A stretch of 64,000 bases of DNA from an uncultured bacterium (GTDB taxonomy: Bacteria > Verrucomicrobiota > Kiritimatiellia > CAIKKV01 > CAITUY01): contig CAIVSY010000053.1 of assembly GCA_903908715.1 (NCBI GenBank), forward strand, positions 1 through 64,000. The letters run 5' to 3'. The notes under the pieces are model-generated. The model saw only the letters and a list, made by a program, of their open reading frames with translations. It was not told the DNA's origin and searched no databases. This document shows positions 1 through 64,000 of this stretch, one piece after another. Positions within the stretch are counted from its first letter, which is position 1, and every line of letters begins with the position of its first letter. Position numbers and translations under genes: made by a program.

Positions 1-908
1 GCGGCAAACCTTCCATATCCGGGTCTCAGGCACGGACCGCACAAACCCATCGCCTGGAAAGCCCCCGCGCCAATCCGCACACGGCGGCGCCACTCCTCGC
101 CGATACGGGCAGGAGTCGGCTCCCTGGCGATTGCCCGCGGCTCGTACAGCATACGAAAACCCTGTTCCCGGACTTTCATACCCAACACAAAGTCATCCAC
201 AATCGTGTTATCCGGGATGTCCGACCAGAACAACTCCGCCCGCATGGCGTAGATGGCCCCGTTGGCACCCAGGCAGGAATCGAGACGGCTCTCCGCATGC
301 TTCATCAGGGTTTCGGCCCGCCAATAGAGATTCTCCCTTGTTTCCATGCCGTCTTCCGGATCCAGGAAGATCAGCCTGCCACAGACACCTCCAACCCTCG
401 GATCCGACAAAGGCGCCACAAGGTGGCGTAAGGCATCCGGCGCGAACATTGTATTGGCATCGGTGAAGGCGAGAACCGGTGGAGCACCGCCCCCGGCCGC
501 GCCGGGAACGGGAGCCGGGGGCATTGCGCTACCCGACAGCAACTTCAGCATCGCGGTCTTGCCTTGATTATTTTCCCGGACCACAACCTCCACATTCGGA
601 TGCGAATCCGCCCATTCCCTTGCGATTCCGGCCGTACGGTCCGTCCCGCCATCCACACCGACAAGAACCCGGATCCGATCCGCCGGATAATCCAGGGCAG
701 CCAGATTCTCCAGGCGCTGCCGAATCACCGTTTCCTCATTATGGGCGGAAAACAGGATCACGACCGGCGGACAGTATTCCCCCCGCTTGCCAATCTGGCG
801 GGGGCCGGGGCGGATTCTCCCCGCCACCATCATCACCAGTGGATACCCGATCCACGCATAGGCAAGGATCACGAGAAGAGCGAAAAGGATGATCAGCACG
901 GGTTCCAT
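1..908 (-). CDS. GT2 family glycosyltransferase, C-terminus off the left edge (partial)
   Basis: Hand translation of the minus strand from ATG at 906-908: MEPVLIILFALLVILAYAWIGYPLVMMVAGRIRPG...CPPVVILFSAHNEETVIRQRLENLAALDYPADRIRVLVGVDGGTDRTAGIAREWADSHPNVEVVVRENNQGKTAMLK; TM helix then GT-A motifs. Absent from ORF track because the stop is outside the window. Confidence 0.85.
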   Translation of the reverse strand, partial: MEPVLIILFALLVILAYAWIGYPLVMMVAGRIRPGPRQIGKRGEYCPPVVILFSAHNEETVIRQRLENLAALDYPADRIRVLVGVDGGTDRTAGIAREWADSHPNVEVVVRENNQGKTAMLKLLSGSAMPPAPVPGAAGGGAPPVLAFTDANTMFAPDALRHLVAPLSDPRVGGVCGRLIFLDPEDGMETRENLYWRAETLMKHAESRLDSCLGANGAIYAMRAELFWSDIPDNTIVDDFVLGMKVREQGFRMLYEPRAIAREPTPARIGEEWRRRVRIGAGAFQAMGLCGPCLRPGYGRFA

Positions 909-939
909 GGTTCAGCGTCCGGATTCCATCGCCACCGCG

Positions 940-1449
940 CTACCGGTTCACCACTCTTGCCGGAATGCCGACCACTGTGGCTCCGGCCGGGACATCTTCC
1001 ACCACCACGGCATTCGCGCCGATCTTGGCGCCGGGCCCGACCGTGACTCCGCCCAGCACCTTGGCCCCTGCCCCGATGAAAACCCCGTCCCCGATCACCG
1101 GTGACACCCCTTTTTCCGCGCCAATCGTCACCTGATGTTCAATGACCACATTCCGCCCGCCGCGCACGGAAGTATTGATGACAACCCCAAGGCTGTGGAC
1201 GAGCACAAGCCCCGGCCCGAAGTCGGCTCCCCGCCCGATGATGCACCCGCCAATCACGTTCAGTTTGTTCAGCAGCATGGCCAGCGGAACCAGCCGCTTC
1301 TGCTGTGCCCACTGCATCCAGCGGTAGACAATCATGGCATGCGTCCCGTCCGTGAACCGGGCCTTGATGAGACTCTTCAGTTTCTCATCGCCATACAGCC
1401 ACCGCGCCTTGGCGCAAAGGTCAGAGAGGATATAAGCAAAGGGATTCAT
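940..1449 (-). CDS. Serine acetyltransferase-like hexapeptide (left-handed beta-helix) acyltransferase
   Basis: Hexapeptide repeats ...[97 protein letters not shown]. Confidence 0.85.
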
Positions 1450-1508
1450 AGGTATTGACTGAACGTCCGGGATATTATTGTTACTTAAGCGTGTTGATCA
1501 TGCAACGG

Positions 1509-2858
1509 TTACCTGTCAAGGCTATCACCCGGCTGACGGCCTCCCTGAAGGAACAGGGCCAACATTTCGTCAACCTTGGCAGACCATGTCTCATTCCTCA
1601 TGGAATCACTCAAGGCGATTCGTTGATCTATCGTCAAGGGTGTATCAATAATGCCCCGGACCATAGCCACAAACTCCTCATGGGTATGAGCCACACAACC
1701 TGAAGCACAGCGCTGGACCTCGGGTAACGCCGTCGAAACAACGGGACATCCCGCTGCCAGCATCTCGCGCAGTTTGATTGGATTCACCGCCCTCGTCAGG
1801 TCGTTAACAATAAAAGGTATAATGCCCACGGTAAAGCCCGCCACGTACGAGGGCAGTTCAGCAAAAGGCTTTGGTCCCGGAAGAGATATGTTTGGGATCC
1901 TGCGCAGCAGGGCAACATCCACGTCAGCCTTGCCGATCAGCATGACGCGCACCCCTGGAAGAGCCTGCGCTAATTTCACGATCAGAGCCTGATCCACCCA
2001 TTCAGACAACAAGCCGAAAAATCCAACCACCGGCAAATCGTCCCCCTGCACGTTTTTGCGATCCGCAAACAGCACTGGCCGGTGCCTTTCCTTGTTTGCC
2101 GAAATGGCACTTCGGAAATGATCCCAGTCCACTCCGTGGGGTATCAGCACCGTGTTGGGGTTATGAGCCTTGCAACGGTCGAACAGTTCACACGCGGACG
2201 CAATCACCAGATCTGCGTAAGCGCAACAACGTCGATCCATTTCCGTCATCATCCGTGAATCATAGGTACTGAACTGGTCCCAACGATCTACACAATGGTA
2301 CACAACGCGCGGGGCTTTTTGTGGGGCCATGGGCTTGAGCCGGGACCCTGTTCTCTTATTTTGATATCCGCCAACCCGTCGATCCCTTGTGCCCATTCGC
2401 CCGTCAAAACCCCTCATGGCTTCGGCCAACACAGGCACATAATTAATGAATACCGGATCCCGGAATCCCAGCCTCCAACCCCAGAACGCTATATGCAAAC
2501 GGCAAATCAAACCATTGAACCTTCTCACCAGCCCGAACTTAGGTAGCGGGATGAACAGCGGCGCAAGAACCCATAGCGAGCCAACAGCTCCCGCATCCTG
2601 CGCAACCGGGCCAGTGGTCTGCGAGCCCCGCGTGATGTCAGATTCTTTACGCACCCCGCGAAAGGCAGACACAACTTTTCGCATGATCTTCCAACGGTCA
2701 TGGCCGGACCCCAGGCTTGGAGTCCGCATACCTGCGCCCTCGATCCAGAGCACCCGATATCCCCGCCGCACCAGTTCCAATGCAATCCGGTGCTTACTCG
2801 TCGGGTTATCCCTGCCGGCACTCCATGCATTCGCAATGATGACAAAGTCCATAATCAC
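1509..2858 (-). CDS. GT4-type (GT-B) glycosyltransferase
   Basis: N-terminal Rossmann-like start, C-terminal ...VVGFFGLLSEWVDQALIVKLAQALPGVRVMLIGKADVD...NPIKLREMLAAGCPVVSTALPEVQ. Confidence 0.8.
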   Translation of the reverse strand: MIMDFVIIANAWSAGRDNPTSKHRIALELVRRGYRVLWIEGAGMRTPSLGSGHDRWKIMRKVVSAFRGVRKESDITRGSQTTGPVAQDAGAVGSLWVLAPLFIPLPKFGLVRRFNGLICRLHIAFWGWRLGFRDPVFINYVPVLAEAMRGFDGRMGTRDRRVGGYQNKRTGSRLKPMAPQKAPRVVYHCVDRWDQFSTYDSRMMTEMDRRCCAYADLVIASACELFDRCKAHNPNTVLIPHGVDWDHFRSAISANKERHRPVLFADRKNVQGDDLPVVGFFGLLSEWVDQALIVKLAQALPGVRVMLIGKADVDVALLRRIPNISLPGPKPFAELPSYVAGFTVGIIPFIVNDLTRAVNPIKLREMLAAGCPVVSTALPEVQRCASGCVAHTHEEFVAMVRGIIDTPLTIDQRIALSDSMRNETWSAKVDEMLALFLQGGRQPGDSLDR

Positions 2859-2866
2859 TCAGGTTT

Positions 2867-4429
2867 CTACACCTTACCCGACTCATTGATCAAATGCACA
2901 ATTGTATCTGCCATTCTGCGCCAGGAATACTTTCCCGCATACCGCTCCGCCATGGCCTGCCGGTCCACGCTCATTTCCAGCACTTCCTTCAAGGCTGCGG
3001 TCAAGCCGGCAACATCCTCCCTCCGGCATAGCCGCGCCGCAGGCTCATCCTGGAGCATTTCGCGGCAGGCGCCCACATCGGTTGCGACAACCGGCAACCC
3101 CGAGGCCAGCGCCTCCGCCACCACGTTCGGCATCCCCTCGCTCCGGCTCGTCAGACATAACACATCCGCCCGATTCATCCACAATGCCACTTCCGCATGC
3201 GGCCGACTGCCCAGGAAACGGACCTTGTCGGCAATGCCCAGTTCCCGCGCCTGGCGCTCAAGTTGCCTGCGCATGGGGCCGGAACCGATGATGACAAGGA
3301 GAAGTGAAGCGTGACGAGTGATGCGTACTGATTGAGCGGACTTAGCAGGAACGAGGCAGTTCAAAACACCCTCACCCTGGCCCTCTCCCGTAAAGGGAGA
3401 GGGAATTCCGGATCGTTGCGATACCCCACCGGCGTCATCTTCCGGTGAAGACACAAGGGGAGTCTTTGGCGCTTCCTCTTCCCTCTGTAGAGCAGCGAAG
3501 GCCCTCAACATCACATCCGGCCCCTTGACCGGGACAAGGTTGGCAATGAACAAAATGCACTGAGCCTTGCCCACAATTGGACTCCCGACTCCTGACTCCT
3601 TCCCACTGTCCCCCGGCTCCCGGCTCCGATACCGGAATAACCCGCCATCCACTCCATTGGGTACAACCTTGATCTTTGCAGGAGGAACGCCCGCGGCCAC
3701 AAGACGGTCAGCCAGACCCTGGGCGACACAAACGACGCCATTCACCTCGGCACAGGCATCAAGAATCATCCGCTTGCGCAACCTGGCTTTAAGGTGAAAA
3801 GTGTCAGAACCGAGGACCATCAACCAGAGTTGCGCTCCCGAGCCACGCAAAGCCCTCGCCACAGCGACGCCGTCAGGGTAAAGCCAGGAGGCGAGAAAAG
3901 AGACATCGGACATCAGACCACAGACTTCAGACTTGGGAAAACGAACGGGGCCCCGTGGTACAGACGAAGCATCCATGTCTACTAGCCCCTTCGCGCCTTC
4001 GCGTGAGATCCCTTCCTTCGAGGTCTCCTGTCCGATGTCCGTGGTCTGTCGTCTCCCAGCCCGCACCTGACTCCTCACTGCCCGGCAATAGAACCACCAG
4101 TTGATCGATCGGCCGATCAGGGGGAGGTAGAAGACCGGCAGGTACAGGGTATTTCCCCTGCTCTCTGCTTGCTGTTTTCCGCTTTCCTGTTCCCTGCAAT
4201 CCATCCCCTGCATCGGCGCCTTCCACTTCCGGATGGCCGGCCAGCGCCAGATCCGCCATTCGGGCACAAGGCAGATATTTTGGATTCTGGATTCTGGATT
4301 CTGGATTCCAATCACCATGGCCATCTCCCTGAACAACTGCGCATTGAACATACCGCGGGTCGGTTCGTCGGGACGTGGATAAAGGTTGGTAATGGTGAAG
4401 ATCATTGCAGGCGCACCGTCAATCCCCAA
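2867..4429 (-). CDS. GT4 family glycosyltransferase carrying several in-frame repeat-derived insertions
   Basis: ILFIANLVPVKGPDVMLRAFAAL...IIGSGPMRRQLERQARELGIADKVRFLGSRPHAEVALWMNRADVLCLTSRSEGMPNVVAEALASGLPVVATDVGACREML; inserted repeat peptides (IQNPESRIQN, RRQTTDIGQETSKEG, SPFTGEGQGEG). Confidence 0.85.
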   Translation of the reverse strand: MGIDGAPAMIFTITNLYPRPDEPTRGMFNAQLFREMAMVIGIQNPESRIQNICLVPEWRIWRWPAIRKWKAPMQGMDCREQESGKQQAESRGNTLYLPVFYLPLIGRSINWWFYCRAVRSQVRAGRRQTTDIGQETSKEGISREGAKGLVDMDASSVPRGPVRFPKSEVCGLMSDVSFLASWLYPDGVAVARALRGSGAQLWLMVLGSDTFHLKARLRKRMILDACAEVNGVVCVAQGLADRLVAAGVPPAKIKVVPNGVDGGLFRYRSREPGDSGKESGVGSPIVGKAQCILFIANLVPVKGPDVMLRAFAALQREEEAPKTPLVSSPEDDAGGVSQRSGIPSPFTGEGQGEGVLNCLVPAKSAQSVRITRHASLLLVIIGSGPMRRQLERQARELGIADKVRFLGSRPHAEVALWMNRADVLCLTSRSEGMPNVVAEALASGLPVVATDVGACREMLQDEPAARLCRREDVAGLTAALKEVLEMSVDRQAMAERYAGKYSWRRMADTIVHLINESGKV

Positions 4430-5687
4430 ATTGGATCATACCCGAACAACACTTATACAGGTTCTCATAACCCGCCAGCGTTGCTTCCATCGAATAGCAT
4501 TCGCGCACTCTGTGACGTGCGAAGTCCGCCCGAACCTTCATCCCTGCCCGGTCCTGCAGGAGAGCGGATAAAGCGCCCGGCCACTGGTTCTCATCCTGTG
4601 GCAGGATCACACCGCACCGGCCACCATCCACCACCCTGCCGCTTTCCCCAACGTCTGTCACCGCCACTGGAATACCCGAAGCCATTGCCTCCAGGAGACT
4701 GATCGGCAGCCCCTCACTCCGGGAGGGTAGCACAAAGAGATCCATTTCGGCATAGCTTGGCCTCGGATCCGGCTGAAATCCTGCGAAGGTCACATCTGCC
4801 GACATGCGAAGCGCATGAGCCTGTTGCTCCAGTGTTGCCCGTTCCGGCCCGTCGCCGACCATCAGCAATCTTGGCGGAACCCTGCCACCTGCGATTTCCA
4901 GTCGCCGGAACTCGCGAAAAGCAGCCAGCAACCTGTCATATCCCTTGATCTTCACCAAGCGGCCGACACTCCCTATACAGGGACGTAGCGACTCGCTGCA
5001 CGCAGTCCCCCGGTGCAACCCCGACTCCGGCAGCATGCCACTGCCGCCATGATCGTCAAGGCCCATCCTGCGGGACGTCGACACGCCTTTACCCCCATTC
5101 TCCTTTCGCCTATTTTCAAGTCCGAGGAACCTCTCCCACGGTATGCCATTCGCGATGACCAGGAGACTTTGCCTGGGAATGCGGTGCCGCACGGAAAGCT
5201 CTTCCGCAACACTCTCCGAAACCGCCACGGTCCGGCGGGTCAACCGCCACAGCAGCGCTGTTCGGAACCTGTTGGCCAACCCCTTGAAATGCGGGTTCGT
5301 CCCATGTTCCGTGTGAACATGGCAAACACCTGTGCCCATAGTGGCAATGGCCCCATACTGCCAAGCGGCGGCATTATGCGAATGCAGCACAGTCACTCGA
5401 AGTTCCCGGAGAAGGCGGCGGAGCCGTAACACGGCCGGGATGTCGAATGGTTTTCGCAACCGGCAGGCCTGCAGGCACCACAGAGACTGGCGGGACTGGA
5501 GGGCTCCATTGGGTGGGAATTCGTTGACCTCGGCTGCAAGGGCTCCATTTTCATCCAGACAAACTATCGAGGTAGAAAACGGATTCCTCCTATTGCGATC
5601 GTTCGTCCAGTCAACCACGAGGCGCTCCAACCCCCCGGGCGCCAAGGACAGAACAAGATGGCAAACCTTAGGAACTGTCATACCCAC
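4419..5687 (-). CDS. GT4 family glycosyltransferase
   Basis: HLVLSLAPGGLERLVVDW...VLHSHNAAAWQYGAIA...SVGRLVKIKGYDRLLAAFREF...LLMVGDGPERATLEQQAHAL...MDLFVLPSRSEGLPISLLEAMASGIPVAVTDVG. Confidence 0.9.
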   Translation of the reverse strand: MGMTVPKVCHLVLSLAPGGLERLVVDWTNDRNRRNPFSTSIVCLDENGALAAEVNEFPPNGALQSRQSLWCLQACRLRKPFDIPAVLRLRRLLRELRVTVLHSHNAAAWQYGAIATMGTGVCHVHTEHGTNPHFKGLANRFRTALLWRLTRRTVAVSESVAEELSVRHRIPRQSLLVIANGIPWERFLGLENRRKENGGKGVSTSRRMGLDDHGGSGMLPESGLHRGTACSESLRPCIGSVGRLVKIKGYDRLLAAFREFRRLEIAGGRVPPRLLMVGDGPERATLEQQAHALRMSADVTFAGFQPDPRPSYAEMDLFVLPSRSEGLPISLLEAMASGIPVAVTDVGESGRVVDGGRCGVILPQDENQWPGALSALLQDRAGMKVRADFARHRVRECYSMEATLAGYENLYKCCSGMIQFGD

Positions 5688-5856
5688 CTGCGCAAGCCAA
5701 TGCAGCCCATCGGCCTTACCTTTCCCCTATTATTCCTTAAAACATCCATGTACGACTCACTGTTCCGCTGGCGAACACCAACGGGCACCCTTCGTCCTGG
5801 CACTTGGTTATGTTACCTGCATTGCGAAACAGCAAATGATCGGGTATGATTATTCA

Positions 5857-6429
5857 ATGTTAACTAATGCACCTATGCTGGCGGCGATGGTGGTTTTCGC
5901 AGGGGGGCCCCATACCGAAACAAGGACTGATCTGGCTTGCGCCCTGCTCGAACGGTGCCAGCCCAAGCATGTCTACCTGACCGGCGTTGAATATCGCAAC
6001 ACTTCAAGCAATCTTGTTTCCAGAATCCGGTCACTCACGGCCGCATTGCCACATCCTCCAAGTGTAACAACAGACTCCTGCTCCAGCACCCTGGAAAGTT
6101 GCCGGCTCATCTCCAGCGAACTGCATCATGCCTATCCAGATGGGGGGACTATCACCATTGTGACATCAGACTACCATGCTGCCCGCGCCCGCTGGCTATT
6201 CAGCAGTTTTCTGCCCAAATCATTCCAGATCACCGTATGCGAATCCAAGGATATCCCGCCGAAATACCGATGGTCCACACCGCAAAATCGCCAATTGATA
6301 CGCGGTGAGTGTTTCAGCTGGCTCTATTGCTGGCCTCTTGGTCTCTCTTTCCGTTGTGGTTTGACTGCAGTGATCCCCCTTGCGACAATCTTAATCCTGA
6401 CCATCCTGTACACCTCCAAACGCACGTAA
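5857..6429 (+). CDS. DUF218 / SanA-YdcF-ElyC-like membrane protein
   Basis: MLAAMVVFAGGPHTETRTDLACALLERCQPKHVYLTGVEYRNTSSNLVSRI...TITIVTSDYHAARARWLFSSFLP plus C-terminal hydrophobic segment; start chosen inside ORF 5332..6429 because the upstream part overlaps the 5' end of the minus-strand GT4. Confidence 0.65.
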   Translation: MLTNAPMLAAMVVFAGGPHTETRTDLACALLERCQPKHVYLTGVEYRNTSSNLVSRIRSLTAALPHPPSVTTDSCSSTLESCRLISSELHHAYPDGGTITIVTSDYHAARARWLFSSFLPKSFQITVCESKDIPPKYRWSTPQNRQLIRGECFSWLYCWPLGLSFRCGLTAVIPLATILILTILYTSKRT

Positions 6430-6491
6430 ATCCCGGATTCGTCCCATTGCCGTATCGACGCCAGGAAGCATATACAGGCCTAGTCTCTCCA

Positions 6492-7073
6492 TTATGAGAT
6501 TTGGCGACAACCAGCGATGTCCGCCGGATCCATCACGCCACTCACCTGCTTCATATGCCATGGCGCCAGGTGCTGGACGAACTCGAATTGCGCCACGAAC
6601 TTTGGCGATTCCTCTGTTCCGTGCGCAAGAATCTCCCGCGTCTTCAGCTTGCCCGCCATACGGTATCGCCTGCAACGGTCTGCAAGCAAAGGGTCCTGCA
6701 CATGCAGGATATCAAACCCCTCATCCCTCAGGATCGGCCAGAGCTTCCGCCAGAAGCTCTTCTGCTCAAGATCATATCCGCTCTTCCAGCCCCAGCGCCA
6801 GGTAAAGCCGGGCGCCAGCCGCACCAGCCAGCGCGCCTGCCAGTCGCCTCGCTTGAGACATGGCAGGACCACAACCGACAGGCCACGCGGCACAGGCGAC
6901 TGCAATTCTGCCGCGCAAAAAAGAGTCACCGACAGTTCTGTCCCCGTCTCCCGACTCCTGCCCCCTGACTCCTGACTCCCATACTCCACCAGCGCCGCGG
7001 CTGTATCCAGCGCCCAGGTCTCGATCCCGCGGGTGACGTGGCCTAATCCGGAACTGGCGATGGCAATTTTCAC
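6492..7073 (-). CDS. N-terminal half only of a GT4-type glycosyltransferase
   Basis: GTG start at 7071-7073 (VKIAIASSGLGHVTRGIETWALDTAAAL...FDILHVQDPLLADRCRRYRM...EFVQHLAPWHMKQ), stop at 6492; GGAGG about 9 nt upstream of the GTG. Contains heptamer-derived peptide GSQESGGRSRETG. Confidence 0.65.
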   Translation of the reverse strand: MKIAIASSGLGHVTRGIETWALDTAAALVEYGSQESGGRSRETGTELSVTLFCAAELQSPVPRGLSVVVLPCLKRGDWQARWLVRLAPGFTWRWGWKSGYDLEQKSFWRKLWPILRDEGFDILHVQDPLLADRCRRYRMAGKLKTREILAHGTEESPKFVAQFEFVQHLAPWHMKQVSGVMDPADIAGCRQIS

Positions 7074-7077
7074 GGTT

Positions 7078-7719
7078 TCAGGCCTCCAACACCTTCCGGT
7101 AATAAGCGACATACTGGGGAATCACAGCGTCCGGGGAAAAGGTTTTAACCGCCCGTTCCCGCGCGTGAGCGCTATGAACACGCATCCACTCCGGGGTGAT
7201 CCCCTGGATGGACGCGGCCAGTCCACCCTCCCGGCTCATGTCCAAACCCAACCCGCCGGCGCCCGTCATCCAAGTCATGACCGGATGCGAATGGGTCAGG
7301 CACGGCAACCCGCTGGCGAGGGCTTCCAGGAGTGCTATGGGCATCATTTCGAACAATGAGGCCAGCGCAAACACATCCATTGCGCGATAGATACCGGGCA
7401 TTTGATCCCGCCCGCAATCCGTCAGGATCCGATAGCGGCCGGGGATCAGCGACTCCGCCAGCGCCAGGAGTTCATCCGTTTCATCCGTCCTTGCGCCTGC
7501 GACGACGAGAAAGGGTGAGGAGGGGATGCGTGCGAATTCCCGGATGAGATGATCCACGCGCTTATGGTTTTTCTTCACGGCTGCGACGCAACCGACGACG
7601 AATGCCTCTTCGGGGAGGCCCAATGTGCGGCGGCAGGCCTGTTTTTCCTGCAGATCAGCGGAAGGATGGAACTTTTCGCAATCGACAAAATTCGGGAGAG
7701 ATGTCCAGAGCCGTTTCAT
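7078..7719 (-). CDS. C-terminal half only of a GT4-type glycosyltransferase
   Basis: LPNFVDCEKFHP...LGLPEEAFVVGCVAAVKKNHKRVDHLIREFA...RAMDVFALASLFEMMPIALLEALASGLPCLTHSHPVMTWMTGAGGLGLDM; the frame upstream closes at a TGA (7777-7779) without an acceptor-domain half. Confidence 0.7.
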   Translation of the reverse strand: MKRLWTSLPNFVDCEKFHPSADLQEKQACRRTLGLPEEAFVVGCVAAVKKNHKRVDHLIREFARIPSSPFLVVAGARTDETDELLALAESLIPGRYRILTDCGRDQMPGIYRAMDVFALASLFEMMPIALLEALASGLPCLTHSHPVMTWMTGAGGLGLDMSREGGLAASIQGITPEWMRVHSAHARERAVKTFSPDAVIPQYVAYYRKVLEA

Positions 7720-7819
7720 GGGACAAAGGCAAGGCTGAATAAATGCTTTATCGCATGCGAAGCCCTTCGGGCAAGCTCAGGCCAGGCGCCGGGGAACACA
7801 AAGGGCGGTCACTTCTCTT

Positions 7820-8005
7820 CTTTGAATCTCCATTTAACATCGATGTACAGGATGCGAGTGAGGGGGGAAGGGGGAAGAGCAGAGGGGGGAAGAGGGAAGG
7901 GCATCCTGTCTATCCTGTTTATCCATGTTAATGAATCTTTGAAACTCAATTGCCATTTAACATCGATCCACAGGATGCACAGGATAAGTCGTCCAATCCC
8001 CAACC
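7820..8005. repeat. Degenerate 9-bp repeats (ATCCTGTNN type) in inverted orientation around 'CATTTAACATCGAT'
   Basis: catttaacatcgatgtacaggatg ... gcatcctgtctatcctgtttatccatgttaatg ... catttaacatcgatccacaggatgcacaggataag. Confidence 0.7.
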
Positions 8006-11000
8006 CTACTCCCCTGCGCCTTCGAGCCAGTCAACGACTACGGGCTTGTTCACCGCCTCATCCATCAGCACCCGCATGGCATCCATCATCGCCTTGGTTT
8101 CGGCAATGCTGTTCAGCAGTTTCGCCACCGTCTGCGGATCCGTCAGCGATCCAGCCTGCAACTCATCCGCGGGCTGTCCGAGCGGCTGCAAGCCACGGGC
8201 CTTGGCCATCTCGTCAATCTTGCTCATGGCATCACGGATGGACTTCACCAGGTCCTCCGTCGTCATGGTCGAGGCAACGCCACGCATCTGCTCTGCTGCA
8301 GCCCCCAGGGCCTGCCGTATCACCGCCAGGTCCTCCAGCGCCTGATTCAGCTGACCCGCCCCGATCCGTTTCTTGACTTCACCGATCGCCGTCGCCGCAT
8401 TCTGCGCCTCGGTACGCGCCGAGGTAGCCTTCTGCAAGGTCTGCTTTGCCGTCCCGCCGACCCCGGTCAGGCCCTGCTCGATCGTCGTCAATTGGCCGAA
8501 CACGGTATCGGCGCCCGCCGGATCCGTCACATACCCGAGCCTTTCCTCGATGCTCGAGAGCATATTGGAACTCATTTCCGCCGCATCCATGATCGCCAGT
8601 TGCAGGTTCGTGCTGGTTGAACCCACCGAGCCCATCGCAGCCGTCAGGGCCGCCAGGCTGTTGCTCAATGTTGCAGTGGAATCCATCAAAGTCGCCATGT
8701 CGGCTGACAAACCTTCGACCTGGGTGGCCACATTCGTCAAGGCCATGATCTCCCCGATCACGCCTGACAACTGCTCAACCTGCGTGCCAAGATTGGTCAA
8801 CCCGCCAAGTTGGCCCAGGGTTGTGGCCAATCCATCCATCCTCTCATTGAAGTTTGTCAGCGGCACCAGAGTGCCCACCACATCCGCCACCTGCTGGATT
8901 TGGACTCCAAGATTTGTAACCACTCCAAGACCCGCGACGGCATCGACCAGCCCGTCCACCTGGGCACCGATATTGGTCAGTGAGCCAAGCTGGCTGATCG
9001 AAGCAACCACATCATTCATGTCATTGGTCATATTGCCCAATTGTGAAACGATAGCCGAGATATCCGACAGCTGGGCCGGCAAGTTGGTCAGGCCAGCCAG
9101 TTGGTTGACCGAGCTTGCAAGGCTTGCCATCTGACCGGAAAGGTTGGTGACTGCAATCACTTGAGTCAACGCGTTGGAAACGCCTGCGAGTTGATCGGTC
9201 ACATTGGTCAATGCACTCAGTTGGCCGACGGCATTGGTCAGATAGTCCACGCGACTGCCCAGGTTGGTCAGGCTCGCAACCTGGCCGATCGCGTTGGTCA
9301 TTACCGCCACCTGATCGCTAAGGTTCGTGATTCCCGCCAGTTTGCCCACCAGATTCGTCACATCCGCCATTTGCGAGGGAAGGTTGGTCAGCCCTGCCAC
9401 TTGGCCGCTGATGTTCGTCAAGCCGCCAAGCTGTCCGATCGTGTTGGTCAGATAATCAATGCGGGCACCCAGGTTTGTCAGGCCGGAAATCTGCCCGATG
9501 GAGTTCGTGATGATGGCCACCTGGCCGCTGATGTTGGTCAGGCCGCTAAGCTGTCCGACTGTGTTGGTCAGATAATCAATGCGGGCACCCAGGTTTGTCA
9601 GGCCGGACACCTGCCCGATGGCATTCGTCATGACCGCCACCTGTTCCGTCAGATTGGTCAGGCCCATGAGGTCTGTGACAACATTGGTCAACCCTGCCAT
9701 TTGCGACGGCAGGTTGGTCAATCCGGAAAGCTGTCCCATCACATTGGAGAGGCTGCCCAACTGCACCGGCATATTGGTCAGGGACGCCAGCATTCCCGGG
9801 ACATTGGTCAGCGAACCCACCTGGGCGGACAGGTTGGTCAATCCCTGCATCGACACCAGGGCATTGGTCACAAAATTGAGCTGTGCTCCCACATTCGTCA
9901 AGCCCGCGATCTGGGCGACCGAGTTCGTCATGGCCGAAACAGCGGAATTGATATTGGTCAAGGCGGCAATCTGGTTAATCACATTCGTGACATAACTCAT
10001 TTGCGACGACACCGTGTTGATCTGGTTCGTGATTCCCGACAGCCGGGCCATACTGTTCGTAAGTGCAGCCATCTGCGGGGTCAGGTTGGTCAACACCCCC
10101 ATCTGTCCCACGACATTGGTCACATAGGCAAGCTGACCGCTCATATTCGTCAAGACCGTGATTTGCCCCACCGCATTGGTCAGGGTGGAAACCACGGGTG
10201 AAATGTTGGTCAGCACCACAACCTGGTCGATTACATTCGTCATATAGTTCATTTGTGACGACATCGTGTTCAACTGGTTAGTGATGCTGGAAAGCCGGGC
10301 CATGCTGTTCGTCAGCGCGGCCATCTGCGGGGTCAGGTTGGTCAACACCCCCATCTGTCCCACGACATTGGTCACATAGTTGAGCTGCGAGCTCATGTTC
10401 GTCAGCACCGTGACCTGGGCGACGGCGGTGGTCATAGCGGCAACCGCCGGATTGATGTTGGTCAGCACCACAATCTGGTTGATCACGTTCGTCATGTAGT
10501 TCATCTGTGACGACATTGTGTTAATGGAGTTCGTAATGGCGGACAGCCGCGCAACCGAACTGGTAACAGCCGCCATCTGCGGGGTCAGGTTCGTAAGGGC
10601 TCCGAGGTTGTCGATTTGGGTGGCCATGTTCGTCAGCGCAATGATCTGGCTCACAGCGCTCGTCATTGCGGCGACCGAGCCGGAAAGGTTTGTGAGTCCT
10701 GCCACCTGGCCGATGTTGTTGGTCAGATACGCGAGCTGTCCGGGCATATTGGACACCGTCAGGTAGATATCATCCACGTCAGCCATAAGAGTGGAAAGGT
10801 TGGTGACCAGCCCGCTGACATTCCGATCCGTATTGGAAGCCACAAGGACAAGGTTCGACATCGAGCGTTCTACTCCGGCGATCTGATTGCTGATCCCGCT
10901 CATGGTTCCGGCAAGATCATCCAATTCCCACGTGGTCACCTTGATTACCATCCGGTCGTTTCCACCGGCGTCGTCACTGCACATGACCACGAAGTCCCCT

Positions 11001-14000
11001 GTGCCCCATGCAGCCGTAAGCAATTCCTCATAAACCCCGCCAGTCAGTTCTCCCATGGTATCAGAGTACACCGGCGCGCCGCCGGAGACCCGCGTGACCG
11101 TGATCGTGACATTCAGAAGGGGCTGGTGTCTGAACAGCACGTTGAAGCTGCTGCCCGCCTTGACCGAGGTCGGCCGCGTCAGGATCCGTGCGGCGGTGCC
11201 CGCCACATCGGACCGCAATTGATCAAGCAATTCCAGTACCGTATTCGAGCTGCCGGGGCCGATGACCCCGAGGGTATTGGTCAGGGTTTCAAGCCGGGCC
11301 AATGCCTGTGTCGAAAGATCACTCACCTTGAGATCCAGGTTGGTTACCCCAGCCAGGATCACGTCCGCTGCATTGGTCAGAGTATCCAGCTTCGCGTTGA
11401 CGCTCTGACGGAAGGCGGCCTGGGCGGTTGCCAAGTCCGTCACGTTGGTATTGACCTGGTTCAGCAGGGCGAGAGCTTCCTGCATTTCACTGCCCTGCGG
11501 GACAGTGAGTTGGAAGGTGACGCCTGCCGTGTAGAGTGTCCCGGAGAACTCGACCTGCACCTTGGCGAAATAGACGCGTCCTTCCGCCATACCTGTCGGC
11601 AGGGTCTGCCAGAAGACTCCATTCAAATCACGGGTGGTCGTCGAGAGGGTCGCGACCAGGGCGCCGGCCGAATCATAGATTGTAACGATACTGCGAGTTG
11701 CCTCTGTCAGGATCCTGCCGCCCTTTTCGATCCAGGACGTGGACCGGAAGACCAGACCGGTTGCATCATAGCTGAAGTTGGCCATAACGCGGAAGTCAGG
11801 GGCCACCTCCGACTGGGTCATCGGCACATCGTTCGTGCGAGAGGGTTCTGAAAGCCAGTTGAAGACCACCTTGTCATAGAAGAACTCGCGGGACCAGATC
11901 GTGTTGAACCTCCCGTACGGATACTCATGCAGGATCAGGTTCGTGGAATTCAGCCCGGACTCCGACCAGCCCGCGCTGTCGACCACGCTCAGGGAGGAGA
12001 GGCTGTTTGTATTGGCCGCATTGTATACGCGCCAGTAGATCCTGTAATAAAGGATGGAGAACAGGGCATCCGTATCGTCGTACGGGCCTTCCACAGCCGC
12101 ATCAAAACGGTTGGTATATGCCGCATCCTGGACCCTGAGCCAAACGATCGGGCTCCTGACATTCGCCACCGTCCACAGGAATTGGCTCAACTGTTCGTGC
12201 CCTCTGTCGGCGATCGGCCCTTCCTCATTGACCTTGACCCAATACTCGGGCCTGCGGGCAAGGTCTGTGCTGTAGTAGAGGTCCACATAGGGGACCCTTC
12301 CGAGTGTCGTCCATTCCACAAAGGTCGGCTTCTGGGAGTAGTACTCCTCTCCTCCGTTCGGTTTGCTGATGGTGATGTTCGGCGACAGGTAGAAGCCCGC
12401 AGAGATATCCGTGATATTGGTATTGTTGTTGTTCGTTACACGGATCTTGGCGGCGCCAAGCCGGGTCGGATCCGAAGGCGTCCAGGACTGGCGAAACACG
12501 CCATTCGTGAAGGTCGGAGTCCCGATGATCTGCACGGAAGTGACAAAGTCGTTCAGCGAGTACTCCACGGTGAAGGATGGAGTCACATTGCCCGCCTTGC
12601 TCCACTCGATCCAGTACGACTTGTTGAGTTTCCAGAAAACCCCTTCCACGGGGCTGACCACTTCAATCGTCGGTTCCGTCACAATGCGGAAAGGCTGGGA
12701 GTACCCCACGGAACCGCCGGAATCGGTCACGCGCACCCTCAGATTCGTGCCGACGGACTCCACGGGAATGACCCAGTCATAGGAGGTTGCCGTGATGTTC
12801 GAGGCGATGGGGAACACCGTATTGTCCGGTCGCACAAGATCCACGGTATTAGTCCCTTCGGTGCCGATGGACAGCCATATGATGCTGTTGGTTTCGCCCA
12901 ACGACCAGATATCCGTGCTCATGGGGCGCAACACCTTGACACCGCGGATGGTGAATGGCGCCGAAATCGCGAAGTCCGTCTGCGTGGCCGACTGGACCTT
13001 GATCCGGCTGGTGGCGGATGGTTCCCGGAAGGATTCTATCACCCAGGTCACTGTGTGCAAGCCGTTGGAGATCGGCACATTCACGGCCACCGGCCGTGCC
13101 GTATCATAGGTGACGCCGTCCTGGGAGTAGTAGACATTCACAAAGGTTCCCGCGCTCGCCGCAAGGAACTGGATCTGGTTGGTGGTCCCGATGGCCCAGT
13201 TATTGTTCGTAGCGGGCGAAAGGATGCGCAAGCCCCGCAGTGTGAAAGTCGGGGAATACGCCACAAACGGAATGGAAGCGTTGGTAACCACCATCTTGAT
13301 GACAGCGTTGATGGTCGGATCGGCTCCGGAATCCACCGACCAGGTTGCCTGCCGCAGGTCCAGCAGGATTGGCAACGGCAGCAACGGTGTTGTTCCATAA
13401 GTTGCGCCGCCATCCGTGGAGAGGAAGAAATCCCCCAGGGCGCCCGGATCAAACCCTGCAGTCAGCCATTGGATGGTTTCATCCGCCCCGATCCGCAGGA
13501 CGGAACCGAGCGAAGGCGCGGTCAGACGCACGCCGCGGAGGGTGAAGTTCGCGCTAAGTCCCGTATAGGTTCCGGACACGGACTCGGTCACAACCTTCAC
13601 CCGGCCCACTTCGGATGGATCCATGTCGAAGGAAGGAGTCCACTCCCGCACGTTGCTGCCCGGGTAACGCTCATCATTGGGAGTCGTGGGCAGGACGGTA
13701 ACCTCGGCGCCGTCATCGGGTGCATACGTGATTTTGACCGAGTCGTTGAGTGTACCGGCCGAATACCAGAGGATGGCGTCGTTTGTAGCCCATCCCATGG
13801 TATACATGGCTCCCGCGGTCGGCTTGGTGGTTTTCAAGCCCGCCACGGTGAAATAGTTATCCGAGACGTCCGCCACATTGGTGAATCCCGGATCGGAAGC
13901 CTGTACGCGAACCCGGCACTGCACGCTGGGAAAATCGGGCGCGTAGTCAAACTGCCTGGAAAGGAGAGGATATCCCGGCCCGCCCACGTTCGTGTAGGTC

Positions 14001-17000
14001 GCGCCATTATTATAAGAGAACTGGATCAAGCAACCTCCGCCGGCGGCCGCATACTCCCAGAGCACATTCGTCATGACCCCCATCTTCCAGATCTCGGTTC
14101 CCAATGTCGGCGCCGTCACCCGGATACCGGAAATGCTGAACCTTTCCGAGATTGCAAACAGGGTGCCGCCTCCGATGGTCGACTCGACCTTGACACGGGT
14201 TGTCTCTCCCGGGATCGCGGGAATCGCCCAGGCGTAACTGTTCACGACAGGGAAGTCGCGGTTTGTGGTGGTCGCCACATAATTCCACGAAGCACCGTCG
14301 TCGATGGAGTAATAGATATTCACGTTCGTGCCCGCGCCGCCCGCGGTCCACTGGATAAAGTTCGTGGTGTTCTGGATCCAGACGTTTGTCGCGGTGGGCT
14401 GTTTGATGTCAATATCCGCCACAGTGAACGGCTGGGACACGCCGGTCACATTCGCATCCTGCCGGGCAACGATGCGAAGCCTTGCGATCGGGCTTGGGTT
14501 CCCGGATGTCACCAGCCAGTCATATCGGTTGGTGCCCACAGTATTCGCCACGCCCTGGGCGACATTGGTCCAGTTAACCCCATCCTCGGCGAAGTAGATA
14601 TCCACGCCGTTCGTACCGGCCCCGGATGACACCCATTCCACGGTCCCCGTGCTTCCGCGCTTCCATGCGGTGACGGAATTTGGGGTGACGAAACCGATAC
14701 CCGCGAGTACATACTCGTTATCCGAGATATCCGGATAACCGCCGAACGGGACGGTGATCCTCATGCGCGCATGCTCCGAGAGCAGGTCGTTGTTCGTGGC
14801 GGGTATTGACCAGAGATAGAGGTTGGTTCCGGACTGGTTGGGGATGTTCTCGTTGTTGATGCGGACCCAATCCGTCGTCGACCCGTTGCGATTGTAGTAC
14901 AGCCAGGCCACGCTACCCATGTTTGTCGGCGACAGCCAGGCGACCGAATCAGTCGTTCCGATATAGAACTTTTCCCCTCCGTTCGGGCGAGTCAGGCGGT
15001 AGCGGTAGGCCAGCTCGAAGAACGAGTCTGACTGGTCCGTGATGCTGGTGTCGGAGGAATCCGTAATGCGGATCAGGCAGTTGCTGCGGGCGGCCGACTG
15101 GTTCTGGCCCGGAGTGGTCCAAACGTACTCCCCGGTGTTCGGGGCATTACTGGTCACGACAGACCAGGAGGTTCCTCCATTATCCGAGAACTGGATGATC
15201 ATGGGGCCGTTCACTACCCCGGCATTGGTCCATGTGATCGTGTGGGGGACGCCGACGAGCCAGGCATTGTCCCCGACCTCCGTGCCGTTGGGCGCCGTCA
15301 CCAGCACACGCCCACGGGAATAGGTCAGCGTGGTGCTGTCCAGGGCCGTCTGGTTCAACCCGTCGGAATTGAGGAACGCCTTGAACTTGAATGTCCCTCC
15401 GGTCTTGGGATAAATCTGGGCAAAGAAGGCCCCGATGTTGTTGCTCACAGTTGAAAGGCTGCTGGCCATATCCCATCCCAGGCCGGTTACATCCTCCCAT
15501 GTTCCGGCGTTCCAGCGGTACCAGTTCACGCCGTTATTTCCGGAAATCTGATACCTTACAGAAGCATCCGTGTTGCTCGCCATCCTGTGCGAGAAGGCGA
15601 GCAGATGGCCGAAGAAATCCTGGCCAAACCCGTCCGCAGGCGCCACCCATGGATTATCCGTGGGATAGCTGGAGATAGCCACCTTGGCCCCTTGCGACCT
15701 CGGCCCCCAGCGGTAATCCTCCGTGGAATAATACAGGCGGTACTGGAAGTTGCTGTTCAATTCGATGATGCCGACAAGATACGCCAGGGTGGATTCCGTG
15801 AAGTATGTGTTGGTCGTCTTGTCGGGGCCGATAAACGGCCCGGGCACATCCCCCGTCCATGAGCGGCACTGCATTCTGGCGGTTGAAATCCCCGCCCGGT
15901 AATGGTCGTTAATCTCCTCGCCATTGCAGGGCCGGGAACGGAAGGCCACCTCGTCGATCCGGCCCGCGAAATCCCCGCTTCCGTTATAGGCGAGCCCGAT
16001 CCTGAAGGAGCCTGTATTGGCAACATCGGCACCGCCCAGGGCCGCCCGTGCCTGCATTACTCCATCCACATAGAGGCGCACCCAGTTGCCGTCATACACA
16101 CCCGCGATGTGGGCCCATTCCCTCATACGAAGGGGAACCGCCGCAGCAACCATCGTGCCATTGACCTGGAAATACGGCAACCCGCCTGCGTCCAATCCCA
16201 GGGTATATCCCGGCGTGCCGCCGTCCCGCTTGTCCACAATCACGCGGCTGAAGACATCACTTGGGTTCACCCAGGCTTCCACGGTAAACGTCAGGGTCTC
16301 CAGTGTCTCGTCATCTGCCACTTCAATCATCCGGTCTGAAGTCCCGTCAAAGGCCATGCAGGCCCCGAAGCGGCCGCTATTGGTCAACAGGGCGCCGCTG
16401 ACCGTTCCGTGATTGAGCTGAAGGCTCGAATCCAGTGTTGTGGTCCCGTTGGTCGTCGAATCCAGGTGCCACAGGCCGGACAGATCCGCGCCGTCGGCCA
16501 CCTGAGCCTTGCCGCAAGGCGTGTCGAGCCCCCACTTCATGAACTCCCAGATTGTCTTCTGCTTGCCGTCGAATACCGGACTGGTGTAACGACCTGCCGC
16601 AAGGCTGTTCGCCCCTGCGCCCGAGTAGGCGCCGATCTCCACCTCGCCGATAGCCCGGCTGAAAATGAACACCTCGTCCATTGCGCCCTTGAAATAGTAG
16701 TCCTGAGTCCCGTGTTTTCCCAGGTAAGCCTCACCCGTACCCACTCCGCCGTAGCCGGCTCCGAGGTCCAGCATCCCCTGGAGCGCGCCATCCACATAGA
16801 ACATCAACTGCCGGCCCTGTCGCACGCCGACCGCATGATGCCACGCTCCATCCGACAACGACATCAGAGGACGGCTGGCAATGGCCCTCTGGCCGCCGCC
16901 GTTCTTGACCACAAAGGCCATCCGCCCCGCCACCCCGACTACCCCGCCCGTGCTGTTGCACTCGATCGCGAAATAATCCCCGGCATTATAAGAGGAGACC

Positions 17001-19594
17001 AGTGCGCAATAATTCGTCGCCGAGGTCTTGAACCACCCGCCCACGCTGAAATCCAGGGTGCCGACGCCCAGGGGCGGAATGTAGACGGCATCTCCGGCTC
17101 CATCAAACGAACCACCCAACATTCCCACCTTGGCATCCGTCGAAGTCTTTGCATCCCCCTGGGCTGTTCCGTTGAAGCCATTCCCTGTGGCATCCTCCAC
17201 TCCGTTCAACGGCCAGCTTGTGTCATCCATATGCCAGAGGGCGAGCATCCCGCTGGTAGCGGCCGGGTTGATGGCAGGCGTCACGGATGCATTCAGGTCC
17301 GGCAGGGCGATCTCGTCACCGTACCAGCGGGTCCGGTCATCGTTGAATGTCCCCGCGTCCACTTCCTCAACGGTGTCATCCACATACGAACCGCCCGACG
17401 CGGTGGTAATCGTCACATTCTCCACGGCCGGTGTTGCCTCCCCGTCGCCGAGGAAGGTGACCTGATACTGGAAATACTGTCCTGCATAGCCACCCAGCGA
17501 GGAACCCGGGGTGTCGAAATAGCCGGGCAAAGTGGCCGGACCTGTGAAAGCTGCAGTTGGCGGGTTGTTGGTGCCCGCCCGGAACTGAAGGCGGACAGGG
17601 CCATTGACCGCAGTGCGTCGGCCGGCCACTGAATGTTCCGTGATTTCCGCGGAAGTGAGAGCCCGGTTATAGACTGCCAGTTCATCCATCCAGCCTGCGA
17701 GGTAGTCGCCGTTTGCGCGCCCCACAATCAGGGCCACGTTGGTCACGGCGAGATCCGAGACCACTGCCACATGATTCCACCCCGGGAGGAGGGTTCCGTG
17801 GGGCTTGCCATTCACATACGGGGTTACCACCGCGCCGGACGGGAAACCAACGGTGCCGATGAACCGGTTCGAGAACACGACATAGGTGGTGTTTGCCACA
17901 AGCTCAAGTATGCCGTCCGACATCTGTTCGGACCTCATCCACCACTCCACGCTTTGGATTGCACCCAGGGAAGCGATCGTCGCATAACTGGCCCCGCCGT
18001 CGAACACGGCAGACCGGTTGCCGAGCTTTGCCAGGTTCGTATAGGTCACGCCGCTTGCCGACCCGTTCTTGCCATTGCCCGAATCATCCCGCCAGTCCGC
18101 AAGATCGAAGCGCCACAATCCCCGCAATCCGAAGATATTCGTCGACTGCACATCCGTTCGTTTCCATGAGATCTGGTTAAAGTTGATCACGCTGCCCGCA
18201 TCGAGAACCCGGGACGTATAGGTGCCATTCGTGTAGTAACCTCCATTCAGTCCTTTGGCCAGTCCGAGATAGGGGGTGTCGGCCAGAGGCGGCACATTAG
18301 TCGTGCCCGCAAATTCTCCCTGCAGGTAATCTCCATATGTGGTATCAGCCGCAATGACCTTGGAGCCAACAAATGCAAACGACTCCAGTAACGGGCTTGC
18401 GGTCGGCTCTGCTGTTAAATAGGCCTTGTACTGGACAAACTGATGATAAGGGGAAAAGTTCGCGCTTGCATTCAATGAATCCCTCTCATTAACATAAAAA
18501 GTATTCACTGAACCATCCGGCCCGCAAAAAGCACCGCCCGGAGGATAAGAGGATGAAGACCGCACCTGTACGGCCAAGGAAGACGCACGCCGGTAGAGAG
18601 CTAATATCTCTTCTGCGGACAAGGCTCGGTCATAAACCAAGACTTCATCAATGAGCCCTTTTGAAGTTCGATCCGCGCTGTAATCATCGAACCCGATCTT
18701 CAAGTAATCGTCCTGGACAATGGTCCCGAAGGTCCCAGATTGCGATACAACAGGTAGGCCATCGAAGTAAAGGACTCGCTGTGTTCTGCTAATAGTGCCC
18801 GCGACAAATGTCCACCGCCCCGTCGCAATCGAAGTCGGCGAAATCATATACCCGCCTGCGGCAAGAACAATTCTGCCATTGTTCTGTTGTTCTAGACCCA
18901 AATAAGTTGATCCGGAGTAAGCAAGCAGAATACCGCCCCATGTACTATACGACGCAAGCTTGATCCAACAAGCAAAAGTCGCCTCGTTTTTCCCGTTCAA
19001 CAAACTGGAATCGGCTGTTATCACATGACTACTGCCATTCAGGCTTACGGCATGACTTCCGAACTTCGCCGCGGAAGAGAACGAAGGGGAGCCTACAGGC
19101 GTGCCAAAACTTCCCGCCTTGGAGTCCTGATAGTTGTTGTTGAGGTGATAGATCGCCACGATATTTGTTTCTGCCGGCAAGGCCTCACTTAAGCCGGGAG
19201 TATCGACAAGTTGCCGATTCGAGGCCTTGGTGCTGATGGCCTGCCACTGGTTCAAACTGCCGCCATCAAATACTCGGGAGACATAAGTTCCCGACGCCTG
19301 ATATTGCTGGTTGGATTTCTCCACGCACACCGAAGCATCCGGCCCCACGTTGACATTCACTCGTTCCGTACCGTTGGAATAAAGATATTGCGGCATCCGG
19401 GCATCATAAGCGGACTCGGAACGCAGTTTCAGTTTGGCCACATCATCCGCCACCTCGATCTTGACTGGATCCGAGACAACATATTCGGTTGACGTGGTAA
19501 AGGGCCATGTATTGGTCAAGGCCGAAGCCAGCAAGGTGCCGAAAAGCGTCATGCTTACGGCAACACTAACAATCCGAAAACGGTTTGCATTCAT
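8006..19594 (-). CDS. Giant secreted modular protein: signal peptide, four LamG/ConA-like domains, Kre9/Ig-like 'PNGGE' repeats, long LTN decapeptide-repeat stalk, helical C-terminus
   Basis: Single open frame of 3876 codons in track (19636); MNANRFRIVSVAVSMTLFGTLLASAL is the better start (ATG 19592-19594). LamG-like: LWHLDSTTNGTTTLDSSLQLNHGTVSG...FDGTSDRMIEVADDETLETLTFTVEAWVNPS...WAHIAGVYDGNWVRLYVDG. Ig-like: LTRPNGGEKFYIGTTDSVAWLS..., ISKPNGGEEYYSQKPTFVEWTTLG. Repeats: LTNLTPQMAALTNSMARLSS... Confidence 0.9.
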   Translation of the reverse strand: MNANRFRIVSVAVSMTLFGTLLASALTNTWPFTTSTEYVVSDPVKIEVADDVAKLKLRSESAYDARMPQYLYSNGTERVNVNVGPDASVCVEKSNQQYQASGTYVSRVFDGGSLNQWQAISTKASNRQLVDTPGLSEALPAETNIVAIYHLNNNYQDSKAGSFGTPVGSPSFSSAAKFGSHAVSLNGSSHVITADSSLLNGKNEATFACWIKLASYSTWGGILLAYSGSTYLGLEQQNNGRIVLAAGGYMISPTSIATGRWTFVAGTISRTQRVLYFDGLPVVSQSGTFGTIVQDDYLKIGFDDYSADRTSKGLIDEVLVYDRALSAEEILALYRRASSLAVQVRSSSSYPPGGAFCGPDGSVNTFYVNERDSLNASANFSPYHQFVQYKAYLTAEPTASPLLESFAFVGSKVIAADTTYGDYLQGEFAGTTNVPPLADTPYLGLAKGLNGGYYTNGTYTSRVLDAGSVINFNQISWKRTDVQSTNIFGLRGLWRFDLADWRDDSGNGKNGSASGVTYTNLAKLGNRSAVFDGGASYATIASLGAIQSVEWWMRSEQMSDGILELVANTTYVVFSNRFIGTVGFPSGAVVTPYVNGKPHGTLLPGWNHVAVVSDLAVTNVALIVGRANGDYLAGWMDELAVYNRALTSAEITEHSVAGRRTAVNGPVRLQFRAGTNNPPTAAFTGPATLPGYFDTPGSSLGGYAGQYFQYQVTFLGDGEATPAVENVTITTASGGSYVDDTVEEVDAGTFNDDRTRWYGDEIALPDLNASVTPAINPAATSGMLALWHMDDTSWPLNGVEDATGNGFNGTAQGDAKTSTDAKVGMLGGSFDGAGDAVYIPPLGVGTLDFSVGGWFKTSATNYCALVSSYNAGDYFAIECNSTGGVVGVAGRMAFVVKNGGGQRAIASRPLMSLSDGAWHHAVGVRQGRQLMFYVDGALQGMLDLGAGYGGVGTGEAYLGKHGTQDYYFKGAMDEVFIFSRAIGEVEIGAYSGAGANSLAAGRYTSPVFDGKQKTIWEFMKWGLDTPCGKAQVADGADLSGLWHLDSTTNGTTTLDSSLQLNHGTVSGALLTNSGRFGACMAFDGTSDRMIEVADDETLETLTFTVEAWVNPSDVFSRVIVDKRDGGTPGYTLGLDAGGLPYFQVNGTMVAAAVPLRMREWAHIAGVYDGNWVRLYVDGVMQARAALGGADVANTGSFRIGLAYNGSGDFAGRIDEVAFRSRPCNGEEINDHYRAGISTARMQCRSWTGDVPGPFIGPDKTTNTYFTESTLAYLVGIIELNSNFQYRLYYSTEDYRWGPRSQGAKVAISSYPTDNPWVAPADGFGQDFFGHLLAFSHRMASNTDASVRYQISGNNGVNWYRWNAGTWEDVTGLGWDMASSLSTVSNNIGAFFAQIYPKTGGTFKFKAFLNSDGLNQTALDSTTLTYSRGRVLVTAPNGTEVGDNAWLVGVPHTITWTNAGVVNGPMIIQFSDNGGTSWSVVTSNAPNTGEYVWTTPGQNQSAARSNCLIRITDSSDTSITDQSDSFFELAYRYRLTRPNGGEKFYIGTTDSVAWLSPTNMGSVAWLYYNRNGSTTDWVRINNENIPNQSGTNLYLWSIPATNNDLLSEHARMRITVPFGGYPDISDNEYVLAGIGFVTPNSVTAWKRGSTGTVEWVSSGAGTNGVDIYFAEDGVNWTNVAQGVANTVGTNRYDWLVTSGNPSPIARLRIVARQDANVTGVSQPFTVADIDIKQPTATNVWIQNTTNFIQWTAGGAGTNVNIYYSIDDGASWNYVATTTNRDFPVVNSYAWAIPAIPGETTRVKVESTIGGGTLFAISERFSISGIRVTAPTLGTEIWKMGVMTNVLWEYAAAGGGCLIQFSYNNGATYTNVGGPGYPLLSRQFDYAPDFPSVQCRVRVQASDPGFTNVADVSDNYFTVAGLKTTKPTAGAMYTMGWATNDAILWYSAGTLNDSVKITYAPDDGAEVTVLPTTPNDERYPGSNVREWTPSFDMDPSEVGRVKVVTESVSGTYTGLSANFTLRGVRLTAPSLGSVLRIGADETIQWLTAGFDPGALGDFFLSTDGGATYGTTPLLPLPILLDLRQATWSVDSGADPTINAVIKMVVTNASIPFVAYSPTFTLRGLRILSPATNNNWAIGTTNQIQFLAASAGTFVNVYYSQDGVTYDTARPVAVNVPISNGLHTVTWVIESFREPSATSRIKVQSATQTDFAISAPFTIRGVKVLRPMSTDIWSLGETNSIIWLSIGTEGTNTVDLVRPDNTVFPIASNITATSYDWVIPVESVGTNLRVRVTDSGGSVGYSQPFRIVTEPTIEVVSPVEGVFWKLNKSYWIEWSKAGNVTPSFTVEYSLNDFVTSVQIIGTPTFTNGVFRQSWTPSDPTRLGAAKIRVTNNNNTNITDISAGFYLSPNITISKPNGGEEYYSQKPTFVEWTTLGRVPYVDLYYSTDLARRPEYWVKVNEEGPIADRGHEQLSQFLWTVANVRSPIVWLRVQDAAYTNRFDAAVEGPYDDTDALFSILYYRIYWRVYNAANTNSLSSLSVVDSAGWSESGLNSTNLILHEYPYGRFNTIWSREFFYDKVVFNWLSEPSRTNDVPMTQSEVAPDFRVMANFSYDATGLVFRSTSWIEKGGRILTEATRSIVTIYDSAGALVATLSTTTRDLNGVFWQTLPTGMAEGRVYFAKVQVEFSGTLYTAGVTFQLTVPQGSEMQEALALLNQVNTNVTDLATAQAAFRQSVNAKLDTLTNAADVILAGVTNLDLKVSDLSTQALARLETLTNTLGVIGPGSSNTVLELLDQLRSDVAGTAARILTRPTSVKAGSSFNVLFRHQPLLNVTITVTRVSGGAPVYSDTMGELTGGVYEELLTAAWGTGDFVVMCSDDAGGNDRMVIKVTTWELDDLAGTMSGISNQIAGVERSMSNLVLVASNTDRNVSGLVTNLSTLMADVDDIYLTVSNMPGQLAYLTNNIGQVAGLTNLSGSVAAMTSAVSQIIALTNMATQIDNLGALTNLTPQMAAVTSSVARLSAITNSINTMSSQMNYMTNVINQIVVLTNINPAVAAMTTAVAQVTVLTNMSSQLNYVTNVVGQMGVLTNLTPQMAALTNSMARLSSITNQLNTMSSQMNYMTNVIDQVVVLTNISPVVSTLTNAVGQITVLTNMSGQLAYVTNVVGQMGVLTNLTPQMAALTNSMARLSGITNQINTVSSQMSYVTNVINQIAALTNINSAVSAMTNSVAQIAGLTNVGAQLNFVTNALVSMQGLTNLSAQVGSLTNVPGMLASLTNMPVQLGSLSNVMGQLSGLTNLPSQMAGLTNVVTDLMGLTNLTEQVAVMTNAIGQVSGLTNLGARIDYLTNTVGQLSGLTNISGQVAIITNSIGQISGLTNLGARIDYLTNTIGQLGGLTNISGQVAGLTNLPSQMADVTNLVGKLAGITNLSDQVAVMTNAIGQVASLTNLGSRVDYLTNAVGQLSALTNVTDQLAGVSNALTQVIAVTNLSGQMASLASSVNQLAGLTNLPAQLSDISAIVSQLGNMTNDMNDVVASISQLGSLTNIGAQVDGLVDAVAGLGVVTNLGVQIQQVADVVGTLVPLTNFNERMDGLATTLGQLGGLTNLGTQVEQLSGVIGEIMALTNVATQVEGLSADMATLMDSTATLSNSLAALTAAMGSVGSTSTNLQLAIMDAAEMSSNMLSSIEERLGYVTDPAGADTVFGQLTTIEQGLTGVGGTAKQTLQKATSARTEAQNAATAIGEVKKRIGAGQLNQALEDLAVIRQALGAAAEQMRGVASTMTTEDLVKSIRDAMSKIDEMAKARGLQPLGQPADELQAGSLTDPQTVAKLLNSIAETKAMMDAMRVLMDEAVNKPVVVDWLEGAGE
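9421..9660 (-). repeat. Near-identical 120-bp tandem duplication in the repeat stalk
   Basis: 9421-9480 and 9541-9600 share 'aagctgtccga..gtgttggtcagataatcaatgcgggcacccaggtttgtca'. Confidence 0.85.
9842..10597 (-). repeat. Three consecutive 252-bp (84-aa) super-repeats inside the decapeptide region
   Basis: 'ccatctgcggggtcaggtt' at 10069, 10321 and 10573 (spacing exactly 252); each translates to 10+10+14+5x10 residues starting LTNLTPQMAA. Confidence 0.9.
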
Positions 19595-19805
19595 ATGGAC
19601 CACCTTGGAATCATTCCACAAGAACCTCAACGTCACTGATTACTTAATGTGAGATTACCACAGGGCTATATAAAACTGAATGTCAAAGAAATGTGAATAA
19701 GTTCCAGGGATGCAGGGTTGTCGACTGGAGGGCGGCAGGCCAATGCCGCCGACATACCAATCAGGTTGCCTCCTTGTCACTCTGCAACCTGACCACCCGT
19801 GAGAG

Positions 19806-20678
19806 CTATCCCTTCCTTAGCACGCACGAGAGGCTGTGGGCCAACATCCCGGGCCCGATTCCCGGAACACCTGCAGCGATGACGGCCAGACGACGGTTCA
19901 TGCCGCCCGGCACACCTGCCCGGGCCGCCAGAAAGCGCCGTCCGCGATTCCCTGCATCGAGGTTCCGGTACCCCGGGCCAAACCCGTAGCGAATCGTCCA
20001 GGGCCAGACACCCCGGTCCCAGGACCGACTCCTGAAGCGATCCAGAAAGCGGGGAACATAATTGACCCACCAACTGCGGGAATGGACTTCCCTGGGCCAC
20101 AACCGGTTACTGGTCCCCGTCACAACGACGACTCCGCCCGGCTTCAACACCCGATCCAGTTCCCGTTGCACATCCGCAAGCATGAAACAGGGCACGCACT
20201 CCAGGACGCTGGCGCAATTGATCAGGTCAAAGGCATCGTCGGGGAAGGGGAGTCGCCGGGTATCGGGGACATGGAGAAACTTGAGAGAAGCGGTTGAAAA
20301 TGGAGGGCGTTGCGCTGTCGGCGCCGCGTCTTGGTATGTCGGCGGCAACGGCGTGCCGCCCTCCACCAGGGGAAACCCGTACCGCCGGGCATTCATCAAT
20401 GAGAGAGCAATCCAGTCTGCAGACACATCCACGGCGGTCACATTGGCCCCCAGACAGGCAAACACGATGGCAGAGCCGCCGACATTGCTTCCGAACTCGA
20501 GTACATCCTTGCCTGCCGCCTCGATCCCGTAGGCCGCCAGGAAGGGCGGCAGTTTCCGCCATTGGTAGTCGACATACCCCCCGACCCAGACGCTGGCGGG
20601 GTCATAGCCCATGGCTCGGCTTTTTTGCTGAAATAAAGCATCGTCCTCGGGGGACGTTATGACGGGTATGGGATTCAT
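19806..20678 (-). CDS. Class I SAM-dependent methyltransferase with in-frame palindromic repeat insertion
   Basis: MNPIPVITSPEDDALFQQKSRAMGYDPASVWVGGYVDYQWRKLPPFLAAYGIEAAGKDVLEFGSNVGGSAIVFACLGANVTAVDVS...FDLINCASVLECVPCFMLADVQRELDRVLKPGGVVVVTGTSN; N-terminal ORF extension to 20864 is REP sequence. Confidence 0.8.
   Translation of the reverse strand: MNPIPVITSPEDDALFQQKSRAMGYDPASVWVGGYVDYQWRKLPPFLAAYGIEAAGKDVLEFGSNVGGSAIVFACLGANVTAVDVSADWIALSLMNARRYGFPLVEGGTPLPPTYQDAAPTAQRPPFSTASLKFLHVPDTRRLPFPDDAFDLINCASVLECVPCFMLADVQRELDRVLKPGGVVVVTGTSNRLWPREVHSRSWWVNYVPRFLDRFRSRSWDRGVWPWTIRYGFGPGYRNLDAGNRGRRFLAARAGVPGGMNRRLAVIAAGVPGIGPGMLAHSLSCVLRKG
20301..20365. repeat. Palindromic element (full bipartite copy) inside methyltransferase CDS
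   Basis: tggagggcgttgcgctgtcggcgccgcgtcttggtatgtcggcggcaacggcgtgccgccctcca; read as EGGTPLPPTYQDAAPTAQRPPF. Confidence 0.9.
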
Positions 20679-20730
20679 GTAATGATGCTCCGCTCTATTG
20701 GATTTGCAGCATCGGCGCTGCACGCCCTTC

Positions 20731-20860
20731 ACGCTGTGTAGTAGCGGCTGTCTCAGCCGCGCTCTGCTCCTCAGCGCTGCACGCCCTGCGTCTTGTGTAG
20801 TAGCGGCTGTCTCAGCCGCGCTCTGCTTCTCAGCCGCGCTCTGCTCCTCAGCCGCGTTCT
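20731..20860. repeat. REP-like GTAGTAGCGGCTGTCTCAGCCGCGCTCTGCT copies
   Basis: gtgtagtagcggctgtctcagccgcgctctgct twice, plus tctcagccgcgctctgct-type half copies. Confidence 0.9.
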
Positions 20861-20890
20861 TCACGTCTCATGCCATGCACATTCGCGTTT

Positions 20891-21541
20891 CTAGACCTCC
20901 CCGATTTGCATGATCTCGCCGCGATATGGCCAGGCATCCCAATTTGCAACCAAGCCTTTACGTACCGGATTGTCACGCACGTAGCACCATTTCTCCCGGT
21001 AGCTCTCATTGTGACGCAGCAGATGATCGAAGAACCCATCCTGCCAGATGGAGATGGAGGTCGGCTGCGAAGAAAAGGCGCCGCCGGGGACGGCGGCTAC
21101 TACACGCCCTGCGTCTTGTGTAGTAGCGGCTGTCTCAGCCGCGCTCTGCTGCCCCGGCGCTGCACGCCCTGTGTCCTGTGTAGTAGCGGCTGTCTCAGCC
21201 GCGCTCTGCTTCTCAGCCGCGCTCTGCTCCTCAGCCGCGCTCCTCTGCTGGGCATACGCCTTTCCCATCACGCGCTTGAGTCCGCGAACCCACGGCCCCA
21301 ACTTCGTGTCGCCGCCGATCCGCACGAATAGGTGGACATGATCGGGCATGATCACGTATTGCCCCACCCCTACCCCATGCTCCAGTGCCGCCTCCGCGTA
21401 CGAGCGAAAGGCATCATGGAGAATCGGTGTCGCCAGAACAGGACGGCGATTCAGTGTGCAAAAGGTAATAAAATAAAGTGGCGGCGTGTAATCCTGAAAA
21501 ACAAAAGGCAACCGAGGTGGGCGGTGTATAGCGTTGGGCAT
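20891..21541 (-). mobile_element. REP-associated tyrosine transposase (RAYT, Y1_Tnp/TnpA_REP-like) with REP copies inserted in its own CDS
   Basis: PLYFITFCTLNRRPVLA...YVIMPDHVHLFVRIGG...LGPWVRGLKRVMGKAYA[...]IWQDGFFDHLLRHNESYREKWCYVRDNPVRKGLVANWDAWPYRGEI; HUH motif HVH and YVRDNPV; ~60-aa insert QSAAETAATTQDTGRAAPGQQSAAETAATTQDAGR is REP sequence. Confidence 0.85.
21080..21245. repeat. REP-like copies inside the RAYT CDS
   Basis: cgccggggacggcggctactacacgccctgcgtcttgtgtagtagcggctgtctcagccgcgctctgct...gtgtagtagcggctgtctcagccgcgctctgcttctcagccgcgctctgct. Confidence 0.9.
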
Positions 21542-21560
21542 GGGTAGAAATCCTAGTCCT

Positions 21561-21726
21561 GTGTAGTAGCGGCTGTCTCAGCCGCGCTCTGCTCTCAGCC
21601 GCGCTCTGCTCTCAGCCGCGCTCTGCTCTCAGCCGCGCTCTGCTCTCAGCCGCGCTCTGCTCTCAGCCGCGCTCTGCTCTCAGCCGCGCTCTGCTCTTCG
21701 GCGCGGCCGGGACGGCCGCTACTACA
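21561..21726. repeat. REP-like element with terminal inverted repeats GTGTAGTAGCGGC/GCCGCTACTACAC and seven tandem 17-bp units
   Basis: ctcagccgcgctctgct x7 from 21577 to 21695, flanked by gtgtagtagcggctgt and ggccgggacggccgctactacac. Confidence 0.95.
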
Positions 21727-23248
21727 CGGGCTGTGCGCTTGGGCGTTTACCTGCAATATACCGCGCCAGGATCCGCCACCACTTGCGCGAGACCTTTCGG
21801 CCAGAGGCCCAATAATTGGCATAGGCCCGCACCCACAATTTCACGGCCGCCAGCCGGTCGCCCCGCTCAAACGCCATCCAACTCCCCTGCTGGCACTGGA
21901 TCGACACCGCCGCCGGCTTGTATTCAGGCAGGGCCGACAACGCGCCCCCGGGCGCGAAGGCCTTGTCCAGCACCCGCAATACCTGCGGCAGGAACGTGCG
22001 CTCATCCCGGCTCAGGCTTCCCGGCGTTTCCCGGTAGTACACCAACGGGGCATTGATGTGCCCGATATTGGGAGGAAGGAAGACTTTAGACTTTAGACTA
22101 TAGACATTAGACGCAGCAGATGAGGGGACTTTAGACTTTAGACCATAGACTTTAGACCTGAGCCCCGCACTTCCCGTATTCTCGTCTACGGTCTCTCCTC
22201 CCTCTCCCTGGTCTAAGGTCTGTAGTCTGTAGTCTGTAGTCTGTAGTCTGATATCTGCCGTCTGCCCTCCCTCCTTACCCCTTTCCCCTTGCCCCTTACC
22301 CTTCTGCCCTCCCCCTAAGGCTGCGACCCGCATCCACAGATCATAGTCCTCCGGCCCGCGGAAGGACTCATCGAACCCGCCAGCGGCCAGCAGCGCCTCC
22401 CGCCGTACGAGAACCGTGGATGTCGCCACGCAGTTATGCCAGGCAAACTCTTCCAGCGGAATGAAGATGACTTTAGACTTTAGACTGTAGACATTAGACC
22501 GTGCCGTGTTTGGTGGTCCATTGTCTCCAGTCTCCAGTCCGTAGTCCGTCGTCCGTGGTCCGTGGCCCGTTGTTGGTTGTTGGTTGTTGGTTGTTCGTTG
22601 TCCGTCGTCCGTCGTCCGTAGTCCATCGTCTAAAGTCCATGGTCTATGGTCTATTGCCTGCAGTCCAGGGTCTATTGTCTGTTCTCCCACCCCCTCCGCA
22701 GTCCACTCCGCCCGGGGTCGGCAGTCCGTGGTCCGCAGTCCGTAGTCTCCCCCCCCCGCCACCCATCCACCACACCAGAGAACGACATCGGGCCACTGGG
22801 CGGCGCAGGCCATCTGCCGTTCCAACTTGTCCGGCAGCCAGGCGTCATCGGCATCGAGGAAGGCGATCCATTCGCCGGTCGCTTCCCGTATGCCCGCGTT
22901 GCGGGCCGCGGCGGGGCCGGCGTTGCGGGGAAGAACGTGAAGAGTGACGGGTGACGGGTGACTGGCAATCCATTTCCTCACGACCGTGACCGTATCATCC
23001 GAGGAACAGTCGTCGACCACAATCACCTCGTAACGGGATTCGGGATTCGAGATTCGAGATTCGGGATTCGACAGTTGCAAGGATCCGGCATCCCGCAACC
23101 CGCATCCTGTATCCGGATTGAGGTCTGAGGTCTGTAGTCTGTAGTCTGTGGAGTCTGCTTTCGCCCAGTACGTCTGGGCGAAAGCAGACTCCAGCGCCTC
23201 CACGATCGTGGATGAGCTGTTATAGGCGGGGATGATGATGGAGATCAT
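21722..23248 (-). CDS. GT2 family glycosyltransferase with three heptanucleotide-derived in-frame insertions
   Basis: MISIIIPAYNSSSTIVEALESAFAQTYW...YEVIVVDDCSSDDTVTVVRKW...GPAAARNAGIREATGEWIAFLDADDAWLPDKLERQ...GGFDESFRGPEDYDLWMRVAALGG; inserts TDYRLQT..., DYGLRTTDDGQRTTNNQQPTTGHGPRTTDYG, LQTTDYRLQT...SNVYSLKSKVF. Confidence 0.85.
   Translation of the reverse strand: MISIIIPAYNSSSTIVEALESAFAQTYWAKADSTDYRLQTSDLNPDTGCGLRDAGSLQLSNPESRISNPESRYEVIVVDDCSSDDTVTVVRKWIASHPSPVTLHVLPRNAGPAAARNAGIREATGEWIAFLDADDAWLPDKLERQMACAAQWPDVVLWCGGWVAGGGDYGLRTTDCRPRAEWTAEGVGEQTIDPGLQAIDHRPWTLDDGLRTTDDGQRTTNNQQPTTGHGPRTTDYGLETGDNGPPNTARSNVYSLKSKVIFIPLEEFAWHNCVATSTVLVRREALLAAGGFDESFRGPEDYDLWMRVAALGGGQKGKGQGERGKEGGQTADIRLQTTDYRLQTLDQGEGGETVDENTGSAGLRSKVYGLKSKVPSSAASNVYSLKSKVFLPPNIGHINAPLVYYRETPGSLSRDERTFLPQVLRVLDKAFAPGGALSALPEYKPAAVSIQCQQGSWMAFERGDRLAAVKLWVRAYANYWASGRKVSRKWWRILARYIAGKRPSAQPV
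22080..22790. repeat. Degenerate heptanucleotide arrays (AGTCTGT / AGTCCGT / TTGTTGG / AGACTTT families)
   Basis: ctgtagtctgtagtctgtagtctgtagtctg; ccgttgttggttgttggttgttggttgttcgttgtccgtcgtccgtcgtccgtagtcc; agactttagactttagactatagacattagac. Confidence 0.9.
23036..23155. repeat. Heptanucleotide arrays GATTCGG/GATTCGA and AGTCTGT
   Basis: gggattcgggattcgagattcgagattcgggattcg; gaggtctgtagtctgtagtctgtgg. Confidence 0.9.
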
Positions 23249-23298
23249 GGGAGCGCCTTCGGCGCGGTTATCGGTTATCCGTTGTTGGTTATTGGGAG
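23249..23298. promoter_or_regulatory. Hairpin (GCGCCTTCGGCGC) plus TTATNGG heptamers abutting the GT2 start codon
   Basis: cat|gggagcgccttcggcgcggttatcggttatccgttgttggttattgggag; same arrangement at 59497-59540. Confidence 0.6.
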
Positions 23299-23329
23299 GC
23301 GTACAGACGGAGGGTCTTCAGTCTACAGT

Positions 23330-23566
23330 CTATGGTCTAATGTCTACAGTCTCGCCCCCCTCCCGCCCCGCCTCTTCCACCAGCATGATAGGGATTCCGT
23401 CGCGGATGGGAAAGCGGAGGCCGCAGGCCGGATTCTGGCACACGATCCACCCGGTCACCGAGCCTCCGGCTTCCGGCGGCAACGGCGTGCCGCCCTCCAT
23501 TCGCACATCGCCCTTGCATTCCGGGCACGCCAGTATCTCCAGTAATTCCTGCCGAATCTCGCCCAT
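23330..23566 (-). CDS. Trm112-like zinc-ribbon protein with in-frame palindromic insertion
   Basis: LLEILACPECKGDVRMEGGTPLPPEAGGSVTGWIVCQNPACGLRFPIRDGIPIMLVEEA. Confidence 0.85.
   Translation of the reverse strand: MGEIRQELLEILACPECKGDVRMEGGTPLPPEAGGSVTGWIVCQNPACGLRFPIRDGIPIMLVEEAGREGGETVDIRP
23475..23499. repeat. Palindromic element half-copy inside Trm112-like CDS
   Basis: ggcggcaacggcgtgccgccctcca. Confidence 0.9.
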
Positions 23567-23593
23567 GATTTACCTCTCGCCTTGAAGATGATG

Positions 23594-23690
23594 GAACAGA
23601 AGGAAACAAAGGAAACGAAGCTGGGATTGATTGGTTTCCGCCGGAGGCGGAAGGAAAGGGCCTCTTTGTTACCTTCGTTAACTTCTGTTC
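23594..23690. repeat. ~97-bp imperfect-palindrome element (GAACAGAAGGAAACAAAGGAAACGAAG...ACCTTCGTTAACTTCTGTTC), copy A
   Basis: Homologous to 42030-42124 including right flank aactcctcgcattttggtctt / aactcttcgcatctggtctt. Confidence 0.85.
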
Positions 23691-23699
23691 AAACTCCTC

Positions 23700-23815
23700 G
23701 CATTTTGGTCTTCCGTCTCCAGTCTCCTCTTCCCGTAGTCCGTAGTCCGTCGTCCGTAGTCCCTCCCCTCCCCTCTCCCAATAGTCTAACGTCCAACGTC
23801 TACAGTCTCCCCCCC
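23700..23815. repeat. Heptanucleotide array (AGTCCGT/GTCTNNN family)
   Basis: gtctccagtctcctcttcccgtagtccgtagtccgtcgtccgtagtcc...agtctaacgtccaacgtctacagtctcc. Confidence 0.8.
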
Positions 23816-23985
23816 TCCCGCCCCGCCTCTTCCACCAACATGATCGGGATACCTTCCCGGATCGGGAACTGCAACCCGCATTCCTGACTCTCACACCGGA
23901 TATAATTTCCTTCCTGTCGGACTGGACTCTTGCAAATCGGACAAGCAAGGATATTCATTAAGTCCTTTGATACGGCGCAAGTCAT
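23800..23985 (-). CDS. Trm112-like zinc-ribbon protein (paralogue without palindromic insertion)
   Basis: LMNILACPICKSPVRQEGNYIRCESQECGLQFPIREGIPIMLVEEAGREGG. Confidence 0.85.
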   Translation of the reverse strand: MTCAVSKDLMNILACPICKSPVRQEGNYIRCESQECGLQFPIREGIPIMLVEEAGREGGRL

Positions 23986-24779
23986 CCATTCCTCCTTGCC
24001 GCTATCACGGTGTGGACACCTTCCTCAAGGATTGAAAAGCCATACGCCTTGACCGCCGCATCGAACTGACTTTCCTCACGGCTTTTTCCATGAAATTCGA
24101 TTGCCAACATCCTAACCCGGTTCAACCATGAAACATCACTACAGAACACCTCACGTTCAGCACCCTCAATATCCATTTTAACCACGTCTATTTGCGAGAA
24201 TCCCGATAACTCAATTAGCCGCTGCATGGCGAAAGCATCCACCATATTATCATCTGATGCGCCGCCATCCGTGTGACACCGACGTTGGTTCACATGCCCC
24301 TTCTCAAGCGGGGCCAGAGCGACCTGTCCATTGCACCCCCAAACCGCTCCCTCAATCACTCTTGCATAACCAAGGGTTAACAAGGTCGATAGATTTTGCC
24401 TGAGAATTATCGCATTATCGTGCGCAGCCTCAACACAGAGCAAACTGACCCCTGGCCAGACTCCAGAGAAATACACGCTGGCCAACCCAATATTCGCGCC
24501 TAGATCAAGAACCGTGGAGACAGGCCCAGCATGTCGAACGAGAGACGCGTAGACTTTTTCAACAAAGATTTCACTAAAGGTATAATTGTCGTTGCTACCG
24601 GGTCCTATGACAATATCCTGCAAGAATGGGTTTCGCAGGGTGAGTCGCGCCGCTTGCATAGCATCCAAATTTCCTCCGCGATCATCTCGCAGGAGTCGCC
24701 AATATCGAATCAAGGAGGAAACCGTGAGTAGAGCGCCAAATTCCCGTATATACTCAATAGTCCAAGACTTCATGGTCAA
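23982..24779 (-). CDS. FkbM family methyltransferase
   Basis: VSTVLDLGANIGLASVYFSGVWPGVSLLCVEAAHDNAIILRQNL...IDVVKMDIEGAEREVF. Confidence 0.9.
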   Translation of the reverse strand: MTMKSWTIEYIREFGALLTVSSLIRYWRLLRDDRGGNLDAMQAARLTLRNPFLQDIVIGPGSNDNYTFSEIFVEKVYASLVRHAGPVSTVLDLGANIGLASVYFSGVWPGVSLLCVEAAHDNAIILRQNLSTLLTLGYARVIEGAVWGCNGQVALAPLEKGHVNQRRCHTDGGASDDNMVDAFAMQRLIELSGFSQIDVVKMDIEGAEREVFCSDVSWLNRVRMLAIEFHGKSREESQFDAAVKAYGFSILEEGVHTVIAARRNG

Positions 24780-24811
24780 CCTAAAACTGTTCAGCAGAGA
24801 TATGTGTGGAT

Positions 24812-25825
24812 CTAGATATATCGCGCCATGTTCTCCTGATAATAGGCAACGGTTCGGGCAATACCACTCTCAAGATCTGTCATCGGCCTCCATCCAGAAG
24901 CCCGAGCAAGTTTGCTGATATTCGTCACGTAGTCGCCTGTTTCAACATTGACATAATCGGCGGGCCAAGGGACATAACGTACAGTCCCCTTACCGACCAC
25001 TTTGGCTATACATTCCGTCATTTCCTTGAAGCTGATACCCGTGCCACTTCCGACATTGAATACCTCCCCGATACAGGCCTGCGATACGGCAGCAGAAATG
25101 AAGGCCTCCGCCAGATCATCCACGAAAATATAATCCCGGATCTGGCTCCCATCCCCAAATATGGTCAAGGGCTTCCCCTCCATCGCCAACCTTATGAACC
25201 AATTTACCATGGAATACTTCGAATGCCGCATCTGTGATCTGGGCCCATAGGGGTTCGCTATGCGGAACATGACAACCTTGATGCCATGAACCACGCTGTA
25301 GAACATGTACATGTTCTCAGCGGCGGTCTTATTCATTGCATAGGGGGTCCTAGGCCTTAACGGATGCGCTTCAGAGACTGGATTGGATTCAATGCGACCG
25401 AATTGCAATCTAGACCCGGAGTGGACAACAAGGGCGTCTGGATTATGTCGGCGAACGCATTCAAGAACATTAAGGTGACCTATATAATTGATGTCAGCAT
25501 CAAGGAACGGATCCTGCATGCTGTCATTGTGGCTAACCTGGCCAGCCAGGTTGAAGATGACATCCTTTTCTTGAACCAACCATTTCATCGCCTCCTTATC
25601 CCGAATGTCGGCAATATTGACGCGCATATCATTTCGAATACTGTCTATGTTGAAAAGATTCGCGCCATAGGGCTCAATGCGGGCATCAACGAGGGTAATG
25701 TCCGCGCCGAAGGGAACCAATTTGGCCGCGATCGTGCTGCCAATCATCCCGAGCCCTCCCGTGATCAAGACTCGCTGTCCACGCCAAAAGTCACCTGCAT
25801 TCATCTGTCGTCTCCTATGCTTCAC
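24812..25825 (-). CDS. NAD-dependent epimerase/dehydratase (extended SDR)
   Basis: RVLITGGLGMIGSTIAAKLVPFGADITLVDAR...VIFNLAGQVSH...YAMNKTAAENMYMFY...MFRIANPYGPR. Confidence 0.9.
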   Translation of the reverse strand: MKHRRRQMNAGDFWRGQRVLITGGLGMIGSTIAAKLVPFGADITLVDARIEPYGANLFNIDSIRNDMRVNIADIRDKEAMKWLVQEKDVIFNLAGQVSHNDSMQDPFLDADINYIGHLNVLECVRRHNPDALVVHSGSRLQFGRIESNPVSEAHPLRPRTPYAMNKTAAENMYMFYSVVHGIKVVMFRIANPYGPRSQMRHSKYSMVNWFIRLAMEGKPLTIFGDGSQIRDYIFVDDLAEAFISAAVSQACIGEVFNVGSGTGISFKEMTECIAKVVGKGTVRYVPWPADYVNVETGDYVTNISKLARASGWRPMTDLESGIARTVAYYQENMARYI

Positions 25826-27026
25826 TCATGACTCTGGCCTGCTCACCCAAAGCCAAGCGATACTGTTCGAGAAATTTACCAACCATCACCTTGCGATCAA
25901 ATGCGCACACATGGCGTCTGCCCGCTTCACCCATTTCTCGTGCTCGATTTGGATTTTTAACCAACCAACAAATTGCCTGAGATAAATCACGGCTATTGCG
26001 CGCGGGAACCACCAGACCAGTCTTCTGATGCAAATTGACCTCCGGGAGAGGACCGTAGTCCGAGGTGATTACCGGCAAACCTACAGCCATGGCATCCAGA
26101 AGTGCTAGGGGTAAGCCCTCGTGACTTACCGATGGCAGAACAAAACAATCGGCGTCTAATAAGAGCTCAATATGTTTATCGCTATGCCCAAGGAATCGCA
26201 CAATCGGCGAAAGAGCTAAGGCTTGCACAAGGGCCTGTAGTTCCTCGGCTTCGTCACCATCTCCGACAATATCAAGAGTTACGCCAGTTCCGGCAAATGG
26301 ATGCATAGCCTCGATCAGATATTTCAACCCCTTCATTGGATGCAGTCGCGCCACCGTGATTACCTTGAAGCCAGGGCCACTCCCGACCTCACGGGTTCTG
26401 GTGAGCGCCCGAAAACGGGAAACATCGACACTGTTCAACACCACTTCACAACGACTATCACTAAAGCCCAACTCTTTACACCACTCGCGGGCACTATACC
26501 GGCTCGAGATGCAGATCCGGTTATATCCCCTGGCCGTGAGTCGAGCCAGCATGCGCCGCCACCAGACCTGTCCTGGCACCGGCGAAATAGGGAACAAGGC
26601 TACCGACGGGATACCAGCCACCTTTGCCGCCACTCCCGCCACCTCATAACCATGCACGGTCACATGCATGACATCGACGACATTCCTCCTGAAAAGTTGG
26701 ATGAGCCTGAAAATTTCCTGAACATTTCCCAAAATTGTTTTCAGGGACCTCGGCAAGATGGACAGAGCTATAGATTTGATAACCCATGGATCGGAAGGCT
26801 TAACACCTTGGCTGTTTCCCCCGGAATCCATTTTATCCAGCACTTCAACCTCCTTCCACGGGACGCAGCTGATTCCCAATGCTCTGGCTTCATCCATCAA
26901 GCGTGAACCACTCAACCCGAATAGCACAGGCTCATGCCCAAGCTGCCGGACTGCAAGCATAAGATCTCGAATATAGAGCTCCGAGCCGCCCCAGCCTTCG
27001 ATTGATGTGAAATATCCTATTTTCAT
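25815..27026 (-). CDS. GT4 family glycosyltransferase
   Basis: FTSIEGWGGSELYIRDLMLAVRQLGH...VITVARLHPMKGLKYLIEAM...CFVLPSVSHEGLPLALLDAMAVGLPVITSDYGPLPE. Confidence 0.9.
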   Translation of the reverse strand: MKIGYFTSIEGWGGSELYIRDLMLAVRQLGHEPVLFGLSGSRLMDEARALGISCVPWKEVEVLDKMDSGGNSQGVKPSDPWVIKSIALSILPRSLKTILGNVQEIFRLIQLFRRNVVDVMHVTVHGYEVAGVAAKVAGIPSVALFPISPVPGQVWWRRMLARLTARGYNRICISSRYSAREWCKELGFSDSRCEVVLNSVDVSRFRALTRTREVGSGPGFKVITVARLHPMKGLKYLIEAMHPFAGTGVTLDIVGDGDEAEELQALVQALALSPIVRFLGHSDKHIELLLDADCFVLPSVSHEGLPLALLDAMAVGLPVITSDYGPLPEVNLHQKTGLVVPARNSRDLSQAICWLVKNPNRAREMGEAGRRHVCAFDRKVMVGKFLEQYRLALGEQARVMSEA

Positions 27027-27054
27027 GAGCTCGTTCAGGACTCATTGCCAATTC

Positions 27055-27771
27055 CTAAGCTTTCTTGTGGGATGCGAGCCGTAACCTCATGAAATAGATG
27101 AAACGCTTGATCTTTTCCAACGGGCTCCGCATGGCCGGCACTGTAAGCCCAGGCATCGTCCGCACAGAAGCTGCGTATTCACACAGCTCATGCTCAACTT
27201 GCTGGTCATCAAAACACAAATATTCCACTGCTTGGAAGGATCCGCTCCATTCAAATATCATTTCCACATAACGACTGTCGATTTGTCGGTTTGGCCCCAC
27301 ATCAGCGACAATCGCCCCTCGAATCACATGAAGCGAATGGGGCTTAAAGCGGAACACCAATTGACTTCCTTCGACAGACACCAGCCAGCGGTGATGGTAA
27401 TAGCCGGCATAGCAGGGATGTTCAACTCCCCGGGACTGCTCGACGATGCGCGATGGGGTCGATATGATTCCTGCCTTTGCTATGCGTTGAATTTCCGAGC
27501 AGACCCAGACCGGATCCCTGACATCTTCCAGCACATGCGTACAATTAGCGTAGTCGAAATACTTATCAGGGAACGGCCAGGGCTTATGTTCGCAGATGTC
27601 GAGCGTGACCCAATGCTCCTCCGGAATGCCGTCATCCTGTCCGGCACCTTTACGCAGGGCACCTCGGGCCTTGTATGCCAACCCATCAATAACATAATCC
27701 GCTCTCGGAAGAGGATTCGCTCCTCCTCCCACATCAACAACCAATGCATCTTTCGGGATATTCTGGATCAT
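27055..27771 (-). CDS. Class I SAM methyltransferase-like protein
   Basis: DALVVDVGGGANPLPRADYVIDG...WPFPDKYFDYANCTHVLEDVRDPVWVCSEIQRIAKAGIISTPSR. Confidence 0.75.
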   Translation of the reverse strand: MIQNIPKDALVVDVGGGANPLPRADYVIDGLAYKARGALRKGAGQDDGIPEEHWVTLDICEHKPWPFPDKYFDYANCTHVLEDVRDPVWVCSEIQRIAKAGIISTPSRIVEQSRGVEHPCYAGYYHHRWLVSVEGSQLVFRFKPHSLHVIRGAIVADVGPNRQIDSRYVEMIFEWSGSFQAVEYLCFDDQQVEHELCEYAASVRTMPGLTVPAMRSPLEKIKRFIYFMRLRLASHKKA

Positions 27772-27813
27772 TCTACTCCCTATGTCCTCTGCGCCCCTAA
27801 AAAGAGGTAAAGT

Positions 27814-29169
27814 TCAATATGTTGGATTGTCGTCTAACCGAAGCACCGACTCGAAACGCTTGATCATCGCAGCGCATGTCAGCGATTCAGCCCAGGTTTG
27901 TTGCCCAGCCTTACCCATTGTCTCGCGCAAAGCGGCATCTCCGGCCAGTCTCACCATCGCTCGGCTCCAGGCATCAATGTCATTGGGACTAACCAGCAAT
28001 CCCGTTCTGCCATCTGCAACAATTTCGGGGACCCCACCAATCATACTGGCCAGTACTGGCTTCCCCCGGCTCATAGCCTCCAGTAGAACCAAGCCAAATG
28101 CCTCGGGTTCACAGGACGCCAGAACCGCCACATCGCCCCCATTGAAGTACAAATCCCCACGCGGTCTATACCCAAGGAACACGACCTCATTCCCCAATTT
28201 CAGCCGCTCCGCCTCCTCCTTTACGTCGTTGAAGCACTCCCCGTCCCCGATAAAAATCAAGCGCGCGCGCGGAAGGGAAGCATGGGATGCATTCGTAGCC
28301 GACGTTTCATTCGTCCAAGGAATGACATTCGCCCTTGGGTCTGCATCGAGGGAGCCCCCCCCTGATAAGGCCAATCCCCAATGCCCCCCAACCCCCACAT
28401 TGCCTTGCCCTCCAATGCAACCATTCCCCAATGAAACCTCTTCCTTTCTAAGCATCCCCCATGCCCGCAGCAGGTTCATCTGGCCTTTCCAGCGAACAAA
28501 CCGAGCTACACAAACGAAGTCGACCGTCCCGTCCGGCTTTTGGGGATAATCCTCCGGCACTGTTAAATCCGGAGGTTCCGCGCCAAGATGAACAACATGC
28601 CCCGGTATTGCCGCCACCCCAAGCTTACGCTTCCACAAGTCACGCGACGCTGCTGAATTGAAAATCACCTCGGACACACACCACAGACACAACTTCTCGA
28701 CACTTGTCCGCACAAAGTGCTTGGCACCCTCATCCTGTCCAGGATGGGTATGGCTAATAGACATAATCTTAGAAAACGGAAATACGACCCTGCAGGCAAT
28801 AGGCAATGTTTCACACCCAAAATGATTCGTGACAATCACTTTTGTGCCGATTATCTTCCTGACCTTCCACACCCGCTTGATATCGCGCAATACTTGCACC
28901 AAATACGACAAGATTAGTGCGAGAAAGATGAAGCAGGATGACTGATGCGTAATGCGTGGCGTGTTCACTACTCCCGCCATCAGCCCTCCGTTATCCGCCC
29001 ACTGGCCTTCCGCCGTCTTCCCCTCGCCGTGCGGAACCTCAATCACCTTAAAACGGTCCCCATGCTTTGCCAAACCTTTCTTCAGCTGTCCAATGAATGT
29101 AGTAACCCCACTTGGCAACATATCCATCATCGGTGGCGAAATAAAGGCTATGTCCTTAGAACGGGTCAT
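27814..29169 (-). CDS. GT4 family glycosyltransferase (paralogue of 55861..57063, with ~50-aa insertion)
   Basis: VIVTNHFGCETLPIACRVVFPFSKIMSISHTHPGQDEGAKHFVRTSVEKLC...FVCVARFVRWKGQMNLLRAWGML[insert]RARLIFIGDGE...VAVLASCEPEAFGLVLLEAMSRGKPVLAS. Confidence 0.9.
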   Translation of the reverse strand: MTRSKDIAFISPPMMDMLPSGVTTFIGQLKKGLAKHGDRFKVIEVPHGEGKTAEGQWADNGGLMAGVVNTPRITHQSSCFIFLALILSYLVQVLRDIKRVWKVRKIIGTKVIVTNHFGCETLPIACRVVFPFSKIMSISHTHPGQDEGAKHFVRTSVEKLCLWCVSEVIFNSAASRDLWKRKLGVAAIPGHVVHLGAEPPDLTVPEDYPQKPDGTVDFVCVARFVRWKGQMNLLRAWGMLRKEEVSLGNGCIGGQGNVGVGGHWGLALSGGGSLDADPRANVIPWTNETSATNASHASLPRARLIFIGDGECFNDVKEEAERLKLGNEVVFLGYRPRGDLYFNGGDVAVLASCEPEAFGLVLLEAMSRGKPVLASMIGGVPEIVADGRTGLLVSPNDIDAWSRAMVRLAGDAALRETMGKAGQQTWAESLTCAAMIKRFESVLRLDDNPTY

Positions 29170-29207
29170 GTAGTAAGTCCCAGGGATCGCGATTCACACC
29201 TCACTTC

Positions 29208-30251
29208 TCACTCCGCAGTTATCTGCACAGGCGGCCACGGGATGTTCCATTCACGTATCAACTGCCATACATACTGATGGGCATCTAGCATCTCTTGCGT
29301 ATTCCAGGATAATCCGGAAACCAACCTCCGGATAAGATAGCCAGGCTCCTTCAGGGCTGCTCGCCCTAACCCCCATACAAAACGCCTCGGATCATCTCGC
29401 AGGCAGTCACGGCTCAATCCATAGCCTTCAAGATAGTACTGCTTCATACCGAACAGCATCTTATCCATCCAGCGGGGATCTTGCTTCCAGGATGCAGGAA
29501 TCCTGCCTTGACACTCCTGAATTGTCTCCTCCGTCATCCGCAGGTTCTTTGCCCGCCAACCCGGCGTCTCGCCCCGCGAGGCCTGGCCCGGATGCACTCG
29601 CCACGTGGCGACCTTCTCCGGAGTATAGACCGTGTCCGCAAAGCTCGCCACCTTCATAGCCCAGAACCGGTCGGCAAAGGACTCACCCTTGCCAACATCC
29701 GTCCGAAATAGCCCCGCCTTTCTAACAACATCGGTTCTAAACAAGGCCGATGTGATGGACGTCCAGGATGTGCCAAGCTGGGTATGAATGAGAAAATCCA
29801 CCCAGCCGCTACGACGATGAGCCCGGGCCTGCCAGTCGCCCAAAAAGGATCCCGGGATCCCCTGTGTGGGCGGGATGATCCGCCCGGTGGAATCAATGAA
29901 ATCGAACTGCCCGACCGCCACTCCGGCGTCCGGATGGCACGCCAACAGTCCCACCAGCGTCTCCAGTAAGTTCGGATAGGCCGTATCATCACTAGTGGCA
30001 ATATACACATACTCCCCCCGAACCCGACGCAGACATTCGTTCCAGCCCGCAAAGAGCCCCTCGCGAGGCACCTGATACAGCCTGACGCGAGGATCATTCT
30101 GGTAACTACCGAAGAACTCCCACGCACCGTCATCGGAATGGCTGTCGCAAACGATCAGTTCCCAGTCACCCAGGGTCTGCGCAAGGATAGACTCCATCCT
30201 TGCGGGCAGAAATTCCCGTCCATTCAAGTTTGGCAGGCAGATGGAGATCAT
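29208..30251 (-). CDS. GT2 family glycosyltransferase
   Basis: MISICLPNLNGREFLPARMESILAQTLGDWELIVCDSHSDDGAWEFF...NECLRRVRGEYVYIATSDD; track ORF starts at 30329. Confidence 0.9.
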   Translation of the reverse strand: MISICLPNLNGREFLPARMESILAQTLGDWELIVCDSHSDDGAWEFFGSYQNDPRVRLYQVPREGLFAGWNECLRRVRGEYVYIATSDDTAYPNLLETLVGLLACHPDAGVAVGQFDFIDSTGRIIPPTQGIPGSFLGDWQARAHRRSGWVDFLIHTQLGTSWTSITSALFRTDVVRKAGLFRTDVGKGESFADRFWAMKVASFADTVYTPEKVATWRVHPGQASRGETPGWRAKNLRMTEETIQECQGRIPASWKQDPRWMDKMLFGMKQYYLEGYGLSRDCLRDDPRRFVWGLGRAALKEPGYLIRRLVSGLSWNTQEMLDAHQYVWQLIREWNIPWPPVQITAE

Positions 30252-30342
30252 GATGAGAGACTGAAGACTGTGGACATGAGACCACAGACCCAGAAACGCT
30301 GCGAGACAGAAAGACGTCGAGTCACACACTGCCCCCTAGGTT

Positions 30343-30425
30343 GCGGCGGCGACAGCGCGCCGCCCTCCAGAACCGGAGCAAGATGGTGATTCCTTCACAT
30401 GGAGGGCGGCGCGCTGTCGCCGCCG
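30343..30425. repeat. Two palindromic element copies in opposite orientation
   Basis: gcggcggcgacagcgcgccgccctcca ... tggagggcggcgcgctgtcgccgccg. Confidence 0.9.
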
Positions 30426-31216
30426 TTTGTGATCGAACGGCCATAACCAGAATCACGGACAGGCAGCCGCTCACACGGAACCTGCGCCCATTGCCTTGCC
30501 TTGGCAAGAACCGGAGAAGACAGACAATGCATTCCAGCCTCGGGAGCATCGCCCTTGCGGAGCACCCAGAGGTTAATGACATTATCAAGGCATTTGCCTC
30601 GCATCTTGAAGTCCAAATATTTTTCGAAGAGCCTGCCCCGCCAATTCAACTTCAAGGGCTTCCGAAGCCCATAACCACAGAAACGCTCCAATTCAAACCC
30701 TGCCGCAACAGCCATCATGCAGAACAGTTCCACTATGATTGGCGTCAGGTGTCCGGTACCATGAACACTATCAAGTTGGAACCACGGCAATTCACCATGG
30801 AATAGATAGTCAATGCGGGATGCCTTATCCTGATTATTCGGTGATGTCATCACACAAACGGCTCCAGGCGAGAGAAGGCTTGCCACCTCGCGCAGGAACC
30901 TGGCCGGGCTCTCGATGTGCTCGATAACTTCCTGTGCGATCACCATATCAAATGGGCCATGCGGAGTAATGGCCGAAACCCATTCCCTGTTCAAATCGCA
31001 GCCGATCAGCTGGTCACACTCACCCGAGAACAATTCAGGCTTGTAGTCACACGCCACCGTATAACATCCCGCCCTTTTCAATCGGGTCGCAAACTCACCT
31101 GGCCCGCAAGCCACATCCAGCACCCTGGCCTCATGCTTGCATCCAAGGTAAGGTTCAATCACCGTCCACACCGCATCATGCAACCCTGCCAGTGACCATT
31201 CCGGAGGACATCTCAT
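30395..31216 (-). CDS. Class I SAM methyltransferase, C-terminus formed by palindromic element
   Basis: EARVLDVACGPGEFATRLKRAGCYTVACDYKPE...FDMVIAQEVIEHIESPARFLREVASLLSPGAVCVMTSPN; C-terminal NGGDSAPPSM is repeat-encoded. Confidence 0.85.
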   Translation of the reverse strand: MRCPPEWSLAGLHDAVWTVIEPYLGCKHEARVLDVACGPGEFATRLKRAGCYTVACDYKPELFSGECDQLIGCDLNREWVSAITPHGPFDMVIAQEVIEHIESPARFLREVASLLSPGAVCVMTSPNNQDKASRIDYLFHGELPWFQLDSVHGTGHLTPIIVELFCMMAVAAGFELERFCGYGLRKPLKLNWRGRLFEKYLDFKMRGKCLDNVINLWVLRKGDAPEAGMHCLSSPVLAKARQWAQVPCERLPVRDSGYGRSITNGGDSAPPSM

Positions 31217-32448
31217 TGCTCCGCCGCTCCCGCTTCATGCCTCAAGCCCAACATAGCCGCCACTCGCTGACTACCCGCGAATTCGCGTGCGAAGGCGCAC
31301 CCCACAGCCTCCTCCCCCGTTTCGCTATAGTGCACATGATCGATGAAGCACTCCAACGTCTTCGGTACCTGAGCTTCGATATCCAACCAGGTTGCATTAT
31401 TGGAAACGGAACATTGACGTTGAGCCTCCTTGAGCCGGTTCAGGCCATCCACAAAAACCCGCCAATCCACCCTGCGTCCTTTGTAGCGGTAACGTAGGAT
31501 CTCCCACATGGCATAGAGTTCCTTTTCATTGATTTCAGGCTTGATCAAGGTCGCATGCCGGCCAACCACCACCGCAAATTGGTTCGTCCGGCCCAGCCCG
31601 ATCAATTCCTGCAAGGCCTTGATCGACCCACTCTCGACGCCGGAGAGATCCATCAGGGTCTTGTTCGGATCCTGCCAGTATTCGCGAAGATACGCCCGGT
31701 TCCGTTCCCCACCCCGTGAGTAATGGTGCCGGTTCAACCGATCCAGGATGATGGACTTGCACAACAATCGTTCCAGCCAGGAGGCCTTCCGGTTTTCGTA
31801 GTCGACGTATGCATCTTCCAACACCAAGTCCTCCTCGAAGTGGGACTGGAACCAACCGAAAAAATCATTATTGCCGTGGTAGACAACCACCACGTCCGGC
31901 TTCAGCGGCAAGCCCCGCTTCCTGAAGTTCCTAAGGCTCACCTCTGTCGAATAGCCGCTGGTGCCCATATTGATCACCTCGACGCGGCCCGTGCCTAGCG
32001 TTTTGTCCAGTTCCCGCTGCAGGACCTCGGGCCAGGTCCTGCCATCGGCCACAAACGCACCCTCTGTACTGGATTCTCCCAGCACAACGATCCTGATGCA
32101 CCGATTTGGCTTTTCGATCGTCCTGGGATATGGACCCCTAAAGCCAAAAGCATTATACGAAACTACATGAGGAGTCGTTCCTCTCCAACTCGATATCGCA
32201 CGTGAGTTAGGCACATGCACCCACGCACCAAGGTCGTTATCATGAATCAATAGCACATCTTCAGGCGCAGCATTCACATTACGGCGGGCGAGCATTCGCA
32301 CGAGAGTATCCGCAACCACAAAGAGAATGAGAAACGATGCTACTAGAAGACATATCCTCTTCACAAAAACCATTGCCACCCTCTTCACTAGACATTTACT
32401 GATTACGGAGCTATCAAGCGCGCCCTCGCAGACGGTCCCATCGAGCAA
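31213..32448 (-). CDS. Membrane-anchored SGNH/GDSL hydrolase-like protein
   Basis: TM segment ICLLVASFLILFVVADTL; RIVVLGESSTEGAFVADGRTWPEVLQREL...VINMGTSGYSTEVSLRNF...VVVYHGNNDFFGW...FIDHVHYSETGEEAVG. Confidence 0.85.
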   Translation of the reverse strand: MLDGTVCEGALDSSVISKCLVKRVAMVFVKRICLLVASFLILFVVADTLVRMLARRNVNAAPEDVLLIHDNDLGAWVHVPNSRAISSWRGTTPHVVSYNAFGFRGPYPRTIEKPNRCIRIVVLGESSTEGAFVADGRTWPEVLQRELDKTLGTGRVEVINMGTSGYSTEVSLRNFRKRGLPLKPDVVVVYHGNNDFFGWFQSHFEEDLVLEDAYVDYENRKASWLERLLCKSIILDRLNRHHYSRGGERNRAYLREYWQDPNKTLMDLSGVESGSIKALQELIGLGRTNQFAVVVGRHATLIKPEINEKELYAMWEILRYRYKGRRVDWRVFVDGLNRLKEAQRQCSVSNNATWLDIEAQVPKTLECFIDHVHYSETGEEAVGCAFAREFAGSQRVAAMLGLRHEAGAAEQ

Positions 32449-33484
32449 AACAGCGCCTTACCCCTGGACTGCCCACATATATGAGAATCCCCCATATGCT
32501 GAGAATCAGATAGCCGGTGAGAAATAATCGGAGCGTATACAGAAGGCCTACACGTCCATCAGCCCTCCAGCGCGTATTCCCTTGCGATCTCAAGACGCCA
32601 CCTCCAAGGAACAGGCGCCGACTGCGCCGAGCCACAGCCTTGGCATAAGGAACTAGAACCAGTCGCGCAACATTATCTCCGCAATGTCCGCCATAGACCG
32701 CCAACCCCGGATCAAGCATATTTGAATTGAACCAGTGATAGCCTTGAAAGTGATAAAAGATGAGTGGCTCATGATTCACCATAACTGACTTATTACTTTT
32801 TCTTACTTGGTAGTTTTCGACATTCCATGGAGCAACATTGGCCCCAATGTGCCGACAGACGTGGACACCCTTAAACAGTGCAGGCCAGGAATCCAGGTAC
32901 TTCTGGTCTGCAAAGCGCCCATCTTCATGTCGGTCGTAACACCATTCGAGACAACGCGCACGCCACCAATCAGCACAGGCGTTTCCAGAGTCGTCGTTTC
33001 TGAACGAAATCCACCCCACATTGAATTTTCCGCTGTCCTCGTGCTTCGCTAATCGGTTTGGGAAACGGTGGGGGATGACAAGGATAGACTTATCACCCAT
33101 TTCTTGAAACAAGGACCTCCAGGACGAAAAAAAGAACAGATCGGCATCAAGGTAAGTCAATATGCGAATCTCGCGACGGGAGGACATCAGGTAACGGCAC
33201 CAACAGGAGGTGAGCGTGAAGTAGTATTCAACCTTTGATCGAGCGGTTTTCACGGAACGTAATCCTGTGTCCCATGCCTCCAACTCACCTAACCGGATGG
33301 GAATGATACCTTCGGCGTTTTCACCACTCACAACGCCATATGCCGCATCATCGAGGCACAGTACGAATAGAGCTACAGGAGTCCCAGGCTCAACTGTCAC
33401 CAGGGATTCCCACATTGCAAGCCCACGCGAGGCGTAGTTTGCGTCATAATATGTGCAAAAGTGGTACATTGTTCTTGTTCGCAC
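32414..33484 (-). CDS. GT8/GT-A-like nucleotide-diphospho-sugar transferase
   Basis: YHFCTYYDANYASRGLAMWESLV...VLCLDDAAY...RILTYLDADLFFFSSWRSLFQEMGDKSILVIPHRF...GKFNVGWISFRND. Confidence 0.75.
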   Translation of the reverse strand: MRTRTMYHFCTYYDANYASRGLAMWESLVTVEPGTPVALFVLCLDDAAYGVVSGENAEGIIPIRLGELEAWDTGLRSVKTARSKVEYYFTLTSCWCRYLMSSRREIRILTYLDADLFFFSSWRSLFQEMGDKSILVIPHRFPNRLAKHEDSGKFNVGWISFRNDDSGNACADWWRARCLEWCYDRHEDGRFADQKYLDSWPALFKGVHVCRHIGANVAPWNVENYQVRKSNKSVMVNHEPLIFYHFQGYHWFNSNMLDPGLAVYGGHCGDNVARLVLVPYAKAVARRSRRLFLGGGVLRSQGNTRWRADGRVGLLYTLRLFLTGYLILSIWGILIYVGSPGVRRCFARWDRLRGRA

Positions 33485-33496
33485 TCGAAACGCCCA

Positions 33497-34654
33497 TTAC
33501 AGCTGCCTCAGCACCTCGGAGGCGGCCGCACACACCCTCTCCACTTGTGATGCATGCAATTGCGGAAACATGGGAAGGCTGACGATCTCACGAACTATCT
33601 GATCCGTATTATCCAGAGGGACGACTGAACCATAGCACCGGTAAGGGGCTTGTTGATGTGCGGCCAAGGGATAATGTATCGCCGTAGCGATCCCGCGTTC
33701 TGACATCGCACGAATAAACGCGTCACGCCGCGGCACGCGGATCACATATTGGTGGTAAACATGTGAACATGCCTCGGGTTCAACTGGCAAGACCACACCA
33801 GTGGCCGCTAAACGTTCCGTGTAGGTATGGGCTACTGCGCGGCGTGCTTCGTTGTATTTATCAAGCGCTGGCAACTGGGCGCGCAAAATCGCCGCCTGCA
33901 ACTCATCGAGTCGCGAGTTGACACCTTCGGTTTCACTGATGTAGCGCTGTTTCCATCCGTACTGTCGCAGCGCCTTAAGAGCTTCGACATGCTCCAAACA
34001 GCCAGTGACGATAGCTCCGCCATCGCCGAACGCGCACAAGTTTTTCGTAGGATAAAAACTGAACGCACCAAAATCCGCCAATGAGCCAATTTTGGAGCCT
34101 CTAAACATAGCACCGTGCGCTTGCGCACAGTCTTCGACAACTGAAATTGCGTACTGTTTGGCGATCACCAGGACAGAAGCCATATCGGCGGGACACCCAT
34201 ATAAGTGTACCGGAATGATGGCGCGTACATTCTTGTTGGCCTGGACAAGGCGCTTTATACAGAGGGCAAGGCTGTCAGGGTCCATCGTGTAGGTAGCAGG
34301 ATCGACGTCCACAAGGGCAGGTATGCCGCCACACCGACGGATTGCGGCAACCGTCGCAACAGCAGTTAACGACACAGTAACCACATGATCACCCATTCCG
34401 ACATTACAGGCTCGAAGCGCAAGCTCAAGCGCATCGGTACCGCTCGCCACCGCCACGCAACCGGCAGCACTTTGGTACGCTGCGAATTCTCCCTCAAACC
34501 CTGAAACCTCGCGTCCAAGAATATAGGTACCGCTCGCCATAACTCGTTTCATTGCGGCGTCAATTTCATCCCGGTTCTCAAGGTAAGCGGCCAGAGGTGC
34601 GGCCTGCGGGATTCTATCAGTAGCTGCGGTGTTCACAGATAATGCTCCTTGCAC
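33497..34654 (-). CDS. DegT/DnrJ/EryC1/StrS PLP-dependent aminotransferase
   Basis: VASGTDALELALRACNVGMGDHVVTVSLTAVATVAAIRRCGGIPALVDVDPATYTMD...VVEDCAQAHGA...FSFYPTKNLCAFGDGGAIVT. Confidence 0.95.
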   Translation of the reverse strand: MQGALSVNTAATDRIPQAAPLAAYLENRDEIDAAMKRVMASGTYILGREVSGFEGEFAAYQSAAGCVAVASGTDALELALRACNVGMGDHVVTVSLTAVATVAAIRRCGGIPALVDVDPATYTMDPDSLALCIKRLVQANKNVRAIIPVHLYGCPADMASVLVIAKQYAISVVEDCAQAHGAMFRGSKIGSLADFGAFSFYPTKNLCAFGDGGAIVTGCLEHVEALKALRQYGWKQRYISETEGVNSRLDELQAAILRAQLPALDKYNEARRAVAHTYTERLAATGVVLPVEPEACSHVYHQYVIRVPRRDAFIRAMSERGIATAIHYPLAAHQQAPYRCYGSVVPLDNTDQIVREIVSLPMFPQLHASQVERVCAAASEVLRQL

Positions 34655-35616
34655 TTCTGATAGTAGTCAAAGGTCAGCCTCAATCCCCGCTCCAGCGGAA
34701 CCCGCGGCACCCAGCCGATGCAGGACCGCAGAGCTTCATCGCTCGAATAATAGTCGCCGATATCTATTTTTTTCCTGTCATCCGGGAAGTCCCTTATCTC
34801 GATCTCTCCCTCGCCATAAACACGCACCATTACTCGAGCCAAGTCCAGCAAGCTGATAATCTCACCGAACCCGCCCACATTATACACTCGTCCGCATGTT
34901 CGACTATCGCACGCGGCCATGAGCATCGCTTCGACTACATCATCTACATACGCAAAATCACGCAACTGAGCCCCACCCCATACCTCGATCTTCTTCTTGG
35001 ACATTAGCGAACGAATCCAGACGCCAAGAAACGTTTGGCGAGCATCTTTAATCCGCATGCGAGGCCCATAAGTGTTAGTAAGTCTCAGCGAGCACGTTGG
35101 GATGTTATACACGTCGTGATACAGGGTGTGGTATCCCTCCCCTGCCATCTTATTCACGCCGTTCACATCAACAGGGCGAACAGGATGCTTCTCGTCGACC
35201 GGTAAATAATCCGGACGGCCATAGATCTGTCGCGTACTGGCAAACACAATTGTCATGTCCGGATTTACGTGCCGACAGGTTTCAAGGATCGACAACTGGG
35301 CATGGCAGTTGATTTCCATATCCGTGAAAGGATCTGCCATGGAATCCATATGACTTGTCTGCCCCGCAAGGTTAAACATGACATCCTGCCCCTTCAGCAG
35401 GCATCGTAAACTGTACCTGTCTCTAACGTCGGATATATTTAGTCTAACATCACTAGGAAGGCCTTGGAGGTTTTGAAGATTTCCGCCGTATTCCGGAATA
35501 AGGCTGTCCACCAGGGTTAACTTCGCGCCCTCCTTGGCAAGCCGATGCGCCAGGTTTGACCCGATAAATCCAGCCCCCCCCGTAATAATGACCTTTTTAT
35601 CGATCCAGAAACTCAT
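34633..35616 (-). CDS. NAD-dependent epimerase/dehydratase (extended SDR)
   Basis: KVIITGGAGFIGSNLAHRLAKEGAKLTLVDSL...VMFNLAGQTSHMDSMADP...RLTNTYGPRMR. Confidence 0.92.
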   Translation of the reverse strand: MSFWIDKKVIITGGAGFIGSNLAHRLAKEGAKLTLVDSLIPEYGGNLQNLQGLPSDVRLNISDVRDRYSLRCLLKGQDVMFNLAGQTSHMDSMADPFTDMEINCHAQLSILETCRHVNPDMTIVFASTRQIYGRPDYLPVDEKHPVRPVDVNGVNKMAGEGYHTLYHDVYNIPTCSLRLTNTYGPRMRIKDARQTFLGVWIRSLMSKKKIEVWGGAQLRDFAYVDDVVEAMLMAACDSRTCGRVYNVGGFGEIISLLDLARVMVRVYGEGEIEIRDFPDDRKKIDIGDYYSSDEALRSCIGWVPRVPLERGLRLTFDYYQKCKEHYL

Positions 35617-36359
35617 GTCTTCACCGCTTTCTTTCGAACCAAGACTACATTATCCAGATAGAGGTCATCATTCGTCGGCAGAACTCGATACAAAAGCAAC
35701 CCTGCAATATTGACGGGGAATATAAACATAAGCATGAGGATCACATTGACAACTCTGTTGGCAACATGCAACCGCTTGTAAATATAGGCGCAGACCAGCT
35801 GGCAAATCACGCGCAGATCGGGCAAGGTCTTCTTCTGTTCGAGAATCTCAAAACCACTATCCGCAAGCAACCGCTTTAAGCCATACGATGTATAACGCAT
35901 GTAGTCGTGAGGCTGTTCGTGTTCATCCCATATGAACGGTGTTGTGATTAGTAACCGGCCATTCGGCTTCAACACCCGACATATCTCGAAAAGAAGCGTG
36001 CGGGCGTCAAAGACATGTTCCAGCACCTGCGTACACAAGGCCGAATCAAAGGATTCATCCGGGAAAGGGAAACCAGCGTTTTTGTAATAGACATCAGCAG
36101 CTCCGTTCAGCCGAGCTGATTCCGTATCATATTCCATTCCAATGTATTCTGACGCCACCACCAATTTCTGGTATGGCTTGCATCCACAGCCAATGTCAAG
36201 AAGTCGCCCCGTCAGCTCGCTTCCCTTTTGCTTTAGAACCCCATATAGAGCCGCTCGGGCAAAATAAAAGGGATTTACCATGACCCCGAGACATCCAGGA
36301 GCAAATGCCTGTCGGTCAATAGCCCGCCACAACCTCCACACTATACGATTCATCCACAT
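35613..36359 (-). CDS. Class I SAM methyltransferase
   Basis: GRLLDIGCGCKPYQKLVVASEYIGMEYD...FPFPDESFDSALCTQVLEHVFDARTLLFEICRVLKPNGRLLITTPF. Confidence 0.92.
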   Translation of the reverse strand: MWMNRIVWRLWRAIDRQAFAPGCLGVMVNPFYFARAALYGVLKQKGSELTGRLLDIGCGCKPYQKLVVASEYIGMEYDTESARLNGAADVYYKNAGFPFPDESFDSALCTQVLEHVFDARTLLFEICRVLKPNGRLLITTPFIWDEHEQPHDYMRYTSYGLKRLLADSGFEILEQKKTLPDLRVICQLVCAYIYKRLHVANRVVNVILMLMFIFPVNIAGLLLYRVLPTNDDLYLDNVVLVRKKAVKT

Positions 36360-37192
36360 TACTTGGCCTGCTGAGACTTGAACAAGAACCCCCGGAATTC
36401 AGAAGGAATATTTGCCTTGTCAGGACAGATGAACTCAGTCATCAAGCCGTAGCGTGGTGATAGACAATCGAAGAAACGTGAACGACTCAGGAACCAACAT
36501 GGGTAGGAAGCCTCATAAATCCATGGAGGCACTCGCTGCACCGTCAACTGCGTCGTATCATCCAAGGTAAAACCCGTGCGATCAAAGACCAAGAAGGGTA
36601 TTGACAATGTACGCATCCGCGAGAGCCACTCATATGGATGCTGTATATACGCTAAAAACGCTGAACTTAACAAGACTGTCGGTTCAGTGGAACTTACAGC
36701 CTCTTCAAACGTTGCACAGAAACGCAGGTGCCCATCCTCAAATTCACGCTTCCCGACTATAACATACTGCGATTGCTCCACGATGCACCAGACTACATCG
36801 GGAAGTGATTTAAGAAAGATCTGATTCTGAAAGTAGGTCGACCCGAGAGCGCCACCCACGTCGACAACATGCAACCTACCCTGTGCAGCAGATGCCGCAT
36901 ACATGAGGCAGGACAGGAGGGGCCAATTGTAATCCTGCTGATGAAATACAAAGGAATCTCTTTCAAACGCCGCCTTGCCGTCACGCACTACTCGAGCGGC
37001 TGACAATGTCTTCTCAAAAATATTTGAAGATCCGTAGCCACTCGAGGACTTAACGGCACTTTCCCAGTCTAGATAGTTACCACTCCAGCCATAATTACCA
37101 TCACATCCTGAGTCAAAGCCCATGCTCCAGGCATGCAGGCATTTGGAGACAATTCGTTTCCCAAAAGAGCGACCTCTTTGCTTCAATATCAT
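36359..37192 (-). CDS. TIGR04325-like methyltransferase
   Basis: YGWSGNYLDWESAVKSSSGYGSSNIFEKTLSAARVVRDGKAAFERDSFVFHQQDYNWPLLSCLMYAASAAQGRLHVVDVGGALGSTYFQN. Confidence 0.8.
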   Translation of the reverse strand: MILKQRGRSFGKRIVSKCLHAWSMGFDSGCDGNYGWSGNYLDWESAVKSSSGYGSSNIFEKTLSAARVVRDGKAAFERDSFVFHQQDYNWPLLSCLMYAASAAQGRLHVVDVGGALGSTYFQNQIFLKSLPDVVWCIVEQSQYVIVGKREFEDGHLRFCATFEEAVSSTEPTVLLSSAFLAYIQHPYEWLSRMRTLSIPFLVFDRTGFTLDDTTQLTVQRVPPWIYEASYPCWFLSRSRFFDCLSPRYGLMTEFICPDKANIPSEFRGFLFKSQQAK

Positions 37193-38190
37193 CCCCCTCT
37201 CCCATATTTGCGAAGCATTTCCCGAATCATTCGCATAATCGACCGTACGCGTTCTTCAGCTAAGAACCAAATAGTGGGACGGCTGCCGCATTCTCTTTGC
37301 CAGATGCCTTTGACATCAGGATGCTCAACGGGCCGAGGCCATACAGCGGGCGTGGGAGGCACTGACCGAAGTGGCGGATTCGCCCATGATTCGTCGGGGG
37401 AGTTTGTAGCGGAGTCGTCAAATCCAATATGCTCAACCATGCTCCAAGGTGGGCGCACGCATAGCCCACCTTTAATAATATGTTGATAGAGGAACCTTAC
37501 AGCCCAGAGATTCCGGCTCTTCTCGAGTCCGGCCAGCGCGACCAAATCAGCACCGTACTTATAGATATCTATTCTTTTTTGCTTACATCGCACCAGCAAT
37601 TGTCGAGAGTCAATGTCCATTCCGGCCCATGCCCTGGCCCAGGTCCCCCACACCCAGCACTCTGCTCGACCGTCAAAATAAGGCATCTCCCCCACATCTG
37701 CCGGAGTGACCCGCGGGTGCGTCCAAGCTGTCACGCTCATGACTTTACTGTCTTCACGATATCGCTCCATGGCTGCGCACATGTATCGGTACGTCCCCGG
37801 CACGCAGACCAAATCATCCTCATATACAATGACGGCTTCGTGTTTACGGAGGACTTCCCCTACTCCAATAAGAATAGATCTCCCTAGCCCGAGGTTTTCG
37901 ACGCGTTCAGTGATTGCAACTTCACACCAGTCAATCCCTCGAACCAAGGTCCGAACCTCATTAACCTTTGCCTTAGCCGCAGCATCCCGTGGGCCATCAC
38001 TAAAGACGTACAACAGCGGAATGCGGTTTTCACGCAAGCATGTGAGGGTTCGGCGGGCGTGTTCCGGCCTTGCATACACAAAGAGCACCACGGGTACAGG
38101 AGGCACCGAAGACGGTTTCGTGTTCTTTTCCGTTTTCACTCCTGTTGATTGCTGCGCTTTCACTGAGCCGACACCATCCTCAACCTGCAA
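37189..38190 (-). CDS. GT13/GNT-I-like glycosyltransferase
   Basis: PVVLFVYARPEHARRTLTCLRENRIPLLYVFSDGPRDAAAKAKVNEVRTLVRGIDWCEVAITERVENLGLGRSILIGVGEVLRKHEAVIVYEDDLVCVPGTYRYM. Confidence 0.75.
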   Translation of the reverse strand: MQVEDGVGSVKAQQSTGVKTEKNTKPSSVPPVPVVLFVYARPEHARRTLTCLRENRIPLLYVFSDGPRDAAAKAKVNEVRTLVRGIDWCEVAITERVENLGLGRSILIGVGEVLRKHEAVIVYEDDLVCVPGTYRYMCAAMERYREDSKVMSVTAWTHPRVTPADVGEMPYFDGRAECWVWGTWARAWAGMDIDSRQLLVRCKQKRIDIYKYGADLVALAGLEKSRNLWAVRFLYQHIIKGGLCVRPPWSMVEHIGFDDSATNSPDESWANPPLRSVPPTPAVWPRPVEHPDVKGIWQRECGSRPTIWFLAEERVRSIMRMIREMLRKYGRGG

Positions 38191-38198
38191 TGAATCTG

Positions 38199-39326
38199 TC
38201 AGGCCCGGACGAGAACAGTCAGATCTTCATCCCGACCGCATCCCAGGAAATAGTCCGCGACAACCTCAGCATGTTTGCATATATAATCGTTCAAGATCGC
38301 GTGCAAGTAGTTCACAGGGTATTCCAAACGCACACCCATTCCCAGCGCTTCCATGCCTTTGTTGATCGCATCCTGAATACATCGATTCCTGGCATTAATC
38401 CTCGGAAACTTGCATCCCGTCACCGCCATCGCCTCTCCCCTTGGCAGGTTACAGAGCATCTCAAAAAGGCCCGTAAACGCATCCGAATCATTGGGGTCAT
38501 AGCGATACTCGTGACACAGCGAAAGTCTTGTTTCCAGGCTTAGGGAGTCGACAAACCGATAAACCTGTCTATCCTCGCTTGAGATATACCGCCCCCACTT
38601 GTCACTGTTGCGGATCAGGTTCAACTTGTTGATTTCATAATGTTCCGCCATGCGCGCCCAGTTGAGAGCCCATTCAATTCCAGAATGCCGCTTCGCGTCA
38701 ACTGGATGCCACACGTGATAGATCGTTACCTTCCCATTAATCCATCGGTCCGCCAGTCCGAAATGGATGAGTCGTTGGGCCAAATCCTCATCTTCACGCC
38801 CCCATACGCGATAATACTCATCGAAACCTCGCACTTGTACGATAGCAGGCAACGGAAAGCACTGGCAGGTACCCCTGTGCGTTCTAGCCGTCGAATGCGC
38901 GATGATTTGCGCAGAAGTTAATTGCGTATAATCTGACATTCCTTTCGGCATGAGTACTGGCGCACAATGTACAATGGACTGTCCATCCTGTTCCCCAAGA
39001 AGTGCGCCAAGAAAACCCTTCGAAAAAACAATGTCTACGTCAGTGGTCAGCACCGTCGATGTTCTCGCCATCCGGATACCGATATTCAGCGCGTGACTGC
39101 GGTTCCAGGGCCAGCCGCGGGTGTCAGTGTAGATATAGCGGGCGAAGGGGTATTTCTCCACCACAGCCTTGGCAGCAGCCGCCTGTTGCGGCCAACTGCC
39201 GTAGTCCACGAAGAGCACCACGAAGTCCTTGCGCGTCTGCGCGGCCAGCGAGGCCAGACACCGGTCCACCCGTTCCGGCTCGCGGTTGCGGTAGCCGAAG
39301 ATGATGGTCAATGTCGCGGCCGACAT
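38199..39326 (-). CDS. GT2/GT7-like (galactosyltransferase-type) glycosyltransferase
   Basis: MSAATLTIIFGYRNREPERVDRCLASLAAQTRKDFVVLFVDYGS...TDTRGWPWNRSHALNIGIRMARTSTVLTTDVDIVF; ORF extension to 39557 is heptamer-derived (SKVYSLL..SKVYSPKS). Confidence 0.85.
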   Translation of the reverse strand: MSAATLTIIFGYRNREPERVDRCLASLAAQTRKDFVVLFVDYGSWPQQAAAAKAVVEKYPFARYIYTDTRGWPWNRSHALNIGIRMARTSTVLTTDVDIVFSKGFLGALLGEQDGQSIVHCAPVLMPKGMSDYTQLTSAQIIAHSTARTHRGTCQCFPLPAIVQVRGFDEYYRVWGREDEDLAQRLIHFGLADRWINGKVTIYHVWHPVDAKRHSGIEWALNWARMAEHYEINKLNLIRNSDKWGRYISSEDRQVYRFVDSLSLETRLSLCHEYRYDPNDSDAFTGLFEMLCNLPRGEAMAVTGCKFPRINARNRCIQDAINKGMEALGMGVRLEYPVNYLHAILNDYICKHAEVVADYFLGCGRDEDLTVLVRA

Positions 39327-39450
39327 TGAAGACGTTAGACCTTGGACGTTGGACTCATGACAAGGGGAAGACTTTGGACTATAGACTTTAGACGTTGGAC
39401 TCATGGGGAAGAGGAGACTGTAGACCTTGGACGTTGGACTGGGTTGTGGA
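39327..39450. repeat. Heptanucleotide array upstream of GT gene
   Basis: gacgttagaccttggacgttggactcatgacaaggggaagactttggactatagactttagacgttggac. Confidence 0.8.
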
Positions 39451-39486
39451 CTTGTCATGTCTGTTGTCTGGCCATAAATTTCTCTA

Positions 39487-39915
39487 TCATCTGAGCACCA
39501 TACCGCAGGAGAGCGCAAGGAAACTTGTGACACGGGCAAGCGTTCGACTGACAACACCGGCCTCCTTCTCGACTGACCGGATGAGGCCCGCCAGTATGCG
39601 CAGGGTCTCTTCAGATGCTTCCGTTAATGTTCGTTGCTGAATTATGTCCAAGTATCCGAGTCGTCCGGCCAAATGAATGAAGTACCGCGTCTCCGATAGC
39701 GAACCTCGAGCAATGTGCAGGAAGTGAAGGTAATCCTTGAGGCTTTCCCGGGAAGATCCTTCGACAATATTTGCGGGAACGGAATAGGCAGCACGACGAA
39801 GTTGACTTGTCAGGGAATAGATTTCGTCCTTCGGAAATGATCGCGTCGCCTCGTATACCCCCACCGTTAGATCGTCCGCTTTTTTCCACGCTACTATTTT
39901 CGTATAATCACGCAT
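39487..39915 (-). CDS. Four-helix-bundle protein (23S rRNA IVS/S23-like family)
   Basis: MRDYTKIVAWKKADDLTVGVYEATRSFPKDEIYSLTSQLRRAAYSVPANIVEGSSRESLKDYLHFLHIARGSLSETRYFIHLAGRLGYL. Confidence 0.9.
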   Translation of the reverse strand: MRDYTKIVAWKKADDLTVGVYEATRSFPKDEIYSLTSQLRRAAYSVPANIVEGSSRESLKDYLHFLHIARGSLSETRYFIHLAGRLGYLDIIQQRTLTEASEETLRILAGLIRSVEKEAGVVSRTLARVTSFLALSCGMVLR

Positions 39916-39933
39916 CTTGTTTCTTTGGTCTGA

Positions 39934-39995
39934 CGACTTTGTCCATGGTCTAACGCCTATGGTCTATGGTCTAACGTCCATGGTCTATAGTCTAA
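39934..39995. repeat. Heptanucleotide array (GGTCTAN family)
   Basis: gtccatggtctaacgcctatggtctatggtctaacgtccatggtctatagtctaatc. Confidence 0.9.
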
Positions 39996-40610
39996 TCCCC
40001 CCTCCCCCTCCCACCCCACATCCTCCACATACCCCTTCGAACCTTCATAAGATACCACTTTGGCCGGGATGCCTACAACGACCGCGTTGTCCGGCACATC
40101 ACTCGTCACCACGGCGTTGGCTCCGATCGCCACGTTGTTCCCCACCGTCACCGCCCCGATCACCTTGGCCCCGGGGCCGATATATACATTGTCGCCGATC
40201 ACCGGATAGCCCTTACGCCGCCCCCGGTTCGCTTGCCCGATCGTAACCCCCGGCGAAAGGTTGCAATTCTTGCCGATCCGGCTGTGACCGTTGACGATGA
40301 TGTTTCCAAAATGCCCGATGTAGAAGCCTGGTCCGATCTGCGTCCCGTACGGGATCAGGATGCCGTACTTGAACATGCAATGCCGCAGCATGAGGCGGGC
40401 GAGGAGGTGGAGAGGAAACAGGAAGAGATTGGAGATTGGAGATTGGGTTTTCGAATTGGGATGTGTATAGGCGCAGGTACGCATCCAGAAAATGTAGGCC
40501 CAAGCCTCGCCACAGAACAGTTCGCGGAGGAAGGCCCGGACGCCTATCCGCCCACCGGTGGCGCGGTAGAGGTCGGAGCGGACCAGGGATTTGTATTCAG
40601 TGAAGGTCAT
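39957..40610 (-). CDS. Serine O-acetyltransferase-like hexapeptide acyltransferase
   Basis: IGPGFYIGHFGNIIVNGHSRIGKNCNLSPGVTIGQANRGRRKGYPVIGDNVYIGPGAKVIGAVTVGNNVAIGANAVVTSDVPDNAVVVGIPAKVV; GATTGGA heptamers encode SPISN near 40430-40450. Confidence 0.9.
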   Translation of the reverse strand: MTFTEYKSLVRSDLYRATGGRIGVRAFLRELFCGEAWAYIFWMRTCAYTHPNSKTQSPISNLFLFPLHLLARLMLRHCMFKYGILIPYGTQIGPGFYIGHFGNIIVNGHSRIGKNCNLSPGVTIGQANRGRRKGYPVIGDNVYIGPGAKVIGAVTVGNNVAIGANAVVTSDVPDNAVVVGIPAKVVSYEGSKGYVEDVGWEGEGGLDYRPWTLDHRP

Positions 40611-40733
40611 GGGGGGATGCGGTATAATGGACTACGGACTACGGAAGGAGGAGACTATGGACTATAGACTTTAGACGTTAGACTGAAGACCAAATGCGAA
40701 GACTTTGAACAGAAGCAAACGAATGATTCATGC

Positions 40734-40797
40734 TGGAGGGCGCCGCGCTGTCGGCGCCGTTCTTCCCACACCGGCGGCAACGGCGTGCCGCCCTCCA
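40734..40797. repeat. Palindromic element, full bipartite intergenic copy
   Basis: tggagggcgccgcgctgtcggcgccgttcttcccacaccggcggcaacggcgtgccgccctcca. Confidence 0.95.
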
Positions 40798-40826
40798 GGT
40801 GCTCTGGCACCGTTACAGTCTACGGA

Positions 40827-41918
40827 CTATAGTCCAACGTCCCCACTTACCATTCTCACGACTTCCCACCACGCACCGATCGCCTCCCGATACTTCGGGG
40901 GCCACAAGGCGGCCTTGATCAGATCCCGTTTGAAGGCCCTCCTGACCCGCCTCCATTCCGCCTCTTCCCCCTTCCCGTCCGTCGTCCGTAGTCCGTAGTC
41001 CGTAGTCCTATAAACACGCCCCAGCAACTCAATCCGCCGCCACCGGTCCCGGCCATGCACATTCGCCGCCGGCCGGCGCATGAGGCTCACGTCCTCGAGC
41101 GACAGGCCTGAGAACCCCGCCGCGCGAAGGTTTTCCAGCGCGATTTGGTCCGCGCAGGCCTGCTGCTCCTGATACCTGGCGAACGTGATGGCGTTGGCAT
41201 GGTTGCGAATCAACACCAGCGGCTCGGCCAGATTCGCCGCCCGCCCCCGGCGCATCAACGCCGACCACAGTCCGTAGTCCTGGGCATAGCGCAGCGATTC
41301 ATCATATTCCAACCGGTCCCTGGAGGGCGCCGCGTCCGCCCTGAGCAGCGTCGTAGGGCTGTCGGCGCCGCTCTTCGAACCATCGGCGGCAACGGCGTGC
41401 CGCCCTCCATCAATACCCTGCCGCCACATCACGCTGGAATGTCGGAACCCATTCTGCAGCAACAGGTTCCACCGCAGTGCTCGATCGCCCAGCAGCGGGA
41501 TCACCGGTTGTGGGTCAACCCGCCCAGCCTCGTCAATCCATTGCCAGCCGCACCCGAGCAACACGACATCCGGATGTGCCTCAAGGAACTCCACCTGGCG
41601 GGCCAGCCGTTCGGGACGTGAGACATCGTCGTCATCCTGGCGGGCGATATAACGCCCCGTGCAACGGGCGAGGCCGATGTTCAGGGACTTGGTGAGCCCC
41701 ACGTTGGCGGGGTTGGTGATCCGCCTGATCCGGGGATCTGAGTAGCTGTCAAGGATCGCCGCCGTCCGATCCGTTGACCCGTCATCCACGATGACGAACT
41801 CGAAATCCGTGAAGGTCTGGGCCAGGACCCCGTCCACGGCCTCGCGCAGGTACCGTTCGCCGTTGTAAACGGCCATGAGGACGCTGACGAGGGGGGGGGA
41901 TGAGGGGGAGGGGTTCAT
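40827..41918 (-). CDS. GT2 family glycosyltransferase with in-frame composite palindromic insertion
   Basis: PLVSVLMAVYNGERYLREAVDGVLAQTFTDFEFVIVDDGSTDRTAAILDSYSDPRIRRITNPANVGLTKSLNIGLARCTGRYIARQDDDDVSRPERL...VMWRQ[GIDGGRHAVAADGSKSGADSPTTLLRADAAPS]RDRLEYDESLRYAQDYGLW. Confidence 0.92.
   Translation of the reverse strand: MNPSPSSPPLVSVLMAVYNGERYLREAVDGVLAQTFTDFEFVIVDDGSTDRTAAILDSYSDPRIRRITNPANVGLTKSLNIGLARCTGRYIARQDDDDVSRPERLARQVEFLEAHPDVVLLGCGWQWIDEAGRVDPQPVIPLLGDRALRWNLLLQNGFRHSSVMWRQGIDGGRHAVAADGSKSGADSPTTLLRADAAPSRDRLEYDESLRYAQDYGLWSALMRRGRAANLAEPLVLIRNHANAITFARYQEQQACADQIALENLRAAGFSGLSLEDVSLMRRPAANVHGRDRWRRIELLGRVYRTTDYGLRTTDGKGEEAEWRRVRRAFKRDLIKAALWPPKYREAIGAWWEVVRMVSGDVGL
41321..41409. 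repeat. Palindromic element, 89-bp copy (extra ~24 bp within) inside GT2 CDS
   Basis: tggagggcgccgcgtccgccctgagcagcgtcgtagggctgtcggcgccgctcttcgaaccatcggcggcaacggcgtgccgccctcca. Confidence 0.92.
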
Positions 41919-42029
41919 GGTTACATTGGGGCGGTTGGGGGCAAGTGGTGCCGATTGATCAGTTTACAGTCTACAGTCCCTTCTAGTCCGTTTGCACGCT
42001 GGTGCCCCTGCCCAGACATCGGAGAATCT

Positions 42030-42124
42030 GAACAGAAGGAAACAAAGGAAACGAAGTTAGGAGTGATGGCTTCCGCCGAAGGCGGCAACAAAGGCCTCTT
42101 TGTTACCTTCGCTGCCTTCTGTTC
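42030..42124. repeat. ~95-bp imperfect-palindrome element, copy B
   Basis: gaacagaaggaaacaaaggaaacgaagttag...cttccgccgaaggcggcaacaaaggcctctttgttaccttcgctgccttctgttc. Confidence 0.85.
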
Positions 42125-42163
42125 GAACTCTTCGCATCTGGTCTTCAGTCTTCAGTCTACAGT

Positions 42164-43495
42164 CTAATGTCTAATGTCTACAGTCCCTTTGCCTCCCCCC
42201 ATCACCTTGCGATACACCGCCAGTTCCATCTCCACGATCCGGTCCAGGCTGTAGTGTTCGACCGCGAACTGGCGGGCGTTGCGGCCCAGGCGCTCACGGA
42301 GAGCGGGGTCCCCCATCATCCGCACGATCGCCGCCCGGAGGCTGACCGGGTCCGTACCGCACAGCAGCCCGGTCTCCTCATGCCGGATGACCTCCCGGAT
42401 CCCGGGCACGTCCGTGCCGATCACAGGCATCCCGCAGGCCATCGCCTCGATCAGGGTCTTGGGATGGCCTTCGTACAACGAGGGCAGGACGAAGAACGCA
42501 TTCTGGCGCAGGATGCCCGCAATCTGCGAATGCGGAACGTTTCCCAGAAACTGGACATTCACCTGGTGCGCCTGTGCCAAAGTCGCCAATTCATTGTGTA
42601 GCGACCCCTCCCCGACCAGGACCAGACGCAGATTCAATCCCTCCGAGGCAGCAATGAGTGCTGCCAGGTTCTTTTGCTCAGCCAACCGCCCAACGAAACA
42701 CCCGCTGGCGGCCACGGGCGCCCCCGCAGTGGCCACAGCTTCGGCAAAAGGCCCCGCGGATGTTCCTGTCGACGTCTTTGCGCCAATCCTGACTTGGCTC
42801 GAAGAATCATTACAACCGCTCATCGACAGGGACATATCCCCCCTGGAGGGCGGCACGCTGTTGCCGCCGTCCCCAAGCGCCGAGAAATCCACGTAATTCG
42901 GAATAACGGTAATCTTTTCGCCCTCTATGCCATAGTTCCGGATCAGCACCTGCTTCGCATCTTCCGTTGTGACTACGCACTGGCTCGCACAGCGGAATGC
43001 CTTCGCCTCCATCCGCCTTGCCTCATTCGCCTCGCGGGAACAGGCCCCATAAGCCCGCTCCTCGAATTCAGACCACAAGTACCCGCAACGTGCCACCAGA
43101 GGTTTGCGCCACAGCCGAGCCGCACATACGGCAACATCTGATCCCTTCATCTGGTTCGTCTTCAGAATATCCGCGTGTCGCAATACGCGCCAGTGGATGA
43201 AGCACGCCATTCTATAATAGAGATCCTCGGGCAAATTCCACGAATTGCAAACTATTCCTATGCCATGCATCCGAGCTGCGTACTTGAGTTCATTCCTGCC
43301 CCCATATGTCAGAAATACAACCTCAACGCCGCGCTTACGAAGCTCCCTGTATACCGCAATCTCTCTTTCCAGGATTCCTATTGTATCCCAAGCCGCCAAG
43401 GACATGCCCTTTGTAAAAATCACAATCACGTTGAGCCGGCTATAATTTGTCGTAGCGCTTTGCTGCAATGCCAAGGTTGTTGATTGATTGATCAT
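42164..43495 (-). CDS. GT4 family glycosyltransferase with palindromic insertion
   Basis: CFVGRLAEQKNLAALIAASEGLNLRLVLVGEGSLHNELATLAQ...FFVLPSLYEGHPKTLIEAMACGMPVIGTDVPGIREVI; GDGGNSVPPSRGD is repeat-encoded. Confidence 0.92.
   Translation of the reverse strand: MINQSTTLALQQSATTNYSRLNVIVIFTKGMSLAAWDTIGILEREIAVYRELRKRGVEVVFLTYGGRNELKYAARMHGIGIVCNSWNLPEDLYYRMACFIHWRVLRHADILKTNQMKGSDVAVCAARLWRKPLVARCGYLWSEFEERAYGACSREANEARRMEAKAFRCASQCVVTTEDAKQVLIRNYGIEGEKITVIPNYVDFSALGDGGNSVPPSRGDMSLSMSGCNDSSSQVRIGAKTSTGTSAGPFAEAVATAGAPVAASGCFVGRLAEQKNLAALIAASEGLNLRLVLVGEGSLHNELATLAQAHQVNVQFLGNVPHSQIAGILRQNAFFVLPSLYEGHPKTLIEAMACGMPVIGTDVPGIREVIRHEETGLLCGTDPVSLRAAIVRMMGDPALRERLGRNARQFAVEHYSLDRIVEMELAVYRKVMGGGKGTVDIRH
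42844..42869. repeat. Palindromic element half-copy inside GT4 CDS
   Basis: tggagggcggcacgctgttgccgccg. Confidence 0.92.
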
Positions 43496-43655
43496 ATTTA
43501 CATTATCGTGGGATAACGTCCCGCAAGACTAGCATGAGTATTACGATGAGAATTATATAGCTGGCGCCAGTATCCCTCCCAGGCCTCGTTTACAGAGAAG
43601 CCTCCAGAAGCGGTAATTCGACATAAATGCAGGACAGCCGTGATCAGGCAACCTA

Positions 43656-44687
43656 TTAATAGGGATCCAATTGTAGCTTTTCCTTGGCAAAACGGATCCA
43701 CTTCTCAAGACTGCCTTCGTCCGCGTTTTTACTAAGCACCTTTTGCGATCCTCGACCTAAATGCATAAACAACACATTGTTCTCATCATCCAGCGCCCTA
43801 TCAAAACCAAGCGAATCAAAATCAGTTCCCGCAAGTAGAGCACCTTCCAGTTCCGGATTAGTATGTGTGTTTCGGCAAGCGATCACTTCATACCCGGCAT
43901 TCCTAAAGGCAACTGTAATCTGATCGCCCACATCATACTTTGGCAGTTCCGGCATTACGGACACCCTCAATCGCCTAAATTCCTGGAAGTCGAACAGGCA
44001 CCCCAGGATATGCACGACCCCTGCGGGGGTCCGAACTGCATCCATCCTCACCCCAACAGCCTTCGTTTTACCGTTCAACTTCGACATCAGATACGAGAGC
44101 CATTGCCCGTGACATAATATGGTGTCCATGTGCAGCGTCATACAATACCTTGTGTCTGTTGGAAATTGCAGAAAGGCCGCCTCCAGCGCCACCCCGTTTG
44201 CATAACTGCCTGAACCAGGATCATCCCTGATAAGAAGATAATTCACCTTGTTATCCTTCATCAGTTTCTCAATATAGACAGGATTGGAGTTGTTATCGAC
44301 AACCCAGATTTCATAGGGGCGATCTGTATACTTTATAACAGAACGGATACAGAGACGAACAAGGTCCACGGCGGCTTGGTTCGGCAGTATGGATACAATA
44401 ACGATTCGCACAGAATCTGCTGAACGCTCAGCGCTGCGCACGACTCTGCATGCGTAATTGGTGCCCGCCACTTTCACTGTGGCTCTTTTTCTGAGCCCCA
44501 TTCGAACGCACGCCCTAAACATTTCCAATGATTTACGCAGTCTATGCATTTTAATGTTGTGGCAGTTACGCCTTGCGACCAACGACATATATAGAATCAC
44601 ACCAGTCCATGCGGAATACATTGCACACAACGCTAACCACAGGCTTTTCCCACCAACGCGGTCCAGGCCGCTTGTTTGAGCGTGCAC
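43656..44687 (-). CDS. GT2-like glycosyltransferase
   Basis: IVIVSILPNQAAVDLVRLCIRSVIKYTDRPYEIWVVDNNSNPVYIEKLMK. Confidence 0.7.
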   Translation of the reverse strand: MHAQTSGLDRVGGKSLWLALCAMYSAWTGVILYMSLVARRNCHNIKMHRLRKSLEMFRACVRMGLRKRATVKVAGTNYACRVVRSAERSADSVRIVIVSILPNQAAVDLVRLCIRSVIKYTDRPYEIWVVDNNSNPVYIEKLMKDNKVNYLLIRDDPGSGSYANGVALEAAFLQFPTDTRYCMTLHMDTILCHGQWLSYLMSKLNGKTKAVGVRMDAVRTPAGVVHILGCLFDFQEFRRLRVSVMPELPKYDVGDQITVAFRNAGYEVIACRNTHTNPELEGALLAGTDFDSLGFDRALDDENNVLFMHLGRGSQKVLSKNADEGSLEKWIRFAKEKLQLDPY

Positions 44688-45207
44688 ATATTATAGGCTC
44701 AAGCCCTCCCAGCATCATTAGTGCACACAGGTTGAGGTAATTCCAAGGCGTTATGTGGGTGGGATGACTTTGCTGCCTCACTGGATGACTGGGATTAGGC
44801 ACGCCAATCTCAAGCACCCCTCCGGGTTTAACATGCGCAGCCAGCTTGATGGCTATTGGGAGTGCTTCGTTAAAGGCCAAATGCTCAAATGCTTGATTTG
44901 ACGCAACAACGTCATATTCCTTCACTATTGGAATTTCTTGAACCGATGAATAAGTAAATATTTGCGAGGTGTCAGAATCGCAACTTTCATATCGCATATC
45001 GTCGATGCCTAGCATCCTCTTCAAGGGCATCTGGGCTCCACAACCAAAATCCAACACTTTTCCTTCAGGACAACAACCGTGATAGTATCTGCAAAGCCAT
45101 GGGTAAGCGCCGTCCGTGATCGGCAAATCAAGGATATTCCCGAATCGCCTTTGAGCACGAACGCAATAGTCAAAGAATTTCTCATAAGGTACTGTGTCAG
45201 CGTGCAT
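44566..45207 (-). CDS. Class I SAM methyltransferase-like protein
   Basis: GKVLDFGCGAQMPLKRMLGIDDMRYESCDSD...YDVVASNQAFEHLAFNEALPIAIKLAAHVKPGGVLEIGVPNPSHP. Confidence 0.8.
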   Translation of the reverse strand: MHADTVPYEKFFDYCVRAQRRFGNILDLPITDGAYPWLCRYYHGCCPEGKVLDFGCGAQMPLKRMLGIDDMRYESCDSDTSQIFTYSSVQEIPIVKEYDVVASNQAFEHLAFNEALPIAIKLAAHVKPGGVLEIGVPNPSHPVRQQSHPTHITPWNYLNLCALMMLGGLEPIICARSNKRPGPRWWEKPVVSVVCNVFRMDWCDSIYVVGRKA

Positions 45208-45234
45208 CTTGGCCTGCTTCCTTTTTCTAAGAAA

Positions 45235-46176
45235 TCACTTAAGCTGGCAACAGGCCAGATAAAGCTCTGTTATCCCTTCAATTCTGTTGATTTCGATACT
45301 GGCATGCAATTGCAGGTATTCACGCAGCACTTTCTCTATAGCGGAAGGAGCCTCCGCTGGCTCAACAAACCCAACACCCGCATTTTTGACGATCTCCGGA
45401 TGACCTCCTGACTTTCGATAAACGGCCGGCAATCCACAAGCGAGTGCTTCAAGCAAAGCGTTTGAGCAAGGGTCGTTGATGCTAGCTGCAATATAGATGT
45501 CGTGCTGCCGCAGAATGCCGGCAAGTATCGGCGAGGCAACCGGTTCAGAGAGGCGAATCCAGTTAAATTCACAAGATGTACGCCCAACAAATCGAAACTC
45601 ATAGCGGTCCTTGTCTAGATGAGCATCCAAATATTCAAGCGTGTCTGCACCTTTGTTGGGATTATCCGACCAAGCCGTTGAGATCAAACGGACTTTCCTG
45701 CAACCGTCTGGCGGAGCAATCCGCCCAGACTCGTGAAATATGGCGGAGTCTACTGCATTCGGTATAACGCAGGGGGAGCGAAACTCATACCCCATGCGGC
45801 GGTATTCTCCTAAGCTGAATTCAGACTGGAAGATTGAGGCGTCGGCCAGGTCCCGATTATACTCCCACACCTTGCGATCAGAACCATCGTCGTATCCGCG
45901 GTATGAGGCCTTCGGCCCGTCCACCCGATGCACCATCCGGATGTTTGGATAGCGGCGCTTGACGTCGTAAAGATAGGCTGCATCGAAATTCATCGAGTTG
46001 AAAAGGCAAGCGCGCGTCCATCTGCCGACAATATTAGCGGAGCATCGAATCCCGCGCTGTTCCACCGTCCGCTTGAAGGCTAGCATGAACTGGTTTCCGC
46101 CGCCATAAGGTGGCGGGCGGAAATCATGCATGAGGGCAAGTGGCGGGCGAACCAGAGAATTGATAAAGTGCACCAT
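45235..46176 (-). CDS. GT4 family glycosyltransferase
   Basis: MHDFRPPPYGGGNQFMLAFKR...SEFSLGEYRRMGYEFRSPCVIPNAVDSAIFH...DIYIAASINDPCSNALLEALACGLPAVYRKSGGHPEIV. Confidence 0.88.
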   Translation of the reverse strand: MVHFINSLVRPPLALMHDFRPPPYGGGNQFMLAFKRTVEQRGIRCSANIVGRWTRACLFNSMNFDAAYLYDVKRRYPNIRMVHRVDGPKASYRGYDDGSDRKVWEYNRDLADASIFQSEFSLGEYRRMGYEFRSPCVIPNAVDSAIFHESGRIAPPDGCRKVRLISTAWSDNPNKGADTLEYLDAHLDKDRYEFRFVGRTSCEFNWIRLSEPVASPILAGILRQHDIYIAASINDPCSNALLEALACGLPAVYRKSGGHPEIVKNAGVGFVEPAEAPSAIEKVLREYLQLHASIEINRIEGITELYLACCQLK

Positions 46177-46265
46177 ACTACAATTCGCCTTGCATTGTAG
46201 GCCTCAGCTCAAAGATGGAGCTATGACGCTCAGATCTGGCGCGAAACATGCTGGCCTTAATATTT

Positions 46266-47036
46266 TCAGTCCCTGCAACCCTGTAGGAACACATGCAACC
46301 ATGCGTCACCCCGTTTAACTTCGAGCAAACTCTTGAAATGTGTGAGCAACACAGAAAATACCGCTTCACTGGAATCCCATTCTGCAGCCTCAAAGGCCCC
46401 GCCATGGGCTTGCAACGCAACATCAAACATAGCGTATCCATTCTTCTTCATAACCCTTGCGTGCTCTTTGAAAAAGGTATCCAGATTGAATGCATGGTCC
46501 AGGCAATTGGAGTAAACCAGGTCAAAAGTATTGTTGGCGTAGCTCATCTTCATGAAATCACCGGTTACCACGTATGGATTGTTAGGGCCAGGGTTTATGT
46601 CAATACCCTGCGCACGGGAATAGCCCATATCCCTGAGCACCTCCACTTCCGTCCCCTGCCTCGCGCCGGTGCAAAGGATAGTACAATCATACCTGAGCAG
46701 TCGGGGAACTTCTCGAAAGCGCTCGCGAAAACGTTGACGTTGACTCAACAGATAGTCAGAGGCAAAACCACCCTTGATTCGCAACAGCTCGTTCAACTTC
46801 TGAGCCTGGTGCACGAGATACTCCTCATAATCCGAGTATCGGCGGTATCGGACTGTTGCGCCCATTCCGTGATCCCATCCCTCCGTCGCATTGTGCTTTT
46901 CCCGGACAGGATGTTTGTCTCGCGTATGGTCGTACGCCTGATCAAGCCGTTGATGCCATTCGCGATAATGACCATATCCACTGCGAGATAGCCGAAGCGC
47001 GATATTCTTCATGTGGTACTTCCACAGTATTCTCAT
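46266..47036 (-). CDS. Class I SAM methyltransferase
   Basis: CTILCTGARQGTEVEVLRDMGYSRAQGIDINPGPNNPYVVTGDFMKMSYANNTFDLVYSNCLDHAFNLDTFFKEHARVMKKNGYAMFDV. Confidence 0.82.
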   Translation of the reverse strand: MRILWKYHMKNIALRLSRSGYGHYREWHQRLDQAYDHTRDKHPVREKHNATEGWDHGMGATVRYRRYSDYEEYLVHQAQKLNELLRIKGGFASDYLLSQRQRFRERFREVPRLLRYDCTILCTGARQGTEVEVLRDMGYSRAQGIDINPGPNNPYVVTGDFMKMSYANNTFDLVYSNCLDHAFNLDTFFKEHARVMKKNGYAMFDVALQAHGGAFEAAEWDSSEAVFSVLLTHFKSLLEVKRGDAWLHVFLQGCRD

Positions 47037-47099
47037 ACTCCACCCAATTCTATTTTGACATTAATGGCACATGATCGCGTTATTCAAAGACAATCGGCT

Positions 47100-48179
47100 C
47101 TATTTCGACAATTTTAACATCGCCCTGTAAACGCACTCATAGTGTTGGCGCCCGATGTTCTGATACGCAAAATCCCGTACTGTAGAAACGGCTTGGGAAC
47201 AAATGTTTTGTCTTAGGGCCGGATCCTGGAGCAATTGCCTGATTCGGCACTCCAGCTCGGCAGCACCATCAATCGCGCAAACAAACCCATTTTCCCCGTT
47301 CTGAATCAGGTCCGCCGCCATCCCAACCCTCGTAGAAACCAGAGGCACTTCCGATGCCATGCTTTCCAGAACTGCCTTTGGGCCACCCTCCTCCCTTGAG
47401 GTAATAAGGTAAAGATCAAGGGCATGATAATAGGGCGCTACCTCCTCCGGAGTGTTCAAGTGGACATGCCGATAAGGGACACCCAACTGCGCCAACCCCC
47501 GTTTAACGAACCCCCGCGCCGGACCGGTCAATAACACAGTAATCGACAGTTCCCTGCTGATACGCTCCACCACGTCCAGGAAGACGTCAGGCCCTTTGAT
47601 CAACTTCGGCTCCAACCCTTCCTCCCACCCCACTCCATCCTTCTGGAATGAGCCGATGACGAAACGATCCTCCGGAATCCCTAGCCGGGCCCGCATGGCT
47701 CCGCGCTCGCCGGCCCGCGGCGGCCGGAAAATAGACAAGTCCACGCCAATCGGTATCTGGACAATCTTTTCTTCAGGCACCCCCCACTCCAGCAGTCGAT
47801 TGCGCATAATGCTGCAGGATACGATGACCTTGTCAATTCGATGAATTTCCCGAAGGAATATTTCTATTGTGCGAGTGAACCCGGGATCAGACCGGTCGCC
47901 ATGATAGAACGTGACGACGACGCGGTTCGAACGATGGACGGCCTCGTAGCCGCCATTGACAAAAAGATAGAGATATCCGAAATGAACGATCTGCCGCCGT
48001 AAATTCCCGGCGTGAGTCACCACAGTAGGCCGCAACGGCGAACAGGTTGCGACGGCACGACAGATATTACGGGCCTCGGCATCGACTACCCATCCGCTGG
48101 GTTCGGTCACATAATAGAGATCGCTCCGCAACAATCCTCGAACCCAAGCGATTCCTGCCCGCAAATAATCCATTCGCAA
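47100..48179 (-). CDS. GT4 family glycosyltransferase
   Basis: IPIGVDLSIFRPP...GPDVFLDVVERISRELSITVLLTGPARGFVKRGLAQLGVPYRHVHLNTPEEVAPYYHALDLYLITSREEGGPKAVLESMASEVPLVSTRVG. Confidence 0.88.
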   Translation of the reverse strand: MRMDYLRAGIAWVRGLLRSDLYYVTEPSGWVVDAEARNICRAVATCSPLRPTVVTHAGNLRRQIVHFGYLYLFVNGGYEAVHRSNRVVVTFYHGDRSDPGFTRTIEIFLREIHRIDKVIVSCSIMRNRLLEWGVPEEKIVQIPIGVDLSIFRPPRAGERGAMRARLGIPEDRFVIGSFQKDGVGWEEGLEPKLIKGPDVFLDVVERISRELSITVLLTGPARGFVKRGLAQLGVPYRHVHLNTPEEVAPYYHALDLYLITSREEGGPKAVLESMASEVPLVSTRVGMAADLIQNGENGFVCAIDGAAELECRIRQLLQDPALRQNICSQAVSTVRDFAYQNIGRQHYECVYRAMLKLSK

Positions 48180-48229
48180 CCTGCGCCCTATTGGGAATTA
48201 TTTTCGCCCGAATGCACACCAGAAGCATC

Positions 48230-49195
48230 TCATAAAATTTCTCTCACGACAGTCCTGTTAACTGAACCTTTCAGCAGGTTTCCGGCGCCATCCAAAGGTA
48301 GCTTGTAACCTATAGGCTGGACACTGGCTTCAAAATCCATAGGGTACGGCTCGAGGTTGCGCCGCTTGACCATATCCTCGTGCACTATCTTGTAATAGTA
48401 AGTGCCATCTGCTGGAGACATGTATGCCCCATACCGCTTTCCCCCGCGGACCTTCGCCTTGCAGCCTATGTCATCATCCACGATGTCGGCAGCCACAGGC
48501 ACTATGGAATGCAGGCGTTTCAGAGAGCACAACCCAGAACCCCTGAACCGCGCCAACATTTCATCCTCCCCGCCTCCTGAATCGATGACACCATCCCCGC
48601 CACCGCTTTTCCACGGCCCCAGTTGTCGCCACACCTCGGTACGCGTCAGTGAAGGTATGCCGGAGCCAATGATCCCTTCCCTTGTGTTCTCATAGGATAT
48701 ACAGCTCCAGCCGTTTGAAGATGTGACAATGGGCCAATCGGAAGTGCGGTGAAAAATCCATGACAACTGCCCTAGCCAAGTTGGTTTCGCCACCGGCCCC
48801 CACACACGCTGGATCGTCTGCCGCCTGACATAATTCAGCGCAAGGCTTCCATATTCGCGATGCTTCATTAGGGTCTCGGCATATCCCGCCAGCCACTCTC
48901 CCTCGACGGTGAATTGAATGTCATCCGGCCAAAGCAACAACAGGTCCCCTCGTGCCAACTGGACGGCACGGTTCATGGCTTCGGCATGAGAGCAATCTTC
49001 AATCACAAGTTGATCAAGCCATGACAACGACTCCAAGTAGGAACGCAATCCTGCCTCGCGCGAACCTCCATCGAGGACAATCCACTGCAAGGACGGATAA
49101 TGGATGCAGCGCCGCATCGACTCTAACGTCGCCCTCAAATACTTCAGACGGTTGAAGCTGATAACTGCAACACTCACTAGGGGGGCTTTCATCAT
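48230..49195 (-). CDS. GT2 family glycosyltransferase
   Basis: MMKAPLVSVAVISFNRLKYLRATLESMRRCIHYPSLQWIVLDGGSREAGLRSYLES...EAMNRAVQLARGDLLLLWPDD; ORF start at 49252 overlaps the upstream gene. Confidence 0.85.
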   Translation of the reverse strand: MMKAPLVSVAVISFNRLKYLRATLESMRRCIHYPSLQWIVLDGGSREAGLRSYLESLSWLDQLVIEDCSHAEAMNRAVQLARGDLLLLWPDDIQFTVEGEWLAGYAETLMKHREYGSLALNYVRRQTIQRVWGPVAKPTWLGQLSWIFHRTSDWPIVTSSNGWSCISYENTREGIIGSGIPSLTRTEVWRQLGPWKSGGGDGVIDSGGGEDEMLARFRGSGLCSLKRLHSIVPVAADIVDDDIGCKAKVRGGKRYGAYMSPADGTYYYKIVHEDMVKRRNLEPYPMDFEASVQPIGYKLPLDGAGNLLKGSVNRTVVREIL

Positions 49196-49941
49196 CACCT
49201 CCACACACGCTGATCCGTCAACTTGTTTGGTCGCATCGCTACCACTTGCCACCCGGAGGCAAACGAAGCGAAAAACTCGTCGCCTTTCTCATTGCAGCGG
49301 TCTGCCTTACGAATCGCCCACCATTCAAAAGCAGGCAGGCCCGCCCCCAAAATGCGCGCAAGCCAGCCACTACCCCTCATTGTCACGGCATACTGGCGGC
49401 AAAAATCCACCACTACCGCATGAAACCCACCCTGAGGGCTCATGTTCAAACTGGAGAACCCCGCGCGTTTAAGATTCAATTCCCAATAGTCGCCCGTATA
49501 CCGTCCATAGTCTTCTGGATCTCCGTGCACCCGGTACATGAAGGGGCACGTGATCAGAACCTGACCGCCAGGAACCAGCACCCTATAGATTTCAACCAGG
49601 ACCGGCCGCGGATCAGGAACGTGCTCAAGCACCTCGGAACAGACCACCACATCGAACGTACTGCCCTTGAGGGGAATAGCCGCGGCATCCGCGCAGACGT
49701 CCGGACGCTTGGCCGTGGAGAGGTTCAGATATGTGACCTGCACTGGATAGCGGCCGATGTCGAACCGACCCCTCTTGTTCGTGCGGGTTCCTCCCAAGTC
49801 GAGGACGCGGAGACCCGGGCGCCACGTCTCCGCCTGGCTGGCCAGGAAATCGTCGACAAACCTCCGGCGCAGGCTGTAGCGCAAGTCAAACCGGTATGCC
49901 TTTTCTCTCACCCATCCCCCTCCAATGAACCTAATTTCCAA
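49195..49941 (-). CDS. Class I SAM methyltransferase
   Basis: GLRVLDLGGTRTNKRGRFDIGRYPVQVTYLNLS...VVVCSEVLEHVPDPRPVLVEIYRVLVPGGQVLITCPFMYRVHGDPEDYGRYT. Confidence 0.92.
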   Translation of the reverse strand: MEIRFIGGGWVREKAYRFDLRYSLRRRFVDDFLASQAETWRPGLRVLDLGGTRTNKRGRFDIGRYPVQVTYLNLSTAKRPDVCADAAAIPLKGSTFDVVVCSEVLEHVPDPRPVLVEIYRVLVPGGQVLITCPFMYRVHGDPEDYGRYTGDYWELNLKRAGFSSLNMSPQGGFHAVVVDFCRQYAVTMRGSGWLARILGAGLPAFEWWAIRKADRCNEKGDEFFASFASGWQVVAMRPNKLTDQRVWR

Positions 49942-49951
49942 TGCTCCCGCT

Positions 49952-50677
49952 TCAGCCCCCCACCCGCCAGATCACCCTGATGATGGCATTCCCCTCGGCA
50001 TTACGCTCCGACCTTGGCGGCTGCTCCTCCGCCCATAACACATCCACCTGCGACAACCCCAGCCGCACCCTGAGCCCCTCCTTGTCGCCGAAATCCACCA
50101 GATCCACCCCCCCCACCGCATAGCACACCGGAACTTCAACGGCAAGCACGCCGCCAGGCTTCAACACCCTCATGATCTCCCGACCGACCTTCTCTGGGTC
50201 CAGTGCATGCTCAAGGGAGTGGCAGGCATAAACAATGTCAAAGACATGATCGCCGAAGGTCATTGCATGCATGTCCATAATTTTGATGTCGGGTCGCACG
50301 CTGATGACATCGATCCCGACAACTTTGCATGCTCCATGATGCGTTATATAATCTATTTCTTTTGAGTTGCGGCAACCGATGCACAAAACAGCAGGCGCAC
50401 TTTCCAGCAACTTCATCGTGGCTAACTGATCCACCAGCAATCGCGTACGAAGCTTTAAGTCACCATGCATGGCTCGATAACGCGTCCTCTGGAACTGGGT
50501 CTCCAGATATCGGCGCTGTTTGCCATCAACTTTCCTTGCCAATTTGGCAAATCTTATCTTGTATCTCGTTAGGTTTACTCTTTCAAATAGCCAGTCATAA
50601 GTATTCCTGATCGCTTGCTGGATATCTTTCATTTGTTCATCCTTGGGATAATTCGATGTTCCACTCGGCGTCAACAT
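49952..50677 (-). CDS. Class I SAM methyltransferase
   Basis: PAVLCIGCRNSKEIDYITHHGACKVVGIDVISVRPDIKIMDMHAMTFGDHVFDIVYACHSLEHALDPEKVGREIMRVLKPGGVLAVEVP. Confidence 0.9.
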   Translation of the reverse strand: MLTPSGTSNYPKDEQMKDIQQAIRNTYDWLFERVNLTRYKIRFAKLARKVDGKQRRYLETQFQRTRYRAMHGDLKLRTRLLVDQLATMKLLESAPAVLCIGCRNSKEIDYITHHGACKVVGIDVISVRPDIKIMDMHAMTFGDHVFDIVYACHSLEHALDPEKVGREIMRVLKPGGVLAVEVPVCYAVGGVDLVDFGDKEGLRVRLGLSQVDVLWAEEQPPRSERNAEGNAIIRVIWRVGG

Positions 50678-51953
50678 TCACCAAGCCCCGTGCGATCACA
50701 CCTCCTAAAGGTCTTACGGCAAAGGACCATTCAGGAGCGGCGCGCGTAAAGGTCTCCATGGTGTCGTCGTCGCGTATCGCAAACATCGGAAAATACCGTC
50801 CAGGCATTAAATGATGACATCTAATCATCATTGTTACGCAGTAGCGACCTACGGCCAATGGTTCGAATACCTTCCCGCCGGGGTCATTGCTAACCTTCCA
50901 GATCACCTGTGACCCCCGCTCGTCCATGATGGCTACAGAAAAGTAAGGTCGGGTTGAGGGCCGGTTTACATTCAGTTCGCATTGCAGAACCAGGGGCTCT
51001 GCCATCCCAACCTCGCGACCACTGGCCATAAGCCTAAAATCCCGCACCTGAATGGCTTCCGAGGCAGCCACGGCAACCCCGCTGCCACGCTGCCGTTCCC
51101 CTCCCCCAGACCGCCTCTTCACACATAGATCCTGATAACAACTGACGGCCTCAGCAGGCGGTCCCTGATAAATCATTTTGCCCTTATCCAGAACGATCAC
51201 TCGCCCGCACAGGTTCCGCACCTGTTCAAGATTGTGGGAGATGTAGATGATCGCCTTAGCCTTCTTCTTATACTCCGACAGGTATCGCAAGCTCTTGTTC
51301 ACAAACGAGTAATCCCCCACCGCAAGCACCTCGTCCACCAGCAGGATGTCCGGCTCGCCATGGATCGCCACGGCAAACCCAAGACGCACGTGCATGCCGG
51401 AGGAGTAGGTAGCCAGAGGAGCCTCCAGGAAGTCACCGATTTCCGAGAACTTCGCTATCGAGTCGAACTTGCTATCGATCTCCGCCTTGGACATTCCCAG
51501 TATCGCCCCATTGAGATAGATATTCTCCCGCCCTGTCAAATGGGGGTGCATTCCGGCCCCCAGGGCGATCAACCCCCCCACCCGGCCCCGCGTCAGGATC
51601 TCACCGGTATCGGGCGGGAAGACCGAGTTCAACACCCGCAACAAGGTGCTCTTACCCGACCCGTTCATGCCAATGATGCCCAGCGACTCGCCCTGGTGAA
51701 GATCGAAGGAGATATTCTTCAACGCCCAGAATTCGTCGGCGCGCAACGCTGGTGAAGCGTGATGCGTGACGGGTGATGAGCGAGAAGGCCAGCATCTGCT
51801 TGGCAAAAGGAAGTCGCGGGCCAGCTCCCCTATCCCATACCACATGGACCGCTTGAGGTTGCGGCAGAACTTTTTCGAGACGTGCCTTACCGATAAGACT
51901 ACGTCTTCCGGCAGGGAGAGGGCGGAGGGCGGAGGCTGGAGACTTGAGGGCAT
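50637..51953 (-). CDS. wzt: ABC transporter ATP-binding protein, Wzt/TagH type with C-terminal extension
   Basis: LKNISFDLHQGESLGIIGMNGSGKSTLLRVLNSVFPPDTGEILTRGRVGGLIALGAGMHPHLTGRENIYLNGAILGMSKAEID...LATYSSGMHVRLGFAVAIHGEPDILLVDEVLAVGD. Confidence 0.93.
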   Translation of the reverse strand: MPSSLQPPPSALSLPEDVVLSVRHVSKKFCRNLKRSMWYGIGELARDFLLPSRCWPSRSSPVTHHASPALRADEFWALKNISFDLHQGESLGIIGMNGSGKSTLLRVLNSVFPPDTGEILTRGRVGGLIALGAGMHPHLTGRENIYLNGAILGMSKAEIDSKFDSIAKFSEIGDFLEAPLATYSSGMHVRLGFAVAIHGEPDILLVDEVLAVGDYSFVNKSLRYLSEYKKKAKAIIYISHNLEQVRNLCGRVIVLDKGKMIYQGPPAEAVSCYQDLCVKRRSGGGERQRGSGVAVAASEAIQVRDFRLMASGREVGMAEPLVLQCELNVNRPSTRPYFSVAIMDERGSQVIWKVSNDPGGKVFEPLAVGRYCVTMMIRCHHLMPGRYFPMFAIRDDDTMETFTRAAPEWSFAVRPLGGVIARGLVNVDAEWNIELSQG

Positions 51954-51996
51954 ATGCGGGGAGGAGTTTGAGTCGGATCGTGAAATAATAAGAGTT

Positions 51997-52351
51997 ACGT
52001 TTTTCTCTGTTTGACGTTTTTTGACATTGCGACGAATATTGAAATCAATTCGTTTACCTCTTTTTCGAGCCAGTCTGAATTTTCATTTTAAAAACCACAT
52101 TCCTCTCGCAGCAGCTCAAGCCAATACAATGTTTCGTCAGCCTCCTGGGCGCACAGGTCAATCTTTGACAAAAACTCCGCATCTGAACGAGCTCTTGACG
52201 CCTCACGGTAATTGGCCCCAACCGAAGTCCCAGAACGAAGCATCTGATGCCCAACAACTTGAACTTCCCGTCGGTTCATCGGCAGTGCGACATACAGCCG
52301 AATGATCCGCCCGGCAAATTCCTTCGTCCTTTTTCTCAGATCCTGCGCCAT
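51997..52351 (-). pseudogene. Four-helix-bundle (S23-like) protein interrupted by a single in-frame TAA
   Basis: 87-aa ORF ...KIDLCAQEADETLYWLELLREECGF then TAA (52088-52090); same frame continues NENSDWLEKEVNELISIFVAMSKNVKQRKT and stops at TAA 51995-51997, giving a family-like ~118-residue length. Confidence 0.75.
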
Positions 52352-52392
52352 TCTCCCCTTTCAGACTCAAGTCTCATCCCTCAGCCCTCTCT

Positions 52393-53292
52393 TCACACCA
52401 TCCTCTCAATCAACTTGTTCTCGCTCACGTAGAACAGCCGCCAGGCCATCATGAAAAACAGAAAGGCGCCGAGGGCACTGATGGCGTAGCCCAGCGGGTC
52501 GTACAACCGACCAAACAGGATGAGGTCGCGGCAAGAACAGACCAGATAGGTCAGGGGGTTCCAGCGGATAACAGCGTGCGCAAACGGACTGTCCACCTCG
52601 CTGGTGTACACTATGGGACTGGCAAACATCAGCAGCGGGAACAGGAGGTTGACCGCCTTGGACAGGTCCATAGCCACGACCCCGATCAGGGAGAGCAGCA
52701 GCCCGATGCCGGCAGCCAGGAAGAACAGCGGAAGCGCCACGAGGGGGAACAATAGCGCCCAGGGACTGGGCACCACCCGGAAACACAGGGCCACCGCCAC
52801 GCAGAAGACCAGGCTGAACAGGGACGTCGCCAGGTTCTGGGCCACCTGCTTGAACAGCAGGATCTCATGGGGAAAGTTCACCTGCAGGACCAAGTCGCTG
52901 CCCGACTGCAGCGTCGTCCCCGCCGCCGTCAGGATCCCCATGAACAGCGTCCAGACCGTCGTCCCCAGCAGCACATAGACCGGATAGGGCACAGAGGATT
53001 CCCCGGGGTTGAACATGCCCGTCCCGCGCAGAAACAGCCACATTACTACAGCACTTAAAGGTGTCAGTATAGCCCAGGCCAAGCCGAGAAACGATTTCTT
53101 ATAGGCTCCAAGAAAGTCACGCTTGAACAACTGCCATATCAGCTCACGTGAACCATACACATTCTGCGCCATGACTGCCCAGGTTCGGAACATCCCTTGC
53201 TCGTGACGCATATTGGGGCGCGAAACATTAACGGTGCGCGCTGGGTTCATGCAAACAGCGGAGGCAGAGTGGTTACGACTCATTGTTGTCAT
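52393..53292 (-). CDS. wzm: ABC-2 type polysaccharide export permease (Wzm/TagG type)
   Basis: ELIWQLFKRDFLGAYKKSFLGLAWAILTPLSAVVMWLFLRGTGMFNPGESSVPYPVYVLLGTTVWTLFMGILTAAGTTLQSGSDLVLQVNFPHEIL...NPLTYLVCSCRDLI. Confidence 0.92.
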   Translation of the reverse strand: MTTMSRNHSASAVCMNPARTVNVSRPNMRHEQGMFRTWAVMAQNVYGSRELIWQLFKRDFLGAYKKSFLGLAWAILTPLSAVVMWLFLRGTGMFNPGESSVPYPVYVLLGTTVWTLFMGILTAAGTTLQSGSDLVLQVNFPHEILLFKQVAQNLATSLFSLVFCVAVALCFRVVPSPWALLFPLVALPLFFLAAGIGLLLSLIGVVAMDLSKAVNLLFPLLMFASPIVYTSEVDSPFAHAVIRWNPLTYLVCSCRDLILFGRLYDPLGYAISALGAFLFFMMAWRLFYVSENKLIERMV

Positions 53293-53336
53293 CCGTGCGG
53301 GTTATGCAGCGATTGGAGCAGCCATAAATATATATT

Positions 53337-54188
53337 CTAAGACCTGTTTTGATCGGAGATATATCTGGCATTCCCATGCAAATCCTCTTCAATTTGTCCA
53401 CCTTTCAGGAAAGGGACTATCGACTTCCTCACACATTTTCCCCTGCGATATTTTGCCATTTTCCATTTTGAACTCTCATAGCGTGACACCCAAGGACACC
53501 AGCGCCGTATTATCTTTCCAATCGCTGTCATTCGATTAAGCTCACTGATATTGCGCCGTGCATACTGGGACGTCGACCCCTCCAACGAACTGCGTGCCAA
53601 GAAGCAGAGATGCAGGCAGCGCAAATCTGCCTTTTCCCAAGAAATGGTCTCATATAGAGATGTCGGAAGCCGGACAGGAAAGTCCGGCTTATATTTAAGA
53701 ATCCCGCCATGGAGGCGTTGTGTACAATTAGTCCATGATGATATTGCAGAAAAATTGTAAAGTTTGGTCATGGAGCGACATGGGGGGGCCAGGTAGCCTT
53801 CGGCCGCCACGAATGTCGCATCCAGCTTTACACAATTTAACACATTGCCATGAACACCCCAAGACGCACGAAATTCCCCAGCCAAAAGCCGCTGCTTAAG
53901 GCGCAGCAAACCCTCTGGATCATAAATCTCGTCCCCATCGATACCCAAGACCCAACTCTCAGAACCAGCAAAAGGCTCCACATAGGCATGGGATTCGGAG
54001 GGATCGTCTATTGAGTGTATCTCGATCTTTGGATAAATGGACTTCAGACGCAACAAACACTCCATCGTATCGTCCGTCGAGTTGTTATCCAGGACGAGCA
54101 GCCTGTCGCAGAAGTCGATCGTGTTCCGCAGCGCCCAAGACACGAATCGGTCTTCATTCCTAACCAACGATATGCCAACAACCTGCAT
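53337..54188 (-). CDS. GT2 family glycosyltransferase
   Basis: MQVVGISLVRNEDRFVSWALRNTIDFCDRLLVLDNNSTDDTMECLLRLKSIYPKIEIHSIDD...WVLGIDGDEIYDPEGLLRL; ORF extension to 54290 overlaps the upstream gene. Confidence 0.88.
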   Translation of the reverse strand: MQVVGISLVRNEDRFVSWALRNTIDFCDRLLVLDNNSTDDTMECLLRLKSIYPKIEIHSIDDPSESHAYVEPFAGSESWVLGIDGDEIYDPEGLLRLKQRLLAGEFRASWGVHGNVLNCVKLDATFVAAEGYLAPPCRSMTKLYNFSAISSWTNCTQRLHGGILKYKPDFPVRLPTSLYETISWEKADLRCLHLCFLARSSLEGSTSQYARRNISELNRMTAIGKIIRRWCPWVSRYESSKWKMAKYRRGKCVRKSIVPFLKGGQIEEDLHGNARYISDQNRS

Positions 54189-54793
54189 CACAGGAGCATC
54201 CTCGCATTGAGCATCCTGCGATAAAGACGAAGCATGACGGATACTTGTGGCTTTGGCCACCAGCGGCACCACCCGATGCGCCCCTCCCACTTCAACACAC
54301 AGTGGCCAAGAAACCGTACAGCCATCTCCCGTTCATGCCTCCTGTCGTTATCATGCCAGACAATCAAGCCGCCCGGACGAGTGTGACAGGTTGAAAAAGC
54401 AAAACTTCCGGAACGCCCATCACTTGCTTGCCTCGCCGATCGAGGGCCATCGATAAAGGTCATATCGAATGCCGAACCATCATAAACAACAGGATCTTTC
54501 AGGACATCACGATTCCCTTTCGGGTATACATCGTACAATCGAACGTCCACGCGACTCGTATGCCGATGGCCCGCCAATGCAATCTTCACAAGCTGGACCC
54601 AGTCCGCGTTGTTGTCCCAAGAGACTATTGTGGCAGAAGTTTCCTCCATCCAGAATCTTGTAGTGTTCCCACTGCCAAATTCAGCGATGCGCTTAGGGCT
54701 GACTTGCCCCAGGAGATTCCGGTAGATCCGAATCTCCTCTTCATTAAGAACGAATTCCTCAAGTTTCATGGATCGCAAACCGCTTTTGGCCAC
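54188..54793 (-). CDS. SAM methyltransferase-like protein
   Basis: EEEIRIYRNLLGQVSPKRIAEFGSGNTTRFWMEETSATIVSWDNNADW...FDMTFIDGPRSARQ...TRPGGLIVWHDNDRR. Confidence 0.7.
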   Translation of the reverse strand: MAKSGLRSMKLEEFVLNEEEIRIYRNLLGQVSPKRIAEFGSGNTTRFWMEETSATIVSWDNNADWVQLVKIALAGHRHTSRVDVRLYDVYPKGNRDVLKDPVVYDGSAFDMTFIDGPRSARQASDGRSGSFAFSTCHTRPGGLIVWHDNDRRHEREMAVRFLGHCVLKWEGRIGWCRWWPKPQVSVMLRLYRRMLNARMLL

Positions 54794-54913
54794 GTCTTTT
54801 CTTGCATCGCCAACGAACTATCCGGGATGGTCGATGTCTCACTCGCGGTCACCCCCGTGCCGCAAGCCCACTTCCGCCGTGCATCTTCCGCCCTCACCGT
54901 GTAACGTGTTGCC

Positions 54914-55864
54914 ATGCATATTCTTCTCACCATCGACATCGAATCCGCCTACGGCGACTACGAACGGGACGTCCATGCGGGCGGGCTGGGGCTGGATTAT
55001 CTGCTCGCCTCGCTGCAGGCGTCGGGACTGAAGGGCACGTTCTTCGTCGAAGCCGCCAGCGCGACGGCTAGGCCCGAGGCGGATCTCGCGGACACGTGCC
55101 ACCGGATCCTGGCGGCCGGCATGGACCTCCAACTCCATGTCCACCCTGAAATGGCCGCCCTGCCCGGCATCCTCAATACCGACGGCGTCCTGTGGCGCAA
55201 CACCCGCGGGGAACAGGCCCGCCTGATCGCCGCCGGGCGGGACAGACTTGCGAAACTCACAGGGTGCAGTCCCGTCGCCTTCCGCGCCGGGAGTCTCACG
55301 GCCAACACCGACACGCTGCTCGCTATGAAGGATTGCGGCCTCACGCTCAGCTCGAATCGGGATCTGGACACTCATAGCTCCATCGAATCGCGGCTGAATG
55401 ATGTCTTTCCCGTAGTAAATGATGTTTCCACCTTCATGGGCATTACCGATATCCCTGTCTCGGCTTTCCGCAGTCCCCTGCCACGGCTGGATGGCGCATG
55501 GCGCCATCTCGAACCTTGCGCCTTGAGCCTGGGGGAAATGACCTCCGCACTCACCGCTATGCACCGGGCTGGTTACCACTCCGCTTGCCTCTTGACGCAT
55601 CCTCATGAGTTTTACTACCGCCTTGGCAACCGCTACCATATCAACCATATCAACCGCCGCCGCTGGGAAGGCCTCCTCAAATTCCTCAAGTCAGCACCCT
55701 GGGCCAAGGTCACGACCTTCGCCTCCCTCCCATCTCTCCTCACGTCTCATCCCTCACCCCTCACCCCTCACCCATCCCCCCCACCCATCAGACTCCCTGT
55801 TTTCTGGAGCCTGTACAGGCTTGCGGAACAGGCTCTGAAAAGGGTACACGGGGTGAGCCGTTAG
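54914..55864 (+). CDS. Polysaccharide deacetylase-family protein
   Basis: MHILLTIDIESAYGDYERDVHAGGLGLDYLLASLQASGLKGTFFVEAASA...CHRILAAGMDLQLHVHPEMAALPG...VAFRAGSLTANTDTLLAMKDCGLTLSSN. Confidence 0.85.
   Translation: MHILLTIDIESAYGDYERDVHAGGLGLDYLLASLQASGLKGTFFVEAASATARPEADLADTCHRILAAGMDLQLHVHPEMAALPGILNTDGVLWRNTRGEQARLIAAGRDRLAKLTGCSPVAFRAGSLTANTDTLLAMKDCGLTLSSNRDLDTHSSIESRLNDVFPVVNDVSTFMGITDIPVSAFRSPLPRLDGAWRHLEPCALSLGEMTSALTAMHRAGYHSACLLTHPHEFYYRLGNRYHINHINRRRWEGLLKFLKSAPWAKVTTFASLPSLLTSHPSPLTPHPSPPPIRLPVFWSLYRLAEQALKRVHGVSR
55738..55780. repeat. Heptanucleotide array (TCACCCC family) inside deacetylase CDS
   Basis: ctcacgtctcatccctcacccctcacccctcacccatcc encoding LLTSHPSPLTPHPSP. Confidence 0.8.
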
Positions 55865-57063
55865 GCGGTAACGGCGTGCCCCCCCTCCAGAGTCGCCTTG
55901 GATTGAGCAAACACGGCGTCATACTCCTTCAACATGCGGTCGAGTGAAAAGGCTTCAGCCCAGCGGCGCCGCCCTTCCATCCCCATCCGCGCACGGGCAA
56001 CATGATCACTGGCGAGGGAACACAAGGCCCGGGCCACAGCAGCGCAGTCACCAGGATCCACCAGAACCCCCGTGTGACCATCCTCGACTATTTCAGGAAT
56101 CCCCCCAAGCCGGCTTGCCAGAACCGGCCGACCGGCCCGCATAGCCTCCAATAACACAAATCCAAAGGCTTCAGGTTCGGCCGACAACAAGACGGCCACA
56201 TCACCCGCGGCCAGACAGGCCGCACCATCTGGTCGGTTTCCCAGAAAGAGAACGCTTTCTGAAATACCAAGTGTCCGGGCCAGCTCCCGGGCTGCGTCCA
56301 GCCGCTCACCATCACCAACCAGCACAGCCCGCGCGTTCCGCATGCCCGCATCCACTGCCATTTTCCAGGCATTCAGGAACCCCTCCTGCCCCTTCCAGGA
56401 ATAGAAACGGGCCACATATACAAAATCCACAAAACCGGTCTTCCTCGCAGGATAATCAGATTGCAAGGGCATCTCTGAATCAGGCAATCCATGATGGATC
56501 ACACCGCCTTTGACCGTTGCGCGTCCAAGTTTACAGGCCCATAGCGCCCTGACTGCACTCGAGTTGTAGATAACGCCTGAAACACAATGATAGCAAAGGC
56601 GTTCGATCAGGGAACGGACCACATGTCTGGCCGCCATATCCTGCCCGGGATGTGTATGTGCAATGGCCAATATCTTCCGCCGCGGGAAAACCCATCGCAA
56701 TGCCAAGGGCAGCGTTTCACAACCAAACTGGTTGGTCAGCAGTACCGCGCCCGTGACGGAAGACCGGATTCGTCTGAGAAAGCGGACATCTTCCCTGAAA
56801 CGGGTCCCATACCCCAGCAGGAGAAGCATGGATCTCATGGCGGAATGCCTCGTCAACCAGGAGGTATTACCCGGCCTCACCGCTTCCGGAACCACACCCC
56901 CGGTGTTCGATCCGGGGTCAAATGGCAATTCAATGAATTGAATGCCCCTTCCGCGCCATTCCGCCTCAACCAACTGCACAAAGGTCGATGTCCCTGCAGG
57001 ATCCTTCCTCCAATTCCCATGAATAAAGTAGGTGACCGATAAACGGGACATCACAAAATCCAC
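55861..57063 (-). CDS. GT4 family glycosyltransferase (C-terminus formed by palindromic element)
   Basis: VLLTNQFGCETLPLALRWVFPRRKILAIAHTHPGQDMAARHVVRSLIERLCYHCVSGVIYNSSAVRALW...FVYVARFYSWKGQEGFLNAWKMAVDAG...VAVLLSAEPEAFGFVLLEAMRAGRPVLASRLGGIPEIV; ends LEGGHAVTA. Confidence 0.92.
   Translation of the reverse strand: MDFVMSRLSVTYFIHGNWRKDPAGTSTFVQLVEAEWRGRGIQFIELPFDPGSNTGGVVPEAVRPGNTSWLTRHSAMRSMLLLLGYGTRFREDVRFLRRIRSSVTGAVLLTNQFGCETLPLALRWVFPRRKILAIAHTHPGQDMAARHVVRSLIERLCYHCVSGVIYNSSAVRALWACKLGRATVKGGVIHHGLPDSEMPLQSDYPARKTGFVDFVYVARFYSWKGQEGFLNAWKMAVDAGMRNARAVLVGDGERLDAARELARTLGISESVLFLGNRPDGAACLAAGDVAVLLSAEPEAFGFVLLEAMRAGRPVLASRLGGIPEIVEDGHTGVLVDPGDCAAVARALCSLASDHVARARMGMEGRRRWAEAFSLDRMLKEYDAVFAQSKATLEGGHAVTA
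55864..55889. repeat. Palindromic element half-copy at convergent gene ends
   Basis: ggcggtaacggcgtgccccccctcca. Confidence 0.85.
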
Positions 57064-57100
57064 TCCAGCGAATCAGACCCGTGTACTTGAGAGGCAACCC

Positions 57101-58186
57101 CTAAATCAGACCCCGGTAGGACACTATCAGCGCCCTGTCCATCAGCGGAACCTCCGCCTTGCGCCCCAGGAAATAGAATCCTGATGCCGCGTCGTAAGCC
57201 GCCGGCTTCCGGGATAGCCAGCCATCGAGATACTTGAGCCAGAATGCCGTGAGGCGTCCGGCCATAAAAGCCAGCCGGCGCCCGCTTCTGGAGGAGCAAC
57301 AACTCATCAGGAAGTACTGCCAGGACCACGCCAGCGCCGTTCCCGGGCCGCAGGCAATACCACTATCAATCTCGGAAAAGTCGCGAAACAGGCGACGATG
57401 CCCAAGGTGCGTGTAACGTGTGAAATCATAGCAGCCGCCGTGGACCTGCTGCATAAAAGGGGTTTCGGCATACACCACGCCACCGGGCGCCAGTACCCGG
57501 TGAATCTCCGCAACGGCCCGCGCCGGATCGGGTAAGTATTCCAGCACCGCCTGCGCCACCACCCCATCGAATGTTCCATCGGCAAAAGGAATATCCTGCG
57601 CATCGCACACCAACCCGGTCCGCGAACCGAAACCAATGTCGGTTTCGACGAGTTCAATAGCAGGATCGCTCAAGAGGGCGTCAAACCCCACCCCGGCTTC
57701 CGCACCACCAAGGACAAGTACTCTGGGAGGCTCCTGCCATGCAGGTGCCGACAACGCGGCGCCCTCCAGAGAACACCGGGAATTGGAGGGCGACACGCCG
57801 TTGCCGCCGTTCCCTGCCGTTGGATCAAGGCTGTTCCTCTCACCTCGCACCCTTTGCTTCACCAGGCTCGCGAATTCCGGCAATACCCGCGCCGCACAAA
57901 CATTGCCCGTGATGCCGGGGAGAACACGATAGAGGAATCCAGAACCTTTCCGCCGACCTTCGGCAGCGGCGGTCACCCCACCCGAACGATAATCGGAAAT
58001 CGAAACAAGACTGCGGGATTCGTTCAGCAGCACGGGAATCCCTTCCACCACCGGAAAACCCTTTGCACAAGCCGGCGCCATACAGGTGAACGAGGTGACG
58101 CCCGAAGTCAGCACACCCCCGCAAACGGGGCAGCGCAAGGCCTGCACAATGGCTTGACTGAACCGCAGGTTGTCTGCCCCGTTCAT
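57101..58186 (-). CDS. Methyltransferase with N-terminal Trm112-like zinc ribbon and internal palindromic insertions
   Basis: VQALRCPVCGGVLTSGVTSFTCMAPACAKGFPVVEGIPVLLNES...GTFDGVVAQAVLEYLPDPARAVAEIHRVLAPGGVVYAETPFMQQVHGGCYDFTRYTHLGHRRLF; GNGGNGVSPSNSRCSLEGAALSAPAW is repeat-encoded; extension to 58546 overlaps the upstream gene. Confidence 0.88.
   Translation of the reverse strand: MNGADNLRFSQAIVQALRCPVCGGVLTSGVTSFTCMAPACAKGFPVVEGIPVLLNESRSLVSISDYRSGGVTAAAEGRRKGSGFLYRVLPGITGNVCAARVLPEFASLVKQRVRGERNSLDPTAGNGGNGVSPSNSRCSLEGAALSAPAWQEPPRVLVLGGAEAGVGFDALLSDPAIELVETDIGFGSRTGLVCDAQDIPFADGTFDGVVAQAVLEYLPDPARAVAEIHRVLAPGGVVYAETPFMQQVHGGCYDFTRYTHLGHRRLFRDFSEIDSGIACGPGTALAWSWQYFLMSCCSSRSGRRLAFMAGRLTAFWLKYLDGWLSRKPAAYDAASGFYFLGRKAEVPLMDRALIVSYRGLI
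57745..57809. repeat. Two palindromic element copies in opposite orientation inside CDS
   Basis: gtgccgacaacgcggcgccctcca ... tggagggcgacacgccgttgccgccg. Confidence 0.9.
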
Positions 58187-58188
58187 GA

Positions 58189-59496
58189 TCAATGGATAAT
58201 CCTGTTGAAAATAATGATCGAGATATAGATGTAGACCACACTGAGAAGGGTGCCGATCGTGCAATAGACAAACAAATCCCTCCGAACATCGATCAGCGGC
58301 GGATGATCCTCCGGTAAGGCCCGTTGCACGAGCACCGGGACCATGTTGGCCAAGCCGAACAGCATAAAAAGCGGGAACACAAAGGTTCGGCTCAAGAAGT
58401 AGGCGCTCGCCGCAAAACCCGCAAGCGAAGCCATGGTCATACCCGCGAGGCGCTTCAGATAGATCTGTCCCGGCGTCCGGGGCCGACGCAGGGCAACCAA
58501 TGAACGCCAACATCCGATGAACCCCAGTTGCAACAGGGAAAACCAAAACCAGTATCCCACCAACCCCATTTCCCCATAACAGGACACATAGGCATTATGC
58601 ACCGGCCTCGAGGTCTCCGTGGCCTCCTCAATCATGCCATACCCCAGCCCGAATATCGGATTGTGCTTGAAGGCATAATTGGCATCACCCCAGAGCGCGA
58701 CACGCTCACGGGCGGACTCATCCATCATCTTCCCGCCCATGGTTCCACAAAGCACCAATCCGCCAATCAACGCCAACACACCCGCATACGGCAACCAACG
58801 GGCCGGCAGGCGGGTGAAGATTATCGCGACGACCATGGCAATGGCGGCAATCAACCCACCCCGCGATTCCGTAAAGGTGGAAGCTTTGTACAGGAATCCG
58901 GCCCCCCCCGCACAAAGCGCAAAAGTAAAAAAGTTCATTCGATAGGGCAGGGCGAAAACCAGCGGGATGGTGCTGACAAGGATCTGCGCCAGATCATTCG
59001 GATCCTCGAAAATGCCGAAGAAAAGACTCCGGACCTTGATGGCACCGGTGAACTCATCCTCCTGATAGACCGGCGTTTGCCCGACGTAACCGAACCCCGT
59101 CTTCCTCTGCATAAAAGCATGAATCGCCATGATGATGGCACTGAGAACAAAGACCCAGCTCATCATCCTCGCCCGCCGTGGCGTCTGCAGAACCACACAC
59201 AACAGAATCAGAAAAAAACAGGGGCGGAAGGTGGCCGGAACTGTATCCACAAGCCCCTGAAAGTAGAAATGAACAATCTGGGAAAGAATACTGGCAAACC
59301 ACAAGCCAACAGCCAGAGCAATCGCAGGCGTGCGGGGGAAGTAGTACGTTTTCTGGCTGGCCTCCATGGCCAACGTCAACAGGGCCACATAGATGACCGC
59401 ATCAAGCACCGGATACCCATACATCCAGGGAAACAGCCAGTCCTGCGGCCGCCAGAAGACCAGGAACATGAAGATTAATGTTAAGGGGAAAGTCAT
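58189..59496 (-). CDS. O-antigen ligase/polymerase-family integral membrane protein
   Basis: Multi-TM; FFGIFEDPNDLAQILVSTIPLVFAL...FTESRGGLIAAIAMVVAIIFTRLP...NPIFGLGYGMIEEATETSRPVHNAYVSCYGEMGLVGYWFWFSLL. Confidence 0.88.
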   Translation of the reverse strand: MTFPLTLIFMFLVFWRPQDWLFPWMYGYPVLDAVIYVALLTLAMEASQKTYYFPRTPAIALAVGLWFASILSQIVHFYFQGLVDTVPATFRPCFFLILLCVVLQTPRRARMMSWVFVLSAIIMAIHAFMQRKTGFGYVGQTPVYQEDEFTGAIKVRSLFFGIFEDPNDLAQILVSTIPLVFALPYRMNFFTFALCAGGAGFLYKASTFTESRGGLIAAIAMVVAIIFTRLPARWLPYAGVLALIGGLVLCGTMGGKMMDESARERVALWGDANYAFKHNPIFGLGYGMIEEATETSRPVHNAYVSCYGEMGLVGYWFWFSLLQLGFIGCWRSLVALRRPRTPGQIYLKRLAGMTMASLAGFAASAYFLSRTFVFPLFMLFGLANMVPVLVQRALPEDHPPLIDVRRDLFVYCTIGTLLSVVYIYISIIIFNRIIH

Positions 59497-59540
59497 TGGG
59501 AGCGCCTTCGGCGCGGAGATTGGTTATTCGTTATTGGGAG
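59497..59540. promoter_or_regulatory. Hairpin (GCGCCTTCGGCGC) plus heptamer leader abutting the start codon (same as 23249-23298)
   Basis: cat|tgggagcgccttcggcgcggagattggttattcgttattgggag. Confidence 0.6.
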
Positions 59541-59589
59541 ATGCATCAAGGAGAACTGGTTGTCGGAGGATTCCACCAATCTTGTACAC

Positions 59590-59997
59590 CTAATCCCCAA
59601 TCTCCTTCTTCCCCTTCTCAACCCCGCCTGCACGTTGAAGATACGCAATATATCCGTTCAGTGTTCTTACAGCCCGCGCAACCAATTCCTCGCCCTTCTG
59701 AAACAGTGCATCAGAAACCATGCCCTCGTCATGCCCTGTCACCAAATGATCCAACGTCTCATATGCCGAACCACGGGAATTGCAGCCGAATTTCGCGTTA
59801 TCGAGGTAGTGAAAGCGGCCATACCCCTCGGCAATGTTCGCGGTTGTCGACCGTGCCGCACGAATCAGTTGATCGCCCAAGCGATACTTTTCGTCTTTAG
59901 GCAACAATGGCAGCACTTCCTTCGCAACATACACCCGCAAGTCCCGACAAGCCTTCCAACAATCCAAATCACGAAAGGTCCTAAAGCGTTCCGCCAT
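59590..59997 (-). CDS. Four-helix-bundle protein (23S rRNA IVS/S23-like family)
   Basis: FRTFRDLDCWKACRDLRVYVAKEVLPLLPKDEKYRLGDQLIRAARSTTANIAEGYGRFHYLDNAKFGCNSRGSAYETLDHL. Confidence 0.9.
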   Translation of the reverse strand: MAERFRTFRDLDCWKACRDLRVYVAKEVLPLLPKDEKYRLGDQLIRAARSTTANIAEGYGRFHYLDNAKFGCNSRGSAYETLDHLVTGHDEGMVSDALFQKGEELVARAVRTLNGYIAYLQRAGGVEKGKKEIGD

Positions 59998-60095
59998 TGC
60001 CAATCTCCAATAACCAATCTCGAATCTCTCACATCATACACGCGCCAATTGCCACGCCTTAATATCTTCGAAACGCTTGATCCCCATATTCCCTC

Positions 60096-60611
60096 TCATT
60101 TCAGAATCAACTTCACAATCGGGTTGCTCCACGCTCTTTCGGCCTTGCTCTGAAATGCCTTTAACCGGGCAACCCTGTCCTTGAGAAAATCATGATTCGT
60201 GTTCAGGTCTGCAGTCTTCGGCCTCCGGTCTCCAGTCTGGATGCCGGCCATTAATTCAGTCTCGGCCTCCTCCAGCGCCTGCGCCAATGCGGCCAGGCGC
60301 TTGCCCATGAGGTCGGAGAGGATGCTGCGGATGATACTGCCGAAGTAATCGTTGGCGATGTAGTAGTCCTTGCGGTCACCCTTGACCCAGACCCGCTTGA
60401 CCGCACCCCATTGCTCCAATTGACGCACTCCCATGCTGGCGGAACCCTTGCTGATCCCCAGCGCCTCTTTCATGTCATCCAGGGTGCGCGGCGGCTCGCT
60501 GAAATACAGGTAGGCATAGATCTGCCCCACCACGCGGCCCACCCCCAGCGCCTGGGTGGTGTTGCCCGCTTCCTCGACAAAACGCCTGACTACCGGCTCA
60601 TCCATACGCAA
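60096..60611 (-). CDS. GbsR/MarR-type winged-helix transcriptional regulator
   Basis: VRRFVEEAGNTTQALGVGRVVGQIYAYLYFSEPPRTLDDMKEALGISKGSASMGVRQLEQWGAVKRVWVKGDRKDYYIANDYFGSII. Confidence 0.88.
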   Translation of the reverse strand: MRMDEPVVRRFVEEAGNTTQALGVGRVVGQIYAYLYFSEPPRTLDDMKEALGISKGSASMGVRQLEQWGAVKRVWVKGDRKDYYIANDYFGSIIRSILSDLMGKRLAALAQALEEAETELMAGIQTGDRRPKTADLNTNHDFLKDRVARLKAFQSKAERAWSNPIVKLILK

Positions 60612-60789
60612 AGTTAATCAGAACAGAATATTGGGTCTCACGCGAAATTGCCGGGTGCAGTTCCCCTCACCTCAATCCTCCGAGGCTCGCCGTAGCGCTT
60701 GCGCGGAGGCGGCTCCCACAAGGGCAGAGGAAGTGCCAGCGACCCCGCCTATGCCGTCACCAAAAGGTGATGCCGTCGGAACGAACCAG

Positions 60790-60838
60790 AATTCCCTCTC
60801 CCTTGACGGGAGAGGGTCAGGGTGAGGGTGTTTTGAAT
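60790..60838. repeat. Dispersed palindromic repeat CCCTCTCCCTTGACGGGAGAGGGTCAGGGTGAGGGTG (second copy near 3360-3405)
   Basis: ccctctcccttgacgggagagggtcagggtgagggtgttttgaa vs ttcaaaacaccctcaccctggccctctcccgtaaagggagaggg. Confidence 0.85.
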
Positions 60839-61120
60839 TGGATCGTTCTGCCTAAGGACCTCAAGTGAGTGGCATCATTCACCGCAGACACAAAATGAAT
60901 CACTTCAACCGGCTGAAATGAATCCAGCCACGCTCCCGCCCCGTCCATTATGCAACACCCGGCTGGATGCAAATGGATCGTTCAATATGAATTGAATTTT
61001 GCTGGATTTTCGCAAAAGAATCAAGGTCCTTTATTCAACATATGGCAAGATTCCACCAGAAGCCTGCGACAACCAAATTTCATCTCTTCCGCAACGGCCA
61101 CCCTATGTTAATATGCCGAA

Positions 61121-61966
61121 GTGAATCGCCGCTTCGTTCCATGGGTTTTCACTGCTTGCGCGCTTCTGGCAGCTATCTGGATGCTGCTCGCCTATAGCTC
61201 AAGGCAACCTTTCAAGGCTTTCACCCTTTCCGCTAATCATTTCCGCACACTGACGCCAAGCATACCTGGCTGGAAAATCGAATCACTCCCCATCCAGACC
61301 CCGGATCCTGCTGAACCGAATATTGTCACATACCTCGTGACTGTACCACCCTCTCCAGCAAGCTTGCCTAAACCCGCTGTCCTCCCTGTATCCCACCAGC
61401 ATTTTCAGGTCAGGCTGGTCCATGGCTATAACATGCCCATGTGCATGAAAATCAAAGGTTATTCGGTGGAGCCAGTCAGTGACTCGATGCAACCTGCCCC
61501 TGACGGACAGTCGTCAAACTACAGAATCCAAACCTGGAAATTGACCTCGGATGCAGGGGAAGTCTCCTATTGGCTCACAACCATGATACAGGCGGATGAC
61601 TTCAGCCCCTCAGGTCAGGATATCTGCCGCATGGCCTTTCCCCGCGTGGATATTCCCGATGACCCGAATTGGACACCTGACGGGATCAGCATGGAGGACC
61701 TGCGACATCCCTTGCAAGCCATGCACCGATGGTACCGCACCCGATGGAATGCGGCACGAATGGACCTGTTGACTTTCCTGCGGCTCAAACAGCCGGCATG
61801 GGCAAGCCATGAACAACTTAGCTATGTGACACGGGATTTTCCCGCCAAGGACGACAATCCGGATCCGGCCAGACGAATCGCCGAACTGCAAATGGTACAC
61901 ATTCGGATGCTTGCGTTATTCCAGGACTGGCGCCGGACGCAGGCATCACACCAAAGCAGGCAATAA
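61121..61966 (+). CDS. Membrane-anchored/exported protein of unknown function (possibly EpsI-like)
   Basis: N-terminal TM FVPWVFTACALLAAIWMLLAY; VRLVHGYNMPMCMKIKGYSVEPV loosely EpsI-like; family not certain. Confidence 0.55.
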   Translation: MNRRFVPWVFTACALLAAIWMLLAYSSRQPFKAFTLSANHFRTLTPSIPGWKIESLPIQTPDPAEPNIVTYLVTVPPSPASLPKPAVLPVSHQHFQVRLVHGYNMPMCMKIKGYSVEPVSDSMQPAPDGQSSNYRIQTWKLTSDAGEVSYWLTTMIQADDFSPSGQDICRMAFPRVDIPDDPNWTPDGISMEDLRHPLQAMHRWYRTRWNAARMDLLTFLRLKQPAWASHEQLSYVTRDFPAKDDNPDPARRIAELQMVHIRMLALFQDWRRTQASHQSRQ

Positions 61967-62101
61967 CCAGGGGACTTCCATCCGGCACCAAGATACCCCT
62001 CCATTCCCTCCCGCTTCAGGCGAAAGAACGGAGGACGCTCATAAGAACTGTTCGGAATCCTGATTCCTTCTCAACCCACACGCCGTGTCGGCCTGTCTCC
62101 C

Positions 62102-63526
62102 CTACTTCATTTCCCGTTCCAAACCGAAAACCACAATCCGCAATGTGCGCAGGATAATTCGCAAATCAAGTCCGATGGAGAGGTTCTGCAGATAATAGAG
62201 GTCGAATTCCAGCTTGGCCCTCGCATCATCCGTGGTGGCACCATAAGGATACCGGATCTGCGCCCAACCGGTAAGGCCGGGCAACAAATTCTCCCGCTCC
62301 CGGTAGTAGGGAATCTCACGGGCCAGCTTCTCGACAATCTCCGGACGCTCCGGACGCGGCCCGACCAGGCTCATCTCACCACGCCATACATTGATCAACT
62401 GCGGCAACTCATCCAGCCGGTATTTGCGGAAGAACCGCCCCACCCATGTAATCCGCGGGTCATTGTCCGACGCCCAGACCGCACCGGTATCCGCCTCGGC
62501 ACCGGGCCGCATGGTCCGGAACTTATAGATCCGGAAAATCACACCAAACCGGCCCACCCGCTCCTGCATGTATAATACCGGATGCCGCGGGCCCGTTACC
62601 TTGATCAGCAGGACTACTAACCCCGCCACCAGCAATGCCAATACTCCAAAAAGAAGAATGATTACAAGATCCATGAGCCGCTTGAAACGCAAAGCCACCG
62701 GCGTGGCAAACCCCTGACTGGCATGCATCAGCCAGTGCTCATCCACCAGACGCAAAGGCACCCGGCCTCCATACGCCTCCGCCACCTCAAGCGGCGTAAG
62801 CACGGATACCCCCTCAAACCGCAAACGGCGTAACTGCGGGTAAATCCCGGCCAGATCGGCTTCCCGGTCTACCCCAAGCATGACCACATCTGCACCCATC
62901 GCCCGGATCGTGGATGCCACGTGCGCCATTCCGCATTCAATAACCGCCACATCCTCCTGCTCGTCCCGCACAATGCTTCGGCCATTCCCCACCCCGTCGA
63001 CAACCAGCATGCCGACAACCCTGTGAACCGGCCTAAGGTCCGGCGACCGCACCATGCGGAGAAAATCGCGGGCGGTATTCCCCACTCCCAGTATCACCAC
63101 TCGATAGCCGAATGATTCCCTGGCAAAAACACGCTGATAGATGATCAACCGCAGGGACAGCCAGAAAATCGAGTAGATCAGGATGGTGTAACCAAGCACA
63201 CCACGGCCGATCGCCAAGTGCAGCCATGCATAGGAAGTGGCCCCCACAAGCGCTGTAGCCATCAGGATGGAGAACAGCCAATTGACCACCATGTTGAAGC
63301 GGGAAAGGCGCAATTCCATGCCGTACGCGCCGGACACATAGTTGGCCACAACAATGGTCAAGGAGAAATACAACCAGATAGAGACGTTATCGGCCACGTA
63401 TCCGCCGATTTCCGTCGACCCCAATCGAAGCCAGACGCCGCCCAGAATCCCGAAGACCAGGCACAACAAATCCAACGCAGCCATCCAGAGGATCTGCTGC
63501 TGCAGGTAGCTTCGATGTGTAGCCAT
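62102..63526 (-). CDS. Polyprenyl-phosphate sugar-1-phosphate transferase (exopolysaccharide polyprenyl glycosylphosphotransferase)
   Basis: N-terminal TMs, CoA-binding-like domain, C-terminal RFKRLMDLVIILLFGVLALLVAGLVVLLIKVTGPRHPVLYMQERVGRFGVIFRIYKFRTMRPGAE...KYRLDELPQLINVWRGEMSLVGPRPERPEIV. Confidence 0.95.
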   Translation of the reverse strand: MATHRSYLQQQILWMAALDLLCLVFGILGGVWLRLGSTEIGGYVADNVSIWLYFSLTIVVANYVSGAYGMELRLSRFNMVVNWLFSILMATALVGATSYAWLHLAIGRGVLGYTILIYSIFWLSLRLIIYQRVFARESFGYRVVILGVGNTARDFLRMVRSPDLRPVHRVVGMLVVDGVGNGRSIVRDEQEDVAVIECGMAHVASTIRAMGADVVMLGVDREADLAGIYPQLRRLRFEGVSVLTPLEVAEAYGGRVPLRLVDEHWLMHASQGFATPVALRFKRLMDLVIILLFGVLALLVAGLVVLLIKVTGPRHPVLYMQERVGRFGVIFRIYKFRTMRPGAEADTGAVWASDNDPRITWVGRFFRKYRLDELPQLINVWRGEMSLVGPRPERPEIVEKLAREIPYYRERENLLPGLTGWAQIRYPYGATTDDARAKLEFDLYYLQNLSIGLDLRIILRTLRIVVFGLEREMK

Positions 63527-63759
63527 AAAGGAACAAGACGCTAGAAGTTTAACATCCCGTAATCCACTTGATCCCTACTGCAATTTTGTTCCACTTCAAG
63601 AACCGTCTCTACTGTTGTCCTTCTTCGAGCACTCCGCGACTTCGCGCGAAAATCATGCATTCCTGTCCCGGAAAAAGACGAATAAATCACTTTGTCTCAC
63701 GCGAAGACGCGAAGAACGCGAATATTCCCCCATTAACCATCAACCACTCCGCCTGCCCC

Positions 63760-64000
63760 TCACTCCGCCGGAGTAAAGGTGTGCCGGAACCAGCGGCCGA
63801 CAGACCGGCGCCATTGAGTGAATGGACCGATCGTTTTCCGCCGCCCGTGCGCATCATAGAGATCGTAATTGTAGCCGTACCGGTACGCATAACTGTAGTA
63901 CGCATAGTTCGGATACTGATACGCATAATACAAACTGCTGATCCGGTGCATCTCGATGCTGTTGACGATCATCCCGATGACGTGCGCATCACCCAGCATG
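63760..64000 (-). CDS. C-terminus of BY-kinase/chain-length regulator (partial, 5' end off the right edge)
   Basis: DAHVIGMIVNSIEMHRISSLYYAYQYPNYAYYSYAYRYGYNYDLYDAHG: GxxxN-type end of the P-loop domain followed by a Tyr cluster (13 Tyr in 27 residues). Confidence 0.7.
   Translation of the reverse strand, partial: MLGDAHVIGMIVNSIEMHRISSLYYAYQYPNYAYYSYAYRYGYNYDLYDAHGRRKTIGPFTQWRRSVGRWFRHTFTPAE

Follow-up and report, generated by a model that had tools for sequence, protein, structure and literature searches.

Short palindromic repeats that carry a tetranucleotide tag and sit inside genes have been known for some time. Di Nocera et al. 2013 (PMC3733652) reported repetitive extragenic palindromes (REPs) with GTAG and CGTC tags inside genes, with Opitutus terrae holding the most intragenic GTAG REPs, and the Rickettsia palindromic elements (RPE) RPE-4 and RPE-6 listed as CGTC repeats. 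A second line of work deals with REPtrons, where REPs bearing a tetranucleotide at the hairpin foot flank the gene of a transposase (RAYT or TnpA-REP) and occur as inverted pairs (PMC2817692, PMC6006769, PMC8266576). The tag of RAYT-linked REPs has been given as GT[A/G]G (PMC6006769, PMC3686654), movement of the element as single-stranded DNA has been proposed (PMC8266576), and more than 100 copies are usual for REPs (PMC2817692).

The element studied here lies in frame in one of two tandem Trm112-like genes of an uncultured bacterium of the class Kiritimatiellia, and it shares features with all of these systems. As with the intragenic GTAG REPs of O. terrae (PMC3733652), small palindromes with a tag occur in frame in genes of a verrucomicrobial host, either alone or paired as inverted dimers, but the tag here is GGAG instead of GTAG/GTGG or CGTC, and both stem and loop are different. 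Similarly to the RPE, it is a palindromic repeat in frame in protein-coding genes, whereas RPE-4 and RPE-6 are members of the CGTC superfamily (PMC3733652). REPtrons share with it the tetranucleotide at the hairpin foot, the REPs flanking a transposase and the inverted pairs. Their tag is nevertheless GT[A/G]G, and GGAG is absent from the texts searched; within that literature, made up of open-licence papers, no text had both RAYT and GGAG as a tag. What is already known is therefore the in-frame, intragenic REP, and what is new is a GGAG tag associated with a separate RAYT clade, together with a clean contrast between paralogues, an internal control that the available portions of PMC3733652 do not report for O. 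terrae. We consider it very probable that the palindrome is a GGAG-tagged, non-autonomous REP of the kind mobilized by RAYT (TnpA-REP) transposases, a copy of which landed in the turn of a Trm112 domain with some 14 additional nucleotides, in frame, and persisted.

The window, that is, the whole stretch of 64,000 nucleotides analysed, holds the two genes on its minus strand, where copy A (23800..23985, 61 aa) is followed about 230 bp away by copy B (23330..23566, 78 aa). Both match the Trm112p profile PF03966 (34.5 bits for A and 38.1 for B, with a Pfam cut-off of 22 bits) and keep the four Cys ligands, as found in the Trm112/UPF0434/YcaR zinc ribbons. The two copies are 62% identical, and their last 28 coding bases are the same within a 92-nt stretch at 78% identity. 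The turn between the Cys pairs of copy B is 13 residues longer, with 25 residues in B versus 12 in A, which makes exactly 13 codons or 39 nt. An earlier note on this DNA, which had recognized the two Trm112-like genes and put their difference at about 13 residues or 39 bp, was thus right on both counts, and precisely so on the second. It had also held that this difference coincides with a 25-bp palindrome at 23475..23499; the palindrome does lie wholly within the loop between the Cys pairs of copy B, but the codon alignment of both copies attributes to it no more than 25 of these 39 nt. An AlphaFold model of copy B places the residues encoded by the palindrome, with modest confidence, in the turn between two strands (a beta-hairpin) of a Trm112-like fold whose best structural matches are archaeal Trm112 proteins; because just two sequences stand behind this low-depth model (mean pLDDT 65), it serves as an illustration only. 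A search of a plasmid collection with copy B gave no match. Methyltransferase genes are found near the pair, and a third Trm112-like domain (~31% identity) is fused to a methyltransferase in the gene at 57101-58546, with a pair of the same palindromes in the linker.

The identity of the gained element, which the earlier note had not named, is that of a mobile REP element. On the minus strand it reads TGGAG-GGCGGCA-CGCCGT-TGCCGCC (coding-strand sequence TGGAGGGCGGCACGCCGTTGCCGCC), encodes M-EGGTPLPP and is an exact copy of a dispersed family. The GGAG tag stands directly at the foot of a hairpin with a 7-bp stem and a 6-nt loop, with a folding energy of -8.6 kcal/mol as single-stranded DNA (z -2.1). 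Ten matches with up to three mismatches were observed in the window, against 0.01 expected by chance, and the consensus TGGAGGGCGSCRCGCYGTYGSCGCC finds at the same tolerance 14 copies in the genome, 12 of them on this contig, versus one for the reversed control; this number is below the one usual for REPs. The family is widespread in Verrucomicrobiota: it extends to 34 of the 59 related genomes, reaching 89 copies in one, and GTDB MAGs of Opitutae, Lentisphaerae and Chthoniobacterales contain it in exact form. A perfect 7-bp stem was kept by 199 of the 212 copies gathered through their GGC/GCC arm ends, a search pattern that fixes the outer three pairs, and compensating pairs were found at four stem positions, where the inner pairs exchange G-C/C-G, C-G/T-A and G-C/A-T. 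Copies are often arranged in inverted pairs, and 43 adjacent pairs of REPs in the relatives keep one fixed inverted spacing with the heads pointing outward, and the inverted pairs of the window at 20301-20365 and 40734-40797 have the same outward form, which is that of a BIME or REPIN. Published REP cleavage sites have a CT dinucleotide immediately 5' of the tag; this family shows no preference for it, with CT preceding the tag in 46 of 210 copies.

Transposases of the RAYT family (NF047646) were detected in 54 of the 59 related genomes. Around 56 of their loci, the commonest repeated tetranucleotides at the feet of hairpins were GTAG and GGAG, with 10 loci each, followed by GGGA with 6. In a maximum-likelihood tree of 52 RAYTs, the five whose flanking hairpins combine a GGAG foot with a 7-bp stem and a 6-nt loop, coming from five genomes (L037, L043, L202, L211 and L221, where the label of L202 was set by hand because its flanking hairpins carry one mismatch), form a single clade with a support of 100/97. 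This clade is nested in a wider one of seven GGAG-flanked RAYTs (support 88/81), and three more RAYTs with GGAG flanks are placed elsewhere in the tree. The REPs that flank the transposase in the REPtrons of L202 and L221 have the form TGGAGGGCG..CGCYGT and belong to the family of the window. The tag is GGAG in the copies of the window as well as in those linked to a RAYT, which sets the family outside the GTAG and CGTC superfamilies. On balance, we favour the view that the GGAG REPs and their own RAYT clade make up an undescribed class of Verrucomicrobiota REPs beside those two superfamilies, and that the two Trm112 genes offer a natural comparison, with and without the element, for how a folded zinc ribbon takes up a REP.

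Two transposases of this genome were considered as partners of the GGAG REP and rejected. The RAYT of the window (20891..21541, minus strand; NF047646 88.4 bits, cut-off 80) belongs to the other class, since it is flanked by GTAG-type GTGTAGTAGCGGCTGTCTCAGCCGC hairpins and falls in the GTAG clade, and the second Y1 transposase, on contig C57, is longer, of a different type and without GGAG hairpins. The gene of the window RAYT carries itself in-frame REP hairpins of the GTAG type (21103, 21120 and 21180) that split its NF047646 match in two. No RAYT of the GGAG class was found in the assembly, which is 91% complete, and accordingly we infer mobilization from the relatives; the partner may be encoded in the missing part of the genome, may have been lost, or the island may be of foreign origin.

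Copy B is not the only gene of the window with a REP of this family; 4 of the 10 well-matched copies are located inside genes. A REPIN of 65 nt (20301..20365) lies in frame in a methyltransferase gene (19806-20864), where the protein has ~28 extra residues in comparison with PDB 1ve3; no homologue of this methyltransferase without the insert was found among 194 genomes. Two glycosyltransferase genes carry single REPs, one at 41385..41409 on the minus strand, read as GGRHAVAA (gene 40827-41918), and the other at 42844..42868 on the plus strand, antisense to a GT4 glycosyltransferase gene (42164-43495) and read as GGNSVPPS. Two REPs with adjacent heads sit at 57744..57808, just before the methyltransferase domain of the Trm112-methyltransferase fusion, and a methyltransferase ORF (30395-31216) has another two in the same arrangement at its 3' end (30345..30424). 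The intergenic copies include a REPIN of 64 nt with both heads outward (40734..40797) and a divergent copy with three mismatches (19726..19750, plus strand), while a second divergent copy, with two mismatches (55864..55883, plus strand), provides a glycosyltransferase ORF (55861-57063) with its final codons. All six frames of the REP are free of stop codons, which explains its presence in several genes and frames of the window. In the MAGs of verrucomicrobial relatives, REPs of the same family were found in frame in the genes of FtsK (motor domain), PriA and HsdM (L165:3556-3580, L148:375-399 and L062:1501-1525). According to a simple home-made ORF caller, 31 of 205 copies in the relatives are within predicted genes and 168 are intergenic, a clear depletion with 81% of the bases lying in genes. 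It is reasonable to conclude that most intragenic insertions are lost, and that the survivors are those in tolerant loops and with a length divisible by three.

Whether the longer loop was gained together with the palindrome had to be judged on homologues from other genomes. Among 11 standalone Trm112 homologues of the same class from outside the window, the loop between the Cys pairs measures 12 residues in nine, 14 in one and 37 in one (L016/L232), and it likewise has 12 residues, as counted from the alignment, in SCO3027 (PDB 2kpi). A short loop in most outgroups indicates that this is the ancestral state and that the long loop of copy B is derived, and the latter coincides with the REP; the alignment thus speaks against an ancestral long loop and in favour of the gain in frame, within a folded domain, that the earlier note had proposed. 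It could still be argued that the palindrome is unconnected with the change in length: the loop would have been long beforehand, or have been extended by ordinary slippage, and the palindrome would have arisen or been acquired in it as a separate event. In this regard, the 37-residue loop (L016:1357-1602), which has no match to the GGAG REP and from its sequence would be an independent expansion of the same turn, tells us that this turn tolerates insertions in general and that its growth does not need a REP. Moreover, 14 of the 39 gained nucleotides lie outside the REP, and the TGGAG tag reaches into codons that have their homologues in the QEG of the paralogue. Against such an independent origin stand the 12-residue loop of nine of the 11 homologues and the exact 25-nt identity of the palindrome with a dispersed family, and we regard it as improbable. 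The 14 nucleotides outside the REP are contained in its flank on the 3' side in the coding sense (23450..23474, minus strand; ggaagccggaggctcggtgaccggg), as deduced from the codon alignment of A and B. They have no second copy anywhere in the window, and no convincing match to a decayed second REP was seen in them by eye. On the other hand, the spacer of paired REPs in the window is 14-15 nt long, so that a REP plus its spacer makes ~39-40 nt, equal to the gain of copy B, an agreement that is only suggestive of an origin of the 14 nt from a spacer.

Two further possibilities attribute the palindrome to selection at the locus instead of to the spread of a mobile element. One of them takes the peptide EGGTPLPP as the selected feature, a linker or binding motif of the protein, and the DNA palindrome as incidental, in line with its presence both in the methyltransferase (at 20341) and in Trm112 copy B. 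The REP peptides of other genes, however, are different (GGRHAVAA, GGNSVPPS, EGGHAVTA) because frames and orientations differ, many copies are intergenic and the stem covaries as DNA, so that this proposal is very improbable and, as far as sequence can tell, refuted; the variety of genes and frames points to mobile DNA tolerated in a loop and not to a protein motif. The other one sees in the REP of copy B a cis-acting RNA signal, such as an attenuator or an RNase-stabilizing hairpin, selected for the regulation of the operon. The element does form a stable hairpin, and REPs located close to gene 3' ends are believed to work as RNA elements (PMC3733652), but the REP of copy B sits within the coding sequence and its positions in other genes vary, which makes a regulatory role at this site quite unlikely.

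In the preferred reading of a mobilized REP, the hairpin would most likely have been transferred or duplicated in single-stranded form by a RAYT of the GGAG class, and a copy would have entered one of the tandem Trm112 genes, in the turn that separates its two zinc-binding Cys pairs. The REP and ~14 nt of flanking or spacer DNA, which presumably arrived together with it, would have added 39 nt to the gene, a length divisible by three. The reading frame of copy B stayed open and the insertion persisted because the GC-rich REP is free of stops in its six frames and because the turn tolerates additional residues; the longer protein probably still works. We would then have a small repeat inserted in the turn of a zinc-binding domain of ~60 residues with its frame intact, and an unaltered paralogue 230 bp away as the internal control. 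In addition, GGAG would be a REP tag outside the two published superfamilies and tied to one branch of the RAYTs. A second natural tag with a transposase clade of its own makes the reading of the tag by RAYTs testable through a comparison of the two clades.

The 67-kb contig of the window (C53) is a polysaccharide island that holds, along with the 12 GGAG REPs, all GTAG REPs of the type searched for. Its GC content of 54-58% is below the range of 59-63% seen in the other contigs that were sampled. A degenerate heptamer, GTCYGTA, forms arrays in and between genes (21722-23248, 23700-23810 and 40980-41010), and the typical heptamer repeats are also present on contigs C39, C43 and C105, an argument for assigning the contig to this genome. 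Both Trm112 ORFs terminate within such arrays, and in a GT2 ORF (21722-23248) the heptamers are read in frame as DYGLRTTDYGL-like repeats. Repeated sequence of another kind is seen in the ORF at 8006-19636, whose 3876-aa product contains LamG-like stretches as well as an extended region of ...LTNLSGQ... repeats.
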